NCBI RefSeq assembly: GCF_032594935.1
Contig: NZ_CP118734.1
Span: 710,001-774,000, forward strand
DNA: 64,000 nt
DNA from: Streptococcus sp. 29892
Lineage (GTDB): Bacteria > Bacillota > Bacilli > Lactobacillales > Streptococcaceae
Direction of reading: 5' to 3'
How positions within the stretch are numbered: the stretch's first letter is position 1; every line of letters starts with the position of its first letter. Below, one piece after another: positions 1 through 64,000 of the stretch. Position numbers and translations under genes: made by a program. A model generated the notes under the pieces. The model saw only the letters and a program-made list of their open reading frames with translations. It did no database searches and had not been told where the DNA came from.

Positions 1-2
1 AC

Positions 3-1328
3 CACCTGGACATTGACACGATTGCTTGGTTGGAAAACTACCTAGTGCATTACAAGGGAGCCTTGATTATCGTCAGCCATGACCGCTATTTCTTGGACAA
101 GGTGGCGACCATAACGCTGGACCTGACCAAGCATTCCTTGGATCGCTATGTAGGTAATTATTCTCAGTTTGTCGAGCTCAAAGAGCAAAAGTTGCAAACG
201 GAATTGCAAAACTATGAAAAGCAGCAGAAGGAAATTGCCAAACTAGAAGACTTTGTTCAAAAAAATATTGTCCGTGCTTCGACCACCAAGCGTGCTCAGG
301 CTAGGCGCAAGCAGTTGGAAAAGATGGAGAGACTGGACAAGCCAACAACTGGTCAGAAGTCTGCCAATATGACCTTTCAGTCGGACAAGACTTCTGGCAA
401 TATCGTCTTGACAGTGGAACATGCTGCGGTGGGCTACGATGGAGAAATACTTTCTCATCCTATTTCCATTGACCAACGAAAGCTGGATGCCATTGCCATT
501 GTCGGCCCGAATGGAATCGGAAAAACAACCCTGCTCAAATCCATCATCGGAGCTCTGCCATTTATCAAAGGGGAAGCCAAACTAGGTGCCAATGTGGAAG
601 TAGGCTATTACGACCAGACCCAGTCGGCTCTGACACCATCCAACACCGTCTTGGAGGAGCTCTGGTCCGCCTTTCCGACCACACCTGAAGTGGAAATCCG
701 CAACCGCCTTGGAGCCTTCCTCTTCTCAGGTGACGATGTCAAAAAGTCCGTGTCCATGCTGTCTGGTGGGGAAAAAGCCCGCCTGCTCCTTGCTAAGCTA
801 TCTATGGAAAACAACAACTTCCTCATCCTTGATGAGCCGACCAACCACCTGGACATCGACAGCAAGGAAGTGCTGGAAAATGCCCTCATCGACTTTGACG
901 GCACCCTGCTCTTTGTCAGCCACGACCGCTATTTCATCAACCGCGTCGCCACTAAGGTCCTGGAAATCTCGGAAATGGGCTCCACGCTCTACTTGGGCGA
1001 CTATGACTATTATTTGGAGAAAAAGGCAGAGCAGGAAGCAGAAGCCCAGCCTGACCAGCTAGAAAGTATCAGCCAATCAGCCGGAGCCATGGACTACCAA
1101 GCCCAAAAGGAAAACCAAAAAGAGCAACGCAAACTAGCCCGTCGCATCGAGCAAATCGAGGCAGAAATCGAGACCATCGAAAACCGCCTGAGCGAACTCA
1201 ACCAAGCCATGTTAGAAACCAATGATATCGGACAGCTGACCGATTATCAGAAAGAAATCGATCAATTGACTGCCCAACAAGAAAGCCTTATGGAAGAATG
1301 GGAAGCATTATCTGAGCAATTAGGTTAG
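3..1328 (+). CDS. ABC-F family ATPase, 5' end outside the window
   Basis: This is a cytosolic ABC-F protein: two ATPase domains and no membrane domain, a family that acts on the ribosome. The frame is open to the left edge, and the first residues (HLDID) are the tail of the first Walker B/D-loop, so the first half of the gene is missing. Visible parts are the first H-loop (IVSHDRYF), the charged helical linker, and a complete second ATPase domain with Walker A GPNGIGKTT, signature LSGGEKARLLLAKL, Walker B ILDEPTNHLD and H-loop FVSHDRYF. A C-terminal charged coiled coil of about 80 residues follows, as in the YdiF/Uup-like branch. Which ABC-F subfamily it is cannot be settled from the half seen. 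The TTG codon at 30 is inside the gene and is not the start. Confidence 0.9.
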   Translation, partial: HLDIDTIAWLENYLVHYKGALIIVSHDRYFLDKVATITLDLTKHSLDRYVGNYSQFVELKEQKLQTELQNYEKQQKEIAKLEDFVQKNIVRASTTKRAQARRKQLEKMERLDKPTTGQKSANMTFQSDKTSGNIVLTVEHAAVGYDGEILSHPISIDQRKLDAIAIVGPNGIGKTTLLKSIIGALPFIKGEAKLGANVEVGYYDQTQSALTPSNTVLEELWSAFPTTPEVEIRNRLGAFLFSGDDVKKSVSMLSGGEKARLLLAKLSMENNNFLILDEPTNHLDIDSKEVLENALIDFDGTLLFVSHDRYFINRVATKVLEISEMGSTLYLGDYDYYLEKKAEQEAEAQPDQLESISQSAGAMDYQAQKENQKEQRKLARRIEQIEAEIETIENRLSELNQAMLETNDIGQLTDYQKEIDQLTAQQESLMEEWEALSEQLG

Positions 1329-1506
1329 GTTGACAGCAAGTTGACAAGAGGCTAAAATCCTTGATAGAACAGGTTTGCAAGCCAGTCTTGCGGAGCTAGC
1401 AAGACCACCTTTCGCTAAAAAAGTCCAGAGCAAGCCAGCCTTTCTTGGCAAACATCGACCGACAAGCTAAGATAAGTATAGAGATTAGCATCACTTCTCG
1501 AAGGTG

Positions 1507-1636
1507 GTGTCAACATCTCAGCGCAGTGGTTGATTGGCAGATTTGTTCGTGTTGCACACTTCAAATCTGGCCTAATCAACTGTGCGGGGGCGGGACGACG
1601 AACTCTTTTTCATTTTTCGAGTTCTGTCCCGCTCCC
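1507..1636. repeat. Two-hairpin intergenic repeat, copy 1
   Basis: A 130-bp unit that recurs almost unchanged at 39912-40043. It holds two stem-loops. The first pairs AGTGGTTGATTGGCAGATTTG with a near-complement ending in CTAATCAACTGTG. The second pairs a GGGGCGGGACGACGAACTC arm with GAGTTCTGTCCCGCTCCC around a T-rich loop. The element ends about 8 bp before the ribosome binding site of the next gene. No coding capacity is seen. It looks like a dispersed intergenic palindromic repeat. The remaining bases 1329-1506 hold only a short hairpin near 1384-1406 and nothing else recognised. Confidence 0.8.
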
Positions 1637-1651
1637 TGAAAGGAGAAAGAA

Positions 1652-2128
1652 ATGAACTTTGGACAGCAAATCAAAGACTTACGAAAAAAGAAAGGTTTGA
1701 CCCAAGAGCAGTTTGCCATCAAACTCAATGTGACCAGGCAGGCCGTTTCCAACTGGGAAAATGATAAAAACCTACCTGACTTGGAGCTCTTGATTCTCAT
1801 GTCCTCGGTCTTTTCGATCTCCTTAGATCAACTTATCTTAGGAGGAACTGACATGAACAACATGACAGAAAAACTTGTAAAAGACGGTCGCGAAGGCCGC
1901 CGTACCCAGATGCACCTGACCATTACCGTTATTGGTAGTTTTCTCATGCTTCTCGGCTTCGTCTGCTTTGTCATCAAGGCAAACTCAGTCGAATATGTCG
2001 ATGCCAAGGGCATTCTGCATGAAAATTTTTACCTCATTCCAGTCGGCTACTTACTGGTCTGTACAGGAGCCATTGCCACGCTCCTATCAGGACTAGCCCT
2101 GCACCGCTTTAGAAAAGAATACAAATAA
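1652..2128 (+). CDS. XRE-family regulator with C-terminal membrane domain (DUF3955-like)
   Basis: The product is 158 residues. Residues 1-65 form a Cro/C1-type helix-turn-helix (LTQEQFAIKLNVTRQAVSNW), so this half should bind DNA. Residues about 85-155 hold two hydrophobic membrane segments around an extracytoplasmic loop containing YVDAKGILHENFYLIP, which resembles DUF3955. Membrane-tethered XRE regulators of this kind are common in streptococci; the ligand and targets are unknown. A good ribosome site (AAAGGAG) precedes the start. The gene ends one base before rlmA, so the two are probably cotranscribed. Confidence 0.8.
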   Translation: MNFGQQIKDLRKKKGLTQEQFAIKLNVTRQAVSNWENDKNLPDLELLILMSSVFSISLDQLILGGTDMNNMTEKLVKDGREGRRTQMHLTITVIGSFLMLLGFVCFVIKANSVEYVDAKGILHENFYLIPVGYLLVCTGAIATLLSGLALHRFRKEYK

Positions 2129-2129
2129 G

Positions 2130-2957
2130 ATGACCAAACACCAACGTTTTATCAACAGTGACCAATTTTTCGCCTGTCCACATTGTGGGCAGGCTCTTGG
2201 TCTTGCCCTCAACAGCCTCCGCTGCCCCAACCGCCACACTTTTGACATCGCCAAGCAGGGCTATGTCAACCTAGCACCCCAGGTCAAGCAGTCTGCCAAC
2301 TACCACAAGTCTAGCTTTGAGAACCGCCAGGCCTTTTTAGAGGCGGGCTATTACGATCATCTCTATGCGGCTTTGGAGGGAAAAATAGCAGAGCTGGGCT
2401 TGCGGTCTGTCTTGGACATCGGTTGTGGGGAGGGCTTTTATTCCCGTAAGTTAGCCGAGAAAATGGACTTGGACATTCTTGCTTTTGATATTTCCAAGGA
2501 TTCCATTCTCTTGGCAGCTAGATCTGACACTACCAAGTCTGTCAAATGGTTTGTTGGTGACTTGACCAAGTTGCCCATTCAAGACAAGACCATTGACGGC
2601 ATCTTGGACATCTTTTCCCCAGCCAATTATCAGGAATTTGCCAGAGTGCTGAAAGCTGGTGGGGCTATTCTCAAGCTGGTCCCAGGTCCCAATCACCTCA
2701 AGGAGCTCCGCCATTTAGCCAAAGACCAACTCCGCAAGGAATCCTATGACAACCAAGATATCGTAGACCATTTCAAGTCTTACCTGGGGCAGGTGGAGCA
2801 AGTGCTAGTCAGTCGAACCATGCCGATTAGCCTAGAACATGCCCAAGTCTTGGCAGACATGACACCCCTCTTTTTCCAAGTGGACCAGTCCAAGCTGGAT
2901 TTGGGGCAATTAACGGAGATTACAGTTGAGGGAGTGCTTTTGGTAGGAACTATATAA
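2130..2957 (+). CDS. rlmA: 23S rRNA (guanine-N1)-methyltransferase RlmA(II)-type
   Basis: This 275-residue protein has the RlmA layout: an N-terminal zinc site (CPHCG at about 15-19 and CPNRH at about 31-35), then YVNLAP, then a Rossmann methyltransferase fold with motif I VLDIGCGEGFYSR near residue 96. Family members in Gram-positive bacteria methylate G748 in domain II of 23S rRNA, in the macrolide/ketolide exit-tunnel site. Translation probably continues from the XRE gene upstream. The reading frame ends where erm(B)-associated sequence begins, so the last few residues may not be the ancestral ones. The next gene is itself a 23S rRNA methyltransferase, erm(B). Confidence 0.88.
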   Translation: MTKHQRFINSDQFFACPHCGQALGLALNSLRCPNRHTFDIAKQGYVNLAPQVKQSANYHKSSFENRQAFLEAGYYDHLYAALEGKIAELGLRSVLDIGCGEGFYSRKLAEKMDLDILAFDISKDSILLAARSDTTKSVKWFVGDLTKLPIQDKTIDGILDIFSPANYQEFARVLKAGGAILKLVPGPNHLKELRHLAKDQLRKESYDNQDIVDHFKSYLGQVEQVLVSRTMPISLEHAQVLADMTPLFFQVDQSKLDLGQLTEITVEGVLLVGTI

Positions 2958-2972
2958 AAAATAAAGAGTGTG

Positions 2973-3005
2973 TTGATAGTGCAGTATCTTAAAATTTTGT
3001 ATAAT
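2973..3005 (+). promoter_or_regulatory. Candidate erm(B) promoter, copy 1
   Basis: A perfect -10 hexamer TATAAT lies at 3000-3005. TTGATA at 2973-2978 could serve as -35, but the 21-bp gap is longer than ideal. Transcription would start just before the leader peptide at 3063. Confidence 0.5.
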
Positions 3006-3062
3006 AGGAATTGAAGTTAAATTAGATGCTAAAAATTTGTAATTAAGAAGGAGGGATTCGTC

Positions 3063-3083
3063 ATGTTGGTATTCAAAATGTAG
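3063..3083 (+). CDS. ermBL: Truncated erm(B) leader peptide
   Basis: A strong ribosome site (GGAGGG) precedes this start. The usual erm(B) leader is about 27 codons and causes drug-dependent ribosome stalling around codon 10, which frees the erm(B) ribosome site. Here a deletion of about 7 bp after codon 4, relative to the usual sequence, gives MLVFKM and a stop at codon 7. The old downstream leader codons remain as untranslated sequence up to about 3139. Stalling at the normal place cannot occur, so normal induction should be altered. Whether expression is constitutive or low is not visible. Confidence 0.8.
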   Translation: MLVFKM

Positions 3084-3263
3084 ATAAAACATCTACTGTT
3101 TTGAAACAGACTAAAAACAGTGATTACGCAGATAAATAAATACGTTAGATTAATTCCTACCAGTGACTAATCTTATGACTTTTTAAACAGATAACTAAAA
3201 TTACAAACAAATCGTTTAACTTCTGTATTTGTTTATAGATGTAATCACTTCAGGAGTGATTAA

Positions 3264-4001
3264 ATGAACAAAAATATAAAATATTCTCAAAACTTTTTAA
3301 CGAGTGAAAAAGTACTCAACCAAATAATAAAACAATTGAATTTAAAAGAAACCGATACCGTTTACGAAATTGGAACAGGTAAAGGGCATTTAACGACGAA
3401 ACTGGCTAAAATAAGTAAACAGGTAACGTCTATTGAATTAGACAGTCATCTATTCAACTTATCGTCAGAAAAATTAAAACTGAATACTCGTGTCACTTTA
3501 ATTCACCAAGATATTCTACAGTTTCAATTCCCTAACAAACAGAGGTATAAAATTGTTGGGAATATTCCTTTCCATTTAAGCACACAAATTATTAAAAAAG
3601 TGGTTTTTGAAAGCCATGCGTCTGACATCTATCTGATTGTTGAAGAAGGATTCTACAAGCGTACCTTGGATATTCACCGAACACTAGGGTTGCTCTTGCA
3701 CACTCAAGTCTCGATTCAGCAATTGCTTAAGCTGCCAGCGGAATGCTTTCATCCTAAACCAAAAGTAAACAGTGTCTTAATAAAACTTACCCGCCATACC
3801 ACAGATGTTCCAGATAAATATTGGAAGCTATATACGTACTTTGTTTCAAAATGGGTCAATCGAGAATATCGTCAACTGTTTACTAAAAATCAGTTTCATC
3901 AAGCAATGAAACACGCCAAAGTAAACAATTTAAGTACCGTTACTTATGAGCAAGTATTGTCTATTTTTAATAGTTATCTATTATTTAACGGGAGGAAATA
4001 A
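3264..4001 (+). CDS. erm(B): 23S rRNA (adenine-N6)-dimethyltransferase Erm(B), Y103F variant
   Basis: Erm(B) dimethylates A2058 of 23S rRNA and gives macrolide-lincosamide-streptogramin B resistance. The 245-residue length is the family standard. The methyltransferase motif I is [11 protein letters not shown] near residue 37. The catalytic motif IV reads NIPF at 100-103, where the second copy in this window and most family members have NIPY; the codon is TTC instead of TAC. Adenine-N6 methyltransferases use an aromatic residue here and some have F, so activity is plausible but not assured. The rest of the protein is identical to the copy at 54845. The start follows AGGAGTGATTAA. Confidence 0.97.
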
Positions 4002-4005
4002 TTCT

Positions 4006-4062
4006 ATGAGTCGCTTTTTTAAATTTGGAAAGTTACACGTTACTAAAGGGAATATAAGTTAA
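4006..4062 (+). pseudogene. Remnant of the ORF that follows erm(B)
   Basis: Starts MSRFFKFGKLHVTKGN and then stops after two unrelated codons (IS). The same start is found at 55587, where the frame runs on for another 27 codons. The break in similarity at about 4055 marks the right edge of the transferred erm(B) segment. No function is expected. Confidence 0.75.
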
Positions 4063-4072
4063 TAGAAAATAA

Positions 4073-4105
4073 CAAAACCGCCTCTGAATATCAGAAGCGG
4101 TTTTG
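4073..4105. terminator. Bidirectional terminator between erm(B) and gatD
   Basis: CAAAACCGCctctga pairs with tcagaaGCGGTTTTG, and T/A runs flank both sides. It can end erm(B) transcripts from the left and murT-gatD transcripts from the right. Confidence 0.85.
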
Positions 4106-4107
4106 CT

Positions 4108-4893
4108 TTATTTATCAAATTCTGCCTTGCTTTTCACATCGCCGTATTCTTCAGCGACTTCTTTGCTGAGGATGTCAGCGTAGCTGGCAAGTTGGATGTC
4201 TTGTCCATATTTTTTACGGAGGGCAGTTGTGACCAAGCGGTAGGCTAGGTTGGCATTGCGGGACAGGATTGGTCCGTGGAAGTAGCTGCCGAAGGTGTTT
4301 TTGTAGTGCAGACCTTCGCCACCGTCTTCCTTGTTATTACCATTGCCATAGACAACCTTGCCCAGGGGTTTTTGGTTGTCAGCTAGGAAGGTGCGACCTT
4401 GGTGGTTTTCAAAACCGTAGTAGGTTTCGTTGAACTCCTCATTGTGAATTTTAATGTCACCGATATAGCGGTTATTGGTCTGGTTGAGGGTGTAGTGTCC
4501 CATGATACCTAGACCGTCAATCTTGCGGCCGCCAGCTTCGATGTAGTATTGACCGAGCAACTGGAAGCCACCGCAGATGGCCAGCATGACACCGTCGTTT
4601 TCGATAAAGTCTGCCAAGCTGTCTTTTTTAGTCGGTAAATCCTTGGCTAAAATAGACTGCTCATAGTCTTGACCACCACCGAAAAAGGCGATGTCGTAGA
4701 AATCCTTGTCAAATTCATCTGTCAGCGAAACAATGTCCACCTGAACACGAGCACCTAGCTTTTCAGCCACATACTTGAGCATGAGGATGTTGCCGTTGTC
4801 CCCGTAGGTATTCATCAAATCACCGTAGAGATGAGCGATGTGGAGATCATAAGTGTAGTCTTTTTCAGGACTTTTTAATGACGTATAGACCAT
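4108..4893 (-). CDS. gatD: Lipid II isoglutaminyl synthase, glutaminase subunit GatD
   Basis: GatD supplies ammonia from glutamine to MurT, which amidates the D-glutamate of lipid II on the cytoplasmic face of the membrane. The 261-residue protein is a class I glutamine amidotransferase of the CobB/CobQ type: oxyanion region [10 protein letters not shown], nucleophile Cys107 in [10 protein letters not shown], and a late catalytic His in YFHGP near residue 220. The start codon overlaps the last base of murT, which implies translational coupling in a murT-gatD operon. Confidence 0.95.
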
Positions 4894-6236
4894 TATTTCA
4901 TCTCCTTTCCAACGGCTTGGCGTTGAGCCAGCAGGTCGCGGAATTCCAGCATAGCTGTATAAGTAGCTAAAATATAAGCATGTTGGCTACTTGATTGCTC
5001 AATCAAGGTCATGATGTCTTCCAGTTTTGGCGTTTCAGTAATCTGGTCCTCTGGATAGCTAGTCACACGGAGGCGACGGGCGATTTCAGACGAACGAACA
5101 CCGCCTGCAAAGACTTGTGGAATGTCCATTTGGGTGATTTGTTCAAAGTCAGCGTCCCAAATCCAGCTGGTATCAATTCCGTCAGCGTAGTTGGCATTGA
5201 GAAGAACAGATAGGCTAAAATCGTAAGGAGCCAGTTTCATCATTTCAATAGCCTGGGTTGCACCAACTGGGTTTTTAATGAGGACCAAGGTACAGTCCTT
5301 GTCACCCAGTTTAAATGTTTCTTGGCGACCGAAGACTGCCTTGGATTTGTCAAAACCTGCCTTGATTTTCTCAGGAGCTACACCGAAAAATGCTGCTACG
5401 CTGACAGCCGCTAGGGCGTTGTAGATATTATAGAGCCCACCGATGTTGATTTTGTAATCCTGACCGTCAATGGCAAAGGTAGAAGAAGTATTGGCGATTT
5501 CTTTTAGTTCGGTCAACTTGTAGTCCAGTTCAGGTCGGCTAAAACCACAGTTGCTACAGATGTAGCTACCCAAGTTAGCATAGGTATTGAGCTTGTACTG
5601 GATAATTTGGTGGCAATGAGGACAGAGAACGCCTTCGGTATTGTAATGGGCCAGACGTGGCTCATGCTCCTCTGTCGCAAAACCGTAGTATTTTATTGGA
5701 TTGACGACTTTCGTTGAGTTGAAAAGCGGACTATCTCCATTGGCCAAAATGGTTGCCTGCGGAGCTTTTGCAGCACCGTCCAAAATCATCTGGTAGGTGG
5801 TATAGATTTCACCGTAGCGGTCCATTTGGTCGCGGAAGATATTGGTAAAGACAATCAGGCTCGGCTTGATAAAGTCGGTCACGCGGGCAAGGCTGGCTTC
5901 GTCGATTTCCAAGACGGCAATCTTCTTGCCGTTTTTGTTTTTCTTGGCAGATAAAAAGGTTGCCGTAATCCCTGTAATCATATTGGCACCGCTGGTATTG
6001 GTCGTGATTTCGCCAAAGGCTTCTTGAAGAATTCCAACGGTCAAGGCAGTTGTTAAAGTCTTACCGTTGGTACCTGTCACAACAACGACTTCATAATCCT
6101 TAGCCAAACTATCTAAAATATGTTTATCGAATGTAAGGGCAATTTTACCAGGCAAGGTAGTTCCTCGGCCCAGTTTGTTGAGGACAAACTGGCTGGTCTT
6201 CCCTGCGGCAATCCCTAATAAAGTATTTATTTTCAT
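4893..6236 (-). CDS. murT: Lipid II isoglutaminyl synthase, Mur-ligase subunit MurT
   Basis: A 447-residue Mur-ligase-like protein. It has the ATP loop [14 protein letters not shown] near residue 53, a central-domain insertion with a four-cysteine zinc ribbon (CPHCHQ about 204, CSNCGF about 230), and a C-terminal DUF1727 domain. It activates the alpha-carboxylate of D-Glu in lipid II, and GatD provides the ammonia. This amidation is needed for efficient transpeptidation in streptococci. The gene is first in the minus-strand operon and diverges from cdaA. Confidence 0.95.
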
Positions 6237-6368
6237 GGGACTATTTTATCATAAAGGTCAGGGATTTTCTAGAACGGAGTATGTAGAAATACTGATACAT
6301 TTCTGATGACTATTTGTAATAAATTTAATCCTATCTTCATCCTTTTCTAAAAAAAGAAAGAAAAAATG

Positions 6369-6377
6369 TGATATAAT
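6369..6377 (+). promoter_or_regulatory. Extended -10 promoter for cdaA-cdaR-glmM
   Basis: TGATATAAT forms an extended -10 element (TGn plus TATAAT at 6372-6377), 42 bp upstream of the cdaA start. No good -35 is seen at 17 bp, which fits extended -10 use. The 182-bp gap between murT and cdaA is otherwise AT-rich and shows nothing else clear. Confidence 0.6.
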
Positions 6378-6418
6378 AGAAACGTTACCATGTACGAGTT
6401 AGGAAGTATGAGAAACCT

Positions 6419-7279
6419 ATGTTAAACTTAAGCCAGTTACTGGATGCTGGGTATTGGTCAAGTCTGATTGCTAGTCCTTGGGTAGCTATCCTACACTTGA
6501 TTGACATCAGCATCGTTGTTTATTTGATTTATAATTTTAGTAAGGCTATTGCTGGTACGAAGATTATGACCCTCATCCGTGGGGTATTTCTCTTTATCAT
6601 TGCACAACTTCTTGCTAGTTTATTTGGTTTGCAGACCATTGCCTGGTTGATCAATCAGGTCATTACCTATGGAGTTATCGCAGCAGTTGTGATTTTTGCT
6701 CCAGAACTGCGAGCCATGCTTGAAAAGTTAGGGCGGACGACCCATATTTTTTCAGCTAATACGCTCAGTAAGGAAGAAAAGCTCATTGATGCTCTTGTAA
6801 AATCTGCAGCCTATATGTCACCGCGTAAAATTGGAGCACTTGTGGCAGTGGAGCAGGCTCAAACCTTGCAAGAATATAGGGCAACGGGTATTTCGTTGAA
6901 CGCAGATATTTCGCGTGAATTATTGATAAATATATTCATTCCTAATACCCCCTTGCATGATGGAGCAGTTATTATCAAGGATGATAAGGTGGCGGTTTCC
7001 TGTGCCTACCTACCCCTGTCTGAAAGTGCAGGTATTTCAAAAGAATTTGGCACTAGGCACCGGGCTGCGATTGGTTTGTCAGAGGTTTCAGATGCCTTTG
7101 TTTTCATAGTTTCAGAGGAAACGGGTAGTATTTCCATTGCTCATAATGGTAATTTCAAGCATGATTTGAGCTTGGAGGAATTTGAGGCTGAACTATGGAC
7201 TATTTTCGGTTCTGACAATCAGGAGAAAAACACATTTTTGAAGCGATTGAGAGGGGGCAAACATGCAAGAAAAATTTAA
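6419..7279 (+). CDS. cdaA: Diadenylate cyclase CdaA
   Basis: CdaA makes cyclic di-AMP from two ATP. The 286-residue protein has three N-terminal membrane helices (about 25-100) and a DAC domain with the two catalytic motifs DGA (181-183, in LHDGAVII) and RHR (about 210, in GTRHRAAIG). It is first in the conserved cdaA-cdaR-glmM operon, in which GlmM and CdaR are known to modulate CdaA. The start follows only a weak GGAAG site. Confidence 0.96.
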   Translation: MLNLSQLLDAGYWSSLIASPWVAILHLIDISIVVYLIYNFSKAIAGTKIMTLIRGVFLFIIAQLLASLFGLQTIAWLINQVITYGVIAAVVIFAPELRAMLEKLGRTTHIFSANTLSKEEKLIDALVKSAAYMSPRKIGALVAVEQAQTLQEYRATGISLNADISRELLINIFIPNTPLHDGAVIIKDDKVAVSCAYLPLSESAGISKEFGTRHRAAIGLSEVSDAFVFIVSEETGSISIAHNGNFKHDLSLEEFEAELWTIFGSDNQEKNTFLKRLRGGKHARKI

Positions 7280-7967
7280 AGCTGTAGGTCACTTACTTCT
7301 CTCATTATTCTTAGCGCTTTTGCTTTTTTTCTATGCGACTACTACCAACTATAAAAATTCAGAAACAGCCGCTCAGAATACGGAGTCAGAAACCTATGTT
7401 CATACCTTAAATAATGTACCGATAGATATTGAATACAATACCAGTGAGTACTTTATTTCAGGTTTCTCATCAACAGTGACTGTTGAGTTGAGAGGATCCA
7501 ATCGAGTGCTTCTGCAACGGGAATCCGATGAATCTACGCGAACTTTTCAAGTTGTCGCAGATTTGAAAGAGATGAAGGCAGGCACCAATATTGTAAAACT
7601 CCAATTGGCCAACCTACCAGCAGGGGTAACAGCGACCCTAGCACCAGATGCTATTTCTGTAAAAATAGGTAAGCGTGTCAGTAAGGCTCTACCTGTTGAA
7701 GCTAAGGTTTATAGTAACCAGTTAGCAGAAGGTTATAGTCTTTCTAAGGTTTCCGTCAATGTCGATACTGTAAAAGTAACAACGGATGAAGAAACCATGG
7801 CTAAGATTGATCGCATCGAGGCAATCGCAGTAGATGTCAGCAATTTATCCGCTAATTATAGTGGGACAGCTAAGTTGCAGGCAGTAGATGGTGATGGCAA
7901 TGTCTTGCCAGTTGTTTTATCACAAACAGAAGCCAACCTACAAATCATCATAACAAAAACGAAATAA
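7263..7967 (+). CDS. cdaR: CdaA regulator CdaR (YbbR domains)
   Basis: A 234-residue protein with one N-terminal membrane anchor (LLLSLFLALLLFFYATTT, about 10-27) followed by extracytoplasmic YbbR repeats. It is shorter than the four-repeat Bacillus protein, and two repeats seem to be present. In other Firmicutes CdaR binds CdaA and tunes its activity. It overlaps cdaA by 17 bp and is followed after 15 bp by glmM, so the three genes form one transcript. Confidence 0.9.
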   Translation: MQEKFKAVGHLLLSLFLALLLFFYATTTNYKNSETAAQNTESETYVHTLNNVPIDIEYNTSEYFISGFSSTVTVELRGSNRVLLQRESDESTRTFQVVADLKEMKAGTNIVKLQLANLPAGVTATLAPDAISVKIGKRVSKALPVEAKVYSNQLAEGYSLSKVSVNVDTVKVTTDEETMAKIDRIEAIAVDVSNLSANYSGTAKLQAVDGDGNVLPVVLSQTEANLQIIITKTK

Positions 7968-7982
7968 GAGGTAAATTTTAAA

Positions 7983-9335
7983 ATGGGTAAATATTTTGGT
8001 ACGGACGGTGTCCGTGGAGAAGCAAACGTAGAATTGACGCCGGAATTGGCATTTAAACTAGGTCGTTTTGGTGGCTACGTTCTCAGTCAACATGAAACGG
8101 ATGTACCTCGTGTCTTTGTGGCGCGTGATACACGTATTTCGGGACAAATGTTGGAAGCTGCCTTGGTAGCTGGACTTTTATCAGCTGGGATTCATGTCTA
8201 TAAACTAGGAGTGCTTGCGACACCGGGTGTAGCCCACTTGGTAAAAACTGAAAAGGCTAGTGCTGGTGTTATGATTTCAGCCAGCCACAACCCTGCTCAA
8301 GATAATGGGATTAAGTTCTTTGCAGGTGACGGCTTCAAGTTGGATGATGCCTTAGAAGCAGAGATTGAAGCTCTCTTGGATGCTGAAGAAGATACGCTAC
8401 CACGTCCATCTGCACAAGGTTTGGGCGATGTGGTAGATTATCCAGAAGGCTTGCGCAAGTACGAGTCCTTCCTTGTTTCAACAGGTATTCAGCTAGAAGG
8501 TATGAAAGTTGCCTTGGATACTGCCAATGGTGCAGCCTCAACTTCAGCCCGTCAAATTTTTGCGGATTTGGGTGCTGATTTGACAGTTATGGCTGAGGAT
8601 CCAGATGGCTTGAATATCAACGAGGGTGTTGGCTCAACCCATCCTGAACAGTTGCAAGAATTGGTCAAGGAAACAGGAAGCCAAATTGGTCTGGCCTTTG
8701 ACGGTGACAGTGACCGCTTGATTGCTGTTGATGAAAATGGTGACTTGGTTGATGGCGACCGAATCATGTATATCGTAGGTAAGTACTTGGCCGACAAGGG
8801 CTTGCTTGCTAAAAATACCATTGTAACAACGGTTATGTCTAATCTTGGATTCCATAAGGCTTTGGACCGTGAGGGAATTGAAAAAGCTGTGACCGCAGTT
8901 GGTGACCGTTACGTGGTGGAGGAAATGCGCAAAGGTGGCTATAATGTCGGCGGTGAGCAGTCTGGACACGTCATTCTCATGGATTATAACACCACAGGTG
9001 ATGGTCAGTTGACCGCTGTGCAATTGACCAAAATCATGAAAGAAACTGGTAAAACACTTTCTGAATTGGCAGCAGAAGTATCCATTTACCCACAAAAATT
9101 GGTCAATATCCGTGTGGAAAACAGCATGAAGGACAAGGCTATGGAAGTGCCTGCTATTGCAGCTATCATTGAAAAAATGGAAGCAGAAATGGCTGGCAAT
9201 GGTCGTATCTTGGTCCGTCCAAGTGGTACCGAGCCACTCTTGCGTGTCATGGCAGAAGCTCCAACAGATGCTGAAGTCGATTACTACGTGGACACCATTG
9301 CTGATGTGGTCCGTGCAGAGATTGGTTTAGATTAA
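7983..9335 (+). CDS. glmM: Phosphoglucosamine mutase GlmM
   Basis: Interconverts glucosamine-6-phosphate and glucosamine-1-phosphate, the entry step to UDP-GlcNAc for peptidoglycan. The 450 residues are full length. The phosphoserine is Ser101 in ISASHNP, the metal loop is DGDSDR near 241, the sugar loop is GGEQSGH near 326, and the phosphate loop is [10 protein letters not shown] near 414. It is last in the cdaA operon, where GlmM can also bind and inhibit CdaA in relatives. Confidence 0.97.
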
Positions 9336-9344
9336 GAAAAAGTC

Positions 9345-9374
9345 AGAGACTGGAAGGATTTCCAGCCTCTTTTG
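9345..9374 (+). terminator. Terminator after glmM
   Basis: AGAGACTGGAA pairs with TTTCCAGCCTCT and is followed by TTTTG. It sits directly before the next ABC-F gene, so that gene may be read partly through it. Confidence 0.75.
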
Positions 9375-9384
9375 TGAGGAAAAT

Positions 9385-10929
9385 ATGAGTATTTTAGAAG
9401 TAAAGAATTTAAGTCATGGTTTTGGTGACCGTGCAATTTTTGAGAATGTTTCCTTCCGTTTGTTGAAGGGGGAGCATATTGGCCTTGTTGGTGCCAATGG
9501 TGAAGGGAAATCGACCTTTATGTCCATTGTGACAGGTCAATTGCAGCCAGATGAAGGTAAGGTTGAATGGTCACGTTATGTAACGGCAGGTTATTTAGAC
9601 CAGCATGCTAAATTAGAAAAGGGTCAATCAGTCCGTGATGTCTTGCGGACAGCCTTCGATGAACTCTTCAAGACAGAAGCTCGTATCAATGACATTTACA
9701 TGTCTATGGCAGAAGAGGGGGCCGATATGGATGCCCTCATGGAAGAGGTTGGCGAACTGCAGGATCGTCTGGAAAGCCGTGATTTCTATACGCTGGATGC
9801 CAAGATTGACGAAGTAGCGCGTGCGCTTGGTGTCATGGACTATGGCATGGACAAGGATGTGACGGAGTTATCAGGGGGACAACGTACTAAAGTTCTTTTG
9901 GCAAAATTGCTCTTGGAAAAACCTGATATCTTGCTTCTGGATGAGCCGACCAACTACTTGGATGCTGAACACATCGACTGGCTCAAACGCTACTTGCAGA
10001 ACTATGAAAATGCCTTTGTCTTGATTTCGCACGATATTCCTTTCTTGAATGATGTGATTAACATTGTCTACCATGTGGAAAATCAACTCTTAACCCGTTA
10101 CACAGGGGATTATTTCCAGTTCCAAGAAGTTCATGCTATGAAGCGGGCTCAGTTGGAGGCGGCCTATGAGCGCCAGCAGAAGGAAATTGCGGACTTGCAG
10201 GACTTCGTTAACCGTAATAAGGCTCGTGTTGCGACACGAAACATGGCCATGTCCCGCCAGAAGAAGTTGGATAAGATGGAGATTATTGAGCTTCAAGCAG
10301 AGAAACCAAAGCCATCATTTGATTTCAAAATGGCTCGAACTCCAAGTCGCTTTATCTTCCAAACGACTGATTTGGAAATTGGTTACGACCGTGTCTTGAC
10401 CCGTAAACCGCTCAATCTGACCTTTGAACGCAACCAGAAGATTGCCATTGTCGGTGCCAACGGTATCGGGAAATCCACTCTTCTTAAAAGTTTGCTGGGG
10501 ATTATTCCACCGCTCGGTGGTTCTGTGGAGCGTGGGGAGTATCTGGAACTAGGCTATTTCGAGCAAGAAGTAGCTGGTGGCAATCGTCAGACCCCTCTGG
10601 AAGCCGTTTGGGATGCCTTCCCAGCCCTTAACCAAGCAGAAGTACGAGCAGCCTTGGCTCGTTGCGGTTTGACTTCCAAACATATCGAAAGCCAAATTCA
10701 AGTTCTTTCAGGTGGTGAACAGGCCAAAGTTCGTTTCTGTTTGCTCATGAACCGTGAAAACAATGTCTTGGTTCTTGACGAGCCAACCAACCACTTGGAT
10801 GTGGATGCCAAGGACGAACTCAAACGCGCCCTTCAAGCCTACAAGGGCTCTATCCTCATGGTCTGCCACGAGCCTGATTTCTATGAAGGATGGGTAGATG
10901 ATGTCTGGGATTTTAACGACTTGACGTAG
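9385..10929 (+). CDS. ABC-F family ATPase, YbiT/YkpA-like
   Basis: A complete 514-residue ABC-F protein with two ATPase domains: Walker A GANGEGKST near 38 with LSGGQRTKVLLAKLL and LLLDEPTNYLD, then Walker A GANGIGKST near 358 with LSGGEQAKVRF and VLDEPTNHLD. The linker between them is helical and charged, as needed to reach the ribosomal P/E site. It lacks the long C-terminal coiled coil of the first ABC-F gene in this window, which places it nearer the YbiT/YkpA branch, thought to be a housekeeping translation factor and not a resistance factor. The last H-loop is VCHEPDF, where SHD is more usual. Confidence 0.93.
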   Translation: MSILEVKNLSHGFGDRAIFENVSFRLLKGEHIGLVGANGEGKSTFMSIVTGQLQPDEGKVEWSRYVTAGYLDQHAKLEKGQSVRDVLRTAFDELFKTEARINDIYMSMAEEGADMDALMEEVGELQDRLESRDFYTLDAKIDEVARALGVMDYGMDKDVTELSGGQRTKVLLAKLLLEKPDILLLDEPTNYLDAEHIDWLKRYLQNYENAFVLISHDIPFLNDVINIVYHVENQLLTRYTGDYFQFQEVHAMKRAQLEAAYERQQKEIADLQDFVNRNKARVATRNMAMSRQKKLDKMEIIELQAEKPKPSFDFKMARTPSRFIFQTTDLEIGYDRVLTRKPLNLTFERNQKIAIVGANGIGKSTLLKSLLGIIPPLGGSVERGEYLELGYFEQEVAGGNRQTPLEAVWDAFPALNQAEVRAALARCGLTSKHIESQIQVLSGGEQAKVRFCLLMNRENNVLVLDEPTNHLDVDAKDELKRALQAYKGSILMVCHEPDFYEGWVDDVWDFNDLT

Positions 10930-10932
10930 ACC

Positions 10933-10957
10933 AAAAGCTATCGAACGATAGCTTTTT
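10933..10957 (+). terminator. Terminator after ABC-F gene
   Basis: AAAAGCTATCG pairs with CGATAGCTTTTT around AA. A perfect stem of about 11 bp with a T run. Confidence 0.9.
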
Positions 10958-11031
10958 CTCTTTCTTTATACTATAATATAAGTATAAAGAAACGAGGTCA
11001 CACTGATTAGAACTCTTCAGAGGAAGTAAGA

Positions 11032-11811
11032 ATGACAGACTATGTAAACTACAATCAAGAACGTTGGAATCGGGTTTCAGCTAGACAGGGAAATACCTAT
11101 ACAGTTCCGCTCAGTCATGAGGAATTTCTTGTTGCCAAAGATAAGCCTTTATCCGTTTCTTTGACGGTTGGAAAGACCGTTCCACTTGACTGATTTGAAA
11201 AAACCCAAGGCAAGAAATTGCTGGGACTAGCCTGTGGTGGCGGGCAACAGGGACCAATCTTTGTGGCTCACGGTTACCAAACGACCATTATGGATTTTTC
11301 CAAGGAACAGCTGGACAAGGATCGTTTGGTTGCGGAACGAGAAAACTTGGCCTTGCAGACGGTGCAGGCAGATATGACACAGCCTTTTCCTTTTGAAGAC
11401 GAGAGTTTTGATATCATTTTTTGCCCCGTTTCAAATGTCTATATTGAAGACCTGACAACGATGTGGCAGGAATCCTATCGGGTTTTGAAAAAAGGTGGTT
11501 TGCTCATGGTGGGTTACATGAACCCTTGGATTTACATATTTGACGGGGACGATGTTTGGGATCGTCCAGAAAAGACCTTGGTTCCTAAATATAGCCTGCC
11601 TTTCAATTCACGGAAATTAGAAGAAGCAGGACAAATCACGATTAATCCAGAATATGGCTATGAATTTAGCCATACCTTAGAAGAACAAATTGCTGGACAA
11701 TTACGAGCTGGTTTTGCCATGATTGATTTTTATGAATCCAAAGACAGCCGTAATTGCCTGTCCCAATTTGGTGCAGATTATCTGGCTAATTTATCTGTAA
11801 AGTGGCAATAG
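11032..11811 (+). pseudogene. Class I SAM methyltransferase interrupted by an in-frame TGA
   Basis: Reading from the ATG at 11032 (preceded by AGAGGAAG) gives a SAM-dependent methyltransferase of 259 codons, with one in-frame stop, TGA at 11191-11193, codon 54. The frame resumes at once and carries motif I LLGLACGGGQQGPIF, the acidic motif II region and FDIIFCPVSNVYIE. The sequence around the stop (VPLD-stop-FEKT) fits a Trp codon TGG changed to TGA. The downstream part could still be translated from an internal TTG near 11218, but without its first helices. Related proteins methylate small molecules; the substrate is unknown. A sequencing error is possible. Confidence 0.8.
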
Positions 11812-11862
11812 TTATTTTGGTTAAGTCTTGCTTTCTTTGGATTTTTTTGTAGAATATATCTA

Positions 11863-11868
11863 TATAAT
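11863..11868 (+). promoter_or_regulatory. Promoter -10 for lipoprotein gene
   Basis: TATAAT 21 bp before the lipoprotein start and just upstream of its GGAGG ribosome site. The short distance implies a short 5' untranslated region. Confidence 0.45.
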
Positions 11869-11888
11869 AAAAAATGGAGGAGCGTCAC

Positions 11889-12272
11889 ATGAGAGGTATG
11901 CGATTATTTGTTTTTCTAGTAGCTGGCTTATCTATCTTCAGCTTAACAGCTTGCCAGTCCACGGCTAAAGATAGTGGTGAATCGATTGAAGACTATCGAA
12001 CAGAGTATGTCGGTGACAATAACAAGGTAGTTAAAATTGCCAGTTTGCAAGATTATCCAATGGCTTATCAGTATGACCATATAGAGATCCAGTCTGATGA
12101 AAGACCTTATGGATTGAGTGTTTTTCTAAAGGTTTCAACCCCTTCTGTTTCTGCTGAGCAAGCATTGGAGAAGAATCGTGATTCGTTTTTTGAGTTAATC
12201 GCCAACCTTGATCGGCTAACCTTTGTGGACGCGGACACCGAAGAAGAAATTATTTCTTATACTAGAGATTGA
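11889..12272 (+). CDS. Small lipoprotein, DUF4825-like
   Basis: The start at 11889 is chosen because GGAGG at 11876-11880 lies just before it; the earlier ATG at 11874 would overlap that site. The 127-residue product begins with MRGMRLFVFLVAGLS and has a lipobox LTAC, so it should be a lipid-anchored surface protein. The mature part contains EYVGDNNKVVKIASL and a YGLSVFL strand, resembling DUF4825, a domain of unknown role. It stands alone between a promoter and a terminator. Confidence 0.75.
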   Translation: MRGMRLFVFLVAGLSIFSLTACQSTAKDSGESIEDYRTEYVGDNNKVVKIASLQDYPMAYQYDHIEIQSDERPYGLSVFLKVSTPSVSAEQALEKNRDSFFELIANLDRLTFVDADTEEEIISYTRD

Positions 12273-12297
12273 CCAGCCAGTTTGCTGGTCTTTTTTT
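12271..12297 (+). terminator. Terminator after lipoprotein gene
   Basis: GACCAGCcagttTGCTGGTC followed by seven T. It begins at the last base of the stop codon. Confidence 0.9.
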
Positions 12298-12333
12298 AAA
12301 TTTATCTGAAAATTATAATGTTTCTAAAAAAGC

Positions 12334-12397
12334 TTGACAAGTGTATTAAAAGGAGTATAATTAGAATTGTTCTAAAGAAAGTTTGGAATAATTCTAA
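12334..12397 (+). promoter_or_regulatory. Promoter with two Fur/PerR-like boxes
   Basis: TTGACA at 12334-12339 and TATAAT at 12356-12361, spaced 16 bp, form a strong promoter. Two 15-bp palindromes follow: TTAGAATTGTTCTAA at 12361-12375, overlapping the -10, and TTGGAATAATTCTAA at 12383-12397. Each differs at one constrained position from the PerR/Fur-family 15-mer TTAnAATnATTnTAA. They are 22 bp apart, about two helical turns, so two dimers could bind one face. Repressor binding would block transcription of the cupin-fetA-fetB operon. Confidence 0.65.
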
Positions 12398-12414
12398 TTT
12401 AGAGGTAAATAACT

Positions 12415-12843
12415 ATGACAACTAAAGACTATGGAAAAGCACCATTTGTAACCAATATCGAAACAGCAACGCTTGAAAATACCAACTACCGCACAGCCCT
12501 CTGGACAGGAGAGCTTTTACAAGTTACCCTTATGTCCATCCCAGTTGGCGGCGACATCGGAGCGGAAGTACACAACGAAAACGATCAATTCCTCCGCATT
12601 GAGCAAGGCCACGGCCGTGTTATTATGGGAGAGTCCGAAGATAAGATTATACTTGATACTGAAGTTGGACCGGAAGATGCTATTTTGATTCCAAACGGTG
12701 CCTACCACAATGTCATTAACATCGGTCAAGAAGACCTTAAAATCTATTCTATTTATGGACCTGCTCATCACGCTCACGGGACAGTTCATGAAACACAGGC
12801 TATCGCTATCGCTGCTGAAGAAGCAGAAGAGCATGGTCATTAA
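12415..12843 (+). CDS. Cupin-domain protein
   Basis: A single-domain cupin of 142 residues. The first cupin motif is visible as GGDIGAEVH followed by DQFLRIEQGHGR, and the second as PNGAYHNVINIG, giving the usual His/Glu metal ligands. The C-terminus is rich in His and Glu (AHHAHGTVHETQ, EEAEEHGH), which might also bind metal. It resembles the mannose-6-phosphate-isomerase-like small cupins, whose substrates are mostly unknown. It is the first gene of an operon with fetA-fetB, which suggests a link to iron or oxidative stress; that link is inference. Confidence 0.8.
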   Translation: MTTKDYGKAPFVTNIETATLENTNYRTALWTGELLQVTLMSIPVGGDIGAEVHNENDQFLRIEQGHGRVIMGESEDKIILDTEVGPEDAILIPNGAYHNVINIGQEDLKIYSIYGPAHHAHGTVHETQAIAIAAEEAEEHGH

Positions 12844-12844
12844 G

Positions 12845-13483
12845 ATGAACATTTTTCAACTTGAATCTGTCGGCTTATCGGATAATGATAAGTCGATTTT
12901 AACTGATGTCAGCTTTACCGTTGCAGCCGGCGAGCGACTAACCCTGGTTGGACCTTCGGGCAGTGGCAAAAGCTCTATCCTAAAACTCTTGGCAGGTTTA
13001 ACATCCACGACAAGTGGGACCAATTTCTTTCAGGGGCGGGACATAGCAGAGCTGGATATGCCGATTTATAGGAGGGAAGTTTCCTACTGTTTTCAACAGC
13101 CAGTTCTCTTTGGGCAGACCGTCCAAGATAATCTCCAGTTTCCATTTACCATTCGTCAGTTAGCATTTGACCAAACCAAAGCCCTCACAGCTTTAGAATC
13201 CGTACATCTAGCACCAGAATTTTTAAGCAAAAAAATCACAGAATTATCAGGAGGAGAAAAGCAGCGAGTTGCCCTCATCCGCAATCTGCTCTTTGAACCC
13301 AAGGTCTTACTCTTGGACGAAATCTCTGCGGGATTGGACTCTGAAACCAAGGCCATTGTCAACAAGCTCTTGGCAGATTATCAAGCCGCAGGAAATACCC
13401 TGATTGAAGTCACTCATGACCAGTCAGAGATTGATGTAGCCCAAAAGATTCTGAGAATAGATGGAGGTCGAGTGCAAGTATGA
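12845..13483 (+). CDS. fetA: ABC transporter ATPase FetA-like
   Basis: The start at 12845 is one base after the cupin stop, gives 212 residues, and matches the short length of FetA/YbbL. Walker A is GPSGSGKSS, the signature is ELSGGEKQRVAL, Walker B is VLLLDEISAGLD. It pairs with the membrane gene that follows, whose start overlaps its stop by 4 bp (ATGA). In E. coli FetAB exports iron and raises peroxide resistance. The same role here is inferred from family and from the Fur/PerR-like boxes upstream. Confidence 0.82.
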   Translation: MNIFQLESVGLSDNDKSILTDVSFTVAAGERLTLVGPSGSGKSSILKLLAGLTSTTSGTNFFQGRDIAELDMPIYRREVSYCFQQPVLFGQTVQDNLQFPFTIRQLAFDQTKALTALESVHLAPEFLSKKITELSGGEKQRVALIRNLLFEPKVLLLDEISAGLDSETKAIVNKLLADYQAAGNTLIEVTHDQSEIDVAQKILRIDGGRVQV

Positions 13484-14241
13484 ATGTTTCAGTAGATAAT
13501 TTCTCCCTAGCCCTTGTTTTCGGACTAGTCTTGGTAGCAATTAGCATCAGTCAGAAGGAAAACTTGGGCTTGACCAAGGATATTTTCATGGCTGTTGTCA
13601 GAACTGTCCTTCAGCTGATTTTTGTCGGCTACATTCTCAAGTTTATCTTCCAAGCCTCAAATGTCTTTCTCAGCATGGCAATGGTTTTGATTATTCTTTA
13701 TAATGCCAGTGTACAAGCAAATAAACGCAATCCAAACAAGAACAAAAAGCTGATTTATCCTTTTCTTGCTTTACTCACTTCCACCAGTATCACTTTAGGA
13801 TTATTACTGTTATCAGGTGCCATCCAATTAATACCTTCTCAAGTCATTCCAATTTCAGGGATGTTGGCTAGTAATGCAATGACAGCAATCGGTCTATCCT
13901 ATCGAGCTATGTACCGGTCCTTTACTGATAACCGCCAACAGGTGTTGGAAAAATTAGGTCTGGGTGCAACTGTCAAACTGGCTTCACAGGATATTTTGCG
14001 CGAGGCTATTAAAACAGGTATGCAGCCTACCATTGACTCAGCCAAGACAGTCGGTCTGGTCAGCCTGCCTGGCATGATGTCAGGGCTAATATTTGCAGGA
14101 GTTGATCCAGTCCATGCCATCCGCTATCAGATTATGGTTATGTTCATGTTGCTGTCTGCAACCAGTCTGGCCTCTGTAATTGCCTCCTACTCAGCCTACA
14201 AAACCTATTTCACCGACAAGGCCCAGTTGGAGTTTGAATAA
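13480..14241 (+). CDS. fetB: ABC transporter permease FetB-like
   Basis: A 253-residue membrane protein of the UPF0014/FetB family with about six to seven hydrophobic segments. Family motifs are NASVQANKRNPNK near 85, SNAMTAIGLSYRAMY near 130, and LPGMMSGLIFAGVDP near 195. It is the transmembrane partner of the ATPase encoded just before, with a 4-bp overlap. It probably exports metal ions, iron by analogy with E. coli. Confidence 0.85.
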   Translation: MNVSVDNFSLALVFGLVLVAISISQKENLGLTKDIFMAVVRTVLQLIFVGYILKFIFQASNVFLSMAMVLIILYNASVQANKRNPNKNKKLIYPFLALLTSTSITLGLLLLSGAIQLIPSQVIPISGMLASNAMTAIGLSYRAMYRSFTDNRQQVLEKLGLGATVKLASQDILREAIKTGMQPTIDSAKTVGLVSLPGMMSGLIFAGVDPVHAIRYQIMVMFMLLSATSLASVIASYSAYKTYFTDKAQLEFE

Positions 14242-14248
14242 ATTTGAG

Positions 14249-14277
14249 TGACCTTTCTATTTGATAGGTCATTTTTT
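14249..14277 (+). terminator. Weak terminator after fetB
   Basis: TGACCT pairs with AGGTCA and six T follow. The stem is short. Confidence 0.55.
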
Positions 14278-14321
14278 ACGAGATAAGTCAGAAAAAATAT
14301 GATAAAATAGACTTACTTTGA

Positions 14322-14651
14322 TATAGTCTTTTGGTTTACTTTTATTACTAGCTTCAAAGGTTCGGGGAACCTTTGAAGGTCGGAGATGAGACAAACGAAG
14401 TTTGTGTCAACAGCCGCAGGCATAACTCAATGCTTTCTTGTTTCTAGGCATTGACTTGAAACAGTCTCCCAGATTGCTTGCACAGTCAATGGACTGTGCA
14501 AGGTGGGAGATAATACTTGCAAAGCAAGTCACTTTTACAAAATCAGGCAAGGTGAGTTCAAACACTCCAGTGGAGTGTTTGAAGTTGGAAATAAGGAAAC
14601 GACGTTTCCTCGCTCGTCGAAGTAATAAAAGATAAACCAAATGACGATACT
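14322..14651. repeat. Multi-hairpin inverted-repeat element
   Basis: About 330 bp with no gene. The outer arms are complementary: TATAGTCTTTTGGTTTACTT onward (14322-14350) against the strand reading GTCATTTGGTTTATC back from 14648. Between them lie perfect or near-perfect hairpins at 14353-14377 (11-bp stem), 14391-14405, 14427-14454, 14465-14510 (outer TCTCCCA/TGGGAGA around an inner 10-bp stem at 14478-14501), 14515-14529, 14557-14583 (12-bp stem) and 14595-14609. Loops of the tight hairpins are 3-4 bases. A shorter element at 44164-44269 has related termini. It ends 15 bp before the pepV start codon and may form part of its 5' untranslated region. Confidence 0.85.
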
Positions 14652-14665
14652 GAAAAGGAGAAAAT

Positions 14666-16066
14666 ATGACAGTAGATTTTAGAGCAGAGTTTGACAAACG
14701 CAAGGACGAGTTTCTAGCGGACCTCTTTGACCTCCTCCGCATCAATTCTGAGCGTGACGACAGCCAGGCCGATGCCCAGCACCCATTTGGACCTGGCCCA
14801 GTGCGTGCCTTGGATAAGTTTTTAGAAATCGCTCAGCGTGATGGCTATCCAACCAAGAACGTTGACAACTACGCAGGTCACTTTGAATTCGGCGAGGGCG
14901 ATGAAGTCCTCGGTATCTTTGGGCACTTGGACGTGGTTCCTGCTGGAAGTGGTTGGAACACCGACCCTTACGAGCCGCAAATCATTGACGGTAAGCTCTT
15001 TGCCCGCGGATCCTCCGACGACAAGGGACCGACCATGGCTTGCTATTACGGCTTGAAAATCATCAAGGAGTTGGGCCTTCCGACATCTAAAAAAGTCCGC
15101 TTCATCGTCGGTACTGATGAGGAGTCAGGCTGGGCGGACATGGATTACTACTTTGAGCACGTCGGCCTACCATTGCCAGACTTCGGCTTCTCGCCTGATG
15201 CTGAGTTCCCGATTATCAACGGCGAAAAGGGCAATATCACAGCTTATCTTCATTTTGCGGGGGAAAATAGCGGAGCTGCTAAACTGCATTCCTTCACAGG
15301 CGGTTTGCGTGAGAACATGGTGCCTGAATCTGCGACAGCTATTATCTCTGGCGACCTAGCAGATCTGGACAGCAAGTTGGCAGACTTCACAGCAGCCTAT
15401 GGCCTAAAAGCTGACGCGAAAACCCTTGAAAATGGTCAAGTTCAAGTGACCGTCATCGGAAAATCAGCCCACGGTTCAACCCCAGAAGAAGGTGTCAACG
15501 GAGCAACCTATTTGGCAAAATTCCTCAGCCAATTTGCCTTTGACGGAGCAGCCAAAGCCTATCTTGACTTGGCAGGACAAGTCCTTCTAGAAGACCATGA
15601 TGCTAAAAAACTCGGCGTAGCCATCTACGACGATCAGATGGGTGCCCTTTCTATGAACGCTGGTGTCTTCAAATTTGACGAAACTTCATCAGACAATACC
15701 ATTGCCCTCAACTTCCGTTATCCAAAAAATACCAACCCTGAAACCATCAAGGCTGGTTTGGAAAAACTGGGTGTAGAAGCTGTCAGCCTATCAGCGCATG
15801 GTCATACTCCACACTATTGCCCAATCGACGACCCAATGGTCGCAACCCTCTTGTCTGTCTATGAAAAACACACAGGCTTGAAAGGTCATGAACAAGTGAT
15901 CGGTGGCGGAACATTCGGACGCTTGCTCAAACGCGGGGTTGCCTACGGAGCTATGTTCCCAGGAGATGTCAACACAATGCACCAAGCCAACGAATTTATT
16001 GAAGTTGAGCAACTTTACCGTGCAGCTGCCATTTATGCAGAAGCTATCTACGAACTCATTAAGTAA
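14666..16066 (+). CDS. pepV: Xaa-His dipeptidase / dipeptidase PepV
   Basis: A 466-residue cytosolic zinc peptidase of family M20 that splits dipeptides. Metal ligands are visible in GHLDVVPAG near 89, the SSDDKGP loop near 117 and DEESGW near 152; a dimerisation/lid domain lies between about 185 and 385. The start follows AAAGGAG. The gene appears to be transcribed on its own, with the multi-hairpin element directly upstream and a terminator downstream. Confidence 0.93.
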   Translation: MTVDFRAEFDKRKDEFLADLFDLLRINSERDDSQADAQHPFGPGPVRALDKFLEIAQRDGYPTKNVDNYAGHFEFGEGDEVLGIFGHLDVVPAGSGWNTDPYEPQIIDGKLFARGSSDDKGPTMACYYGLKIIKELGLPTSKKVRFIVGTDEESGWADMDYYFEHVGLPLPDFGFSPDAEFPIINGEKGNITAYLHFAGENSGAAKLHSFTGGLRENMVPESATAIISGDLADLDSKLADFTAAYGLKADAKTLENGQVQVTVIGKSAHGSTPEEGVNGATYLAKFLSQFAFDGAAKAYLDLAGQVLLEDHDAKKLGVAIYDDQMGALSMNAGVFKFDETSSDNTIALNFRYPKNTNPETIKAGLEKLGVEAVSLSAHGHTPHYCPIDDPMVATLLSVYEKHTGLKGHEQVIGGGTFGRLLKRGVAYGAMFPGDVNTMHQANEFIEVEQLYRAAAIYAEAIYELIK

Positions 16067-16074
16067 TACATGAA

Positions 16075-16096
16075 GACGGGGATACCCGTCTTTTTT
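16075..16096 (+). terminator. Terminator after pepV
   Basis: GACGGG pairs with CCCGTC around a short loop and six T follow. Confidence 0.8.
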
Positions 16097-16106
16097 AGGA
16101 GGAAGA

Positions 16107-16556
16107 ATGAAACTGAAAGAACTTTGCTTTTCAGATATGGAAATGGTCAAACAGCTCTTTTTATCTGTATTTAGCCAGGAACCATGGAACGACGATTGGT
16201 CAGATGAGGAACAATTAGACCGCTACATAGGCGATTTACTGGCACATCCAAGAGCCCTCTGTTTTGGCTTGTTTGACCAGGGAAAATTGCTAGGTCTATC
16301 ACTTGGCCACATCCGCTATTGGTATGAAGGAACAGAGTATCGAATTGAAGAGTTCTGCATTTCCCATGATTACCAAGGGCAAGGACATGGTGCTAGTTTT
16401 CTAGCGAACATAGAGAAGCAGTTAGTTGATAGAAAAATTGTTCATATTCTTCTGCAAACCGAACGCAACCTTCCGGCATATTTTTTCTACAAAAAATGCG
16501 GTTTCCGAGCCTTAGAAGAAGATGTGACCATGTATAAGAAAGTTGGTTTTTCATAG
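16107..16556 (+). CDS. GNAT-family N-acetyltransferase
   Basis: 149 residues with the GNAT fold. The acetyl-CoA loop is DYQGQGHGASFLANIEKQL near 90-108, and the C-terminal FFYKKCGFRALEEDV is typical of the family's beta-6/7 region. The substrate cannot be read from sequence. The start follows AGGAGGAAG; the gene sits 40 bp after pepV beyond a terminator. Confidence 0.85.
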   Translation: MKLKELCFSDMEMVKQLFLSVFSQEPWNDDWSDEEQLDRYIGDLLAHPRALCFGLFDQGKLLGLSLGHIRYWYEGTEYRIEEFCISHDYQGQGHGASFLANIEKQLVDRKIVHILLQTERNLPAYFFYKKCGFRALEEDVTMYKKVGFS

Positions 16557-16676
16557 AGCAAGAAGCCAATCAAGAGCAGCAATTTATCAAAAATAATTCA
16601 GCAATCCCTTGAAAAATAAAGTAAAAATGATACAATAATATAAAGATGTTGTTTCTACCTTCAGAGGAGGTGCCGT

Positions 16677-17450
16677 ATGAAAAAATATCTGTTCTATTTA
16701 TTAGGGTTCTTGCTTTTACTCTTCAGCCTAGGTCAGCCTAGTCTGGTAGGAGCTGAGGGAATTCCAGCCCGTCCAATTGATACGACGGTGGTTGATGAAA
16801 CCCAGCTTCTTTCTAGTGAAACCATTGCCAGCATTGACCAGCTCAATCAGGCCTGGGCAGCTAGCGAGCAACAACTGCAGGTTGGGGTCTATGTGACGGA
16901 AAGTCTTTCAAGGGATATTGAAAGTCTGGCAAATGAAACCTTCCGTGACTGGCAGGTCGGCTTTGCTGGAACAGACAATGGTATTCTCTTGGTGATTGCC
17001 ATAGCCGACAGGGAGTTTCGGATAGAAACCTCCGACAATGCTGCAACGGTGTTGACAGATGTGGAAGCCAAGGATATTCTGGAAAGTGCTAGGGAGTTTT
17101 TCCGTCAGGAAGATTATGATGGAGGAGTGACCTATATTGTCCAATCCATCGGAGATCGCTTCTACGGGACTAGTCTGGGTCAAGAACAGCTGGCTGCAAT
17201 GGAAGAAAGGACCAGTGCAGAAAGTGACAGCTTTGTATGGTTTATGATTGTTATTCTCGTTGTCATTATCTTTATGATTATTGATAAATCCAGCCGAGGT
17301 GGCGGAGGTCCGGGCAATCTGCTTTGGATGTTGGTAGATGACCACCATCATTACCACAACAATCATTCTTCCCATTCTTCATCATCCTATGGTGGAGGTG
17401 GTTGGTCTGGCGGCGGTGGTGGCGGTGGCGGAGCCTCATCTGGTTGGTAA
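16677..17450 (+). CDS. TPM-domain membrane protein
   Basis: 257 residues. A signal peptide (about 1-26) leads into an extracytoplasmic TPM domain (about 32-160), which in relatives acts as a phosphatase or as a protease accessory. One membrane helix follows at about 182-202 (VWFMIVILVVIIFMIID). The tail is odd: a His-rich stretch (DDHHHYHNNH) and then Ser/Gly runs ending in GGGGASSGW, common in YgcG-type members. It is followed after 18 bp by a LemA-family gene, a very frequent pairing, so the two probably work together at the membrane. Confidence 0.85.
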   Translation: MKKYLFYLLGFLLLLFSLGQPSLVGAEGIPARPIDTTVVDETQLLSSETIASIDQLNQAWAASEQQLQVGVYVTESLSRDIESLANETFRDWQVGFAGTDNGILLVIAIADREFRIETSDNAATVLTDVEAKDILESAREFFRQEDYDGGVTYIVQSIGDRFYGTSLGQEQLAAMEERTSAESDSFVWFMIVILVVIIFMIIDKSSRGGGGPGNLLWMLVDDHHHYHNNHSSHSSSSYGGGGWSGGGGGGGGASSGW

Positions 17451-17468
17451 GAAAAGAAAGGAAAGTCT

Positions 17469-18050
17469 ATGAAAAAGAAATGGTTAGCCATACTAATCCC
17501 GGTTTTCGCTCTGCTATTTTTAGGAATGGGAGCAGTCGGTCAATACAATGGGCTGGTCGATAGCCATGCAGAAGTGGAAAATGCCCAGGCTAATGTGGAT
17601 ACCCAGCTTCAACGGCGCTATGATCTGATACCGAATGTCGTGGCAGCAGTTAAGGGAGCCATGGAGCATGAGGAAGAGATTTTCACTGCCATAGCGGATG
17701 CGCGTGCGAAAATCGGCTCTAGCCAAGTGGGAACCAGCGACTACAATCAAGCACAAAGTCAGCTGGATTCGGCTGTTTCACGTTTGCTGATGGTGACGGA
17801 AAATTATCCGCAATTAACAGCCAATCAACAGGTATCTGACCTCATTACCGAGCTAGAGGGGACTGAAAATCGGATTTTGGTTGCCCGCAAGGATTATAAT
17901 GCGGTGGCAACTGCCTACAATAAAAAAATCAAACGATTCCCGACTTCCCTCTATGCCAACCTATTTGGCTATGAAAAAGTCGACCTGTTCCAAGCTAGCA
18001 ACGATGCGGCGACAACAGTGCCAAGTGTGGATTTACAGGATAAAGAATAA
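17469..18050 (+). CDS. LemA-family protein
   Basis: 193 residues. An N-terminal membrane anchor (LAILIPVFALLFLGMGAVG) is followed by a long helical LemA domain with the family motifs QRRYDLIPNVVAAVKGAMEHE and FPTSLYANLFGY. Topology predicts the helical part outside the membrane. The biochemical role is not established in streptococci. It is cotranscribed with the TPM protein upstream. Confidence 0.9.
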   Translation: MKKKWLAILIPVFALLFLGMGAVGQYNGLVDSHAEVENAQANVDTQLQRRYDLIPNVVAAVKGAMEHEEEIFTAIADARAKIGSSQVGTSDYNQAQSQLDSAVSRLLMVTENYPQLTANQQVSDLITELEGTENRILVARKDYNAVATAYNKKIKRFPTSLYANLFGYEKVDLFQASNDAATTVPSVDLQDKE

Positions 18051-18078
18051 AGAACTCGGCTCCCTGAGCCGAGTTCTT
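18051..18078. terminator. Bidirectional terminator
   Basis: AGAACTCGGCTC pairs perfectly with GAGCCGAGTTCT around CCT. It serves lemA from the left and the minus-strand gene from the right. Confidence 0.92.
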
Positions 18079-18082
18079 TATT

Positions 18083-19159
18083 TTATGGATTGTTCCAAAC
18101 TCCAGAAACGTAGTCTTCTGACAGAGTGGTCTGGCTGATAATGCTCTTAGCCTCTGTATCATAGATAAGGAGTTGATTTGCTAGAATAATCATTAAGCGT
18201 TTGTCATCAATTTGACGGATATGGTCGATGTAATGAGGACGAGGATTTAAGTCCTTCAAAGTATGGTAGGATTGCTCGCCAGTTTGGGTATTGTAAATAG
18301 TAAAGGAAAGTGGGCTAAACATGCCATTTTGGTGCTCGATGAGAAGAAGGTTTTCGTCTTTGAGAGCATGGAGTGTGCTTGGTGAGGGGTGTTCTAAAGT
18401 TACTGACGAAAATGTTTTTGTTTTTGTATCAAAGGTTAGGAGTTCGGATGACTGTTCAATGTCCTCATACTCACTTGTTTTTTTCCCTAAATTTGGGAGA
18501 TAGATGGTTCCATTGACCAAAAGCCCTTCTCCTGTGGCAATGGTATTGTCGTACTTAAATACCTCTTGCTTTGAAAAATCTTTCTTATCAAAAACCACTA
18601 AGACATTTTCTTCGGGTCCTTCTTGGGTAAAATCTTTCACAAAACCAGTTAAATAGACTGACGTTTGGTCCACCATGACAGGAGCGCTAGGTATAAAGTC
18701 ATCATTTAAAACGAAGGTTTGACGTGTTTCAAACTGTTTATCAAATTGCGCCAAAGTATGAAAGGGCCCCGCTGTATAAAAGTCTAGTCCATCTGTACCA
18801 CTGATATAGCTACTATACTGACTTGGCTTTCGCAAGACAGTGCCAGTATTGAAATCGATGGATATCAGATTGTCGTTAATGAATTTTTGCTGATCGTTGG
18901 CAAAGACTAGATACCGATTGTCTAGGACATAATTTTCACCTGAGCCAAAATAGCCTTCCGAACTCATCTTTTGTGTATGAAGGAGTTGAGGTTCTTGGCC
19001 ATTTAGTTGAAAGGCTTCGACCTTACCGGGATAAACCAAGTAGAAATCCGCATTCTCAGTCAAACTTATTTTGTTGTGCTGGTAGGCGTAGAGTTTCCAG
19101 CCGATAAAGGGAAAAACTAGACAGGATAGAAGTGCAATACAGATGATGATTTTTTTCAT
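18083..19159 (-). CDS. Anchored extracytoplasmic protein of unknown function
   Basis: 358 residues. An N-terminal hydrophobic anchor or signal (IIICIALLSCLVFPFIGWKLYAY) has no lipobox. The rest is soluble and rich in repeating short strands of the type LLxFDTKTKTF, IYNTQTGEQSY and LLIYDTEAKSI, which suggests a beta-propeller-like fold, perhaps a seven-bladed sensor. No catalytic motif was seen. It is monocistronic, with a GAGGAGGTC ribosome site on the minus strand. Confidence 0.7.
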   Translation of the reverse strand: MKKIIICIALLSCLVFPFIGWKLYAYQHNKISLTENADFYLVYPGKVEAFQLNGQEPQLLHTQKMSSEGYFGSGENYVLDNRYLVFANDQQKFINDNLISIDFNTGTVLRKPSQYSSYISGTDGLDFYTAGPFHTLAQFDKQFETRQTFVLNDDFIPSAPVMVDQTSVYLTGFVKDFTQEGPEENVLVVFDKKDFSKQEVFKYDNTIATGEGLLVNGTIYLPNLGKKTSEYEDIEQSSELLTFDTKTKTFSSVTLEHPSPSTLHALKDENLLLIEHQNGMFSPLSFTIYNTQTGEQSYHTLKDLNPRPHYIDHIRQIDDKRLMIILANQLLIYDTEAKSIISQTTLSEDYVSGVWNNP

Positions 19160-19434
19160 GGGAAGACCTCCTCTCTATTTTTAGTATATCCTAAATAGTA
19201 AATAAAATCAATTGTTTATGTGTTAATATAATCAAAAACTTGAAATGGAGATGGAGCATTATAAAATATGGATTTTCTTTTATAATATAGGACAATAATC
19301 TTGAAAAATGAGAAGAATTATGCTAGCATATAAAAATAGATATCTATTCTTAAATATTTTTTAGATATGATTATTATTCATTTAGCTGTAAGTGATTCTA
19401 ATTTGCTAGGATTAAATTTTCGAGGTAATTTACA
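19160..19434. other. AT-rich promoter region between divergent genes
   Basis: 275 bp without a gene. It contains several TATAAT-like hexamers, a short palindrome ATAGATATCTAT near 19336, and TTGAAA at 19301 followed 17 bp later by TAGCAT as a possible promoter for the surface protein. GAGGTAATTTACA is the surface-protein ribosome site. No RNA gene was recognised. Confidence 0.4.
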
Positions 19435-22401
19435 ATGAATAGGAAATATATTTTTTCTAAAATCGCAGAAGCTGAAGGTAGGCAACGAATGATAAAAACT
19501 AAAGCCTATGGTTTGGTTTCGACAATTACACTTGCTGGTGCTTTGGGACTTATGACTATTCCGAGTGTTGAAGCTGCGGAAATCAAAACAGGTCTTCAGA
19601 CTACCCCAATCCGACGTGCTGCGTCAGATTCACTTTCAGATGAGCAGAAATCTCATGTCATCCCAGGACAAATTACTGATGTACCGATGTCATGGATCAA
19701 TAGCGAGACAGGAAATGTGGAATGGATTACAGATTTTGTTTTAGTGTATGAAAAAACAGGAAAATGTAGTGCCATACCATCTGATGAAATTCAGATACCA
19801 GAAACTCCAAGTTCAGACACACCGGTGCCACCAAGTAGTGATACACCGGAAACTCCAAGTTCAGACACACCGGTGCCACCAAGTAGTGATACACCGGAAA
19901 CTCCAAGTTCAGACACACCGGTGCCACCAAGTAGTGATACACCGGAAACTCCAAGTTCAGACACACCGGTGCCACCAAGTAGTGGTACACCGGGAACTCC
20001 AGGTTCAGACACACCGAAAACTCCAAGTTCTCTAGCTCCGTCTAGTCCTATCCAAAAGGTAATACAAAAAGTCTTGCCAAATACTGGTGTAAAACAGGCT
20101 ACAACTCTAATTGTAGTAGGTGTTGGTTTGGCTACCTTTGCTGGTTACTTGATGTTTAGGAATAAACGTACAGGTAAAACTGTTGCTGTAGCTTTATTGG
20201 TTGCTACTGGGGCTGGGTTTAGCTCAGCTGCTTTAGCAGAATCAGTTGGCTTTTTAGATATTGTTCAACAAATTGAAATCAAATTGGATGAAAGATTCCA
20301 ACACACTGCTGAAGAAAGCGAATGTTGGAAGTATGTAGGTTACATACCAGTTATAGCTGAGGAATCCGTAAAAGAGTCCAATAAAACAGGTAATGTCAAT
20401 GTTAAATATGTTGATACCGAAGGTAAGGAAATCAAAGACCTGTACAACTTAGTAGTGGAGGGTAAGGTTTCAACGACTAAGACAACGACAACGACTGTAG
20501 ATGGAGTATCAAGCTCTACAGAAGAAACAGTTGCTTCAGGATTGACCTATGATGCAACAACTCAGAAACCAACAACTATTACTTTTGATGGTAAGGTTTA
20601 TGAATTCGTTCAAGTCAAAGACGGGGATGTAGAACAAGGTCTCGTTACAGAGGGTACTACAACAGTCACATATATCTACCGCCATGCTCCACAAATTACA
20701 GAAGCTGTCACAGAAACAACTAAAACAGGTAATGTCAATGTTAAATATGTGGATACCGAAGGTAATGAAATCAAAGACCTGTACAAACTAGTAGAGAATG
20801 GTTTGGTTTCAACGACTAAGACAACGATAACCACTGTAGATGGAGTACCAAGTTCTAAAGAAGAAACAGTTGCTTCAGGATTGACCTATGATGCAACAAC
20901 TCAGAAACCAACAACTATTACTTTTGATGGTAAGGTTTATGAATTCGTTCAAGTCAAAGACGGGGATGTAGAACAAGGTCTCGTTACAGAGGGGACTACA
21001 ACAGTCACATATATCTACCGCCATGTACCACAAATTACAGAAGCTGTCACAGAAACAACTAAAACAGGTAATGTCAATGTTAAATATGTGGATACCGAAG
21101 GTAATGAAATCAAAGACCTGTACAAACTAGTAGAGGAAGGTTTGGTTTCAACGACTAAGACAACGACAACGACTGTAGATGGAGTATCAAGCTCTACAGA
21201 AGAAACAGTTGCTTCAGGATTGACCTATGATGCAACAACTCAGAAACCAACAACTATTACTTTTGATGGTAAGGTTTATGAATTCGTTCAAGTCAAAGCT
21301 GGCGATGTAGAACAAGGTCTCGTTACAGAGGGGACTACAACAGTCACATATATCTACCGCCATGTACCACAAATTACAGAAGCTGTCACAGAAACAACTA
21401 CGACAGGTAATGTCAATGTTAAATATGTAGATACCGAAGGTAAGGAAATCAAAGACCTGTACAAACTAGTAGAGAATGGTTTGGTTTCAACGACTAGGAC
21501 AACGACAACCACTGTAGATGGAGTACCAAGTTCTAAAGAAGAGACAGTTGCTTCAGGATTGACCTATGATGCAACAACTCAGAAACCAACAACTATTACT
21601 TTTGATGGTAAGGTTTATGAATTCGTTCAAGTCAAAGCTGGCGATGTAGAACAAGGTCTCGTTACAGAGGGTACTACAACCATTACCTATATTTATAAAG
21701 TTGCTCCAAACACGACTGAAACTATCTCTACACCAATAACTGGTACCGTTAAGACCCGTTATGTTGATGCGGATACCGGGGAAGAGATTGTTTCCGGTTC
21801 TACCATTGTGGATAATGGTGTCGTAGCTAATAAGGTCACAACAATCGTCCGCAATGCAGCGGGAGAGGTGGTATCAGAGACGACTGAAAGAGTCCCAACT
21901 GGTCTGACTTACGATACCACAGCTGATAAAACTGCGAAAAATGCAGAGATCGCTTTGATCCGTCTTCCTGTTTTAGAAATGATTGACCATAATGGTAATC
22001 TCGTTACTCCGGATGCGGATGGATATGTGACTGTAACGGAAACTAAAACATGGGGTGAAAGCCAAATAACAACTTCAGACTATCAAACGGTCTATGATTT
22101 TGTGGAATACCATTATAAGAATAATATGAACCTAACGAAATTTTCTATAAAGAGTCTTGTTATTACTCCTGAAGGGGATCGCTATTCTGCTACTGCTGTC
22201 GTTGAATACACATATTATATAGGCAACAAAACAGTTGGTTATACTTTTGTCAGTGTGGATGAGGCCGAGGAAGGTGCTGTGGAAGAAGGAACTAAGACTA
22301 TCACCTACAAATACCGTCGTCAAGCCTATGAGGCAGAAGCAACAACCGCAATAGCGATGACTATTCAACCAGCTGAAATGACGACCTCGCTACCAGATTA
22401 G
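19435..22401 (+). CDS. Surface protein with internal LPNTG signal and MucBP-like repeats
   Basis: 988 residues. A signal peptide ends near residue 48 (SVEAA). A Pro/Ser/Thr stalk at about 123-200 is built of PETPSSDTPVPPSSDT repeats. A complete sortase signal follows at the wrong end of the protein: LPNTG at 214-218, a membrane helix about 222-241, then RNKRTGK. A second hydrophobic segment about 249-268 ends in ALAES like a signal-peptidase site. The remaining 720 residues hold four 113-residue MucBP-like repeats (from 20386, 20725, 21064 and 21403), a divergent fifth and a different C-terminal domain with no anchor. This anchor layout is known from streptococcal IgA1/Zmp proteases, but no protease motif (HExxH) was seen. 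It is probably an adhesin. Thr-rich runs in the repeats are possible glycosylation sites for the genes that follow. Confidence 0.85.
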   Translation: MNRKYIFSKIAEAEGRQRMIKTKAYGLVSTITLAGALGLMTIPSVEAAEIKTGLQTTPIRRAASDSLSDEQKSHVIPGQITDVPMSWINSETGNVEWITDFVLVYEKTGKCSAIPSDEIQIPETPSSDTPVPPSSDTPETPSSDTPVPPSSDTPETPSSDTPVPPSSDTPETPSSDTPVPPSSGTPGTPGSDTPKTPSSLAPSSPIQKVIQKVLPNTGVKQATTLIVVGVGLATFAGYLMFRNKRTGKTVAVALLVATGAGFSSAALAESVGFLDIVQQIEIKLDERFQHTAEESECWKYVGYIPVIAEESVKESNKTGNVNVKYVDTEGKEIKDLYNLVVEGKVSTTKTTTTTVDGVSSSTEETVASGLTYDATTQKPTTITFDGKVYEFVQVKDGDVEQGLVTEGTTTVTYIYRHAPQITEAVTETTKTGNVNVKYVDTEGNEIKDLYKLVENGLVSTTKTTITTVDGVPSSKEETVASGLTYDATTQKPTTITFDGKVYEFVQVKDGDVEQGLVTEGTTTVTYIYRHVPQITEAVTETTKTGNVNVKYVDTEGNEIKDLYKLVEEGLVSTTKTTTTTVDGVSSSTEETVASGLTYDATTQKPTTITFDGKVYEFVQVKAGDVEQGLVTEGTTTVTYIYRHVPQITEAVTETTTTGNVNVKYVDTEGKEIKDLYKLVENGLVSTTRTTTTTVDGVPSSKEETVASGLTYDATTQKPTTITFDGKVYEFVQVKAGDVEQGLVTEGTTTITYIYKVAPNTTETISTPITGTVKTRYVDADTGEEIVSGSTIVDNGVVANKVTTIVRNAAGEVVSETTERVPTGLTYDTTADKTAKNAEIALIRLPVLEMIDHNGNLVTPDADGYVTVTETKTWGESQITTSDYQTVYDFVEYHYKNNMNLTKFSIKSLVITPEGDRYSATAVVEYTYYIGNKTVGYTFVSVDEAEEGAVEEGTKTITYKYRRQAYEAEATTAIAMTIQPAEMTTSLPD
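19801..19992 (+). repeat. Four tandem 48-bp repeats, Pro-rich stalk
   Basis: Four near-identical 48-bp units, each coding for 16 residues of the type ETPSSDTPVPPSSDTP, with a diverged partial fifth unit to about 20030. Such arrays change copy number readily. Confidence 0.9.
20386..21741 (+). repeat. Four tandem 339-bp repeats, MucBP-like
   Basis: Four units of 339 bp (113 codons) start at 20386, 20725, 21064 and 21403, each beginning TGNVNVKYVDTEG. Most differences are single substitutions, and long stretches are identical at DNA level, so they were amplified or homogenised recently. Confidence 0.93.
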
Positions 22402-22433
22402 TATTAGACTAAGTGATCCAGACATGACTATAT

Positions 22434-22485
22434 AAGCGAACAGGACTGCCTTCTGTTAATAGAGGTGGAAACTTGTTCGCTTTTT
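22434..22485 (+). terminator. Terminator after surface protein gene
   Basis: AAGCGAACA pairs with TTGTTCGCTT over a long loop and five T follow. The loop is larger than usual, so read-through into the glycosyltransferase gene is possible. Confidence 0.6.
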
Positions 22486-22520
22486 CTACAGTAAATGAAA
22501 AATAGAAAGACGGTGAAGCT

Positions 22521-23930
22521 ATGACAGTCTATACCCTTAGGCGATTCATGTCGCCTAAAATATTCGGTTACGAATCTACCCAAACCTACCGACATGCAGT
22601 ATTGAGGAAGCATGGAATCGCCAATAAATTTTTAGTAACCACCCCTTTTGTATTAGAGCATGACTACCAACGTTTACGTGTCATGGGCTTTGAACCAGAG
22701 GATGTTATTAACCTTCCAGGTACCTATTCAGATATGGATACTACTACCTTTACTTATACACTTGAAGCCTTTGAGAAAACATTGGAAGTAGGTGCCCAGC
22801 TATTAAAAGAAGGCCCACAATACAGAATCTACAAGGTAGCGAATGGATTCATTGACGTTGATACCAATCTAGATGGTTTTGTAGTTGGTATCTTGCATCG
22901 CAACGCCAACTTAGAAATTGTTTCGACAACCTTTTGTTCTCAAGGTCCGTACTATACTGCGTATGGAAATGACGAGCAATCCTTTGAGTATTATAATCGA
23001 GATGGTTCTATCGCGATCTCTGGCTACTATCAAGGTCCTAAGGAGTATCCAGTGGTCTCCTATTATTTGGATGAAGAGGAGTTCAAAGAAGAGGACTTGG
23101 TGATACGTTATCTGGATGAGCATGGGGCCGAGAAGGATGTTATCATCAAAGATCAGTTGCAATCTCACTTTCCTGGTCTGATAGCTTACGCTGAGGAGAG
23201 AGGGATGATTTTCCGAGATGTCCTACACTATAATCATTATCATGGACTAGAACACAACAAAAACTATCAAACCGTTCTTCCGAACAAGCTATTGACGGCT
23301 AGTCCTTATCTCAATCAGAGACTGGTAGAAGAGGGATATGATGCCACATTTATCCATCCGGTAGGTGTAGCAGTTGCTTCTCATCCTCCAATGGGATTAT
23401 CCTCTAATAAGGTATTCCTTTCAAGCCACTTTAACAGAATTAAGCGGGTTGATATGGCTATTGAGGCTTTTCGTCAGGTACCGGAGTTAGAGTTGCACAT
23501 CTACGGAGGGATGGCGAATGAAGTTGAAAAGTTTAGGAAAACTCATCCGATCCCTGACAATGTGATCTTGAAAGGTTTTGTGGATACAGCCCTTATCCCC
23601 CGCCATAGTTTTACAGCTTACCTCTCTTGCTCTATCAGTGAGATGTATGCCAATGCCATGGTCGAAAGCTTGGGGGTCGGCTTGATTCCCATTCTTTCTA
23701 AGGTTGACTTTGGTCACAACCAAGTTTTGGACAAACTTGACTACGGTACAGGTTTTGAAACCGTTGAGGAGTTGGTGGAGGTTTTGAGAAAGCTTGTCGC
23801 ATGGCCGACGGATTATCGCAAGCAAGTTTCAGAAAAGGTGCTAGAGATCGCTCAAGAGTTTTCTCATGATGAGGCTGAAAGTGCCCTCCTCAACTGGCTA
23901 AAATCGGTCGGCTCTAGAGATGTAGAGTAA
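22521..23930 (+). CDS. GT4-type glycosyltransferase with DUF1975 domain
   Basis: 469 residues. The layout matches TarM/GtfA-like enzymes: an N-terminal half-fold split by a beta-rich DUF1975 insertion (about 70-200), then the C-terminal GT-B half with FLSSHFNRIKRVDMAIEAF near 300, LHIYGGM near 340, and a donor-site loop SISEMYANAMVESLGVGLIPI near 380. Relatives add sugars to wall teichoic acid or to Ser/Thr of surface adhesins. It lies 120 bp after the surface protein and before two sialic-acid genes, which suggests it puts the first sugar on that protein. No GtfB partner is seen here. Acceptor and sugar are inference. Confidence 0.8.
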   Translation: MTVYTLRRFMSPKIFGYESTQTYRHAVLRKHGIANKFLVTTPFVLEHDYQRLRVMGFEPEDVINLPGTYSDMDTTTFTYTLEAFEKTLEVGAQLLKEGPQYRIYKVANGFIDVDTNLDGFVVGILHRNANLEIVSTTFCSQGPYYTAYGNDEQSFEYYNRDGSIAISGYYQGPKEYPVVSYYLDEEEFKEEDLVIRYLDEHGAEKDVIIKDQLQSHFPGLIAYAEERGMIFRDVLHYNHYHGLEHNKNYQTVLPNKLLTASPYLNQRLVEEGYDATFIHPVGVAVASHPPMGLSSNKVFLSSHFNRIKRVDMAIEAFRQVPELELHIYGGMANEVEKFRKTHPIPDNVILKGFVDTALIPRHSFTAYLSCSISEMYANAMVESLGVGLIPILSKVDFGHNQVLDKLDYGTGFETVEELVEVLRKLVAWPTDYRKQVSEKVLEIAQEFSHDEAESALLNWLKSVGSRDVE

Positions 23931-24060
23931 AACCTCTTTCTTTGAGAGAAGCTCAATGCTGTTATGGTTCGATGTCTTCTCTTCTTGATGTGAGCTTTTA
24001 GGAAGACTAGCACAAAGAAAGGAATTTTGAGGAAAAATAGATGATAAATGAGGAATACCA

Positions 24061-24993
24061 TTGAGAAATTTAATCTTTTGCCAAACTCCTTTTCAGCTAA
24101 AGGTTGCATTGGCAATCATGCAGTTAAATTTAGAGGATACCTGGGAATTGGTAATTTTAAAGAGTCAGCTAGTCGAAACCAAGTGGCCCCCTTTGTTGGA
24201 GCAGCTCCCACCGAGTGTTCAGCTACACTTACTTGACCACAGTATTGATGAGACCTTATATCAAGGAATTTCTTCTCTGCCATCGGAAATCGACTATCTC
24301 TACGTAGCCTCGCTTGATTCCGTACCGGCTTCTATCTATCTAGAATTTCACCCGGATACCAAGATAAAAACCTTTGATGATGGGACGGCTTCTATTTTAA
24401 AAAATGGAGTTTTTGGAACTCCTGGTCAATACAAGACTTTCCAGCACTTGCACCCATCTTGGGATCAAGAGCGCATAAAGGCTTCGTCCCTAGAACATTA
24501 TACTGTATTTGATGTTCCAAGCATTATCCCTGCACCAGTGGTTACCAGATTATCACTCCCCTTTGAAATGGAGGCTGGAAGTGATGTGAAAAAGCCCTTG
24601 GCTCGTGTTTTTATTGGTCAAGAAATACAAGATTCTAGGATGGATACTGCCAATTATACGCAAGCAGTGTGTATACAGTTGGGTATTGATTACTATTTAA
24701 AGCATCCTAGAAAACCAATAGATATTAGCTATGTAAATCAAGTAGAAACAGACCTACTAGCAGAAGATTTTGTATTTCGCTTATTAGCTAAGTATGAATG
24801 TGTGGAAGTCTACCATTACTATTCCACCACAGCCTTATTGTTAAAAGATCTACCAAATGTGAAAGTGCGAGGGATCATGGTATCGAGCGTAAAGAAATTG
24901 CAGGATGAACTGGCAACTTTTGGGCTAAAATTTAACAAGCTTGCCTATTATGCTTCGCAAGTAAAAGAGCATAAGAATCATAATGAAGATTGA
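24061..24993 (+). CDS. GT52-type glycosyltransferase, sialyltransferase-like
   Basis: 310 residues. The start is a TTG at 24061, chosen because it follows AGGA and gives MRNLIFCQTPFQL, the typical N-terminus of glycosyltransferase family 52, whose members include alpha-2,3-sialyltransferases. A D-D-G motif (IKTFDDGTAS) lies near 112, and the C-terminal part contains VYHYYSTTALLLKDLPNVKV, where the family has its CMP-binding His and Ser/Thr. The next gene is a CMP-sialic acid synthetase homologue, which supports sialic acid as donor sugar. GT52 also includes other transferases, so the sugar is not certain. The 130 bp before the start hold nothing recognised. Confidence 0.72.
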   Translation: MRNLIFCQTPFQLKVALAIMQLNLEDTWELVILKSQLVETKWPPLLEQLPPSVQLHLLDHSIDETLYQGISSLPSEIDYLYVASLDSVPASIYLEFHPDTKIKTFDDGTASILKNGVFGTPGQYKTFQHLHPSWDQERIKASSLEHYTVFDVPSIIPAPVVTRLSLPFEMEAGSDVKKPLARVFIGQEIQDSRMDTANYTQAVCIQLGIDYYLKHPRKPIDISYVNQVETDLLAEDFVFRLLAKYECVEVYHYYSTTALLLKDLPNVKVRGIMVSSVKKLQDELATFGLKFNKLAYYASQVKEHKNHNED

Positions 24994-25043
24994 ACCACTA
25001 AGACCATTAGAACAAGTTTTATAGTAGAGATTGGAGGTGGAAT

Positions 25044-25778
25044 GTGAGGGTAGCAATTATTCCTATGCGGTCTGGGTCCAAAGGAGTCCCTCATAAAAAT
25101 ATTAGAATGATTGGTGGAAAACCGTTGGCTTGTTATACGATAGATTTAGCCTTAGAGTGTCAACTGTTTGATGAAATTGTCATATCTACTGATTCCGAGA
25201 ACTATATTTCTTTATTAACATCCTATTATAGGGATAAGTTGCTATATGTCAAACGTCCAATTGACCTTGCGACAGATACTTCAACTATGGTTGAAACCAT
25301 ATTGCATGTATTTTCAGAAAGAAGATATAGTCTAGATACCAATTTTATTGCATTTCAGGTCACTAGTCCGTTGCGTTCAGTCTCTTTTATTCGTGATTTT
25401 TCAAATTCTTGGTCTGATAAATATGACGCCTGTATTACAGTTAAACCGTTTGATAGAAATCTGTCTTTGGTAGCACCGCTATTACAAAATGGTTTATTTC
25501 ATTTACCTAAATTGGATAATACGAAAACAAATAGACAATCACAAGGCATGATTTATTACCCAGATGGTTCAATGTGGATGTCCACAGTAGGCAAATTTAT
25601 GAAGAACCAATCATTTTACACTTCTACTACATTTGGATATCTGTCACCTGAATGGTCTAGATATGACGTTGATACTGAATTAGATTTATTTATAGTTGAG
25701 CAACTAATGCGAAGAGCAAACGAATCCAACAGAGATAGGTATTCTACTAATGAGCAGGAATCTAACGAAATTGGCTAA
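25044..25778 (+). CDS. CMP-sialic acid synthetase-like cytidylyltransferase
   Basis: 244 residues starting at a GTG behind GGAGGTGGAAT. The N-terminus IPMRSGSKGVPHKN is the nucleotide-binding signature of acylneuraminate cytidylyltransferases (NeuA type). QVTSPLRS near 108 and the DVDTELDLFIVEQLM tail are also family features. It would activate a nonulosonic acid with CTP for the transferase encoded upstream. No neuB, neuC or neuD lies here, so the sugar must come from elsewhere, such as a capsule locus or uptake. It is slightly more AT-rich than the flanking backbone genes. Confidence 0.78.
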   Translation: MRVAIIPMRSGSKGVPHKNIRMIGGKPLACYTIDLALECQLFDEIVISTDSENYISLLTSYYRDKLLYVKRPIDLATDTSTMVETILHVFSERRYSLDTNFIAFQVTSPLRSVSFIRDFSNSWSDKYDACITVKPFDRNLSLVAPLLQNGLFHLPKLDNTKTNRQSQGMIYYPDGSMWMSTVGKFMKNQSFYTSTTFGYLSPEWSRYDVDTELDLFIVEQLMRRANESNRDRYSTNEQESNEIG

Positions 25779-25810
25779 GAAATTAGTCCAAGATAGTAGA
25801 AACAAAAATA

Positions 25811-25869
25811 AAAACACAGATAGTTCGGCTGGATTTTATCAAAATCAGCTCGAATCTATCTGTGTTTTT
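25811..25869. terminator. Bidirectional terminator before mnmE end
   Basis: AAAACACAGATAG pairs with CTATCTGTGTTTT, with an inner GATTTTatcAAAATC stem. It separates the glycosylation genes from the converging mnmE. Confidence 0.85.
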
Positions 25870-25904
25870 ATTTACTGGCTAGTTTTTGCCCATCCTCCTT
25901 GTTC

Positions 25905-27278
25905 TTATTTTCCAAGGCAGAATTGGCTAAAGAGTTGGGTGATGAGTTCGTCTGGAGCAGCATCACCTGTGATTTCTCCCAAAATCTGCCAACAGCGGGT
26001 CAGGTCAACCTGTAACAAGTCAACAGGCATGCCCATTTCCAGTCCGTCATTAACAGCTTGCAAGCTTTGGACAGCCTGTTCAATGAGGGAAATGTGGCGG
26101 GAGTTGGAGAGGTAGGTGGCATCTTGCTCTACCAGACCAGCATTTTCAAAGAAGAGTTGGTTGATTTTTTCTTCAATTTGGTCAATGTTTTGGTTTTTCA
26201 AGACGGAAATGCGGATGACCTCCTCAGGCAGCTGGTCTGCTTCAATCTTCTCTTCTAGGTCGGTCTTGTTGAGCAGGACAATGCGGTTTGCCATGTCAGA
26301 AATGGCTAGGAGATTGCGGTCTTGCTCGGTCAGAGGCTCAGATACGTTGAGGACCAGCAGGATGAGGTCGGCCTCCTCAAGGGCTTTTTTGGAGCGTTCC
26401 ACACCGATTTTTTCAACGATGTCGTCTGTTTCACGGATACCTGCTGTATCAATCAGCTTGAGGGGGACGCCTTTGATGTTGACGTATTCTTCGATAACGT
26501 CGCGGGTTGTTCCTGCGATATCTGTAACGATGGCTTTTTCTTCGCGGAGGAGGTTATTGAGCAGGCTGGATTTTCCGACATTGGGACGACCGATAATGGC
26601 AGTTGCGATGCCTTCACGCAGGATTTTACCACGGCGGGCGGTACGGAGGAGATTTTCCAAAAGAGCTTGGAACTGGAGGGTCTTCTCACGGACCAGCTCT
26701 GTCGTCGCCTCCTCGACGTCGTCATACTCAGGGTAGTCGATGTTGACCTCGACCTGTGCCAGCGTGTTGAGAATCTCCTGGCGCGTGTCGTTGATGAGCT
26801 GGGAGAGGGAGCCGTCAAGCTGGCGGACGGCATTGTGCATGGCCTTGTCGGTCTTGGCACGGATGACATCCATAACGGCTTCAGCCTGGGTCAAATCCAC
26901 ACGGCCGTTGAGGAAGGCACGCTTGGTAAATTCACCCGGCTCAGCCATCCGAGCCCCTTGACGAATCAGGAGCTGGAGGATTTCGTTGGTAACGGCGATG
27001 CCTCCGTGAGTGTTAATCTCGATGACATCTTCGCGGGTGAAGGTGCGAGGGGAACGCATGGCTCCAATCATAACCTCATCAAGCACTTGCCCCGTCGCAG
27101 GATCAATGATATGACCGTAGTTGAGGCTGTGACTGGGTACAGTTGCTAGGTCTTTTCCTTTGAAAACCTTGCTGGCAATGGCAAAGGCATCCGTCCCAGA
27201 CAGGCGGACAATTCCAATAGCTCCCTCTCCGAGAGGGGTAGAAATAGCGGTTATTGTGTCGAATTCTTTTGTAATCAT
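25905..27278 (-). CDS. mnmE: tRNA modification GTPase MnmE
   Basis: 457 residues, full length. With MnmG it makes the 5-carboxymethylaminomethyl group on U34 of some tRNAs. An N-terminal folate-binding domain ([19 protein letters not shown]) is followed by helices and an inserted Ras-like G domain: GRPNVGKSS near 228, IAGTTRD near 252, DTAG near 274, NKTD near 337. The C-terminus FCLGK carries the conserved catalytic Cys. The gene is monocistronic on the minus strand. Confidence 0.96.
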
Positions 27279-27297
27279 AATAATGTGCTTTCTAACT

Positions 27298-27447
27298 AGA
27301 ATCTGTATTCACTTGATATAAGAGATAGTTTTAAGCTAATCTAGATAATTTTTCAAGGGAATACTGACTGTATTTTTAAAAAAACTAACGATGAGTAGCT
27401 GATAAACTAGCCTTAGATGGAAGTGCTGAACAGTGAATACAGGTTCT
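27298..27447. repeat. Inverted-repeat-bounded 150-bp segment
   Basis: AGAATCTGTATTCACTT at 27298-27314 is repeated inverted at 27431-27447 with one or two mismatches (core CTGTATTCACT/AGTGAATACAG is perfect). The interior has no gene. It could be a relic of a small non-autonomous element or a long-range hairpin in the region upstream of mnmE. Confidence 0.55.
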
Positions 27448-27500
27448 TAAATCTTACCTATAAGTTTAACATGGAATGAAGAAAAAAGCACATATGAGGA

Positions 27501-27740
27501 ATGGATAGTACAAATATATGTATAGAAAACGATTTAAAGCTTGAAATAATAATAACAGAGATAAAAAGCACCGAATCGGTGCACAAAATTAGGTATAGAC
27601 AAAGCCATATTTTAACTTGTTTAGTCGTTTCAAACGATAACTTTGTAGGTCAAGGATTTCTGAATAAGAGATTTTACACTAGTGGGGAACCGCTGGTTTT
27701 TAACTTGAATAAAGAAATATTTTCATATGCGAAATTGTAA
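27501..27740 (+). CDS. Doubtful small ORF
   Basis: 79 codons in a 519-bp gap between mnmE and the HAD genes. It begins MDSTNICIENDLKLEI and matches no family I know. AGGA directly abuts the ATG, which is too close for a good ribosome site. No promoter is evident. It may be chance. Confidence 0.25.
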   Translation: MDSTNICIENDLKLEIIITEIKSTESVHKIRYRQSHILTCLVVSNDNFVGQGFLNKRFYTSGEPLVFNLNKEIFSYAKL

Positions 27741-27769
27741 GACAAGATTCGAAATTCGATGGAACTATG

Positions 27770-27775
27770 GTATAA
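27770..27775 (+). promoter_or_regulatory. Extended -10 promoter for HAD genes
   Basis: TGGTATAAT forms an extended -10 with TATAAT at 27770-27775, 23 bp before the start codon of the first HAD gene, whose ribosome site is GAGGGGAA. Confidence 0.55.
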
Positions 27776-27797
27776 TGGATGAGATGAGGGGAACTGT

Positions 27798-28610
27798 ATG
27801 TTGTATAAAAAAATAATTGCAAGCGATATGGATGGGACCTTTCTACGAGAGGATCATCACTTTGACAAGGAGCGTTTTCGCCGCCTACTTGCTCAATTTA
27901 AAACGGAGGGCTATCTGTTTGTAGCGGCAAGTGGTCGTTCTCTACCAGGTTTGAAACTCTTGTTCGAGGATTTCTTAGATGATATTGCCCTGGTTGCAGA
28001 AAATGGAGCAGTAGTTCTGTATGGTAATCAGACGATTTACATGGATGAGCCCATTAAACCAGCAACCTATCTATCCTTGGTGGATGAACTGATTAAGAGC
28101 GGATATGTTAAACCTCAGCATATCACCCTATCTGGTCTGAAGGCTTCTTACATGTTGGATACGGTTGAAGATGATCTATATCAGGTCCTATCAGACTATT
28201 ACCAAGATATTGTTTTGCTTCCACGTTTTGAGGATGTTTCTGAGGATATTATTAAATTAAATCTCTATATTGATGAGGATATACGTACAGAAGCGCAAGA
28301 CTGGATCAATAATCATTTTCAACAATTGACTGCTGTCACGACGGGCTTTACCTCAATCGACATTATCTTGTCAGGTGTTCATAAGGGAATTGGTTTATCG
28401 CATTTATGCAAGTACTTTGGCTTGTCAGGAAAGGATTTGATCGCCTTCGGAGATAACCAAAATGACCTAGAAATGATGAAGCTAGCAGCCTTTTCTGTTG
28501 CGACCGCAAATGCAGTTGATGAAGTCAAGACACGAGCAGACTTGGTTATTGGGCATTGTAATGAAGAAGCCGTGATGGCCTACATGGAGGAATTAGTAAA
28601 TGGCAATTAA
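27798..28610 (+). CDS. Cof-type HAD-IIB phosphatase
   Basis: 270 residues of the haloacid dehalogenase superfamily. Motif I is SDMDGTF near 10 (nucleophile and general acid Asp), motif II is AASGRS near 44, and the late motif is GDNQNDLEMM near 214, with the cap domain between. Cof-like enzymes hydrolyse sugar phosphates or similar small molecules. It is first of a likely operon: HAD, HAD, ftsY, with an 11-bp overlap to the next gene. Confidence 0.9.
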   Translation: MLYKKIIASDMDGTFLREDHHFDKERFRRLLAQFKTEGYLFVAASGRSLPGLKLLFEDFLDDIALVAENGAVVLYGNQTIYMDEPIKPATYLSLVDELIKSGYVKPQHITLSGLKASYMLDTVEDDLYQVLSDYYQDIVLLPRFEDVSEDIIKLNLYIDEDIRTEAQDWINNHFQQLTAVTTGFTSIDIILSGVHKGIGLSHLCKYFGLSGKDLIAFGDNQNDLEMMKLAAFSVATANAVDEVKTRADLVIGHCNEEAVMAYMEELVNGN

Positions 28611-29412
28611 GTTGATTGCATTAGATTTAGATGGAACGCTTCTGACATCTGATAAACGGATTTCAGAGGCAAATAAAAAAGCTCTACAAGCTGCGCGTGA
28701 TCAGGGGGTCTATGTGGTTTTGACTACAGGACGCCCCTTGCAAGCCATTGGCGTTTTTTTGGAAGAATTAGATTTGCTGGGTGAGGGGCAGTATTCCATT
28801 ACCTTTAATGGTGGTCTGGTTCAAGAAAATACAGGTCGGGTTTTGGATAAGGTGGGCTTTACCATTGAGGAAGTCCGTGCCATTCGTCAGGTGACCAATG
28901 AACTAGATTTACCCCTTGATGCAGTCTATGGTGGGGATGTATACTCTCTACCAGCTTTCCACGAATCTCTCTATTTGACTGCTAACCCCCTTTTGAATAA
29001 AATCAAGGTGACTGATGACGAATTGCCAGAGGATTTTGTGTACAATAAGGCAGTATCAGCAGTAGATGCAGATTTCTTGGATGCACAAATTCCGAAAATT
29101 CCTGCGGAAATGCACGAACGTTTTGAGATTTTTAAATCGCGTGATATTTTGCTTGAGTGGAGCCCTAAAGGTGTTCACAAGGCAAATGGTTTGGCTAAGT
29201 TGATTGGTCATCTGGGAATTGACCAGTCAGAAGTCATGGCTTGTGGCGATGAGGGCAATGACCTTTCTATGATTGAATGGGCTGGTATGGGTGTTGCTAT
29301 GGCTAATGCCACAGATGAGATAAAAGCTGCCGCCAAGGTAGTTTTGCCTAAGACCAATGATGAAGACGGCATTGCCTGGGCTGTTGAACACTATGTATTG
29401 AACGAGGGCTAG
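28600..29412 (+). CDS. Cof-type HAD-IIB phosphatase, second copy
   Basis: 270 residues, with motif I LDLDGTLLTSD near 8, TTGRP near 42, and GDEGNDLSMIEWAG near 209. It resembles YidA-type sugar phosphatases (SPKGVHKANGLAKL in the core). It overlaps the HAD gene before it by 11 bp and lies 1 bp before ftsY. The two HAD proteins differ clearly, so this is an old pair and not a fresh duplication. Confidence 0.92.
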   Translation: MAIKLIALDLDGTLLTSDKRISEANKKALQAARDQGVYVVLTTGRPLQAIGVFLEELDLLGEGQYSITFNGGLVQENTGRVLDKVGFTIEEVRAIRQVTNELDLPLDAVYGGDVYSLPAFHESLYLTANPLLNKIKVTDDELPEDFVYNKAVSAVDADFLDAQIPKIPAEMHERFEIFKSRDILLEWSPKGVHKANGLAKLIGHLGIDQSEVMACGDEGNDLSMIEWAGMGVAMANATDEIKAAAKVVLPKTNDEDGIAWAVEHYVLNEG

Positions 29413-29413
29413 T

Positions 29414-30691
29414 ATGGGATTATTCGATCGATTGTTTGGACAAAAGGCTCAGGAAGAGCCTAGAGAAGAAGTTGTTGAAGAAATGGAAGTAGAGCAGTTG
29501 GCTTCAAGCGAAGATACTGTAACTACTGAAGTTGAGTCAGCTAGTCAAGAAAAGGAAGAGTTTCAGTCTGATGTAGCAGAGTCTGAATTGACGGCCGAGC
29601 AAGAAGCTCAGAAACAACGGACCTTAGACATGATGGCTCAGTATTATGCAGCCAAAGAAGCCGCTGCGGCTCGAGTGAAGGAAGCGCAGGAACAAGGTTT
29701 TGACCCTGCTATTCAAACCAAGGTCAAGGAAGAGCCTGTTGAGGAAGTTGTTCCAGTCGAGCAGGAAAGTGAGCAGGACAAGTACCAGCGGACCTTGAAA
29801 AAGACCCGTACAGGCTTTGGTGCAAGACTTAACGAATTCTTTGCTAATTTCCGTTCAGTAGACGAAGAATTTTTCGAAGAATTGGAAGAAATGTTGATTT
29901 TGTCAGACGTAGGCGTGCAGGTAGCCTCTACGCTAACAGAGGAGCTCCGATATGAAGCCAAACTACAGAAGGCTAAAAAGACAGATGAACTCCGTCGGGT
30001 TATCATCGAAAAATTGGTGGATATTTACGAAAAAGACGGTCAATTCAGCGAGCAGATCAACTTCCAAGACGACCTGACTGTCATGCTCTTTGTCGGTGTC
30101 AACGGGGTTGGGAAGACCACCTCTATCGGTAAGTTGGCCTACAAGTACAAGCAAGCTGGTAAGAAGGTCATGCTGGTTGCGGCGGACACCTTCCGTGCGG
30201 GTGCTGTAGCCCAGCTGGTCGAGTGGGGCCGCCGTGTTGATGTACCTGTAGTCACTGGTCCTGAAAAGTCAGACCCAGCCAGCGTGGTCTTTGACGGGGT
30301 CAAACGTGCCGTGGCAGAAGGCGTGGACATTCTCATGATTGACACAGCAGGTCGTTTGCAGAATAAAGATAACCTTATGGCAGAGCTGGAAAAAATCGGT
30401 CGTATCATCAAACGGACCTTACCTGATGCACCGCATGAAACCCTCTTAGCACTAGATGCCTCCACAGGTCAAAACGCCCTTAGTCAAGCCAAGGAATTTG
30501 CAAAAATTACTCCATTGACAGGTCTTGTTTTGACCAAGCTAGACGGTACTGCAAAAGGCGGCGTCGTTCTTGCTATTCGTCAGGAACTAGATATTCCAGT
30601 TAAACTAATTGGTTTTGGTGAGAAAATCGATGACATCGGAGAATTCAAGTCTGAAGAGTTCATGCGTGGGCTCTTGGAAGGATTGCTATAG
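29414..30691 (+). CDS. ftsY: Signal recognition particle receptor FtsY
   Basis: 425 residues. A long acidic N-terminal A domain (1-120, Glu-rich) that touches the membrane is followed by the NG GTPase: G1 GVNGVGKTT near 227, DTFRAGA near 255, DTAGR near 313, TKLDGTAKGG near 374. It docks SRP-ribosome complexes to the membrane for cotranslational insertion. It follows the second HAD gene by 1 bp. Confidence 0.97.
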   Translation: MGLFDRLFGQKAQEEPREEVVEEMEVEQLASSEDTVTTEVESASQEKEEFQSDVAESELTAEQEAQKQRTLDMMAQYYAAKEAAAARVKEAQEQGFDPAIQTKVKEEPVEEVVPVEQESEQDKYQRTLKKTRTGFGARLNEFFANFRSVDEEFFEELEEMLILSDVGVQVASTLTEELRYEAKLQKAKKTDELRRVIIEKLVDIYEKDGQFSEQINFQDDLTVMLFVGVNGVGKTTSIGKLAYKYKQAGKKVMLVAADTFRAGAVAQLVEWGRRVDVPVVTGPEKSDPASVVFDGVKRAVAEGVDILMIDTAGRLQNKDNLMAELEKIGRIIKRTLPDAPHETLLALDASTGQNALSQAKEFAKITPLTGLVLTKLDGTAKGGVVLAIRQELDIPVKLIGFGEKIDDIGEFKSEEFMRGLLEGLL

Positions 30692-30744
30692 AAAAATATG
30701 CTGGACGAGTTCTCCATAAAGGATATCTCGTCCAGCATATTTTT
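30692..30744. terminator. Bidirectional terminator between ftsY and ltaS-like gene
   Basis: AAAAATATGCTGGACGAG at 30692-30709 pairs perfectly with CTCGTCCAGCATATTTTT at 30727-30744, an 18-bp stem. Confidence 0.93.
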
Positions 30745-30746
30745 GA

Positions 30747-32921
30747 TTATTGGGAAGAAGTACTGGTTGACGTACTACTTTCTGTACTCGAACTGGCTGT
30801 ACTGCTTGTGGAACTACCGTTTAATTCTAGGTAGCTTGGTGCCTTGAAGAGGTCAACAGTGGATTGGTTTCCGTTCTGGCTGTAGAGACTGGTTGATTGG
30901 TCGCCAAGCTCTGTTTCGATGGCAATCTCAGCAGCCAAGGAATCAATATAGTTATACTTGCTAGCATCCAGGGCAGGTAGACCATTGTCAAAGAAGCGGA
31001 TGAGGTCGCCGGTTTGAATAGCATCACTCGCTGCTAATTGGGCAGTTGCAGCTTCCTTAATCACATCAATTTCCTTTTGGGTGGTTTCGTCAGGATTGGT
31101 AATTTCAATCCCTGTTTCGGTATAGTAAATCTTACCTGCATAGCTGGTGTATTTTGGTGTGATAAAACTTCCTTCTGTTCGGAGAGCCACGATTTGCTTG
31201 TTTTGAGGTGACAATAAATCCTGACCGACCTGTAAGAAATTATTTGCTTTTATGCCTAGCAGGTGTTCGAGTGTTGGGAGGGCATCGATTTCTCCGCCAA
31301 AGGTATTGAAAATGCCTCCCGTGGTCATACCTGGCACCACAATCATATATGGGACGCGTTGTAGCATAGCATTGTCAAATTCTGTCCAGGTTTGCGGGTC
31401 CTTATTTAAAAGGGGGGCTAAGTCTGGATTGCGTGAATTAGATATTCCATAATGGTCGCCGTAGAGGACGATAACTGAATTTTCATATAGACCAGTCGCC
31501 TTCAAATAGTCAAAGAAGGATTTGATGGACGTATCCAAATAATTGGCAGTAGCAAAATAGCCGTTGATGGTTTCATCATCCGTATCAGCCAAGGGAAATC
31601 CTTTCTCATCGCCAATCAAGCTAGTGGTATAAGGATAGTGGTTGGATACGGTGATGAACTTGGCATAAAATGGTTGCTGCATCCGTTCCAAATATTTGAT
31701 GGAATCTGCAAACATGATTTTATCATTTAAACCATACTGGAAAGAGTTTTCTTCTGTCGCTTCGGAAAAGTAGGATTGGTCAAAGAAATAGTTGTATCCC
31801 CATTGTTTGTAGGTGTTATTCCTATTCCAAAAACTAGCCGAATTACCGTGGAAGACAGCAGATGTGTAGCCACCGTTCTGAGATAGGATATAAGGTGCTG
31901 CTTGCTGGGTATTGCTTCCGCCATACTGGACCATAAAGGAACCTTGGTTTAGTCCAAATAAGGAGGTTTCAATCATGGTTTCAGCATCGGAGGTTTTACC
32001 CGCCTTGACTTGATTGAAGAAATTGGAGAAAGCTAGAGTAGAGTTGGAATGATAGAGAGAATTGAGAAAGGGAGTTACCTCGTATTCTGCTCCATTAACC
32101 TTTAGCTTGTAATCAATGACAAATTGTTGCAGGCTTTCAAGATGGAGATAGATGACGTTGCGTCCCTTGGCGATGCCGAAATAGTTATCATTGGGCTGGG
32201 CATAGTGTTCCTCAACATACTGTTTAATGGGTTCAAGGTCACTTGGATTGGCTCCTGAGCGATCCTTATGGGCTGTATAGGTCTGATGAGCATTATAACC
32301 TAAAAAGGCTGGCAAACCCAAGGCTCTGACGATATAGGTATTGGAAAACCCCCGTGTCAACAATTCAGGTCGATCAACTTCAGCCAAAAATAGATTGATG
32401 GAGAAGAGCAGGGTTGAGAATGCTGTTACAGCAAAGCTAGCTTTGGACTGGAAAGCTTGTGGATCCCACTGTAGATTTTTCCGATAAAAAAGAATGCCGA
32501 AGGCGATAAAGTCCAGAAAATAAACCAGATCCCAGGGCCGAAATAGCTTGATTGCTGCTTCACCAAGACCTGCGGAAACACTAGATGTTGCCATCATGGT
32601 TGAGATGGAAATGTAGTCTGAAAATTCTCGGTAGTAAACAGCATTTGAGAACAGCCAGGCGAAGAGTAGGATATAGAGGACGCTGGCCAGTCCATAAAAT
32701 AGTTTAGTCTGTTTGGCGTATAGGGCCAGTCCTATTAAGAGTAGAGCGATTGGTAAGGGATTGAGAATGGCAATGAAATGCTGAAACAATCCCTGTAAAT
32801 CTAAGCTAAAATCAACGTAGTAGGCCCAGAGGGTCTTGAGCCAATACATCACTAGAAGTAGGAGGACGAAGCCAAACCGAGTTTTGGAAAGCTCTTTGAC
32901 ATAGTCAATTATTTTTTTCAC
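30747..32921 (-). CDS. LtaS-like membrane sulfatase-fold phosphoglycerol transferase
   Basis: 724 residues. About five membrane helices in the first 190 residues are followed by an extracellular sulfatase-fold domain. The catalytic Thr is Thr310 in KTSDAETMIE, and the metal site region YGDHYGISN lies near 490. Such enzymes transfer glycerol phosphate from phosphatidylglycerol to make lipoteichoic acid. The C-terminal tail is a low-complexity Ser/Thr run (SSTSSTASSSTESSTSTS) not found in classical LtaS, perhaps a flexible or glycosylated end. Streptococci often carry more than one member, so it may not be the main LTA synthase. Confidence 0.87.
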   Translation of the reverse strand: MKKIIDYVKELSKTRFGFVLLLLVMYWLKTLWAYYVDFSLDLQGLFQHFIAILNPLPIALLLIGLALYAKQTKLFYGLASVLYILLFAWLFSNAVYYREFSDYISISTMMATSSVSAGLGEAAIKLFRPWDLVYFLDFIAFGILFYRKNLQWDPQAFQSKASFAVTAFSTLLFSINLFLAEVDRPELLTRGFSNTYIVRALGLPAFLGYNAHQTYTAHKDRSGANPSDLEPIKQYVEEHYAQPNDNYFGIAKGRNVIYLHLESLQQFVIDYKLKVNGAEYEVTPFLNSLYHSNSTLAFSNFFNQVKAGKTSDAETMIETSLFGLNQGSFMVQYGGSNTQQAAPYILSQNGGYTSAVFHGNSASFWNRNNTYKQWGYNYFFDQSYFSEATEENSFQYGLNDKIMFADSIKYLERMQQPFYAKFITVSNHYPYTTSLIGDEKGFPLADTDDETINGYFATANYLDTSIKSFFDYLKATGLYENSVIVLYGDHYGISNSRNPDLAPLLNKDPQTWTEFDNAMLQRVPYMIVVPGMTTGGIFNTFGGEIDALPTLEHLLGIKANNFLQVGQDLLSPQNKQIVALRTEGSFITPKYTSYAGKIYYTETGIEITNPDETTQKEIDVIKEAATAQLAASDAIQTGDLIRFFDNGLPALDASKYNYIDSLAAEIAIETELGDQSTSLYSQNGNQSTVDLFKAPSYLELNGSSTSSTASSSTESSTSTSTSSQ

Positions 32922-33019
32922 AAATACACCTCATGGTCCTTTCTAAATCTCAGTTCATTATACCATAATTTTAAAATAAGCCTCAAAGTTTGGAGTTTTT
33001 TTGGAATATATGCAAAATC

Positions 33020-33028
33020 GTGTTATAA
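33020..33028 (+). promoter_or_regulatory. Extended -10 promoter for the rRNA methyltransferase-aroD group
   Basis: TGTTATAAT is an extended -10 with TATAAT at about 33023-33028, a few bases before the start codon at 33036. This implies a nearly leaderless transcript or a second promoter further upstream. Confidence 0.45.
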
Positions 33029-33035
33029 TAAATAT

Positions 33036-34199
33036 ATGAAAATAAAGGTAAATCGAAATGTAGAGCAGAAGATTAACAGGGGCATTCAACTCCTAGATAG
33101 TGCTGATTTTTCAGGTTTTTCTGTGACAGAAGATAGGCTTGTTGACCTGGTTTCTGAAGCTGGAAAGTATCTTGGAGCAGCTTATCTTTCTCCTCAAAAT
33201 AAGGGGATTGGCTGGCTGTATAGTCGCTCCAAAGACGAAGTGACAGAAAGCTTCTTTGTGAACCTGTTCAGGAAAGCACGACAGAAGCGACATTATTTTT
33301 ACCAGTCTGACTTGACCACTGCCTTTCGTTTGTTCAATCAAGATGGGGATGATTTCGGTGGCTTGACGGTTGACTTATATGATGAATATGCAGTTTTTTC
33401 CTGGTATAATACCTTTATCTATTCGAGGAAGGATATGATTATTACTGCCTTCCAAGAGGTCTTTCCAGAGGTGAAGGGTGCCTATGAGAAAATCCGTTTT
33501 AAGGGCTTGGACTATGAGTCAGCCTTTCTATACGGACAAGAGGCGCCGGAAAATTTCACTGTTTTAGAGAATGGGGTTGCCTATCAAGTTTTCATGAATG
33601 ACGGCTTGATGACAGGTATTTTTCTGGATCAACATGAAGTCCGAGGTTCCTTAGTAGATGGACTGGCGGCTGGAAAATCACTGCTCAACATGTTTTCCTA
33701 CACAGCAGCCTTCTCAATTGCTGCCGCTATTGGTGGGGCAATAGAGACCACTTCGGTTGACTTAGCCAAGCGATCGTGTGAACTTTCTAAAGCTCATTTT
33801 AAGGTTAATGGTATAGAATTAGATCATCATCACTTTGTGGTCATGGATGTCTTTGAATATTTCAAGTATGCTAAGCGCAAGGGATCGAGCTATGATGTCA
33901 TTGTCTTGGACCCACCCAGCTTTGCCCGTAATAAAAAGCAGACATTTTCGGTAGCTAAGGATTACCACAAACTAATTTCTCAGTCCTTAGAGATTTTAAA
34001 TCCAAATGGAGTAATCATTGCATCAACCAATGCAGCCAATGTTACGGTTGAGAAATTCCGTCAACAGATTGAGAAAGGGTTTGGTTCTCAAAAACATGGC
34101 TATTTGGCAGCCTATCGCCTACCAGCCGATTTTACAATCAATAAAAATGATGAAAGTAGTAATTACCTCAAGGTCTTTACGATAAGGGTAGAAAAATGA
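33036..34199 (+). CDS. RlmI-like class I rRNA methyltransferase
   Basis: 387 residues. A PUA-like N-terminal region leads into a Rossmann methyltransferase with [16 protein letters not shown] (motif I) near 223 and the catalytic [14 protein letters not shown] near 290, as in m5C rRNA methyltransferases RlmI/YwbD. The rRNA base modified in streptococci is not certain. It overlaps aroD by 4 bp, so it starts the aromatic operon. Confidence 0.85.
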
Positions 34200-34870
34200 G
34201 AATAGTAGTACCTATTATGCCTAGAAATTTGGAAGAAGTAGAGGCTCTTGATGTTGGGAGATTAGCTGAAGCAGATCTCATTGAGTGGAGAGCGGATTAT
34301 CTTCCAAAAGAGGATATTCTAAGAGTAGCTCCTGCCATTTTTGAAAAATGCAATGGCAAGGAAGTGATTTTTACAGTTCGAACGACCCGTGAGGGTGGCT
34401 ATTTGGATTTGGCAGATCAGGAATATGTGGACTTGATTAAGGAAGTGGCTGCCCTCTATCAGCCAGACTACATTGATTTTGAATATTATTCCTATCAGTC
34501 AGTTTTTGAACAGATGTTGGAGTTTCCAAATCTTGTTTTGAGTTATCATAATTTTGATGAAACACCTGCTAATTATTTGGAAATCATGTCTGAATTGACT
34601 AGCCTTTCGCCAGCAGTAGTTAAAATGGCAGTCTTGGCAAAGAGTGAGCAGGATGTCTTGGATGTTATGAACTATACTCGTGGCTTCAAGACCTTAAATG
34701 CTGAACAGACCTTTGCGACCATTGCCATGGGTGAGCTAGGAAAAATCACACGGATTGCAGGGGTAATTACTGGTTCTTGTTGGACCTTTGCAAGTTTGGA
34801 TGAAGTATCGGCTCCAGGACAGATGTCTTTGGCCAATACACGTAAGTTTTTGGAAATTTTGGAGAATTAA
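34196..34870 (+). CDS. aroD: 3-dehydroquinate dehydratase, type I
   Basis: 224 residues. Third step of the shikimate pathway. Family features are IEWRADYL near 30, LSYHNFDET near 118 with the catalytic His, and the Schiff-base Lys in [11 protein letters not shown] near 143. It overlaps the upstream methyltransferase (ATGA) and lies 2 bp before aroC. Confidence 0.95.
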
Positions 34871-34872
34871 AT

Positions 34873-36039
34873 ATGCGTTATTTAACAGCTGGTGAGTCCC
34901 ATGGACCACGCTTAACAGCCATCATCGAGGGAGTTCCAGCTGGTCTTCCTTTGACTGCAGAAGATATCAATGCGGATTTGAAACGTCGCCAAGGTGGTTA
35001 CGGTCGTGGAAGCCGGATGCAAATCGAAACAGACCGTGTAGAAATTACGGCTGGTGTGCGCCATGGTAAGACCACGGGGGCCCCAATTACCCTCAATGTG
35101 ACCAATAAGGACCATCAAAAGTGGCTAGATATTATGGCTGTAGAAGATATTGAGGACAAGCTCAAGAGCAAGCGTCGTATCAGACATCCTCGTCCAGGTC
35201 ATGCGGACTTGGTTGGTGGTATGAAATACCGTTTTGATGATTTGCGAAATTCCTTGGAGCGTTCCAGTGCGCGTGAAACAACCATGCGTGTGGCAGTCGG
35301 TGCCGTCGCCAAACGAATTTTGGCGGAGCTGGATATTGAAATTGCCAACCACGTTGTCGTTTTCGGTGGTAAGGAAATTGATGTTCCAGATGGCTTAACT
35401 GTTGCAGAAATCAAAGAACGTGCAGCCAAGTCTGAAGTTTCCATCGTTAACCAAGAGCGTGAAGAGGAAATCAAGGCTTATATTGACCAAATCAAGCGTG
35501 ATGGGGATACCATTGGTGGTGTCGTCGAAACCATTGTTGGTGGTGTTCCAGTTGGTTTAGGTTCCTATGTTCAATGGGATAAGAAATTGGATGCTAAACT
35601 GGCTCAGGCAGTTGTGTCTATCAATGCCTTTAAAGGTGCAGAATTTGGTGTCGGCTTCCAAGCCGGTTACCTAAAAGGCAGTCAGGTCATGGATGAAATT
35701 CTTTGGTCTGAGCAAGAGGGCTACACACGCAGAACCAACAATCTCGGTGGTTTTGAAGGTGGCATGACAAATGGTGAGCCCTTGGTTATTCGTGGTGTGA
35801 TGAAACCAATTCCAACCCTCTACAAGCCTTTGATGTCTGTTGACATTGATACTCATGAGCCTTATAAGGCGACTGTGGAGCGTTCTGACCCAACGGCTCT
35901 TCCAGCAGCTGGTGTGGTTATGGAATCTGTAGTTGCTACGACCATTGCAACAGAAATCTTGGAGAAATTTTCTTCTGATAACATGGAAGAATTAAAGGCT
36001 GCAGTAGCCAGTCACCGTGATTATGTTAGAAATTTCTAG
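34873..36039 (+). CDS. aroC: Chorismate synthase
   Basis: 388 residues; converts 5-enolpyruvylshikimate-3-phosphate to chorismate using reduced FMN. Signatures are GESHGP at the N-terminus, [11 protein letters not shown] near 43, [12 protein letters not shown] near 106, [15 protein letters not shown] near 131 and the C-terminal [13 protein letters not shown]. It sits in the aroD-aroC-tyrA order. Confidence 0.97.
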
Positions 36040-36046
36040 GTCGACA

Positions 36047-37150
36047 ATGAAAAAAACTATTTTGATAGCCGGTCTAGGACTGATCGGAAGTTCTCTAGCC
36101 CTCTGTATCCGCAAACAACACCCAGATTATCATATCTTAGGTTATGAACCCAATCAAGCATCAGCAAGTATAGCAATGGAAAGACAGATGGTTGATGAGC
36201 TATCGGATAATCTGGCTGAACTAGCTGGTCAAGCAGATGTGATACTGCTCTGTGTTCCCATTCAAGTGTCACTTGACTTGATAGAAGCCTTAAGTCACAT
36301 GAAGCTGAAAGAGGCGGTCTTGATTACGGATGCGGGTTCGACCAAGTCGGCTATTGTAGATGCTGCTGAGAAATTTTTGCTTCCCAAACAAATCAATTTC
36401 CTTGGTGGACATCCCATGGCGGGTAGTCACAAGTCAGGGGCTGCCGCTGCAGATTTACACTTGTTTGAAAATGCCTATTTTATCATGACCCCCTGTCAGG
36501 CTACCAAGGTAGATGCTGTTCCTAGATTGACAGATTTACTGTCTGGAACAGGTGCCCGCTTTGTCCAAATTGATGCGGTAGAGCATGACAAGGTAACAAG
36601 CCAGATTTCCCATTTTCCACATGTCTTGGCATCTAGCCTTATGAACCAGGCTGGTGATTATGCAAGTGTTCATCCCTTTACTAACAATTTTGCTGCTGGT
36701 GGTTTTAGAGATATGACTCGTATCGCTGAGAGTGAGCCGGGGATGTGGACCAGCATTCTCATGACCAATCCAGAAGCGATTTTGGATAGGATTGAGGAGT
36801 TTCAAAAGAGATTAAGTCAAGTGTCAACTGTCTTGAAGTCTGGAGATAAAGAAGCTATCTGGGAATTCTTTGAAAAAGGACGTCAGACTCGCAAGGCTAT
36901 GGAAATTCATAAGCGGGCCGGTGTGGATTCCTTTTATGATTTATTTCTTAGCGTTCCCGATGAGGAAGATACGATTTTGAAGGTCTTGGAAGTCCTGCGT
37001 GGTATATCCATTGTCAATATCCGTATCAATGAAGAGAACCGTGAAGATATACACGGTATATTGCAAATTACGTTTAAAACAAAAGAGAATTTGGAGGAGG
37101 CTTCGCAGCGATTGCGGATCCAGACCAACTACCAAATTAACCATGATTAA
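36047..37150 (+). CDS. tyrA: Prephenate dehydrogenase with ACT domain
   Basis: The start at 36047 (MKKTILIAGLG) lies 8 bp after the aroC stop and puts the NAD loop GLGLIGSS at its usual place; a longer frame would run into aroC. The 367 residues hold the Rossmann domain, the GGHPMAGSHKSG substrate motif near 121, a helical dimer domain and a C-terminal ACT domain (about 290-360) that in relatives senses tyrosine. It makes 4-hydroxyphenylpyruvate for tyrosine. Confidence 0.95.
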   Translation: MKKTILIAGLGLIGSSLALCIRKQHPDYHILGYEPNQASASIAMERQMVDELSDNLAELAGQADVILLCVPIQVSLDLIEALSHMKLKEAVLITDAGSTKSAIVDAAEKFLLPKQINFLGGHPMAGSHKSGAAAADLHLFENAYFIMTPCQATKVDAVPRLTDLLSGTGARFVQIDAVEHDKVTSQISHFPHVLASSLMNQAGDYASVHPFTNNFAAGGFRDMTRIAESEPGMWTSILMTNPEAILDRIEEFQKRLSQVSTVLKSGDKEAIWEFFEKGRQTRKAMEIHKRAGVDSFYDLFLSVPDEEDTILKVLEVLRGISIVNIRINEENREDIHGILQITFKTKENLEEASQRLRIQTNYQINHD

Positions 37151-37162
37151 AGGAGAAAGTTT

Positions 37163-37501
37163 ATGTCAACAAATATCTATGATATTGCAAATGAATTGGA
37201 ACGTGCTATCCGTAACCTGCCTGAATATAAGGCGGTAGAGGCAGTCAAAGTTTCCGTCGAAGGAAATCCAGAGGCCAAAGAAATTTTGGAGAGCTATATC
37301 GCTTTCCAAAAAGGTATTCAGGAAAAATTACAAGCGGGTGATATTCCAACTGAGGAAGATCAAAAAACCATGTTGGATTTCAATAAGAAGGTTCAAGCTA
37401 ATCCACTTCTTGTTGAATACTTTACAAAACAGCAGCAGTTGGCAGCTTATGTAGCTGATTTGGAACGTATTATTTTCAAACCCTTGAATGAATTGTTATA
37501 A
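37163..37501 (+). CDS. YlbF/YmcA-family protein
   Basis: 112 residues, wholly helical, with NPEAKEILESYIAFQ and NPLLVEYFTKQQQL typical of the YlbF/YmcA (DUF964) family. In Bacillus, members form a complex that influences RNase Y; in streptococci a copy is regularly found between tyrA and aroA. Here it is followed by a terminator and by nagA, with aroA 11 kb away. Confidence 0.85.
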   Translation: MSTNIYDIANELERAIRNLPEYKAVEAVKVSVEGNPEAKEILESYIAFQKGIQEKLQAGDIPTEEDQKTMLDFNKKVQANPLLVEYFTKQQQLAAYVADLERIIFKPLNELL

Positions 37502-37505
37502 AGAG

Positions 37506-37529
37506 TACAGCCGAAAGGCTGTATTTTTG
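37506..37529 (+). terminator. Terminator after ylbF-like gene
   Basis: TACAGCC-gaaa-GGCTGTA and five T. It closes the aroD-aroC-tyrA transcript. Confidence 0.88.
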
Positions 37530-37549
37530 TTTGAAAAATTGGACTTTAC

Positions 37550-37602
37550 TTGACATTATGGAAAAATTGGTATATACTACAATTAGTATATGGTTATAAC
37601 CA
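37550..37602 (+). promoter_or_regulatory. nagA promoter with GntR-type operator-like palindrome
   Basis: TTGACA at 37550-37555 and TATACT at 37573-37578 are spaced exactly 17 bp. TGGTTATAACCA at 37591-37602 is a perfect 12-bp palindrome just downstream of the start site, flanked by AGTATA half-site-like sequence. GntR-family NagR controls nagA in other streptococci, so this is a plausible repressor site. Confidence 0.65.
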
Positions 37603-37640
37603 GTATATAGAAATATTATATTGAATTAAGGAGATAGGAC

Positions 37641-38789
37641 GTGTCTAAGTATATATATGCTAAGTCTATTATTTTGAAGGATACTGAGGTAGAGAATGCC
37701 TATCTCGAACTAACAGATATAGGTACCTTTGGTAAAATTCTGACAGAAAAGCCTGAAGGGGATATTATCGACTATTCCGACTATCATCTAGCAGCAGGTT
37801 TGGTGGATACCCACATTCATGGCTATGCATCCCACGATGTCATGGACAATGATTTTGAAGGCATCAAGGTCATTTCAGAAGGCCTCTTATCTTGTGGGGT
37901 AACTTCTTGGTTGCCAACAACCTTGACAGATTCTACTGAAAATCTAGATGCCGTCTGTGAAACCATTGGAACTTATGCAGGGCAAGAAACAGGTGCTAAA
38001 ATTCAAGGTATTTTCTTAGAAGGTCCCTTCTTTACAGAAAAATACAAGGGAGCGCAAAATCCCAAGTATATGAGCGATCCATCGATTGAGAAATTGGATA
38101 AATGGCACCAGCTTTCCAAAGGCTTAGTCAACAAAATTGCCATTGCACCAGAAAGAGAAGGCGTGACAGAATTTATCGAATTTGCAAATAGCAAGGCCAT
38201 TCATACAGCTCTTGCCCATAGTGATGCGACCTATGCGCAAGCCAAAGCAGCTGTTGATGCAGGAGCCAATATTTTCGTCCATGTTTACAATGGTATGAGT
38301 GGCCTACATCATCGTGAGCCAGGAATGGTTGGCGCAGCCTTGAACTTAAAAAATGTGTATGCAGAAATGATTTGTGATGGTCACCATGTTCATCCAGCGG
38401 CAGCAGAAATTGTTGTCAAGGCGCGTGGCGCAGAAGAAACAGTATTGATTACAGACTGTATGCGAGCTGGAGGAATGGGTGAAGGTGATTCTCGACTTGG
38501 AGAATTTGAAGTCGTTGTAAAAGACGGCACAGCTCGCCTCAAACACAATGGCAGCTTGGCAGGCTCCATTCTAGAGTTGATCCAGGCTGTTCAGCATGTG
38601 GTTGAATGGGGCTTGGTTTCCCTACCGGATGCCCTTCGAATGGCCTCTTTGGCACCAGCTCGCTCTGTCAACATTGATCATGTTTGTGGTCAGATTGCAG
38701 AAGGACGGGCAGCAGACTTTATCGTCGTAGATGATGCAGGACGATTGCAAGCAACCTACCTCGATGGAGTGAAACGATTTGAAAATTAG
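37641..38789 (+). CDS. nagA: N-acetylglucosamine-6-phosphate deacetylase
   Basis: 382 residues from a GTG start behind AAGGAGA. It removes acetate from GlcNAc-6-phosphate, giving glucosamine-6-phosphate. The amidohydrolase metal motif is DTHIHGYASHD near 58, later ligands lie in LAHSDATYAQA and FVHVYNGM, and the catalytic Asp is in LITDCMRAGG near 274. The gene has its own promoter and operator-like palindrome, so it is regulated apart from the aro genes around it. Confidence 0.95.
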   Translation: MSKYIYAKSIILKDTEVENAYLELTDIGTFGKILTEKPEGDIIDYSDYHLAAGLVDTHIHGYASHDVMDNDFEGIKVISEGLLSCGVTSWLPTTLTDSTENLDAVCETIGTYAGQETGAKIQGIFLEGPFFTEKYKGAQNPKYMSDPSIEKLDKWHQLSKGLVNKIAIAPEREGVTEFIEFANSKAIHTALAHSDATYAQAKAAVDAGANIFVHVYNGMSGLHHREPGMVGAALNLKNVYAEMICDGHHVHPAAAEIVVKARGAEETVLITDCMRAGGMGEGDSRLGEFEVVVKDGTARLKHNGSLAGSILELIQAVQHVVEWGLVSLPDALRMASLAPARSVNIDHVCGQIAEGRAADFIVVDDAGRLQATYLDGVKRFEN

Positions 38790-38863
38790 TTAAAGGCTTC
38801 TAAACTGCTAGTTGTATATCAACAGCAACTTAATTGGTAATACTATTTTCCAGGAGGAATCTA

Positions 38864-39865
38864 ATGACAAAATTACAACTTTCTCAGGCTAAATTTGACC
38901 ATATGACGCGCTTGTCAAACAGCGACCAAGTCATTGCAGCCCTAGCTATTGACCAACGTGGTGCATTGAAACGCCTTTTGGCTGCGGCAGCAGGTGGTGG
39001 CGAATTTGGAGATGATATTTTGATTGACTTCAAGAAAGTCATCTCAAGCGATTTGACGCCTTATGCAAGCTCCATCCTTTTGGATGCGGAATACGGTGTT
39101 CCAGCTTCAGAATTGCGCCATGCAGACTGTGGCTTCATTGCAGCCTATGAAAAAACAGGTTACGATGCCTCAACTCCAGGTCGTTTGCCAGACCTTTTGC
39201 CAAACTGGTCAGCAAAACGCATCAAAGAATTGGGTGCAGATGCTGTCAAAATCTTGCTCTACTATGATGTAGATGACAAGGCAGAAATCAACGACATCAA
39301 GCATGCTTGGGTAGAACGCATTGGTAGCGAGTGTGTGGCAGAAGATATTCCTTACTTCGTGGAAATCTTGACCTACGATGCCAGCGACATGGATGTAACC
39401 TCTCGTGAGTATGCAGCCCTTAAACCACGTAAGGTCAATGGTGCTATGCGCGAATTCAGCAAACCACGCTACAATGCAGATGTCCTCAAGGTAGAAGTAC
39501 CGGTTAACATGAACTTTGTAGAAGGCTACACAGATGAAGAGCCAGTCTACACAGTTGAGGAAGCCAAAGCCTTCTTCAAGGAGCAAACAGACAGTACTCA
39601 CTTGCCGTTTATCTATTTGAGTGCGGGAGTGTCTGCGAAACTCTTCCAAGAAACCCTTGTCTTTGCTAAAGAAGCAGGTTCAAGCTTTAACGGTGTTCTT
39701 TGTGGACGTGCAACTTGGAAGGATGCAGTAGCTATATTTGCAAGCGAAGGGGAAGAAGCAGCTAAAGCTTGGTTGGCTGATCAAGGTCGTCGCAACGTCG
39801 AAGAGCTTAATGAAGTTCTGGCAACTACTGCTCATCCTTGGACAGAAAAAGTAGAAGTCAAATAA
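38864..39865 (+). CDS. lacD: Tagatose 1,6-diphosphate aldolase
   Basis: The start at 38864 follows CAGGAGGAA and gives 333 residues, near the family length. It is a class I aldolase with ALAIDQRGALKRLL near 30 and the Schiff-base Lys in LKVEVPVNMNFVEGY near 205. It splits tagatose or fructose 1,6-bisphosphate. No other lac genes are near, so it may serve a different route here, for example amino sugar or galactitol use; its neighbour is nagA. Confidence 0.9.
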   Translation: MTKLQLSQAKFDHMTRLSNSDQVIAALAIDQRGALKRLLAAAAGGGEFGDDILIDFKKVISSDLTPYASSILLDAEYGVPASELRHADCGFIAAYEKTGYDASTPGRLPDLLPNWSAKRIKELGADAVKILLYYDVDDKAEINDIKHAWVERIGSECVAEDIPYFVEILTYDASDMDVTSREYAALKPRKVNGAMREFSKPRYNADVLKVEVPVNMNFVEGYTDEEPVYTVEEAKAFFKEQTDSTHLPFIYLSAGVSAKLFQETLVFAKEAGSSFNGVLCGRATWKDAVAIFASEGEEAAKAWLADQGRRNVEELNEVLATTAHPWTEKVEVK

Positions 39866-39911
39866 AAACTTTGAGGCTGGGTAAAAAGCTCAACCTCGTT
39901 TATCAGGGTTC

Positions 39912-40043
39912 GTGTCAACATCTCAGCGCAGTGGTTGATTGGCAGATTTGTTCGTGTTTTACACTCCAAATCTGACCTAATCAACTGTGCGGGGGCGGGA
40001 AGACGAACTCTTTTTTTGACCAGTCGAGTTCTTTCCCGCTCCC
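39912..40043. repeat. Two-hairpin intergenic repeat, copy 2
   Basis: Matches 1507-1636 along its length, with small differences in the loops (TTTTACACTCC for TTGCACACTTC, and GACCAGTC in the second loop). The arms keep their pairing, so selection or recent spread is likely. It lies between lacD and the attenuator promoter. Confidence 0.85.
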
Positions 40044-40111
40044 TTTTCCATGAAATTATTAAAAGATTTTCGGAAAAAAGTTAAAAAATCTGAAAATTTA
40101 AGCAATTTTTG

Positions 40112-40140
40112 TTGACAAATGCTTGAAAATGAATTAAGAT
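40112..40140 (+). promoter_or_regulatory. Promoter of the transporter leader
   Basis: TTGACA at 40112-40117 and TAAGAT at 40135-40140 with a 17-bp spacer. Transcription would begin near 40147, about 310 bases upstream of the first transporter gene. Confidence 0.75.
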
Positions 40141-40178
40141 AAGTAAGAATTAAAAATCAATTAGAAAGGAAAACAGAA

Positions 40179-40241
40179 ATGTTACTAATGTGTCAAAATC
40201 ATTCAGCTAATCATACTTATTTCTACGGCTATTTTAGATAG
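40179..40241 (+). CDS. Aromatic-rich leader peptide
   Basis: ATG behind AGAAAGGA opens a 20-codon frame reading MLLMCQNHSANHTYFYGYFR and ending TAG. The tail holds three Tyr and two Phe in six residues, as expected of a leader peptide that senses charged aromatic tRNA. The stop codon overlaps the first pairing segment of the leader RNA (from 40241). It is too short for ordinary ORF calling. No Trp codon is present, although the transporter is of the tryptophan type. Confidence 0.75.
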   Translation: MLLMCQNHSANHTYFYGYFR

Positions 40242-40427
40242 TGTTTGTAGTCATGGTAAACATGGATGCAAACACGGGAACGTAAAGTTTGTATCTATGT
40301 GGCTGTAGCTATTTTGACGTGTGCCCCATAGATGATACATCTAAATGGCACAGTAATTCCTTCTGTTTTCATATACAGTTGAAATATGGGACCGTTTAGA
40401 GTGTAGTCTAAGCGGTCCTTTCTTGTT
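40241..40427 (+). promoter_or_regulatory. Transcription attenuator upstream of the ABC transporter
   Basis: Segments that can pair in alternation are visible. 1 (GTGTTTG 40241-40247) pairs with 2 (CAAACAC 40269-40275). 2 (GCAAAC 40268-40273) pairs with 3 (GTTTGT 40287-40292). 3 (TGTATC and TATGTGG, 40290-40302) pairs with 4 (CCCATA and GATACA, 40325-40339). 4 (CCCATA) pairs with 5 (TATGGG 40385-40390), which overlaps the left arm of the terminator. The terminator is GGACCGTTTAGA 40389-40400 with TCTAAGCGGTCC 40407-40418 and a T-rich tail. Together with the leader peptide this looks like ribosome-mediated attenuation. Confidence 0.7.
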
Positions 40428-40457
40428 CATTTTTTATATATAAAAAGGAGATAAATC

Positions 40458-41417
40458 ATGGGATTTAAAAAAATTATTCTTAGTTCAGTAACACTCTTAT
40501 CAGCAATTGCTTTGGCTGCTTGTAGCTCAAGTTCATCAGACACTAGTTCAGTAAATGTTGGTATCATTCAGTATGCCGAGCACGAGGCATTATCTGCAGC
40601 CCGTGAAGGTTTTGTGGAAGCCTTGGCAGAAGCAGGCTACAAAGAAGGTGAAAACTTAACAATTGATTTGCAAAATTCACAAGGTGATCAAGCCAATTTG
40701 CAGACAATGGTTCAAAAGTTAGCTGGTAACAATGACCTTAACTTTGCCATTGCAACACCAGCTGCCCAGGCCATGTTAAACGCAGATGCTGAAACTCCTG
40801 GCGTATTTACAGCTGTAACGGATCCAGTTGAAGCAGGCTTGGTGGAATCCTTGGAAGCCCCAGGAGGAAGCATGACAGGCTCAATTGATGCGACAGATGT
40901 AGAGGGGCAAATTGATATGTTAGTCAAAGTAGTTCCCTCTGCAAAAACAGTTGGTATTTTCTACAATTCAAGCGAGGTAAACTCGGAAGTTCAAGCTAAT
41001 CAGGCTAAAAAATCTCTTGAAGCAAAAGGGATTAAGGTAGAAGTGACTACTGTTACTTCAACAAATGATGTTCAGCAAGCCATCACTTCATTGGCTGGCA
41101 AAGTGGATGCAATCTACCTTCCAACTGATAACACAGTAGCATCAACAGCTTCAACCATTGGCGATGTTTTGAAAGAGGCAAAAGTTCCAGCTATGGGATC
41201 TGACGCAGCGGTTATTGATGCAGCACTCTTTACCTACGGTGTAGATTACCACGCAATCGGTGTTCAGGCCGGAGAATTAGCTGCTAAAATTTTGGATGGT
41301 GAGAAGCCAGCAGACTTGGCTGTTGAAAAACCAAATACAGCAGCTATTACAGTCAATGAAGAAATGGCAAAAGTAGTGGGAATTGATCCAGCAACCATTA
41401 AAGCATTAGAAAAATAG
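40458..41417 (+). CDS. ABC transporter substrate-binding lipoprotein, TrpX-type
   Basis: 319 residues. A signal peptide with lipobox ALAAC (Cys near 22) is followed by a two-lobed periplasmic-binding-like domain (ABC_sub_bind family, PF04392). Typical strands are VNVGIIQYAEHEALSAAREG, GDQANLQTM and FTAVTDPVEAGLV. The family includes the TrpX protein of streptococcal tryptophan uptake. The aromatic-rich leader upstream supports an aromatic amino acid as ligand. A close paralogue follows at once. Confidence 0.85.
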   Translation: MGFKKIILSSVTLLSAIALAACSSSSSDTSSVNVGIIQYAEHEALSAAREGFVEALAEAGYKEGENLTIDLQNSQGDQANLQTMVQKLAGNNDLNFAIATPAAQAMLNADAETPGVFTAVTDPVEAGLVESLEAPGGSMTGSIDATDVEGQIDMLVKVVPSAKTVGIFYNSSEVNSEVQANQAKKSLEAKGIKVEVTTVTSTNDVQQAITSLAGKVDAIYLPTDNTVASTASTIGDVLKEAKVPAMGSDAAVIDAALFTYGVDYHAIGVQAGELAAKILDGEKPADLAVEKPNTAAITVNEEMAKVVGIDPATIKALEK

Positions 41418-41439
41418 TAAATTAGGAGAGTAGTAGTTT

Positions 41440-42414
41440 ATGTATCAAAAGTTAGTGCAAAAAGTGGCAACTATTTCATTGGCAAGTGTAGCGGCTTTAA
41501 CACTTGCAGCCTGCGCATCAACATCTAAACAAGCCTCATCTGAAGTGGTTAAGGTTGGTGTCCTTCAGTATATGGAGCATGAGTCATTGACAGCTGCGCG
41601 TGAAGGTTTTGTGGCTGAACTGGAAGCAAATGGCTACAAGGAAGGTGAAAAATTGGTCTTGGATTATCAAAATGCCCAAGGTGACCAAGCCAACCTTCAA
41701 ACGATTTCAGAACAATTGGTTGGGGAAAATGATTTAGTCCTAGCCATCGCAACGCCATCTGCTCAAAGTTTGGCGACTGTATCAACGGAAACACCAATTC
41801 TCTTTACAGCAGTTACTGATCCATTGTCAGCTGACTTGGTTGAATCTATTGAAAAACCAGGGGGGTTATTGACAGGTACATCTGACCAGGCTCCGATTGA
41901 TAAACAAGTTGAATTGCTGGGTCAAGCTGTTCCAGAAGCTAAGACAGTAGGTATTTTGTACACTACTAGCGAACGGAACTCAGAAGTTCAGGTAGAACAA
42001 GCTAAGGCATTACTAGAAAAAGCTGGTTACAAGGTTGTTGTCAAAGGAATTACTTCTTCAAATGAGGTCCAAGATGCAACTACTAGCTTGATGCAAGATG
42101 TAGATGCTGTCTTTGTTCCGACTGACAATACAGTTGCTTCAACCATGACCATGATTGGTGAATTATCTGTGGAACATAAGGTTCCTGTCATCGGTGGTTC
42201 AACAGATATGGTGGATGAAGGCGGTCTGTTGACCTACGGTACAAACTATGAGGCACTTGGTCGTCAAACTGCCAAAATGGCCATTAAGATTATTGAAGGT
42301 GCTAAGGTATCTGAAACAGCTGTAGAATATCCTGAAACAGTTAGCCTTCATGTCAACGAAGAAATGGCTAAGAAATTGGGTATTGATACGGCTAAACTAT
42401 CTGTAACAGAATAA
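41440..42414 (+). CDS. ABC transporter substrate-binding lipoprotein, paralogue
   Basis: 324 residues with lipobox LAAC. It aligns with the preceding protein over its full length (VKVGVLQYMEHESLTAAREG, GDQANLQTISEQL, LFTAVTDPLSADLVESIEKPGG), so it arose by tandem duplication long enough ago for many substitutions. Both copies could serve the one permease/ATPase pair with different ligand preference. Confidence 0.85.
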   Translation: MYQKLVQKVATISLASVAALTLAACASTSKQASSEVVKVGVLQYMEHESLTAAREGFVAELEANGYKEGEKLVLDYQNAQGDQANLQTISEQLVGENDLVLAIATPSAQSLATVSTETPILFTAVTDPLSADLVESIEKPGGLLTGTSDQAPIDKQVELLGQAVPEAKTVGILYTTSERNSEVQVEQAKALLEKAGYKVVVKGITSSNEVQDATTSLMQDVDAVFVPTDNTVASTMTMIGELSVEHKVPVIGGSTDMVDEGGLLTYGTNYEALGRQTAKMAIKIIEGAKVSETAVEYPETVSLHVNEEMAKKLGIDTAKLSVTE

Positions 42415-42463
42415 AAGTGGTAAAATATAACCTAGTTTATTTTTATCAAATAAGGAGAAAATT

Positions 42464-43357
42464 GTGGATATTATTTTATCAAGCATTTCGCAAGGCCTGC
42501 TCTGGTCGGTCATGGCGATTGGTGTTTATCTGACATTTCGTATTTTAGATATCGCAGATATGACAGCGGAGGGGTCTTATCCCCTCGGCGCTGCAGTCTG
42601 TGCAACTGGGATTGTTAATGGAGTAAATCCCTTGCTGGCGACTTTTATGGCTGTGCTAGCAGGTATGGTAGCTGGATTGATTTCAGGTTTGCTTCATACA
42701 AAGCTCAAAATTCCAGCCCTTTTGACAGGTATCGTCACTTTGACAGGTCTTTACTCTATCAACTTGAAAATTTTGGGTAAGGCCAACGTGGCCCTACTAA
42801 AACAAGAAACATTGGTAACGCAATTGCAGGAATTTGGTCTAACCAAAACAAATGCAGTCTTGGTCATCGGTCTTGTCTTTGTACTAGCAGTTGTCGGTCT
42901 GCTTACTCTCTTGTTGAATACTCAAATTGGTTTGGCTATTCGTTCAACCGGGGACAATATCCCAATGAGTGAGGCCAATGGTATCAACGTAGACAATATG
43001 AAAATCTACGGCTACATGATGTCAAATGGTCTAATTGCCCTCTGTGGCGCCTTGTTGACACAGAATAATGGCTATGCAGATTTGAACTCTGGTACAGGTA
43101 CCATTGTGATCGGTCTGGCCTCTGTTATTATTGCAGAAGTAATTTTACGCAACTTGCGCTTGGGTTGGAGATTGCTGTCTGTTGTACTTGGTGCAGTTGT
43201 TTATCGCTTGATTATCCTTGCGATTTTGGAAATTCCAGGCATGGATGCAGACCTTGTAAAACTCTTCTCAGCCATTCTCTTGGCAACGGTTCTCTATGTG
43301 CCAGAATTGCAGAAGAAGCTCAACATTCGTCGACCAAAATTGAACGGAAATGCTTAG
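42464..43357 (+). CDS. ABC transporter permease, TrpY-type
   Basis: 297 residues from a GTG start behind AAGGAGA. It has about eight membrane segments of the branched-chain permease type (BPD_transp_2), with the family stretch AIRSTGDNIPMSEANGINVDNM near 165. It is the membrane channel for the two binding proteins upstream and lies 9 bp before the ATPase gene. Confidence 0.88.
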   Translation: MDIILSSISQGLLWSVMAIGVYLTFRILDIADMTAEGSYPLGAAVCATGIVNGVNPLLATFMAVLAGMVAGLISGLLHTKLKIPALLTGIVTLTGLYSINLKILGKANVALLKQETLVTQLQEFGLTKTNAVLVIGLVFVLAVVGLLTLLLNTQIGLAIRSTGDNIPMSEANGINVDNMKIYGYMMSNGLIALCGALLTQNNGYADLNSGTGTIVIGLASVIIAEVILRNLRLGWRLLSVVLGAVVYRLIILAILEIPGMDADLVKLFSAILLATVLYVPELQKKLNIRRPKLNGNA

Positions 43358-43366
43358 GAGGAAGAT

Positions 43367-44167
43367 ATGACGACTATTTTATCAATTCAAAATATTCATA
43401 AGACCTTCGAAGCTGGAACGGTCAACGAAAACCATGTTCTTCGTGGATTGAACTTAGATGTGAAAGAAGGTGATTTCATTTCCATTATCGGTGGTAATGG
43501 TGCAGGTAAATCGACTTTTATGAACTCACTAGCTGGTGCTTTGACGGTTGATTCGGGCGATATTTTACTTGAAGGTAAATCCATTAAGCATGTATCAGCA
43601 GCCAAACGCTCTAAGGACATTAGTCGAGTATTCCAAGATCCGAAAATGGGAACAGCCTCTCGCTTGACCATTGAAGAAAACATGGCTATTGCCTACCGTC
43701 GTGGACTTTCACGTGGACTTGGTTGGGGTGTAAAAGATAGTGAACGTGCTATTTTCAAAGAAGCCTTGAAAGAGCTTGGCTTGGGCTTGGAAAACCGTAT
43801 GAAAGTGGATACGCAGTTCCTATCAGGTGGTCAACGTCAGGCCTTAACCTTGATGATGGCTTCACTTGTGAAACCGAAGGTTTTGCTTTTAGACGAACAT
43901 ACTGCCGCCCTTGATCCAAAAACCAGCGACATGGTTATGGAATTGACCAAGAAAATCGTGGAAAGTCACCAGTTGACAGCTCTTATGATTACGCACAACA
44001 TGGAAAATGCCATCGAATATGGAAATCGTTTGGTCATGTTGCACCGTGGTCAGATTGTTGTCGATGTAGCAGGAGAAGAGAAAAAGAACCTGACTGTTCA
44101 AAACTTGATGGACCTCTTCTACAAAAATAGCGGTGAGAAACTAACTGACGATGAGATGATTTTATAG
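43367..44167 (+). CDS. ABC transporter ATPase, TrpZ-type
   Basis: 266 residues. Walker A is GGNGAGKST near 42, the Q-loop is in RVFQDPKMGTA, the signature is LSGGQRQALTL near 148, Walker B is VLLLDEHTAALD near 171 and the H-loop is MITHNMENA. The gene ends inside the left arm of the inverted-repeat element at 44164. Confidence 0.9.
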   Translation: MTTILSIQNIHKTFEAGTVNENHVLRGLNLDVKEGDFISIIGGNGAGKSTFMNSLAGALTVDSGDILLEGKSIKHVSAAKRSKDISRVFQDPKMGTASRLTIEENMAIAYRRGLSRGLGWGVKDSERAIFKEALKELGLGLENRMKVDTQFLSGGQRQALTLMMASLVKPKVLLLDEHTAALDPKTSDMVMELTKKIVESHQLTALMITHNMENAIEYGNRLVMLHRGQIVVDVAGEEKKNLTVQNLMDLFYKNSGEKLTDDEMIL

Positions 44168-44269
44168 TCGTTCAGTTTATCTTTTATTACGTCGTTAACT
44201 CGTTTTGCCGTACTCCAGTACTGTCTTCAACTCGTTGCCTAGTACTAAAAGCAAACTGAAAGACTATAC
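44164..44269. repeat. Short inverted-repeat element, relative of 14322-14651
   Basis: ATAGTCGTTCAGTTTATCTT at the left end pairs with the right end, which reads ATAGTCTTTCAGTTTGCTTT on the other strand. The same terminal consensus (ATAGTC, TT, then GTTTA and CTTTTATTAC) bounds the larger element at 14322. Inside are GTACTccAGTAC and two AACTCGTT copies. It starts on the stop codon of the ATPase gene. Confidence 0.75.
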
Positions 44270-44276
44270 AAAAAAT

Positions 44277-44313
44277 AAGACTACTGATTTCATGCAAGTC
44301 AGTAGTCTTTTTT
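44277..44313. terminator. Bidirectional terminator between transporter and aroB
   Basis: AAGACTACTGA pairs with TCAGTAGTCTT and T/A runs flank both sides. It serves both converging operons. Confidence 0.9.
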
Positions 44314-44314
44314 C

Positions 44315-45382
44315 TTATAGTTGTAGAAATTCTAGCATTTCTTCCATCGGAATTTGATGGATGGCTGCCTGACCTAATTGTGGAACGATGACTAGTTTGA
44401 TAGACTTGCCTCGCGCCTTCTTATCTCGTGTTAAGGCAGCGTATAGTTCATCTACATTCCAAGGTTGGTAAGCAGTTGGCAAGCCGAACTTTTCGCACAT
44501 GGCGATAATTTTTTCAGTGATACCAGCTGGCATGAGTCCTTTTTTCTCAGCTACACGTGCAATCTGTACCATACCAATGGCAACAGCTTCACCGTGCATG
44601 ACTTGGCCGTAGCCAGCGGTAGCTTCGATAGCATGTCCAATGGTGTGACCGAAGTTTAAGAACAGGCGAACACCATTGTCCAATTCATCCTCGACAACGA
44701 CCTTGCGTTTGACTTCGCAGGAGTGGTAGATGATGTAGTCAGCGTGTTCCAAAATGCTCGCGACAGATCCATCTAGTTGGTCTAAGGTTTCCCAAAGCTC
44801 CACATCATCTATTAAGCCGTATTTGACAACTTCGCCCATTCCTTCAATCAATTCACGTTTGCCAAGGGTATTGAGGGTGTCAGGGTCAATTAAAACGCCG
44901 TCTGGCTGGCAGAAGGTACCTACCATATTTTTGGCAAATGGTGTATTCACGCCAGTTTTTCCCCCGATAGAAGAATCGACTTGGGCAGTTAGGCTGGTCG
45001 GAATTTGTAGGAAATGAATGCCACGCATGTAAGTTGATGCCACAAATCCTGCCAAATCGCCAACGACTCCCCCACCGAGAGCAATGATTCCGTCACTACG
45101 TGTCATGCCATTTTTTACGAGAAATTCGTAAGCCTGATTGACAGTGTCAAGATTTTTTGATGCTTCACCTTCTGGAAATGCAAAGATTATGGTTTCAAAT
45201 CCAGCGGTTTCCAGACTAGTTTGAACGGTGGCAGCATAAAGGGAACCAACATGATCATCTGTGATAATGGCGATCTTCTGAGGTTTCCAAAGTTCTTTGA
45301 CCCATGCACCTGTCTGTGCTAAACTTCCTCTTTGAATGAGGATGTCGTAGGGATTGTTGGGAAGATTGACGGTCAGTTTCAT
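44315..45382 (-). CDS. aroB: 3-dehydroquinate synthase
   Basis: 355 residues; second shikimate step, NAD and zinc dependent. Features are [12 protein letters not shown] near 83, [19 protein letters not shown] near 103, [13 protein letters not shown] near 133 and the metal-binding [11 protein letters not shown] near 245. It is last in the minus-strand block aroG-aroG-aroE-aroB, and lies 12 bp after aroE. Confidence 0.96.
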
Positions 45383-45394
45383 CAGATTTCCTCT

Positions 45395-46264
45395 CTATTT
45401 GATGTCGTATTTTTGGACTAATTGATCCCAAATCAAGTCAGTCGGCATTTCTTTACCAGTCCAGGCTTGGAAAGCTTCAGCTGCTTGAAAGAGTAGCATG
45501 CCCAATCCGTTGATGGTTGGATTGCCATGTGACTGGGCTAGTTTCAATAAGGGTGTTTCAAATGGTTGGTAGATAATGTCCGCAACCAAGAGTTGTTCTG
45601 GAAATTGTAGGGTGGCAGGGATGGGGAGAGAAACTCCGTCCATACCGACACTGGTTCCATTGACTAGCAAGTCTGATTGAGTAATCTCTTCTTGGAGGAA
45701 ATGGCTGTCTTCGTTAGCTAGAACCCGCATAGGAACACCTGTAGCTTGTGCAATAGGTGCTACACTTGTCTGTGTTCGTTCCAGGCTTTGTTGCCGACAG
45801 AAAATGGTGATTTCTTTGGCGCCATCCAGAGCAGCCTGGGCCATGATAGCAGTAGAAGCACCACCACCTCCTAGGATGGTTAGTCGCTTGTTCTTAACTT
45901 GAAAGCCTTTTAGTCTTTCCAAACTCTTGAAAAATCCAATTCCATCGGTGTTGTGTCCGATTAGTATACCGTCTTTATGAATAACGGTATTAACGGCTCC
46001 AATTAAGCGAGCTGATGGTGTTAGGTCATCAAGGTAGGGAATAACGGCTTGTTTGTAGGGCATGGACAGGTTAATACCAAGCATATCATAGCGTTTGATA
46101 TTCTCAAGAGTGACTGCCAAGTCTTCCTCTGGAATTTCCCAAGCGACATATACTCCATTTACACCTGTATGCTGAAAAGCCAGATTATGTATGAAGGGGG
46201 AAATGGAGTGTTTGATTGGCTTGGCTACAACAGCAGCCAGGCGAGTATATCCATCAATAGTCAC
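45395..46264 (-). CDS. aroE: Shikimate dehydrogenase
   Basis: 289 residues. The substrate motif [13 protein letters not shown] near 15 with the catalytic Lys region NLSMPYKQ near 64, and the NADP loop [10 protein letters not shown] near 132. It reduces 3-dehydroshikimate. The gene lies between the DAHP synthases and aroB on the minus strand. Confidence 0.95.
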
Positions 46265-46306
46265 AAATTTCCTCCATTTTTCATCTGATTTTTTATATTG
46301 TTGAGT

Positions 46307-47332
46307 TTATAAGGTCTGGTGGATTTCACGGATAAGTGCTTCCGTTTTTTCCCAGCCCAAGCAAGGGTCGGTAATGGATTTCCCAAATACTTCAGGGCTG
46401 TCCTGACGGCCGTCTTCCAAGTAGGATTCAATCATGAAACCACGGACATACTTGCGAATGGATTCATTCCAAGCTCGGTTGATGAGGGTTTGACGGACGA
46501 TACGGATTTGTTCCAGGTAATTTTTTCCAGAATTATCGTGGTTGGTATCGATAACGATAAATGGATGTTCGAGTCCAAATTGTTCATACTGTTTGATAGT
46601 TTTCAAGAGAATATCGTAGTAGTAGTTTGGTTCATAGGTTCCTTGCTCAGTATTGGCGCCACGAAGGATAGCATGGGCAAGCGGGTTGCCATCTGTATCA
46701 ACTTCTGCATCGCGGTAAATAAAGTTCTGTTTGTTTTGTGCGGCGTAGATACCATTGAACATAACGGTCAAGTTGCCAGAAGTTGGGTTTTTCATACCTG
46801 TTGGCATGTCAATGCCTGAGGCAACAAAGCGGTGTTCTTGATCTTCAACTGAACGTGCCCCGATAGCATGGTAGGACACCAAGTCTTCCACAAGAGGGTA
46901 GTTGGCAGAGTAGAGCATTTCATCAGCAGTTGTGAGTCCGGTCTCAGTAATGACACGGTAATGCAAATTACGAACGGCAGCGATACCGTTTATCAGGTCT
47001 GGTAATTTAGAAGTATCTGGCTGATGGACCAGGCCCTTATAGCCTTCTCCGTTGGTGCGTGGTTTGGCGGTATAAACCCGCATGACCATGAAGATTTTGT
47101 CTTTGACTTCTTCTTGAAGCTTGGATAAGCGATTAGCGTATTCTAAAACGGCCTCTTCATTGTCAGAAGAACACGGACCAATGACCAAGAGCAGGCGGTC
47201 ATCTTCACCACGGATGATGCCTTTTAATTCTTCATCACGTTGGTTTTTAGCGGCTAAAAATTCTCCTTCTAGTTTGGAGAGTTCTTTAACTTTATCAATG
47301 TCTAGACTGGTGCTACGTTTGTGAATTCCCAT
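46307..47332 (-). CDS. aroG: DAHP synthase (AroFGH type), copy 1
   Basis: 341 residues; joins phosphoenolpyruvate and erythrose-4-phosphate in the first shikimate step. Class I-alpha features are VIGPCSSDN near 51, MVMRVYTAKPRTNGEGYKG near 83, KNPTSGNL near 180 and DTNHDNSGKNYLEQIRI near 262. It is a tandem paralogue of the next gene, 9 bp apart. Such pairs usually differ in feedback inhibition by Phe or Tyr. Confidence 0.94.
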   Translation of the reverse strand: MGIHKRSTSLDIDKVKELSKLEGEFLAAKNQRDEELKGIIRGEDDRLLLVIGPCSSDNEEAVLEYANRLSKLQEEVKDKIFMVMRVYTAKPRTNGEGYKGLVHQPDTSKLPDLINGIAAVRNLHYRVITETGLTTADEMLYSANYPLVEDLVSYHAIGARSVEDQEHRFVASGIDMPTGMKNPTSGNLTVMFNGIYAAQNKQNFIYRDAEVDTDGNPLAHAILRGANTEQGTYEPNYYYDILLKTIKQYEQFGLEHPFIVIDTNHDNSGKNYLEQIRIVRQTLINRAWNESIRKYVRGFMIESYLEDGRQDSPEVFGKSITDPCLGWEKTEALIREIHQTL

Positions 47333-47341
47333 AATTTTTTC

Positions 47342-48361
47342 CTATCTACTGTGGATTTCTCGGATGAGTTCTTGCGTTTTTTCCCAGCCTAAGCATGGGT
47401 CTGTAATGGATTTACCATAAATATCTGGATTATCTTGGCGACCGTCTTCGATGTAAGATTCAATCATGAAGCCGCGAACATAGTTACGGATGGCTTCATT
47501 CCAATCGCGGTTAATCAAGGTTTGGCGTACGATGCGGATTTGCTCCAGATAATTTTTACCAGAGTTATCATGGTTAGTATCGATGATGATAAATGGATTT
47601 TTCAAACCAAATTGATCATAGAGGTCAATGGTTTCCAAGAGATTGTCATAGTAGTAGTTTGGCAAATACTTCCCGTTTTCATTGACAGCACCACGAAGGA
47701 TAACGTGAGCAAGCGGGTTGCCAGAGGTTTCGACCTCTGTATTGTTGAAGAGGAAGGATTGTTTCTTCTGTGCTGCAAAAATACCATTAAACATGACTTT
47801 AAGGTTACCGGATGTTGGGTTTTTAAGGCCAGTTGGAACGTCAATACCAGAAGCTACAAAGCGGTGTTGTTGGTTTTCAACAGAACGAGCACCAACGGCA
47901 ATGTAAGATACCAAGTCATCAACCAATGGCAGATTTTCTGGATAAAGCATCTCGTCAGCTGTTGTTAAGCCAGTTTCGGTAATGACGCGGTAGTGCAAAT
48001 TACGAACAGCCTTGATGCCGTTGATCAGGCTAGGAGCGGCATCTGTATCAGGTTGGTGCATAAGGCCCTTGTAGCCATCACCATTTGTACGAGGCTTGGC
48101 AGTGTAGACCCGCATAACCATGAAAATTTTATCTTTGACTTCCTCTTGAAGTTTTGCCAGGCGATGAGCGTAGTCCAAAACTGCCTCTTCATTGTCAGAA
48201 GAACATGGGCCGATAACCAAGAGAAGACGGTCATCCTCACCTTTTAGAATGGCTTCTAATTCACGGTCACGGGCTTGTTTTTTGGCAAGAGTTTCTGGAG
48301 ATAGTTTAGAATGCTCTCGCACTTGATTGATGTCGATTTTTTCACTGATTGGTGTAAACAA
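47342..48361 (-). CDS. aroG: DAHP synthase (AroFGH type), copy 2
   Basis: 339 residues with the same catalytic motifs as its tandem partner (VIGPCSSDN, KPRTNGDGYKG, DTNHDNSGKN). The two diverge most in the first 30 residues and around 195-225, where effector specificity is often set. It is the first gene of the minus-strand block aroG-aroG-aroE-aroB. Confidence 0.94.
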   Translation of the reverse strand: MFTPISEKIDINQVREHSKLSPETLAKKQARDRELEAILKGEDDRLLLVIGPCSSDNEEAVLDYAHRLAKLQEEVKDKIFMVMRVYTAKPRTNGDGYKGLMHQPDTDAAPSLINGIKAVRNLHYRVITETGLTTADEMLYPENLPLVDDLVSYIAVGARSVENQQHRFVASGIDVPTGLKNPTSGNLKVMFNGIFAAQKKQSFLFNNTEVETSGNPLAHVILRGAVNENGKYLPNYYYDNLLETIDLYDQFGLKNPFIIIDTNHDNSGKNYLEQIRIVRQTLINRDWNEAIRNYVRGFMIESYIEDGRQDNPDIYGKSITDPCLGWEKTQELIREIHSR

Positions 48362-48395
48362 TATAGAAGTCCTCTTTCGATTAGTATATTTCTTA

Positions 48396-48424
48396 ATTAT
48401 AGCATGATTTTTAGGAATTTTAAA
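48396..48424 (-). promoter_or_regulatory. Promoter of the DAHP synthase-aroE-aroB block
   Basis: On the minus strand TTTAAA (48419-48424) and TATAAT (48396-48401) are spaced 17 bp, 35 bp before the start of the first DAHP synthase. No leader peptide or T-box is seen in the 232-bp gap to aroA, so this block and the transporter appear to be regulated differently. Confidence 0.6.
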
Positions 48425-48590
48425 CTTAAATTAAGGTACATTTGATAAAATCGCAGTGAACTCCGAAAATTCATTCATAAATCTTTTATGGGTTTTCTCT
48501 ATATATTTATTTTAGATAGAAATTGCCAAAAAAATCTGAAAATATTCAATAAATATGATAGAATAGGTCTAACACTATTTCGAGGTATGA

Positions 48591-49874
<1,284 letters not shown>

Positions 49875-49882
49875 GAGAAGAG

Positions 49883-50374
49883 ATGCCAATCGTTTTACTT
49901 GGATTTATGGGAGTTGGAAAATCAACCACAGCACGTTTGTTGGACCTCCCTGTTTATGATATGGACCAAATTATTGAAGAACGGATTGGCATGACCATCG
50001 CTGATTATTTCAAGCTCGAAGGAGAAGCTGCTTTTCGTAAAGTTGAAACGGAAGTCTTGAAAGAATTATTGGATTTGCCTGCTGACTGTCTTGTATCGAC
50101 AGGCGGTGGTGTGGTCAAATCTGAGTTCAATCGTCAGTTATTATTAGATAATAAAGAAAAGAATGTTCTTTTGACTGCATCGTTTGAAGTTGCCTATGAG
50201 CGAATTAGCCAGGATAGTCAATCCCAACGCCCGCTTTTTTTGCAGAATAGCAAGGAAGAATTTGAAACTATCTATCAAGAACGCATGACCCTTTATCAAG
50301 GATTGGCGGCTACCATTATCAATACAGACCAACTTACTCCAGAACAAGTAGCAAGGAAGATTCTATGCAAGTAG
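49883..50374 (+). CDS. aroK: Shikimate kinase
   Basis: 163 residues. Walker A is GFMGVGKST at 7-15, the substrate Asp is in YDMDQIIEERIG near 28, and the core STGGGVV lies near 74. It phosphorylates shikimate for EPSP synthase. It overlaps pheA by 10 bp. Confidence 0.95.
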   Translation: MPIVLLGFMGVGKSTTARLLDLPVYDMDQIIEERIGMTIADYFKLEGEAAFRKVETEVLKELLDLPADCLVSTGGGVVKSEFNRQLLLDNKEKNVLLTASFEVAYERISQDSQSQRPLFLQNSKEEFETIYQERMTLYQGLAATIINTDQLTPEQVARKILCK

Positions 50375-51192
50375 CTTACCTAGGACCGCGCGGTTCTTTT
50401 ACCCATCAAGTTGCCCAACAGGCCTTTCCAAGTGCTGATTTACAGGCTTTCGGGACCATTACAGAAGTGATTAAGGCTTATGAAACTGGTCAGGTTGTCT
50501 ATTCTGTCATTCCAGTTGAAAACTCTATTGAGGGGAGTGTCCACGAAACCATCGATTATCTTTTTCATCAGGCGGAAATCCATGCAGTTGCCGAAATTGT
50601 TCAACCCATAGCCCAGCAACTTTTGGCAATGGGTGCAGATAAGGCAATCGAAGTTATTTATTCACACCCACAGGCTATTGCACAGGGTAAGAAATATATT
50701 CTGGAGCATTTTCCCCATGCTCGGATAGAGGTGACAGCTAGTACAGCCTATGCAGCTCGGTATGTGGCTGAGCATCCAGCCCAGCCTTATGCGGCTATAG
50801 CACCACAAGCTGCGGCAGAGGAATATGGTCTAATGGTAATTGGACAAGATATTCAAGAGATGAGTGAAAATTTCACACGATTTTGGATACTGGGTAATGA
50901 AGTTCCAGAGATTGGCCTCCAGAAAGTGACTAAAAAGGTTAGTTTGGCCTTGACCTTACCAGATAATTTACCAGGAGCTTTATATAAAGCTATGTCAGTC
51001 TTTTCATGGCGAGGAATTAGTCTGACAAAAATTGAAAGTCGTCCTTTAAAAACAGCCTTGGGAGAGTATTTTTTTATACTGGACCTTGAAAATCAATCAG
51101 AGGACCTACTGTCCTATTCCCTTGAAGAATTGACGAGTTTGGAAATATCATGTAAAATACTAGGTAATTATCAAGTGTACCTAGCTAGTTAG
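50365..51192 (+). CDS. pheA: Prephenate dehydratase with ACT domain
   Basis: 275 residues; makes phenylpyruvate. The N-terminal catalytic part has YLGPRGSFTHQVA near 4, the PVENSIEGSVHETID region near 51, and the catalytic NFTRFW near 170. The C-terminal ACT domain contains ESRPLKTALGEYFF, the Phe-binding motif, so feedback by phenylalanine is expected. No chorismate mutase domain is present. Confidence 0.95.
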   Translation: MQVAYLGPRGSFTHQVAQQAFPSADLQAFGTITEVIKAYETGQVVYSVIPVENSIEGSVHETIDYLFHQAEIHAVAEIVQPIAQQLLAMGADKAIEVIYSHPQAIAQGKKYILEHFPHARIEVTASTAYAARYVAEHPAQPYAAIAPQAAAEEYGLMVIGQDIQEMSENFTRFWILGNEVPEIGLQKVTKKVSLALTLPDNLPGALYKAMSVFSWRGISLTKIESRPLKTALGEYFFILDLENQSEDLLSYSLEELTSLEISCKILGNYQVYLAS

Positions 51193-51207
51193 GATAAAGA
51201 TGAACGT

Positions 51208-52533
51208 ATGACGAAAAACAAAGGAATCTTAACCCATCATGAAGAGTTGAGGTTGGATTATTTACATAAAAATATCCATTATTTAAATGATAAAGAGCGG
51301 AAGGAGTTGGACTATCTTCTCTATAAGAAGGAACTTCGTATCCGACATGGGAAACCGAAAAAGCAAATGAATGATGAAAGTCCTTTGTTTTCTGAGGACT
51401 TTGTAGGTGATGACTGGTCTGAGGAAGTTGCTAAGGCAGATGATGACCTTCTTCCAGCCTATCCGGATACTAGGTCCAGAAGAAGTAGAAGAAAAAAGCA
51501 GATTAGTGAGAGAGCAGAATTAGTGGACTATGTCCCTAAAATGCCACTGAAACCAAAGAAAAGAAAGAAATGGGGAGTAAAACGGATTTTCAGGCTCCTA
51601 GCCGTAGTCCTTTTGTTATTTGTTTTTGCTTTGGGCTTTAGTTTCATTAAGGGCCTGAATAGTGTGAGTGAGCAGCCTACTGCTGAAGTATTTAACGGGG
51701 TCAGTTCTGCTAATGGTACCAATATTTTGATTTTGGGTACGGATGGACGTGCAGGTGAAAGCACGGACGAAATACGGACAGATACCATTATGGTCTTAAA
51801 TATCAATAATGCAGATAATAAGGTCAAACTGGTTAGTTTTATGCGGGATACCTTGGTCGATATTGAGGGTTATGAGTATAAATTAAATACCGCCTATACC
51901 CTTGGAGAGCAGGATAATCAGCAGGGAGCTGAAGAAGTTCGTAAGGCTTTGAAAAACAATTTTGATATTGATATTGACTATTATGCTATGGTTGATTTTG
52001 CAACTTTTGCGACAACAATTGATACACTCTTTCCAGAGGGGGTGACTATTGATGCACAATTTTCAACCATAGATGGAGAAACGGTTAGCTCGGTGGAAGT
52101 GCCAAATGATTTGCAGCTGGAGGAAAATGCCCCAGCCTATCAAACCATTCAGGTTGGTGTTCAACAAATGGATGGTAAGACCTTGCTTAACTACGCGCGT
52201 TATCGTTCAGATGATGAGGGGGATTTCGGTCGTACCAAGCGTCAGCAACAAGTCTTGTCGGCTGTCATGACCCAGGCTAAAAATCCTATGAAGCTCTTCT
52301 CAGGGGCGGAAGCACTTGGTAAAGTAGTGGCGATGACCCCAACAACAGTTCCCCAGGCCTTCATGCTCTTTCATGGACCGGGAGTTGTTATGGATGCAGC
52401 TAATGGCATCGAACGCATCACCATTCCTGAAAATGGGGATTGGATTGACGATTATGATATGTATGGTGGCATGGCTTTGCGAGTTGATTTTGAAAAGTAC
52501 CAACAGCGCTTAACTGATTTGGGCTTACGATAA
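51208..52533 (+). CDS. LytR-CpsA-Psr family protein
   Basis: 441 residues. A long charged cytoplasmic N-terminus (about 130 residues) leads to one membrane helix (LLAVVLLLFVFALGFSF) and an extracellular LCP domain with ILGTDGRAGE, RTDTIMVL and MRDTLVDI, and the late R-rich motif YARYRSDDEGDFGRTKRQQQ. LCP enzymes attach teichoic acids or capsule to peptidoglycan. The place after pheA is where streptococci carry psr. Confidence 0.92.
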   Translation: MTKNKGILTHHEELRLDYLHKNIHYLNDKERKELDYLLYKKELRIRHGKPKKQMNDESPLFSEDFVGDDWSEEVAKADDDLLPAYPDTRSRRSRRKKQISERAELVDYVPKMPLKPKKRKKWGVKRIFRLLAVVLLLFVFALGFSFIKGLNSVSEQPTAEVFNGVSSANGTNILILGTDGRAGESTDEIRTDTIMVLNINNADNKVKLVSFMRDTLVDIEGYEYKLNTAYTLGEQDNQQGAEEVRKALKNNFDIDIDYYAMVDFATFATTIDTLFPEGVTIDAQFSTIDGETVSSVEVPNDLQLEENAPAYQTIQVGVQQMDGKTLLNYARYRSDDEGDFGRTKRQQQVLSAVMTQAKNPMKLFSGAEALGKVVAMTPTTVPQAFMLFHGPGVVMDAANGIERITIPENGDWIDDYDMYGGMALRVDFEKYQQRLTDLGLR

Positions 52534-52550
52534 AAAATGTGATATACTAG

Positions 52551-53954
<1,404 letters not shown>

Positions 53955-53979
53955 ACACCTTGGAACGAAAGGGATAATG

Positions 53980-54004
53980 AAAAGCCTTGATTGCAAGGCT
54001 TTTT
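53980..54004 (+). terminator. Terminator after rlmD
   Basis: AAAAGCCTTG pairs with CAAGGCTTTTT around ATTG. Confidence 0.85.
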
Positions 54005-54096
54005 GCTTTATGGTGGGTAAGTATCAGAGTGAGAAAATTTTTGGAATGAGTAGAAGTGATAGCTAGAAATTATCAGTTTCTATTTCCATTTACCCT

Positions 54097-54153
54097 GTGG
54101 GTACGTGTTTGTTTCCATTGACAAGGAGTTTGTGGGAATAGAAATGTACCCAC
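54097..54153. repeat. Inverted repeat in the element's left end
   Basis: GTGGGTACGTGTTTGTTTCC at 54097-54116 is matched inverted by GGGAATAGAAATGTACCCAC at 54134-54153 with four mismatches. A smaller hairpin TAGAAA/TTTCTA lies at about 54064-54082. The gap 53955-54345 has no gene. Such repeats could be recombinase binding sites or relics. Confidence 0.45.
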
Positions 54154-54273
54154 CTTGTTTGAATCAAGTGAAGTGTAGTTGAAGGAAATCTGTTGAAAGC
54201 AATACTTCATTTTACCGAATAAGTAATAATTTAGGCAACTTCAAATCGATTAAAAAAAACTATTTTAAAGGTT

Positions 54274-54305
54274 AAGAGTAGACAAAAATTGTCCACTCTT
54301 TTTTG
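54274..54305 (+). terminator. Terminator-like hairpin before the recombinase remnant
   Basis: AAGAGTAGACAA pairs with TTGTCCACTCTT around AAA, one mismatch, followed by TTTT. Confidence 0.65.
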
Positions 54306-54345
54306 TAAACTCAATTTATCAATAAATGAAATGAGGGAATGTAAA

Positions 54346-54516
54346 ATGAAATATTTTGAGGTTGAGTTAGAAAATCCTGATGAATTTTTAAAACTACAAA
54401 CAGAAGATTTTGTGAAAGCTAATCGCTTGCTACTAAGGAAGATAATCCAGAGCGTTACAGTCTATGAAGAACACTTCGTCATATCCTTTAAATCTGGCAT
54501 CGAATTGGAAGTATGA
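54346..54516 (+). pseudogene. C-terminal remnant of a large serine recombinase
   Basis: 56 codons from ATG at 54346 behind GAGGGAATG. The tail LLRKIIQSVTVYEEHFVISF followed by KSGIELEV is the usual end of large serine recombinases (coiled-coil end and beta tail). The catalytic and zinc domains are absent, so it cannot recombine DNA. It suggests that an element with such an integrase once lay at rlmD. The short ORF may be translated, but no function is expected. Confidence 0.65.
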
Positions 54517-54538
54517 GACTCATTCCATAACTTTTATA

Positions 54539-54567
54539 TTGAACATATCATCTTGTTGTGTTATACT
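54539..54567 (+). promoter_or_regulatory. erm(B) promoter, copy 2
   Basis: TTGAAC at 54539-54544 and TATACT at 54562-54567, 17 bp apart. The sequence differs from the promoter region of the first erm(B) copy up to about 54570. Confidence 0.75.
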
Positions 54568-54624
54568 ATAAATTGAAGTTAAATTAGATGCTAAAAATTT
54601 GTAATTAAGAAGGAGGGATTCGTC

Positions 54625-54720
54625 ATGTTGGTATTCCAAATGCGTTATCAAATGCGTTATGTAGATAAAACATCTACTATTTTGAAACAGACTAAAAACA
54701 GTGATTACGCAGATAAATAA
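54625..54720 (+). CDS. ermBL: erm(B) leader peptide with four-residue duplication
   Basis: 31 codons and a stop, starting MLVFQMRYQMRYVDKTST behind GGAGGG. A 12-bp tandem duplication repeats QMRY, so the residues needed for drug-dependent arrest (the MRxVDK core) are kept but moved from about codon 10 to codon 14. The nascent chain in the exit tunnel is therefore longer at the arrest point. Induction by erythromycin may still work but could be altered. Confidence 0.88.
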   Translation: MLVFQMRYQMRYVDKTSTILKQTKNSDYADK

Positions 54721-54844
54721 ATACGTTAGATTAATTCCTACCAGTGACTAATCTTATGACTTTTTAAACAGATAACTAAAATTACAAACAAATCGTTTAA
54801 CTTCTGTATTTGTTTATAGGTGTAATCACTTCAGGAGTGATTAC

Positions 54845-55582
54845 ATGAACAAAAATATAAAATATTCTCAAAACTTTTTAACGAGTGAAAAAGTACTCAA
54901 CCAAATAATAAAACAATTGAATTTAAAAGAAACCGATACCGTTTACGAAATTGGAACAGGTAAAGGGCATTTAACGACGAAACTGGCTAAAATAAGTAAA
55001 CAGGTAACGTCTATTGAATTAGACAGTCATCTATTCAACTTATCGTCAGAAAAATTAAAACTGAATACTCGTGTCACTTTAATTCACCAAGATATTCTAC
55101 AGTTTCAATTCCCTAACAAACAGAGGTATAAAATTGTTGGGAATATTCCTTACCATTTAAGCACACAAATTATTAAAAAAGTGGTTTTTGAAAGCCATGC
55201 GTCTGACATCTATCTGATTGTTGAAGAAGGATTCTACAAGCGTACCTTGGATATTCACCGAACACTAGGGTTGCTCTTGCACACTCAAGTCTCGATTCAG
55301 CAATTGCTTAAGCTGCCAGCGGAATGCTTTCATCCTAAACCAAAAGTAAACAGTGTCTTAATAAAACTTACCCGCCATACCACAGATGTTCCAGATAAAT
55401 ATTGGAAGCTATATACGTACTTTGTTTCAAAATGGGTCAATCGAGAATATCGTCAACTGTTTACTAAAAATCAGTTTCATCAAGCAATGAAACACGCCAA
55501 AGTAAACAATTTAAGTACCGTTACTTATGAGCAAGTATTGTCTATTTTTAATAGTTATCTATTATTTAACGGGAGGAAATAA
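54845..55582 (+). CDS. erm(B): 23S rRNA (adenine-N6)-dimethyltransferase Erm(B)
   Basis: 245 residues, standard length, with motif [12 protein letters not shown] and the normal catalytic motif NIPY at 100-103. It dimethylates A2058 and gives MLS-B resistance. It differs from the first copy in the window by one residue (Tyr103 here, Phe there). Surrounding genes are those of pSM19035/Inc18-type resistance DNA: topoisomerase remnant, delta, omega, epsilon, zeta. Confidence 0.98.
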
Positions 55583-55586
55583 TTCT

Positions 55587-56012
55587 ATGAGTCGCTTTTG
55601 TAAATTTGGAAAGTTACACGTTACTAAAGGGAATGTAGATAAATTATTAGGTATACTACTGACAGCTTCCAAGGAGCTAAAGAGGTCCCTAGCGCCTACG
55701 GGGAATTTGTATCGATAAGGGGTACAAATTCCCACTAAGCGCTCGGGACCCCTTGTAGGAAAATGTCCTAAGTGTGGCAACAATATTGTATTAAAAAAAT
55801 CGTTTTATGGTTGTTCAAATTATCCTGAATGTACCTTCACTTTAGCTGAACATTTTAGAAAGAAAAAACTCACCAAAACAAATGTAAAAGAATTACTAGA
55901 GGGAAAAGAAACCCTGGTAAAAGGAATCAAAACGAAAGATAGAAAGTCCTACAATGCCGTTGTAAAAATCGGAGAAAAGGGATATATTGATTTTATCTCT
56001 TTTTCAAAATAA
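55587..56012 (+). pseudogene. Topoisomerase-type remnant split by a palindrome
   Basis: A single frame runs from MSRFCKFGKLHVTKGNVDKL to the TAA at 56010-56012 but has an in-frame TAA at 55716-55718, inside a 75-bp palindrome. The 3' half encodes a four-cysteine zinc ribbon (CPKCGN, CSNYPEC) and a C-terminal domain (VKIGEKGYIDF), as at the end of bacterial topoisomerase I/III. The main enzyme domains are missing. The 43-codon 5' part could be made as a short peptide. This remnant follows erm(B) on many Gram-positive plasmids and transposons. Confidence 0.78.
55680..55754. repeat. 75-bp imperfect palindrome
   Basis: The left arm starts AAGAGGTCCCTAGCGCCTAC and ends TTTGTA; the right arm ends in CGCTCGGGACCCCTT and is its near-complement, around TCGATAAGG. 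It is 75 bp, a multiple of three, inserted in the topoisomerase remnant and carries the stop codon. I recall similar palindromes in pAMbeta1/pIP501/Tn1545-type DNA. Confidence 0.85.
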
Positions 56013-56016
56013 GCAT

Positions 56017-56041
56017 AAAAGCCCTTTAAAGAGGGCTTTTA
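56017..56041 (+). terminator. Terminator after topoisomerase remnant
   Basis: AAAAGCCCT pairs with AGAGGGCTTTT. It insulates the partition genes from erm(B) transcription. Confidence 0.85.
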
Positions 56042-56047
56042 TATATT

Positions 56048-56124
56048 AATCACAAATCACTTATCACAAATCACTTATCACAAATCACAAGTGATTAATC
56101 ACAAATCACTTGTGATTTGTGATT
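56048..56124. promoter_or_regulatory. Omega heptad operator/partition site, delta promoter
   Basis: Eleven contiguous 7-bp units of the type WATCACW: direct at 56048 to 56089 (six), inverted at 56090-56096, direct at 56097-56110 (two), and inverted at 56111-56124 (two). These are the known binding sites of the omega dimer, which both represses the delta promoter and acts as the centromere-like site for partition. Confidence 0.95.
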
Positions 56125-56170
56125 CCTAATGATACAATATTACTATACAAAAAAAGAATGGGGCGTAGTT

Positions 56171-57025
56171 ATGGAGAAGGAAGAACTCAAAATACTTGAA
56201 GAATTAAGACGTATTTTAAACAGTAAAAATGAAGCGATTGTTATCTTAAACAATTATTTTAAAGGTGGTGTTGGAAAGTCAAAATTATCGACTATGTTTG
56301 CTTACTTGACAGACAAATTTAATTTAAAAGTTTTAATGATCGATAAGGACTTACAAGCAACATTGACAAAAGACTTAGCAAAAACATTTAAGGTAGAATT
56401 GCCACGTGTTAATTTTTATGAAGGACTGAAAAATGGAAACTTGGCTTCTTCTATTGTTCATTTGACTGATAATTTAGACTTGATCCCTGGCACGTTTGAT
56501 TTGATGTTACTGCCAAAATTAACTCGCTCATGGACTTTTGAAAATGAAAGTAGATTGCTTGCTACTCTTTTAGCACCTTTAAAAAGTGACTATGATCTCA
56601 TTATTATTGATACTGTACCAACGCCAAGCGTTTATACAAATAATGCAATCGTGGCAAGTGATTACGTCATGATCCCTTTACAAGCAGAAGAAGAAAGTAC
56701 AAACAACATTCAAAACTATATTTCCTATTTGATTGATTTACAAGAACAGTTTAACCCTGGACTAGATATGATCGGTTTTGTTCCTTATTTAGTTGATACG
56801 GACAGCACAACGATAAAATCAAACCTGGAAGAACTGTACAAGCAACATAAAGAAGATAACTTGGTTTTCCAAAATATTATCAAGCGAAGTAATAAAGTAA
56901 GTACCTGGTCTAAAAACGGCATTACAGAACACAAAGGCTATGACAAAAAAGTTTTATCTATGTATGAGAACGTATTTTTTGAAATGCTTGAGCGAATCAT
57001 TCAATTAGAAAACGAAAAAGAATAG
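56171..57025 (+). CDS. delta: ParA-type partition ATPase delta
   Basis: The start at 56171 (MEKEELKILEEL) gives 284 residues, as in the pSM19035 delta protein; an upstream ATG at 56129 would fall in the promoter region. A deviant Walker A, KGGVGKSKLS, lies near 48, with LMIDKD and IIIDTVPTPS as the other ParA motifs. Delta works with omega bound to the heptads to move plasmid copies apart. On an integrated element it may help keep an excised circle. Confidence 0.95.
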   Translation: MEKEELKILEELRRILNSKNEAIVILNNYFKGGVGKSKLSTMFAYLTDKFNLKVLMIDKDLQATLTKDLAKTFKVELPRVNFYEGLKNGNLASSIVHLTDNLDLIPGTFDLMLLPKLTRSWTFENESRLLATLLAPLKSDYDLIIIDTVPTPSVYTNNAIVASDYVMIPLQAEEESTNNIQNYISYLIDLQEQFNPGLDMIGFVPYLVDTDSTTIKSNLEELYKQHKEDNLVFQNIIKRSNKVSTWSKNGITEHKGYDKKVLSMYENVFFEMLERIIQLENEKE

Positions 57026-57053
57026 AATCACAAATCACTTGTGATTTGTGATT
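57026..57053. promoter_or_regulatory. Omega heptad operator, omega promoter
   Basis: Four contiguous heptads: AATCACA, AATCACT, TGTGATT, TGTGATT. They begin one base after the delta stop and overlap the promoter of the omega-epsilon-zeta operon, giving autoregulation by omega. Confidence 0.93.
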
Positions 57054-57095
57054 GTTGATGATAAAATAAGAGTAAGAAGAAATAGAAAGAAGTGA

Positions 57096-57311
57096 GTGGT
57101 TGTGGGAAATTTAGGCGCACAAAAAGCAAAACGAAATGATACACCAATCAGTGCAAAAAAAGATATTATGGGGGATAAGACGGTTCGTGTTCGTGCTGAC
57201 TTGCACCATATTATAAAAATCGAAACAGCAAAGAATGGCGGAAACGTAAAAGAAGTTATGGATAAAGCCTTAGAAGAATATATTCGGAAATATTTACCTG
57301 ACAAACTTTAA
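57096..57311 (+). CDS. omega: Ribbon-helix-helix regulator omega
   Basis: 71 residues from a GTG start. The MetJ/Arc-type ribbon-helix-helix is at DKTVRVRADLHHIIKIETAK. It binds WATCACW heptads as dimers, represses its own operon and delta, and takes part in partition. The length and sequence match the pSM19035 protein closely. Confidence 0.96.
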   Translation: MVVGNLGAQKAKRNDTPISAKKDIMGDKTVRVRADLHHIIKIETAKNGGNVKEVMDKALEEYIRKYLPDKL

Positions 57312-57327
57312 AAGGAGTGAAAATGAA

Positions 57328-57600
57328 ATGGCAGTTACTTATGAAAAAACATTTGAAATAGAGATCATTAACGAATTATCGGCAAGCGTTTATAATCGAG
57401 TATTAAACTATGTTTTGAATCATGAATTAAATAAAAATGACTCTCAATTATTGGAAGTCAATTTATTAAACCAATTAAAGCTTGCAAAACGTGTAAATCT
57501 TTTTGATTATTCTTTAGAAGAATTACAAGCCGTTCATGAGTATTGGCGGTCAATGAATCGCTATTCAAAACAAGTTTTGAATAAAGAGAAAGTGGCTTAA
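57328..57600 (+). CDS. epsilon: Epsilon antitoxin
   Basis: 90 residues, all helical, with the conserved [22 protein letters not shown]. It forms an epsilon2-zeta2 complex that blocks the ATP site of zeta. It lies 16 bp after omega and 1 bp before zeta. Confidence 0.96.
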
Positions 57601-57601
57601 T

Positions 57602-58465
57602 ATGGCAAATATAGTCAATTTTACTGACAAACAATTTGAAAATCGCTTAAATGATAATTTAGAAGAATTGGTTCAAGGAAAAAAAGCGGTTGAATCGCCA
57701 ACCGCTTTTTTACTTGGTGGGCAACCAGGGTCAGGGAAAACGAGTTTGCGATCAGCAATTCTTGAAGAAACACAAGGGAATGTTATTGTCATTGATAATG
57801 ATACCTTTAAACAACAGCACCCTAATTTTGATGAACTAGCGAAACTTTATGAGAAAGACGTAGTAAAACACGTTACCCCTTATTCTAATCGCATGACAGA
57901 AGCGATCATAAGCCGTTTAAGCGATCAAGGCTATAACTTGGTGATTGAAGGTACAGGACGAACAACAGACGTTCCCATTCAAACCGCAACAATGCTTCAA
58001 GCCAAAGGTTATGAAACAAAAATGTATGTCATGGCAGTACCTAAAATCAACTCATATTTAGGAACAATTGAACGATATGAAACCATGTATGCAGATGATC
58101 CAATGACAGCCAGGGCAACACCAAAACAAGCGCATGATATTGTTGTCAAAAACTTACCGACCAATTTAGAAACCCTTCATAAAACGGGCTTATTTAGCGA
58201 TATAAGGCTTTACAATAGAGAAGGAGTGAAACTCTATTCAAGCTTAGAAACGCCTTCCATTAGTCCGAAAGAGACCTTAGAAAGAGAATTAAATCGTAAA
58301 GTATCAGGGAAAGAAATTCAACCGACTTTGGAGAGAATAGAGCAAAAAATGGTTCAAAATCAACACCAAGAAACCCCTGAATTTAAAGCAATTCAACAAA
58401 AATTGGAAAGCTTGCAGCCACCTACACCACCAATACCCAAAACACCTAAACTTCCAGGACTTTAA
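57602..58465 (+). CDS. zeta: Zeta toxin (UDP-N-acetylglucosamine kinase)
   Basis: 287 residues. Walker [10 protein letters not shown] at 39-47 with Lys46, the catalytic Asp in [12 protein letters not shown] near 67, and VIEGTGRT near 117. Zeta phosphorylates UDP-GlcNAc, which poisons wall synthesis when the short-lived epsilon is lost. It therefore keeps the element, and the erm(B) beside it, in the population without selection. Confidence 0.96.
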
Positions 58466-58480
58466 ACCTTAAAAAAGGAA

Positions 58481-58518
58481 AAGAGTAGTTACCAAAAAAC
58501 GGTAACTACTCTTTTTTT
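58481..58518 (+). terminator. Terminator after zeta
   Basis: AAGAGTAGTTACC pairs perfectly with GGTAACTACTCTT, followed by a T run. Confidence 0.92.
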
Positions 58519-58527
58519 ATAAAAACA

Positions 58528-58825
58528 TTTCCTCATGTTTTAAAAGCTGATCGAGAAATAAAGCACACAACGGTATTCTTTCTTTTTTCAGTTGGTACAT
58601 TTTGCAGTCTGTAACGTGTCATTTACTGTTTGTTACCTTAACATATCCAGTCGAAAACACAAGGGTATATAAACGAGCAAGCTCGCCCTTGTGTTTTCTT
58701 TGTGTCTATGTTGCGTTCTCGTCACAGCAAACGACACGAACACACTGGCGAAAATGAACCAACAAAACGAAAAAAGAAAGGAGCGTATACTGTAATTTAT
58801 TTCTAGCTTTTAAAACATGAGGAAA
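58528..58825. repeat. Noncoding block bounded by 21-bp perfect inverted repeats
   Basis: TTTCCTCATGTTTTAAAAGC begins the left arm (58528-58548) and its exact complement ends the block (58805-58825); AGAAATAAA next to both arms also pairs, after a 5-bp offset. Inside is a hairpin GAAAACACAAGGG/CCCTTGTGTTTTC (58653-58698) with an inner CGAGCAAGCTCG, and a second, weaker one near 58712-58742. No gene fits. It may be a transfer or replication origin, an RNA, or a decayed insertion; none is proven. Confidence 0.7.
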
Positions 58826-58905
58826 ACAGCTTCACTTCCTCAAACGCCTAACAAAAATGGTTGTCAAAAAACTAAAAATCAAAAAAAAGAAAAGAGGAAA
58901 AGAAA

Positions 58906-59223
58906 ATGGAAAAAACAAAAAAATTACAATTAGAAGATTTTACAGAAAATGAGTTTTTTGGAACACAAGAACAGAAATATCTAAAAGCTCAAGTAAGAGA
59001 AGAGCTAAAAGAGCAAGGCTTTATCATAGATAGCAGTTTTGAGGGCGATTTTAAAACATGGATAGGTGTATACGCAAGACCAAAAGATAAACCGACCTAC
59101 TTAGACCCTCAAAACGATAAAGAAGCAGAAGAACAAGAGCAATATTCTATTAACGGCTTTAAACAAGATTTTAGCGAATGGTTTGAGTGGGAAATAAAAA
59201 ATTTGAAAATTAAAGAAATGTAA
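58906..59223 (+). CDS. Hypothetical protein of the plasmid-type region
   Basis: 105 residues, acidic, with no signal or membrane segment. It starts MEKTKKLQLEDFTENEF behind AGAGGAAAAG. The sequence YSINGFKQDFSEWFEWEIKN near the end is Trp/Phe-rich. I do not recognise a family. A terminator follows directly, and it is the only gene between the zeta operon and the minus-strand fragments. Confidence 0.6.
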   Translation: MEKTKKLQLEDFTENEFFGTQEQKYLKAQVREELKEQGFIIDSSFEGDFKTWIGVYARPKDKPTYLDPQNDKEAEEQEQYSINGFKQDFSEWFEWEIKNLKIKEM

Positions 59224-59225
59224 AA

Positions 59226-59254
59226 AAAAGCCTAGCAAAAAAAGCTAGGTTTTT
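59226..59254 (+). terminator. Terminator after hypothetical gene
   Basis: AAGCCTAGC pairs with GCTAGGTTT around seven A and ends in T5. Confidence 0.8.
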
Positions 59255-59283
59255 CTTTTAGGTAAAACACCAAAAAGAAAAAC

Positions 59284-59433
59284 CTAAGAAGGATAAAATA
59301 AGTTGTTCCACTTGCGGTGCAGTTGCTCCTCGTTCCAAACCCAACTTATTTCTTTGCAAAGATATTTGTATTTGACTAACACCTTTCCTCGAATGGTAAA
59401 AGCTAAAGCAATTAAAAAAGGAAGAACAAACAT
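59284..59433 (-). CDS. Possible small ORF coupled to the repressor fragment
   Basis: 49 codons, starting MFVLPFLIALAFTIRGKVLV, on the minus strand. Its ATG overlaps the stop of the repressor fragment (TAATG), so ribosomes could pass to it. The first 14 residues are hydrophobic, the rest rich in Trp, Tyr and Lys. It may be real, or the tail of another broken gene. Its coding strand also holds a long-range inverted repeat, AAATAAGTTG/CAACTTATTT. Confidence 0.35.
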   Translation of the reverse strand: MFVLPFLIALAFTIRGKVLVKYKYLCKEISWVWNEEQLHRKWNNLFYPS

Positions 59434-59531
59434 TAAGAACAAGCTCGATTAATATCTAAAAGATTTGCAAGCTCTGATTGAGAGTATTTTTTCTCGTTTC
59501 TTCTTTCTTTTAGACGAATCCCTGAAAACAT
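59433..59531 (-). pseudogene. Truncated XRE-type repressor
   Basis: 32 codons on the minus strand reading MFSGIRLKERRNEKKYSQSE then LANLLDINRACS and a stop. This is the first two helices of a Cro/C1 helix-turn-helix; the recognition helix and dimer domain are missing. It keeps a full promoter and a good ribosome site (GAGGTGATACATC). The break occurs after NRA, where family members usually continue into the recognition helix. A deletion probably fused it to unrelated sequence. Confidence 0.7.
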
Positions 59532-59564
59532 GATGTATCACCTCTGTTGCTTTATTATGCAACA

Positions 59565-59593
59565 ATTATACCTGAAAAAGAGTTGAACTTCAA
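59565..59593 (-). promoter_or_regulatory. Promoter of the truncated repressor
   Basis: On the minus strand TTGAAG (59588-59593) and TATAAT (59565-59570) are 17 bp apart. GTTGC-ataataaa-GCAAC between the -10 and the ribosome site is a palindrome that may be the old autoregulatory operator. Confidence 0.75.
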
Positions 59594-59627
59594 GGATTTT
59601 GTTATTTTGACTTTAGATTGCGAATTT

Positions 59628-59755
59628 CTACAGATTAAAATAAAAATCTGTAGTATTTTCTGGGATATAAAACACATTTAAAGTTATAATATTCGAGTTT
59701 GGTTTGTTTTCTTTAAAATAAATCTGTAGATTTTTGTTGTACAATGCTACAGATT
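59628..59755. promoter_or_regulatory. Four CTACAGATT boxes upstream of the restriction gene
   Basis: CTACAGATT occurs at 59628-59636 and 59747-59755 and inverted (AATCTGTAG) at 59645-59653 and 59721-59729, giving two inverted pairs in 128 bp. The second pair abuts TATAAT at about 59760, a likely -10 for the endonuclease gene at 59800. This is a plausible operator set for a controller protein or the truncated repressor. Confidence 0.6.
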
Positions 59756-59799
59756 TTTGATATAATTTTTTAAAATATATTTTGTGTCGAGGAGAAATT

Positions 59800-60999
59800 A
59801 TGGCAAAAGTAGATTATTCAATTCAACGTTTAGATGATATAAGTTTTGCAGATATTGTTAAGGAAACACTGTGTAAGAAACATAACAAAGCAATTTATTA
59901 TTCTGCGTTTCTAAGAGAGGACAGTGTGTTAGAAATACGGGAGTTACTTGAAGAGGAGACTGATTTTACTGCTGTTATTGGTATTAGAAATGGTTCAACT
60001 TCATCCCAGGGATTAAGAGCGTTAGTTGATACTGGCGTAAGTGTTTTTGTCGTTGATACAGGGTCGCAAACAACTATTTTTCATGCGAAATCATTGTTAT
60101 TAATTGATGAAGAAAACGAGAGGGCTTATGCAGTAATTGGTAGTTCTAACTTTACCGTAGGTGGTTTTCATAGGAATATTGAGAATAACGTAAGTTTAGA
60201 GTTAGACTTAACCGATGATTCTGATAAAAAATTTTATGATGATTTTCTTAAAGGATATCAACAATTGTTGTCTTTTGTAGATGCTGAAAATGAAGATGGG
60301 GTAAACACAAGTAACGTTTTAAAAGTAGATAATAATAATCTTGTGGATGACTTGCTTTCAGATGGACGAGTAATTGACGAAACAATTAATAGGGTAAAAA
60401 TTAGTTTAGGTAAATCTTCTATTCGTAGTAAGACAGTCAAACAAATGAAACTTACTCCTATTAAGAAAAAGCAAAATTTAACTAAGAATTCAAAAAATAA
60501 TGATGGAGGTATTAAGGTTAATAAAACAAGTCCTGTTTTAACATCTACATTATCAGGAACAGTAAGTGAAGTATGGAAATCCAAGGAGCTGAAAGAAAGA
60601 GATTTAACAATTCCTTCTAATAGTAGAACTAACTCAACAGGTTCTATGCTAATGAAAAAAGGAGCGTATGATATTGATCAGCAGAGCTATTTCTACAATG
60701 AAGTGTTTAACCAACTTATTTGGTCGAATCGTGAAGGTAAACCGACATATAATTATTTTACAGAAGCTAAATTTCACTTCATTATAGAAGGAATTGAGTA
60801 TGGACCATATACATTAACATTGAAATATGATGAGAGAACCGATACGAAGAGTTATCAGCAGAAACAACCGAATGTAAGTTTATCTTGGGGTGAAGCAAGA
60901 GATATTATAAAAAATCGTAATCTGTTAGGAAAAATAATGACTCTTTATAAAGTTGATGGAACAACGGATGAGTTCTTAATTGAAATTACTGGTGAATAG
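59800..60999 (+). CDS. Phospholipase-D-family restriction endonuclease (NgoFVII/BfiI-like)
   Basis: The start at 59800 follows GAGGAGAAATT and gives 399 residues; an upstream TTG at 59782 lies before the ribosome site. An N-terminal PLD-type nuclease domain has the HxK motif in FHAKSLLLID near 108 followed by GSSNFTVGG near 126 and an acidic stretch, the active-site layout of metal-independent BfiI-type enzymes. A basic linker (about 205-250) leads to a C-terminal domain (about 280-399) resembling the B3-like DNA-binding domain of the NgoFVII family. The neighbouring adenine methyltransferases support a restriction-modification role. The recognition site is unknown. Confidence 0.75.
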   Translation: MAKVDYSIQRLDDISFADIVKETLCKKHNKAIYYSAFLREDSVLEIRELLEEETDFTAVIGIRNGSTSSQGLRALVDTGVSVFVVDTGSQTTIFHAKSLLLIDEENERAYAVIGSSNFTVGGFHRNIENNVSLELDLTDDSDKKFYDDFLKGYQQLLSFVDAENEDGVNTSNVLKVDNNNLVDDLLSDGRVIDETINRVKISLGKSSIRSKTVKQMKLTPIKKKQNLTKNSKNNDGGIKVNKTSPVLTSTLSGTVSEVWKSKELKERDLTIPSNSRTNSTGSMLMKKGAYDIDQQSYFYNEVFNQLIWSNREGKPTYNYFTEAKFHFIIEGIEYGPYTLTLKYDERTDTKSYQQKQPNVSLSWGEARDIIKNRNLLGKIMTLYKVDGTTDEFLIEITGE

Positions 61000-61103
61000 G
61001 TTTACTAATTTTCTTATGTGTTGATATAAATCCAAGCCTATGCTAATATCGTCACACAATAGAAATTGTGAAATATATGGCTTTTTGAAAAGGAGCGAAG
61101 AAA

Positions 61104-62819
61104 GTGTTATTAAAAGAAAATGCATCAATTGAGAAGTTAAGTGGACGGTATTTTACCCCACAATTAATAGCAGATTTTGTTACAAAGTGGGTTTTGAATC
61201 AAGAAACTAATATCAACAAGATCTTAGAACCGAGCGTAGGTGACGGAGTATTTTTAAGGAGTCTTAGATCTGAAAACGTAGATAAATCTTCTAGTATTCT
61301 TGCAATTGAAATAGATGAGGAAACTTCTCATATAGCAGCTCAGTTAAGTAGGTTTCATCATATTTCTGGTTGGCATCAGAAAAATCAAACAGAGGTTGAT
61401 GGGGACTCGTTAAATGTCGTGGTCAATGATGATTTCTATCATGCTTACAAGAATGGATTAGATAAGATGAGATTTCAAGGAATCTTGGGAAATCCTCCTT
61501 ATATTAGATATCAATACTTAACTGAAGAACAGAGAGAAGAACAAAGTGAGATTTTAACTAAAAACAAAATGAAGCCCAATAAATTAATCAATGCCTGGGT
61601 TTCATTTACAGTAGCATGTATTAGTTGTATGGATAGTTCGAGTCGAATTGGGTTAGTCATTCCTGCGGAATTATTACAAGTAAAGTATTCAGAGGATTTG
61701 AGGAAATTTTTACTAACAGAACTTAATAGATGTACCATAGTTACATTTGATGATTTAGTGTTTGATGATATAGAGCAAGAAGTGGTTCTTCTTCTTGGTG
61801 AAAAAATAAAAGGTGACAAAGAACATTCTATAAAAGTTGTACCTTTTAAAAATGCAGATGATTTACAGGAACATTCATTAAATGAGTTTGAGTTTATGAA
61901 TGTTGATAAAGAATCTAATAAGTGGACAAGATATTTTCTAAATAACGAACAAATTCACTTAATTAATACCATTAAGCAAAGTAATGAATTTGTTGAATTT
62001 TCAGATGTTGCTAAGTGTGAAGTTGGAATTACAACAGGTAATAATGCATACTTCTGTATCAATGAAGAAATTGTGGAAAAATATGACTTAAGAAAGTATT
62101 GTAAACCATTAATAGCTAGAAGCGTAAATATTAAGGGAGTCCAATTTCAAAAAGAAGATTGGGAAGAAAATATTGAGTCAGGGGCTAGAACATACTTATT
62201 GGATCTCAGTCCATATGAAAAAAGTGAATTTAAAGATGGTGTGAATAATTACATAAAATGGGGAGAAGAAAATAGCCACAATACTTCTTATAAAACGAGA
62301 ATTCGTGATGAGTGGTACAAAGTCCCTTCAGTGTGGAGTCCAGATATTTTCTTTTTGAGGAGAAATTACCAATTCCCTAAAGTTATGTTGAATACAGAAG
62401 AAGTATCTGCGGTAAGCACAGATACAATGCACAGAGTTAGGTTGAAAAATCATGCTGATGGGAAAAGATTAATTGTTGCCTACTATACAACTGTTGGTTT
62501 GTTATTTTCAGAGCTTGAGGGGAGAAGTTATGGTGGAGGTGTACTTGAAATATTACCTAGTGAGGTCTCAAAGATAATGCTTCCGAATATTTTTGATGCA
62601 AAGAAAGTAACAGATGCTGAGATTGATATTCTATTTAATAAAATTGACGAATTTATTCGCCAAAACGGGAGTGATAATATCGAAGTGCTAATAAATGAGT
62701 TAGATAATAAAATATTAGTTGAAAAGATTGGTTTAGAGATTAACTCTGTGATAGAACTCAGAAAAGCTTGGAAAAAATTACAAAATCGAAGGCTTTCACG
62801 AGGAAGAACAGCACAGTAA
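61104..62819 (+). CDS. N6-adenine DNA methyltransferase, Eco57I-like
   Basis: 571 residues from a GTG start behind AAGGAGCGAAG. Motif I-like ILEPSVGDGVFL lies near 45, the adenine motif IV GNPPYIRYQ near 131, and a C-terminal target recognition region follows with the usual end LRKAWKKLQNRR. It protects host DNA against the endonuclease encoded just upstream, 104 bp away in the same direction. It appears complete. Its end overlaps the remnant of a second methyltransferase in another frame. Confidence 0.85.
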   Translation: MLLKENASIEKLSGRYFTPQLIADFVTKWVLNQETNINKILEPSVGDGVFLRSLRSENVDKSSSILAIEIDEETSHIAAQLSRFHHISGWHQKNQTEVDGDSLNVVVNDDFYHAYKNGLDKMRFQGILGNPPYIRYQYLTEEQREEQSEILTKNKMKPNKLINAWVSFTVACISCMDSSSRIGLVIPAELLQVKYSEDLRKFLLTELNRCTIVTFDDLVFDDIEQEVVLLLGEKIKGDKEHSIKVVPFKNADDLQEHSLNEFEFMNVDKESNKWTRYFLNNEQIHLINTIKQSNEFVEFSDVAKCEVGITTGNNAYFCINEEIVEKYDLRKYCKPLIARSVNIKGVQFQKEDWEENIESGARTYLLDLSPYEKSEFKDGVNNYIKWGEENSHNTSYKTRIRDEWYKVPSVWSPDIFFLRRNYQFPKVMLNTEEVSAVSTDTMHRVRLKNHADGKRLIVAYYTTVGLLFSELEGRSYGGGVLEILPSEVSKIMLPNIFDAKKVTDAEIDILFNKIDEFIRQNGSDNIEVLINELDNKILVEKIGLEINSVIELRKAWKKLQNRRLSRGRTAQ

Positions 62820-63412
62820 TCGTTCCTGATTACCTAAACTGTAGTTGTAGCTATGATATTGTTGTTGATAGTGATATTTTTACTGAATGTGCGAATATCA
62901 ATGGAACCGATGTTCCAAATAGCTACATTCCATTAGTAAAAGGGAGTTTGAAAACTCCATATCATAAGCCTGAAGTAGATTGGTATATTAGATGGGATAA
63001 AAGTGAGATTAATGATTATCATGTTTTTTAAAAAGCACGATTTCAGAATAGTAGCTATTATTTCAAATATGGCATTGCAACTCAAATGCTTAAAAGTAAA
63101 AAAGTTCGTGCTTGTCTAATGGAAGACAGTGTATTTGATCAAAGTATTGTAGGTATTTTTCCAAAAAAATCATCAGATTTACTATTTATTTTAGCATTGC
63201 TTAATTCTGCTATAGTCAATGAAATTATTCATTCTATTAATCCAACAGTGAATAATTCAGCGAATTATCTAAAACGTATTCCTATACCAAAAATAAACGA
63301 AATTGATAGACAACAACTTAACAAACTTGTATTAGGTATTGTAGATAATCATGAGGACAATCAGAGGGAGCTTGATGAGCTCTTTGATAGACTATATGCT
63401 AAATTGAGCTAA
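62768..63412 (+). pseudogene. C-terminal fragment of a second adenine methyltransferase, with stop
   Basis: One frame runs from about 62768 to 63412 with a single in-frame TAA at 63029-63031. The first part has GSLKTPYHKPEVDWYIRWDK; after the stop it goes on with KARFQNSSYYFKYGIATQML and then VFDQSIVGIFPKK, the typical C-terminal recognition domain of Eco31I/Alw26I/BREX-type adenine methyltransferases. The whole catalytic N-terminus is missing, so this is a 5'-deleted and nonsense-mutated remnant. The frame is the same on both sides of the stop, so a point change is likelier than an indel. Confidence 0.72.
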
Positions 63413-63414
63413 GA

Positions 63415-63456
63415 AAAAAGGTTGGGACTCCATCGAGAGTTCCCAGCCTTTTTTCA
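63415..63456. terminator. Bidirectional terminator
   Basis: AAAAAAGGTTGGGACTC pairs with GAGAGTTCCCAGCCTTTTTT with small mismatches. It separates the restriction genes from the converging ATPase gene. Confidence 0.85.
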
Positions 63457-63459
63457 TAG

Positions 63460-64000
63460 CTATTCTGATATTTTATTATTCCAAGCACTACCAAATAACT
63501 CTCCTCCATTTGGATATAACCTAAGTACCTCGGTTTGTTTTAGAATTTCTTGGCATTTTTTTGAATATGATTTTTCTTTATCAAAAGTGATGAACACTTG
63601 CTTTTTTTGTTCAAGATAGCATTGTAAGATGCCTTCCAGTCCTTCATCTTGAATTTGTTTTAGAAAGAATGAGTCATGACCAATAATCGGAAGGTTAGTA
63701 AGTTGTAGCATAGCTATATCAAAAAGAATAAGTCCTTTATACTCAGAACCAGTTCCCCTATCTTGTGGAGTGTAAAACTCATAGGATTTTGCTGATTTTA
63801 ATGATATTTTAGGACTGGTTTTAGTACCATTATAGATTTTATCATTTATGGTAGACATTCTTGAATTGAGTCTTTCTTCAATATCATCCAGGATGGCTCT
63901 CATTAGTTGATTATAGGCATTATTTAAAGCGCGGATTTCATCCGACAGCTTTTCTTTTTGTTTAAAACTTTCATTGGAATCTCTAAGTTGAGTGATTTCT
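63460..64000 (-). CDS. DUF2326 ATPase, C-terminal part, runs off the right edge
   Basis: The minus-strand frame is open to the window end, so only about 180 C-terminal residues are seen; the ATG at 63903 is internal. It begins in a charged coiled coil (QKEKLSDEIRALNN) and continues into a domain with RGTGSEYKGLILFDIAML (signature-like and Walker-B-like) and IGHDSFFLKQIQDEGLEGI (an H-loop-like position). This matches the DUF2326 end of Rad50/SMC-like ATPases, several of which lie in defence loci described as ABC three-component systems. A defence role here is inferred from that and from the restriction genes beside it. Confidence 0.65.
   Translation of the reverse strand, partial: EITQLRDSNESFKQKEKLSDEIRALNNAYNQLMRAILDDIEERLNSRMSTINDKIYNGTKTSPKISLKSAKSYEFYTPQDRGTGSEYKGLILFDIAMLQLTNLPIIGHDSFFLKQIQDEGLEGILQCYLEQKKQVFITFDKEKSYSKKCQEILKQTEVLRLYPNGGELFGSAWNNKISE

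Follow-up and report, generated by a model that had tools for sequence, protein, structure and literature searches.

A candidate cassette for sialylation of a mucin-binding surface protein in a Streptococcus suis-like bacterium

Results

The window analysed here is a stretch of 64,000 nucleotides from a Streptococcus suis-like bacterium (Streptococcus sp. 29892, contig NZ_CP118734.1). Four of its open reading frames, all on the + strand, make up the locus studied: a gene for a MucBP surface protein (19435-22401, 988 aa), a GT4 glycosyltransferase gene (22521-23930, 469 aa), a GT52 sialyltransferase-like gene (24061-24993, 310 aa, TTG start) and a gene for a CMP-sialic acid synthetase-like, or NeuA-like, protein (25044-25778, 244 aa, GTG start). 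The order and shared direction given in an earlier note on this DNA were confirmed. A strong terminator-like hairpin (25806..25873, strand not assigned; z −9.04, 0 of 200 shuffles as good) marks the end of the cassette and separates it from a convergent gene, which from its sequence we take to be mnmE-like. A second terminator-like hairpin lies between the surface-protein and GT4 genes (22434..22482, + strand; z −2.85, 1 of 200 shuffles as good) and counts against a cassette explanation of the locus. Neither hairpin was listed by a pattern scan for terminators.

The surface protein matches MucBP (Pfam PF06458, 66.8 bits, cut-off 23), with a fold match too, and threonine accounts for 19.3% of residues 269-988, in runs from TT to TTTTT, in agreement with the earlier description of a large MucBP-like protein with Thr-rich repeats. 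The Pro/Ser/Thr stalk of that description is also present, but the arrangement had to be revised, because the stalk precedes the repeats and the LPNTG motif lies mid-protein. From the N-terminus, and all on the + strand, a signal peptide (SP1, 19435..19578, residues 1-48, with a boundary estimated from the sequence and a hydrophobic window at 24-40) is followed by an N-domain ending at Cys111 (19603..19767, residues 57-111), which is conserved in alignments A1, A5 and A8 and has pLDDT block means of 72-83 in one AlphaFold2 model and 69-84 in another. Then come the stalk, which varies in length (19768..20070, residues 112-212; the composition of residues 49-217 is 18.3% P, 17.2% S and 13.6% T), the internal sorting motif LPNTG (20074..20088, residues 214-218; TIGR01167, 22.9 bits, cut-off 15.9), a first membrane segment with the basic loop RNKRTGK (20089..20178, residues 219-248, hydrophobic window 219-235) and an internal signal peptide-like segment ending in ALA (SP2, 20179..20238, residues 249-268, hydrophobic window 249-265). 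A Pfam Gram_pos_anchor match covers residues 211-245. Besides Cys111 the protein has a single further cysteine, Cys297, encoded at 20323..20325; the MucBP/Thr-rich repeats and C-terminal region occupy 20407..22398. The C-terminal sorting signal of a classical LPXTG wall-anchored protein is absent: the sole LPxTG is that at 214-218 of 988 residues, and the C-terminus reads TTSLPD.

These elements probably encode a two-chain design, in which sortase would cut at the internal LPNTG and signal peptidase after ALA268. After export, the N-chain would be linked to the wall while the C-chain would carry the MucBP repeats, and both would be held together by a small domain to which each contributes and by a disulfide between Cys111 and Cys297. 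There is a precedent for two-chain anchoring in the IgA1 protease/Zmp (M26) proteins, since these share the layout: an LPNTG inside the protein and close to its N-terminus, a basic loop flanked by two hydrophobic segments, later cargo and no C-terminal anchor. The pneumococcal IgA1 protease is reportedly cut by sortase while its protease part is retained on the cell (Bender and Weiser, 2006). This layout is present in the loci L080, L088 and L142, with an M26 domain in L080 and L142 (Pfam); no M26 match was found by Pfam in the window protein. In contrast to the latter, the IgA1 protease/Zmp proteins lack both the cysteine pair and the Pro-rich stalk, and their cargo is a protease rather than MucBP repeats. 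Judged from the sequences, the likeness appears to be one of layout only and not of common descent; a BLASTP comparison of the hairpin protein of genome G168 with the N-part of that of L080 was marginal (E 0.001). MucBP repeats are also described, in passages of PMC7870872, for the S. suis protein MRP, which has a C-terminal LPXTG, whereas in the window protein the LPXTG is internal, as is a signal peptide, and there are two cysteines.

Among 42 proteins with the hairpin, 40 have exactly two cysteines, one on each side of it; the two exceptions are a truncated protein and one that lacks both cysteines and the LPxTG. An Ala at −1 of SP2 was read by eye in the hairpin sequences, a script pattern having missed the PILA form. 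A short hairpin protein of another species retains the cysteine pair. It appears unlikely that the hairpin protein stays uncleaved, its hairpin serving as a two-pass membrane anchor for two external arms and its LPxTG being a vestige. Such a state would fit the relative P0045, in which LPKSG replaces LPxTG, and cleavage is a prediction. Against it, LPxTG is kept in 41 of the 42, the sole protein without it also lacking both cysteines; a hairpin of 39% identity with a different cargo keeps both LPxTG and the cysteine pair; and sortase cleaves the similarly built proteins of the IgA1-protease type at their N-terminal LPNTG. Two predicted cuts remain our preferred reading of the hairpin.

MucBP-bearing hairpin proteins on the one hand and GT4 enzymes of at least 41% identity on the other occur in the same 8 genomes, at 11 loci each, which favours the cassette explanation. 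GT4 identity follows hairpin-domain identity across 8 loci (r 0.935; 60 of 5000 permutations), an association created solely by the two types; within one type (5 loci) r was −0.39. GT52 and NeuA join the MucBP hairpin protein at no more than 3 of its 11 loci, and no GT4 was found for the hairpin protein of G168; these observations, like the dependence of the correlation on type, count against the cassette explanation.

The glycosyltransferase following the surface protein had been called a TarM/GtfA-like DUF1975 enzyme. It matches Glycos_transf_1 and Glyco_trans_1_4, and no Pfam match to DUF1975 was obtained at E ≤ 1; the relationship to GtfA was retained, albeit below threshold (TIGR02918, 78.2 bits, cut-off 574.6). 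Assignments as accessory Sec GtfA or as SdgA/SdgB (NF047880/NF047881, 31.0 and 30.7 bits, cut-off 800) were rejected on these scores, and by sequence similarity the enzyme is a distant relative of GtfA and SdgB. E374 and E382 (E-x7-E), N378 and A379 are invariant in a 14-row GT4 alignment. A query that detects GtfA-length frames elsewhere in the genus gave no relative of such length in the own genome. As in the glycosylation of serine-rich repeat adhesins (GtfA/GtfB, SecA2/SecY2), a GT4 with a GtfA-like N-terminal region lies beside a large Ser/Thr-rich adhesin; here the GtfA score is far lower and the predicted substrate would be the MucBP repeats. SdgA and SdgB, which act on the adjacent staphylococcal Sdr adhesins without GtfB, offer a second parallel, except that the GT4 studied here falls far under their cut-off and is joined by GT52 and NeuA.

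The third protein belongs to GT52 (PF07922, 84.0 bits, cut-off 26.1), as had been proposed, and its closest solved relative is the meningococcal sialyltransferase NST (2yk5, E 1.7e-20). F105-D-D-G108, D191 and H215-P216 are invariant in a 13-row GT52 alignment and were aligned with NST; D191 and H215 align with D258 and H280, the acid/base residues of NST. In a wider, gappier alignment D191 is not invariant, a point against the cassette explanation. The protein is sialyltransferase-like, and sialic acid transfer is predicted from the sequence.

For the fourth protein (cytidylyltransferase, PF02348, 66.6 bits, cut-off 22.6), the assignment as CMP-sialic acid synthetase-like was upheld by solved structures, with NeuA as the nearest (1eyr, E 1.2e-22) and all 5 solved sequences matched by the NeuA-like profile being of NeuA type, but not by NCBIfam, which ranks PseF first (TIGR03584) at a sub-threshold 94.8 bits (cut-off 205.7). 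Identification as PseF was rejected on that score. R9, K13, K18, Q105, R164, D208 and D210 match the P-loop Arg/Lys, the Gln, the Arg and the Asp pair of NmCSS, and R173 of NmCSS is Tyr172 here. The PseF ranking and the tyrosine are further points against the cassette explanation.

NeuB (PF03102) was found in 0 of 17 genomes, including the whole own genome, at E ≤ 0.001 (control found in 9 of 14), which extends the earlier remark that no neuB was seen. The sialic acid catabolism marker NanE is present in 17/17. Because NeuB is missing from all 17 genomes, sialic acid is most likely scavenged from the host. The own genome has a nan locus elsewhere, with an ABC transporter and a lyase. The closest solved relatives of the transporter are named only as sugar-binding proteins, and its cargo was judged from the neighbouring genes; the lyase scores below the NCBIfam cut-offs for NanA and would be a competitor for sialic acid.

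Some of the other cassettes contain a symporter, which is of full length in L080, L083, L085 and L142, shorter in L088 and split in L084 and L086; it is absent from cassettes L082 and L087, and no SSF symporter was found in the 8 genomes with a MucBP hairpin protein. That of L080 (SSF, PF00474, 30.7 bits, cut-off 22.8) has SiaT as its nearest solved relative (5nv9, 1.9e-34; next 4.6e-11). It was compared at SiaT residues whose mutation abolished transport, according to passages of PMC5931594: S60, Q82 and R135 are kept, T63 is replaced by Ser, and T58, N247 and Q250 differ. The label of a minimal system hence suits S. suis but not some other streptococci, where the set includes the SiaT-like symporter.

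We consider it distinctly unlikely that the glycan is free of sialic acid, the cytidylyltransferase and GT52 using a different CMP-sugar or GT52 moving another sugar. The GT52 family includes non-sialyl enzymes, and PseF is the best NCBIfam model; however, synthesis of pseudaminic and legionaminic acid also needs a NeuB-family synthase, which these genomes lack, and the NeuA-type structural matches, the alignment with NST and the SiaT-like symporter inside some cassettes all point to sialic acid.

Of the 284 genomes searched in this genus, 12 carry GT52 (13-row GT52 profile, E ≤ 1e-10), at a total of 15 places in different chromosomal settings. A GT4 of one GtfA-like family lies within ~2.1 kb at all 15, a proximity that is more than chance. 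Rather than the glycosyltransferases being mostly found without the surface protein, GT52 adjoins a large surface protein at 14 of the places; at the fifteenth the contig ends. Eight of the 14 proteins were scanned with Pfam (window, L080, L081, L083, L085, L087, L089 and L143), and MucBP or Muc_B2 was found in 7, L087 showing the anchor only. The cassette type of NeuA (>370 bits) is confined to the same 12 genomes; 15 others have a NeuA relative of 146-212 bits, in 13 of them in frames of 413-442 aa, and gave no match to the GT52 profile at E ≤ 1e-10. The predicted co-occurrence was thus seen for GT52, NeuA and GT4 together, but GT4 stands without the other two at 8 loci, adjoining a paralogous surface protein, so that GT52 and NeuA look like an add-on. 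In Gemella haemolysans GT4, GT52 and a MucBP protein lie in a row; its NeuA relative (234 bits) is found elsewhere, outside the cassette, which counts against the cassette explanation. It seems highly doubtful that GT52 and NeuA serve to sialylate some other polymer of the envelope, be it capsule, teichoic acid or a glycolipid, with the surface-protein gene a mere neighbour: known GT52 and NeuA enzymes do mostly act on polysaccharides and LOS, and GT4 does without both at the 8 paralogue loci, but the association with GT4 and surface protein persists in differing settings and recurs in Gemella, NeuB is missing and the genomes with the other NeuA type lack GT52 matches.

Discussion

The proposal of a cassette for a sialylated surface protein, separate from capsule, holds, supported by the shared 12 of 284 genomes and the constant nearness of GT4; the sugar source and the build of the protein were corrected. 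We regard it as rather likely that the cassette serves to build a short O-glycan, carrying sialic acid, on the MucBP surface protein whose gene heads it. Sialic acid would be imported, in the own strain probably via the ABC transporter of the nan locus and in some other streptococci via the SiaT-like symporter inside the cassette, and the NeuA-like protein would convert it to CMP-sialic acid. In the cytosol, GT4 would place the first sugar, probably a HexNAc, on Ser/Thr of the repeats or the stalk, GT52 would add the sialic acid cap, and the protein would be exported by ordinary Sec.

Scavenging for LOS sialylation in Neisseria and Haemophilus uses a GT52-type enzyme. There the acceptor is a lipooligosaccharide of Gram-negatives, whereas here it is predicted to be a Gram-positive protein. 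Scavenged host sialic acid or CMP-sialic acid decorates these surfaces, as described in parts of PMC9631793 and PMC11078009. In group B Streptococcus (GBS), sialic acid has been reported on two surface proteins, Srr1 and PilA (passages of PMC4583379 and PMC12355684). In the relevant passages of PMC4583379 the authors do not identify the enzymes for PilA, speculate that it is a substrate of polysaccharide glycosyltransferases and mention CpsK as the sole sialyltransferase characterised in GBS. In the cassette studied here, by contrast, the enzyme genes adjoin that of the surface protein, and NeuB is missing.

More tentatively, the parts may be joined: an adhesin precursor with two signal peptides and an internal LPxTG could be split by sortase and signal peptidase, the two resulting chains re-forming a single small domain clamped by the only two cysteines of the protein, and be served by its own NeuB-less sialylation cassette. 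This adhesin could be a disulfide-locked form of the N-terminal LPXTG anchoring of IgA1 proteases that displays a disguised mucin-binding protein. The disulfide clamp would be the new part of two-chain anchoring, so that a hairpin with two cysteines would supplement a known, unusual type of protein anchoring with a covalent lock; the short G168 protein would be a convenient model for it.

The cassette probably sialylates the neighbouring mucin-binding surface protein with host sialic acid; other streptococci and Gemella have related sets of enzymes encoded next to surface proteins. If this is true, dependence on the sialic acid supply is predicted, and the cassette would provide a genetic explanation for sialic acid linked to streptococcal proteins, of the kind described for GBS PilA in passages of PMC4583379. 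Streptococci would then disguise single surface proteins with host sialic acid, without capsule and without synthesis of their own, and this putative host mimicry would act independently of the capsule.

Organization of the cassette

Open reading frame and domain scans of the window (positions 710001–774000 within the 2.06 Mb genome of Streptococcus sp. 29892, for which searches with surface proteins returned Streptococcus suis records) bore out the place that the earlier note had given to four genes, all on the forward strand: a 988-residue MucBP surface protein (19435–22401), a GT4 glycosyltransferase (22521–23930), a GT52 protein (24061–24993) and a NeuA-like cytidylyltransferase (25044–25778). 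Of two terminator-like hairpins, the strong one (z −9.04) ends the cassette, where a convergent gene comes next; the other is weaker (z −2.85) and separates the surface-protein gene from that for GT4. Within the NeuA-like gene and antisense to it, the minus strand carries a perfect sigma-70-type match (12 of 12 positions; 25225–25252); taken over the whole region, such matches are not in excess. Elsewhere in the window (52554–63903), an RlmD/RumA-like methyltransferase gene (52554–53954) is followed by a drop in G+C content to about 0.33 and by a mobile-looking stretch. Encoded there are an rRNA adenine dimethylase (perhaps of the Erm type), a ParA-like ATPase and a zeta toxin, together with a PLD-like protein and an Eco57I-type methyltransferase.

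Assignment of the enzymes

Among solved structures, the GT52 protein has its convincing relatives in three sequences of the Neisseria meningitidis sialyltransferase NST (lowest E 1.7e-20); the match ranked fourth has an E of only 0.47. In the 13 rows of alignment A2 both motifs (FDDG and HP) are invariant, as are the residues that align to Asp258 and His280, taken as the acid/base residues of NST; D191 of GT52 is not among the invariant positions of A6, a gappier alignment. The nearest solved relative of the cytidylyltransferase is the Neisseria CMP-NeuAc synthetase 1eyr (1.2e-22), and a profile of 11 cassette cytidylyltransferases matched five solved sequences, all five of the NeuA type. Seven positions of the N. 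meningitidis CMP-sialic acid synthetase are kept and R173 is replaced by Tyr; the best NCBIfam model is PseF, with a score under its cut-off. The GT4 protein has an invariant E-x7-E (14 rows); it is distantly related to GtfA and to SdgB and scores under the cut-offs of both.

Co-occurrence across genomes

The first GT52 search covered 147 genomes and the genus searches 284, one per species, so that the counts say nothing of frequency within S. suis. GT52 (A2, E≤1e-10) was found at 15 places in 12 of the 284 genomes, and cassette-type NeuA (over 370 bits) at 14 places in the same 12 genomes. NeuA relatives of 146–212 bits occur in 15 further genomes, with frames of 413–442 residues in 13 of them; none of these 15 genomes holds an A2 match at E≤1e-10. 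The earlier note had named co-occurrence of the four genes as a check, and across the 284 genomes the tie held: a cassette-family GT4 lies within about 2.1 kb of GT52 at all 15 places and a large surface protein adjoins it at 14, the contig ending at the remaining one. Eight of the 14 adjoining surface proteins were scanned against Pfam; MucBP or Muc_B2 was present in seven, and only an anchor in that of locus L087.

At 4 of the 15 places GT52 belongs to a protein of 528–561 residues, which in the one scanned (L081) is a GT52–GT2 fusion; this longer form might add one more sugar. The four loci (L081, L089, L143 and L144) make up a second type of cassette, with the longer protein in the GT52 place, beside GT4 and a large surface protein, which carries Muc_B2 in L081 and L143 and MucBP in L089. 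A scan of named genomes yielded seven loci, in S. suis strain 15, Gemella haemolysans DP3_5B and five Streptococcus sp. isolates (SK643, 2342, 68, k-402 and 596553). The genes for GT4, GT52 and a 2520-residue MucBP protein are consecutive in the Gemella genome, and a NeuA relative lies elsewhere.

Possible source of sialic acid

The absence of neuB from the window, claimed in the earlier note, extends to the whole genome: NeuB (PF03102, E≤0.001) was found in none of 17 genomes, this one included, with a control search positive in 9 of 14 known genomes. All 17 genomes have NanE. The nan locus of strain 29892 encodes NanE, a binding protein and permease, a YhcH protein, a lyase, a kinase-like reading frame and an esterase. 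The lyase is close to solved N-acetylneuraminate lyases and falls under the NCBIfam NanA cut-offs; the names of the nearest solved relatives of the binding protein give no substrate. A gene situated upstream of the nan genes, at a distance of about 3 kb, encodes a 1628-residue LPXTG protein that contains a GH85 endo-beta-N-acetylglucosaminidase domain (1700–6586 of L140, which is 518001–538000 of the same genome).

An SSF symporter occurs in 6 of the 17 genomes, each time adjoining cassette genes, and in none of the eight genomes bearing a MucBP hairpin protein (see below). The L080 symporter comes closest to SiaT, a sialic acid transporter (1.9e-34, against 4.6e-11 for the runner-up). Mutation of four SiaT residues abolished transport, according to excerpts of PMC5931594; by the roles stated there, the L080 symporter keeps three of the four and has Ser at the fourth. 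Four loci (L080, L083, L085 and L142) have the full-length gene and L088 a shorter one; it is missing from L082 and L087 and split in L084 and L086. The split genes are one of several signs of decay: in addition, the second GT4 of L087 and the hairpin gene of L148 are interrupted, the L084 surface protein lacks its usual end, L142 holds remnants of a cassette and the NeuA-like gene of L144 has an internal stop.

The surface protein and its relatives

The window surface protein has three hydrophobic segments (first windows 24–40, 219–235 and 249–265). LPNTG (214–218) sits ahead of the second, the basic loop RNKRTGK separates the second from the third, and the third ends in ALA|ES, which resembles a signal-peptidase site and may act as one; the MucBP repeats follow. 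No C-terminal sorting signal was found in this protein. This hairpin layout (internal LPxTG, membrane segment, basic loop and signal peptide-like segment) was followed in 46 distinct proteins from two protein searches, among them the window protein itself and a paralogue of its own; all 46 were examined. The relatives are mostly labelled S. suis. The hairpin region is missing from four (P0016, P0047, P0048 and P0049). Exactly two cysteines, one ahead of the stalk and one past the hairpin, are present in 40 of the 42 hairpin proteins, and LPxTG in 41. P0032, which begins downstream of the first cysteine, has one; P0045 (from L079) has none and carries LPKSG for LPxTG, a joint loss counted as a single event.

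MucBP-carrying hairpin relatives were found at 11 loci in 8 of 284 genomes, and GT4 of at least 41% identity at 11 loci in exactly the same eight genomes. GT52 and NeuA accompany three of the MucBP hairpin loci (the window, L071 and L073); GT4 stands alone at the other eight (L070, L072 and L074–L079). A gene family of 418–434 residues lies beside or inside hairpin-protein loci (L071:3750–5054, L075:8601–9857 and L077:12932–14224) and is transposase-like, by its scattered position only.

A 252-residue protein of genome G168 (L147:9926–10684) has two signal-peptide-like segments, an internal LPKTG, exactly two cysteines at places matching those of the window protein and a Pro-rich tail without MucBP. 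Its hairpin is 39% identical to that of the window protein over 95 residues (E 2e-14 in a single comparison), and the protein is a minimal form of the module; the G168 genome gave no GT4 match. In genome G136 the hairpin gene is interrupted.

Proteins of about 1980–1995 residues in L080 (2885–8821), L088 (3439–9426) and L142 (10919–16864) also open with an internal LPNTG and two hydrophobic segments and adjoin a GT4 gene (a fragment in L142). The L080 and L142 proteins, the two scanned, have M26 IgA1-protease domains, and the L088 protein is 91% identical to that of L142. The hairpin-relative search missed this type, and the hairpin counts are therefore lower bounds. The cysteine pair is missing from all three: the only cysteine of L080 and L142 falls within the signal peptide, where L088 also has one, its other being in an upstream extension. 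The other cassette-adjacent surface proteins checked have LPxTG at the C-terminus, or none in the stretch examined, and no cysteine. The pneumococcal IgA1 protease reportedly has an atypical N-terminal LPNTG at which sortase cuts, the protease part staying on the cell; the hairpin layout is thus known in kind, but the window-type proteins differ by their cysteine pair and MucBP cargo.

Discussion

The best account of these sequences is a putative sialylation cassette that lacks NeuB and is dedicated to MucBP-type surface proteins. The loci with GT4 alone, eight in number, and the GT4-free hairpin protein of G168 suggest that the MucBP cargo and GT4 belong together, with GT52 and NeuA as an add-on. 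Sialylated streptococcal proteins, PilA and Srr1, are reported in excerpts of PMC4583379 and PMC12355684, and protein sialylation is therefore not new in itself. Set against the open-licence PMC papers, the new part, if this account is true, would be a dedicated sialylation locus without NeuB.
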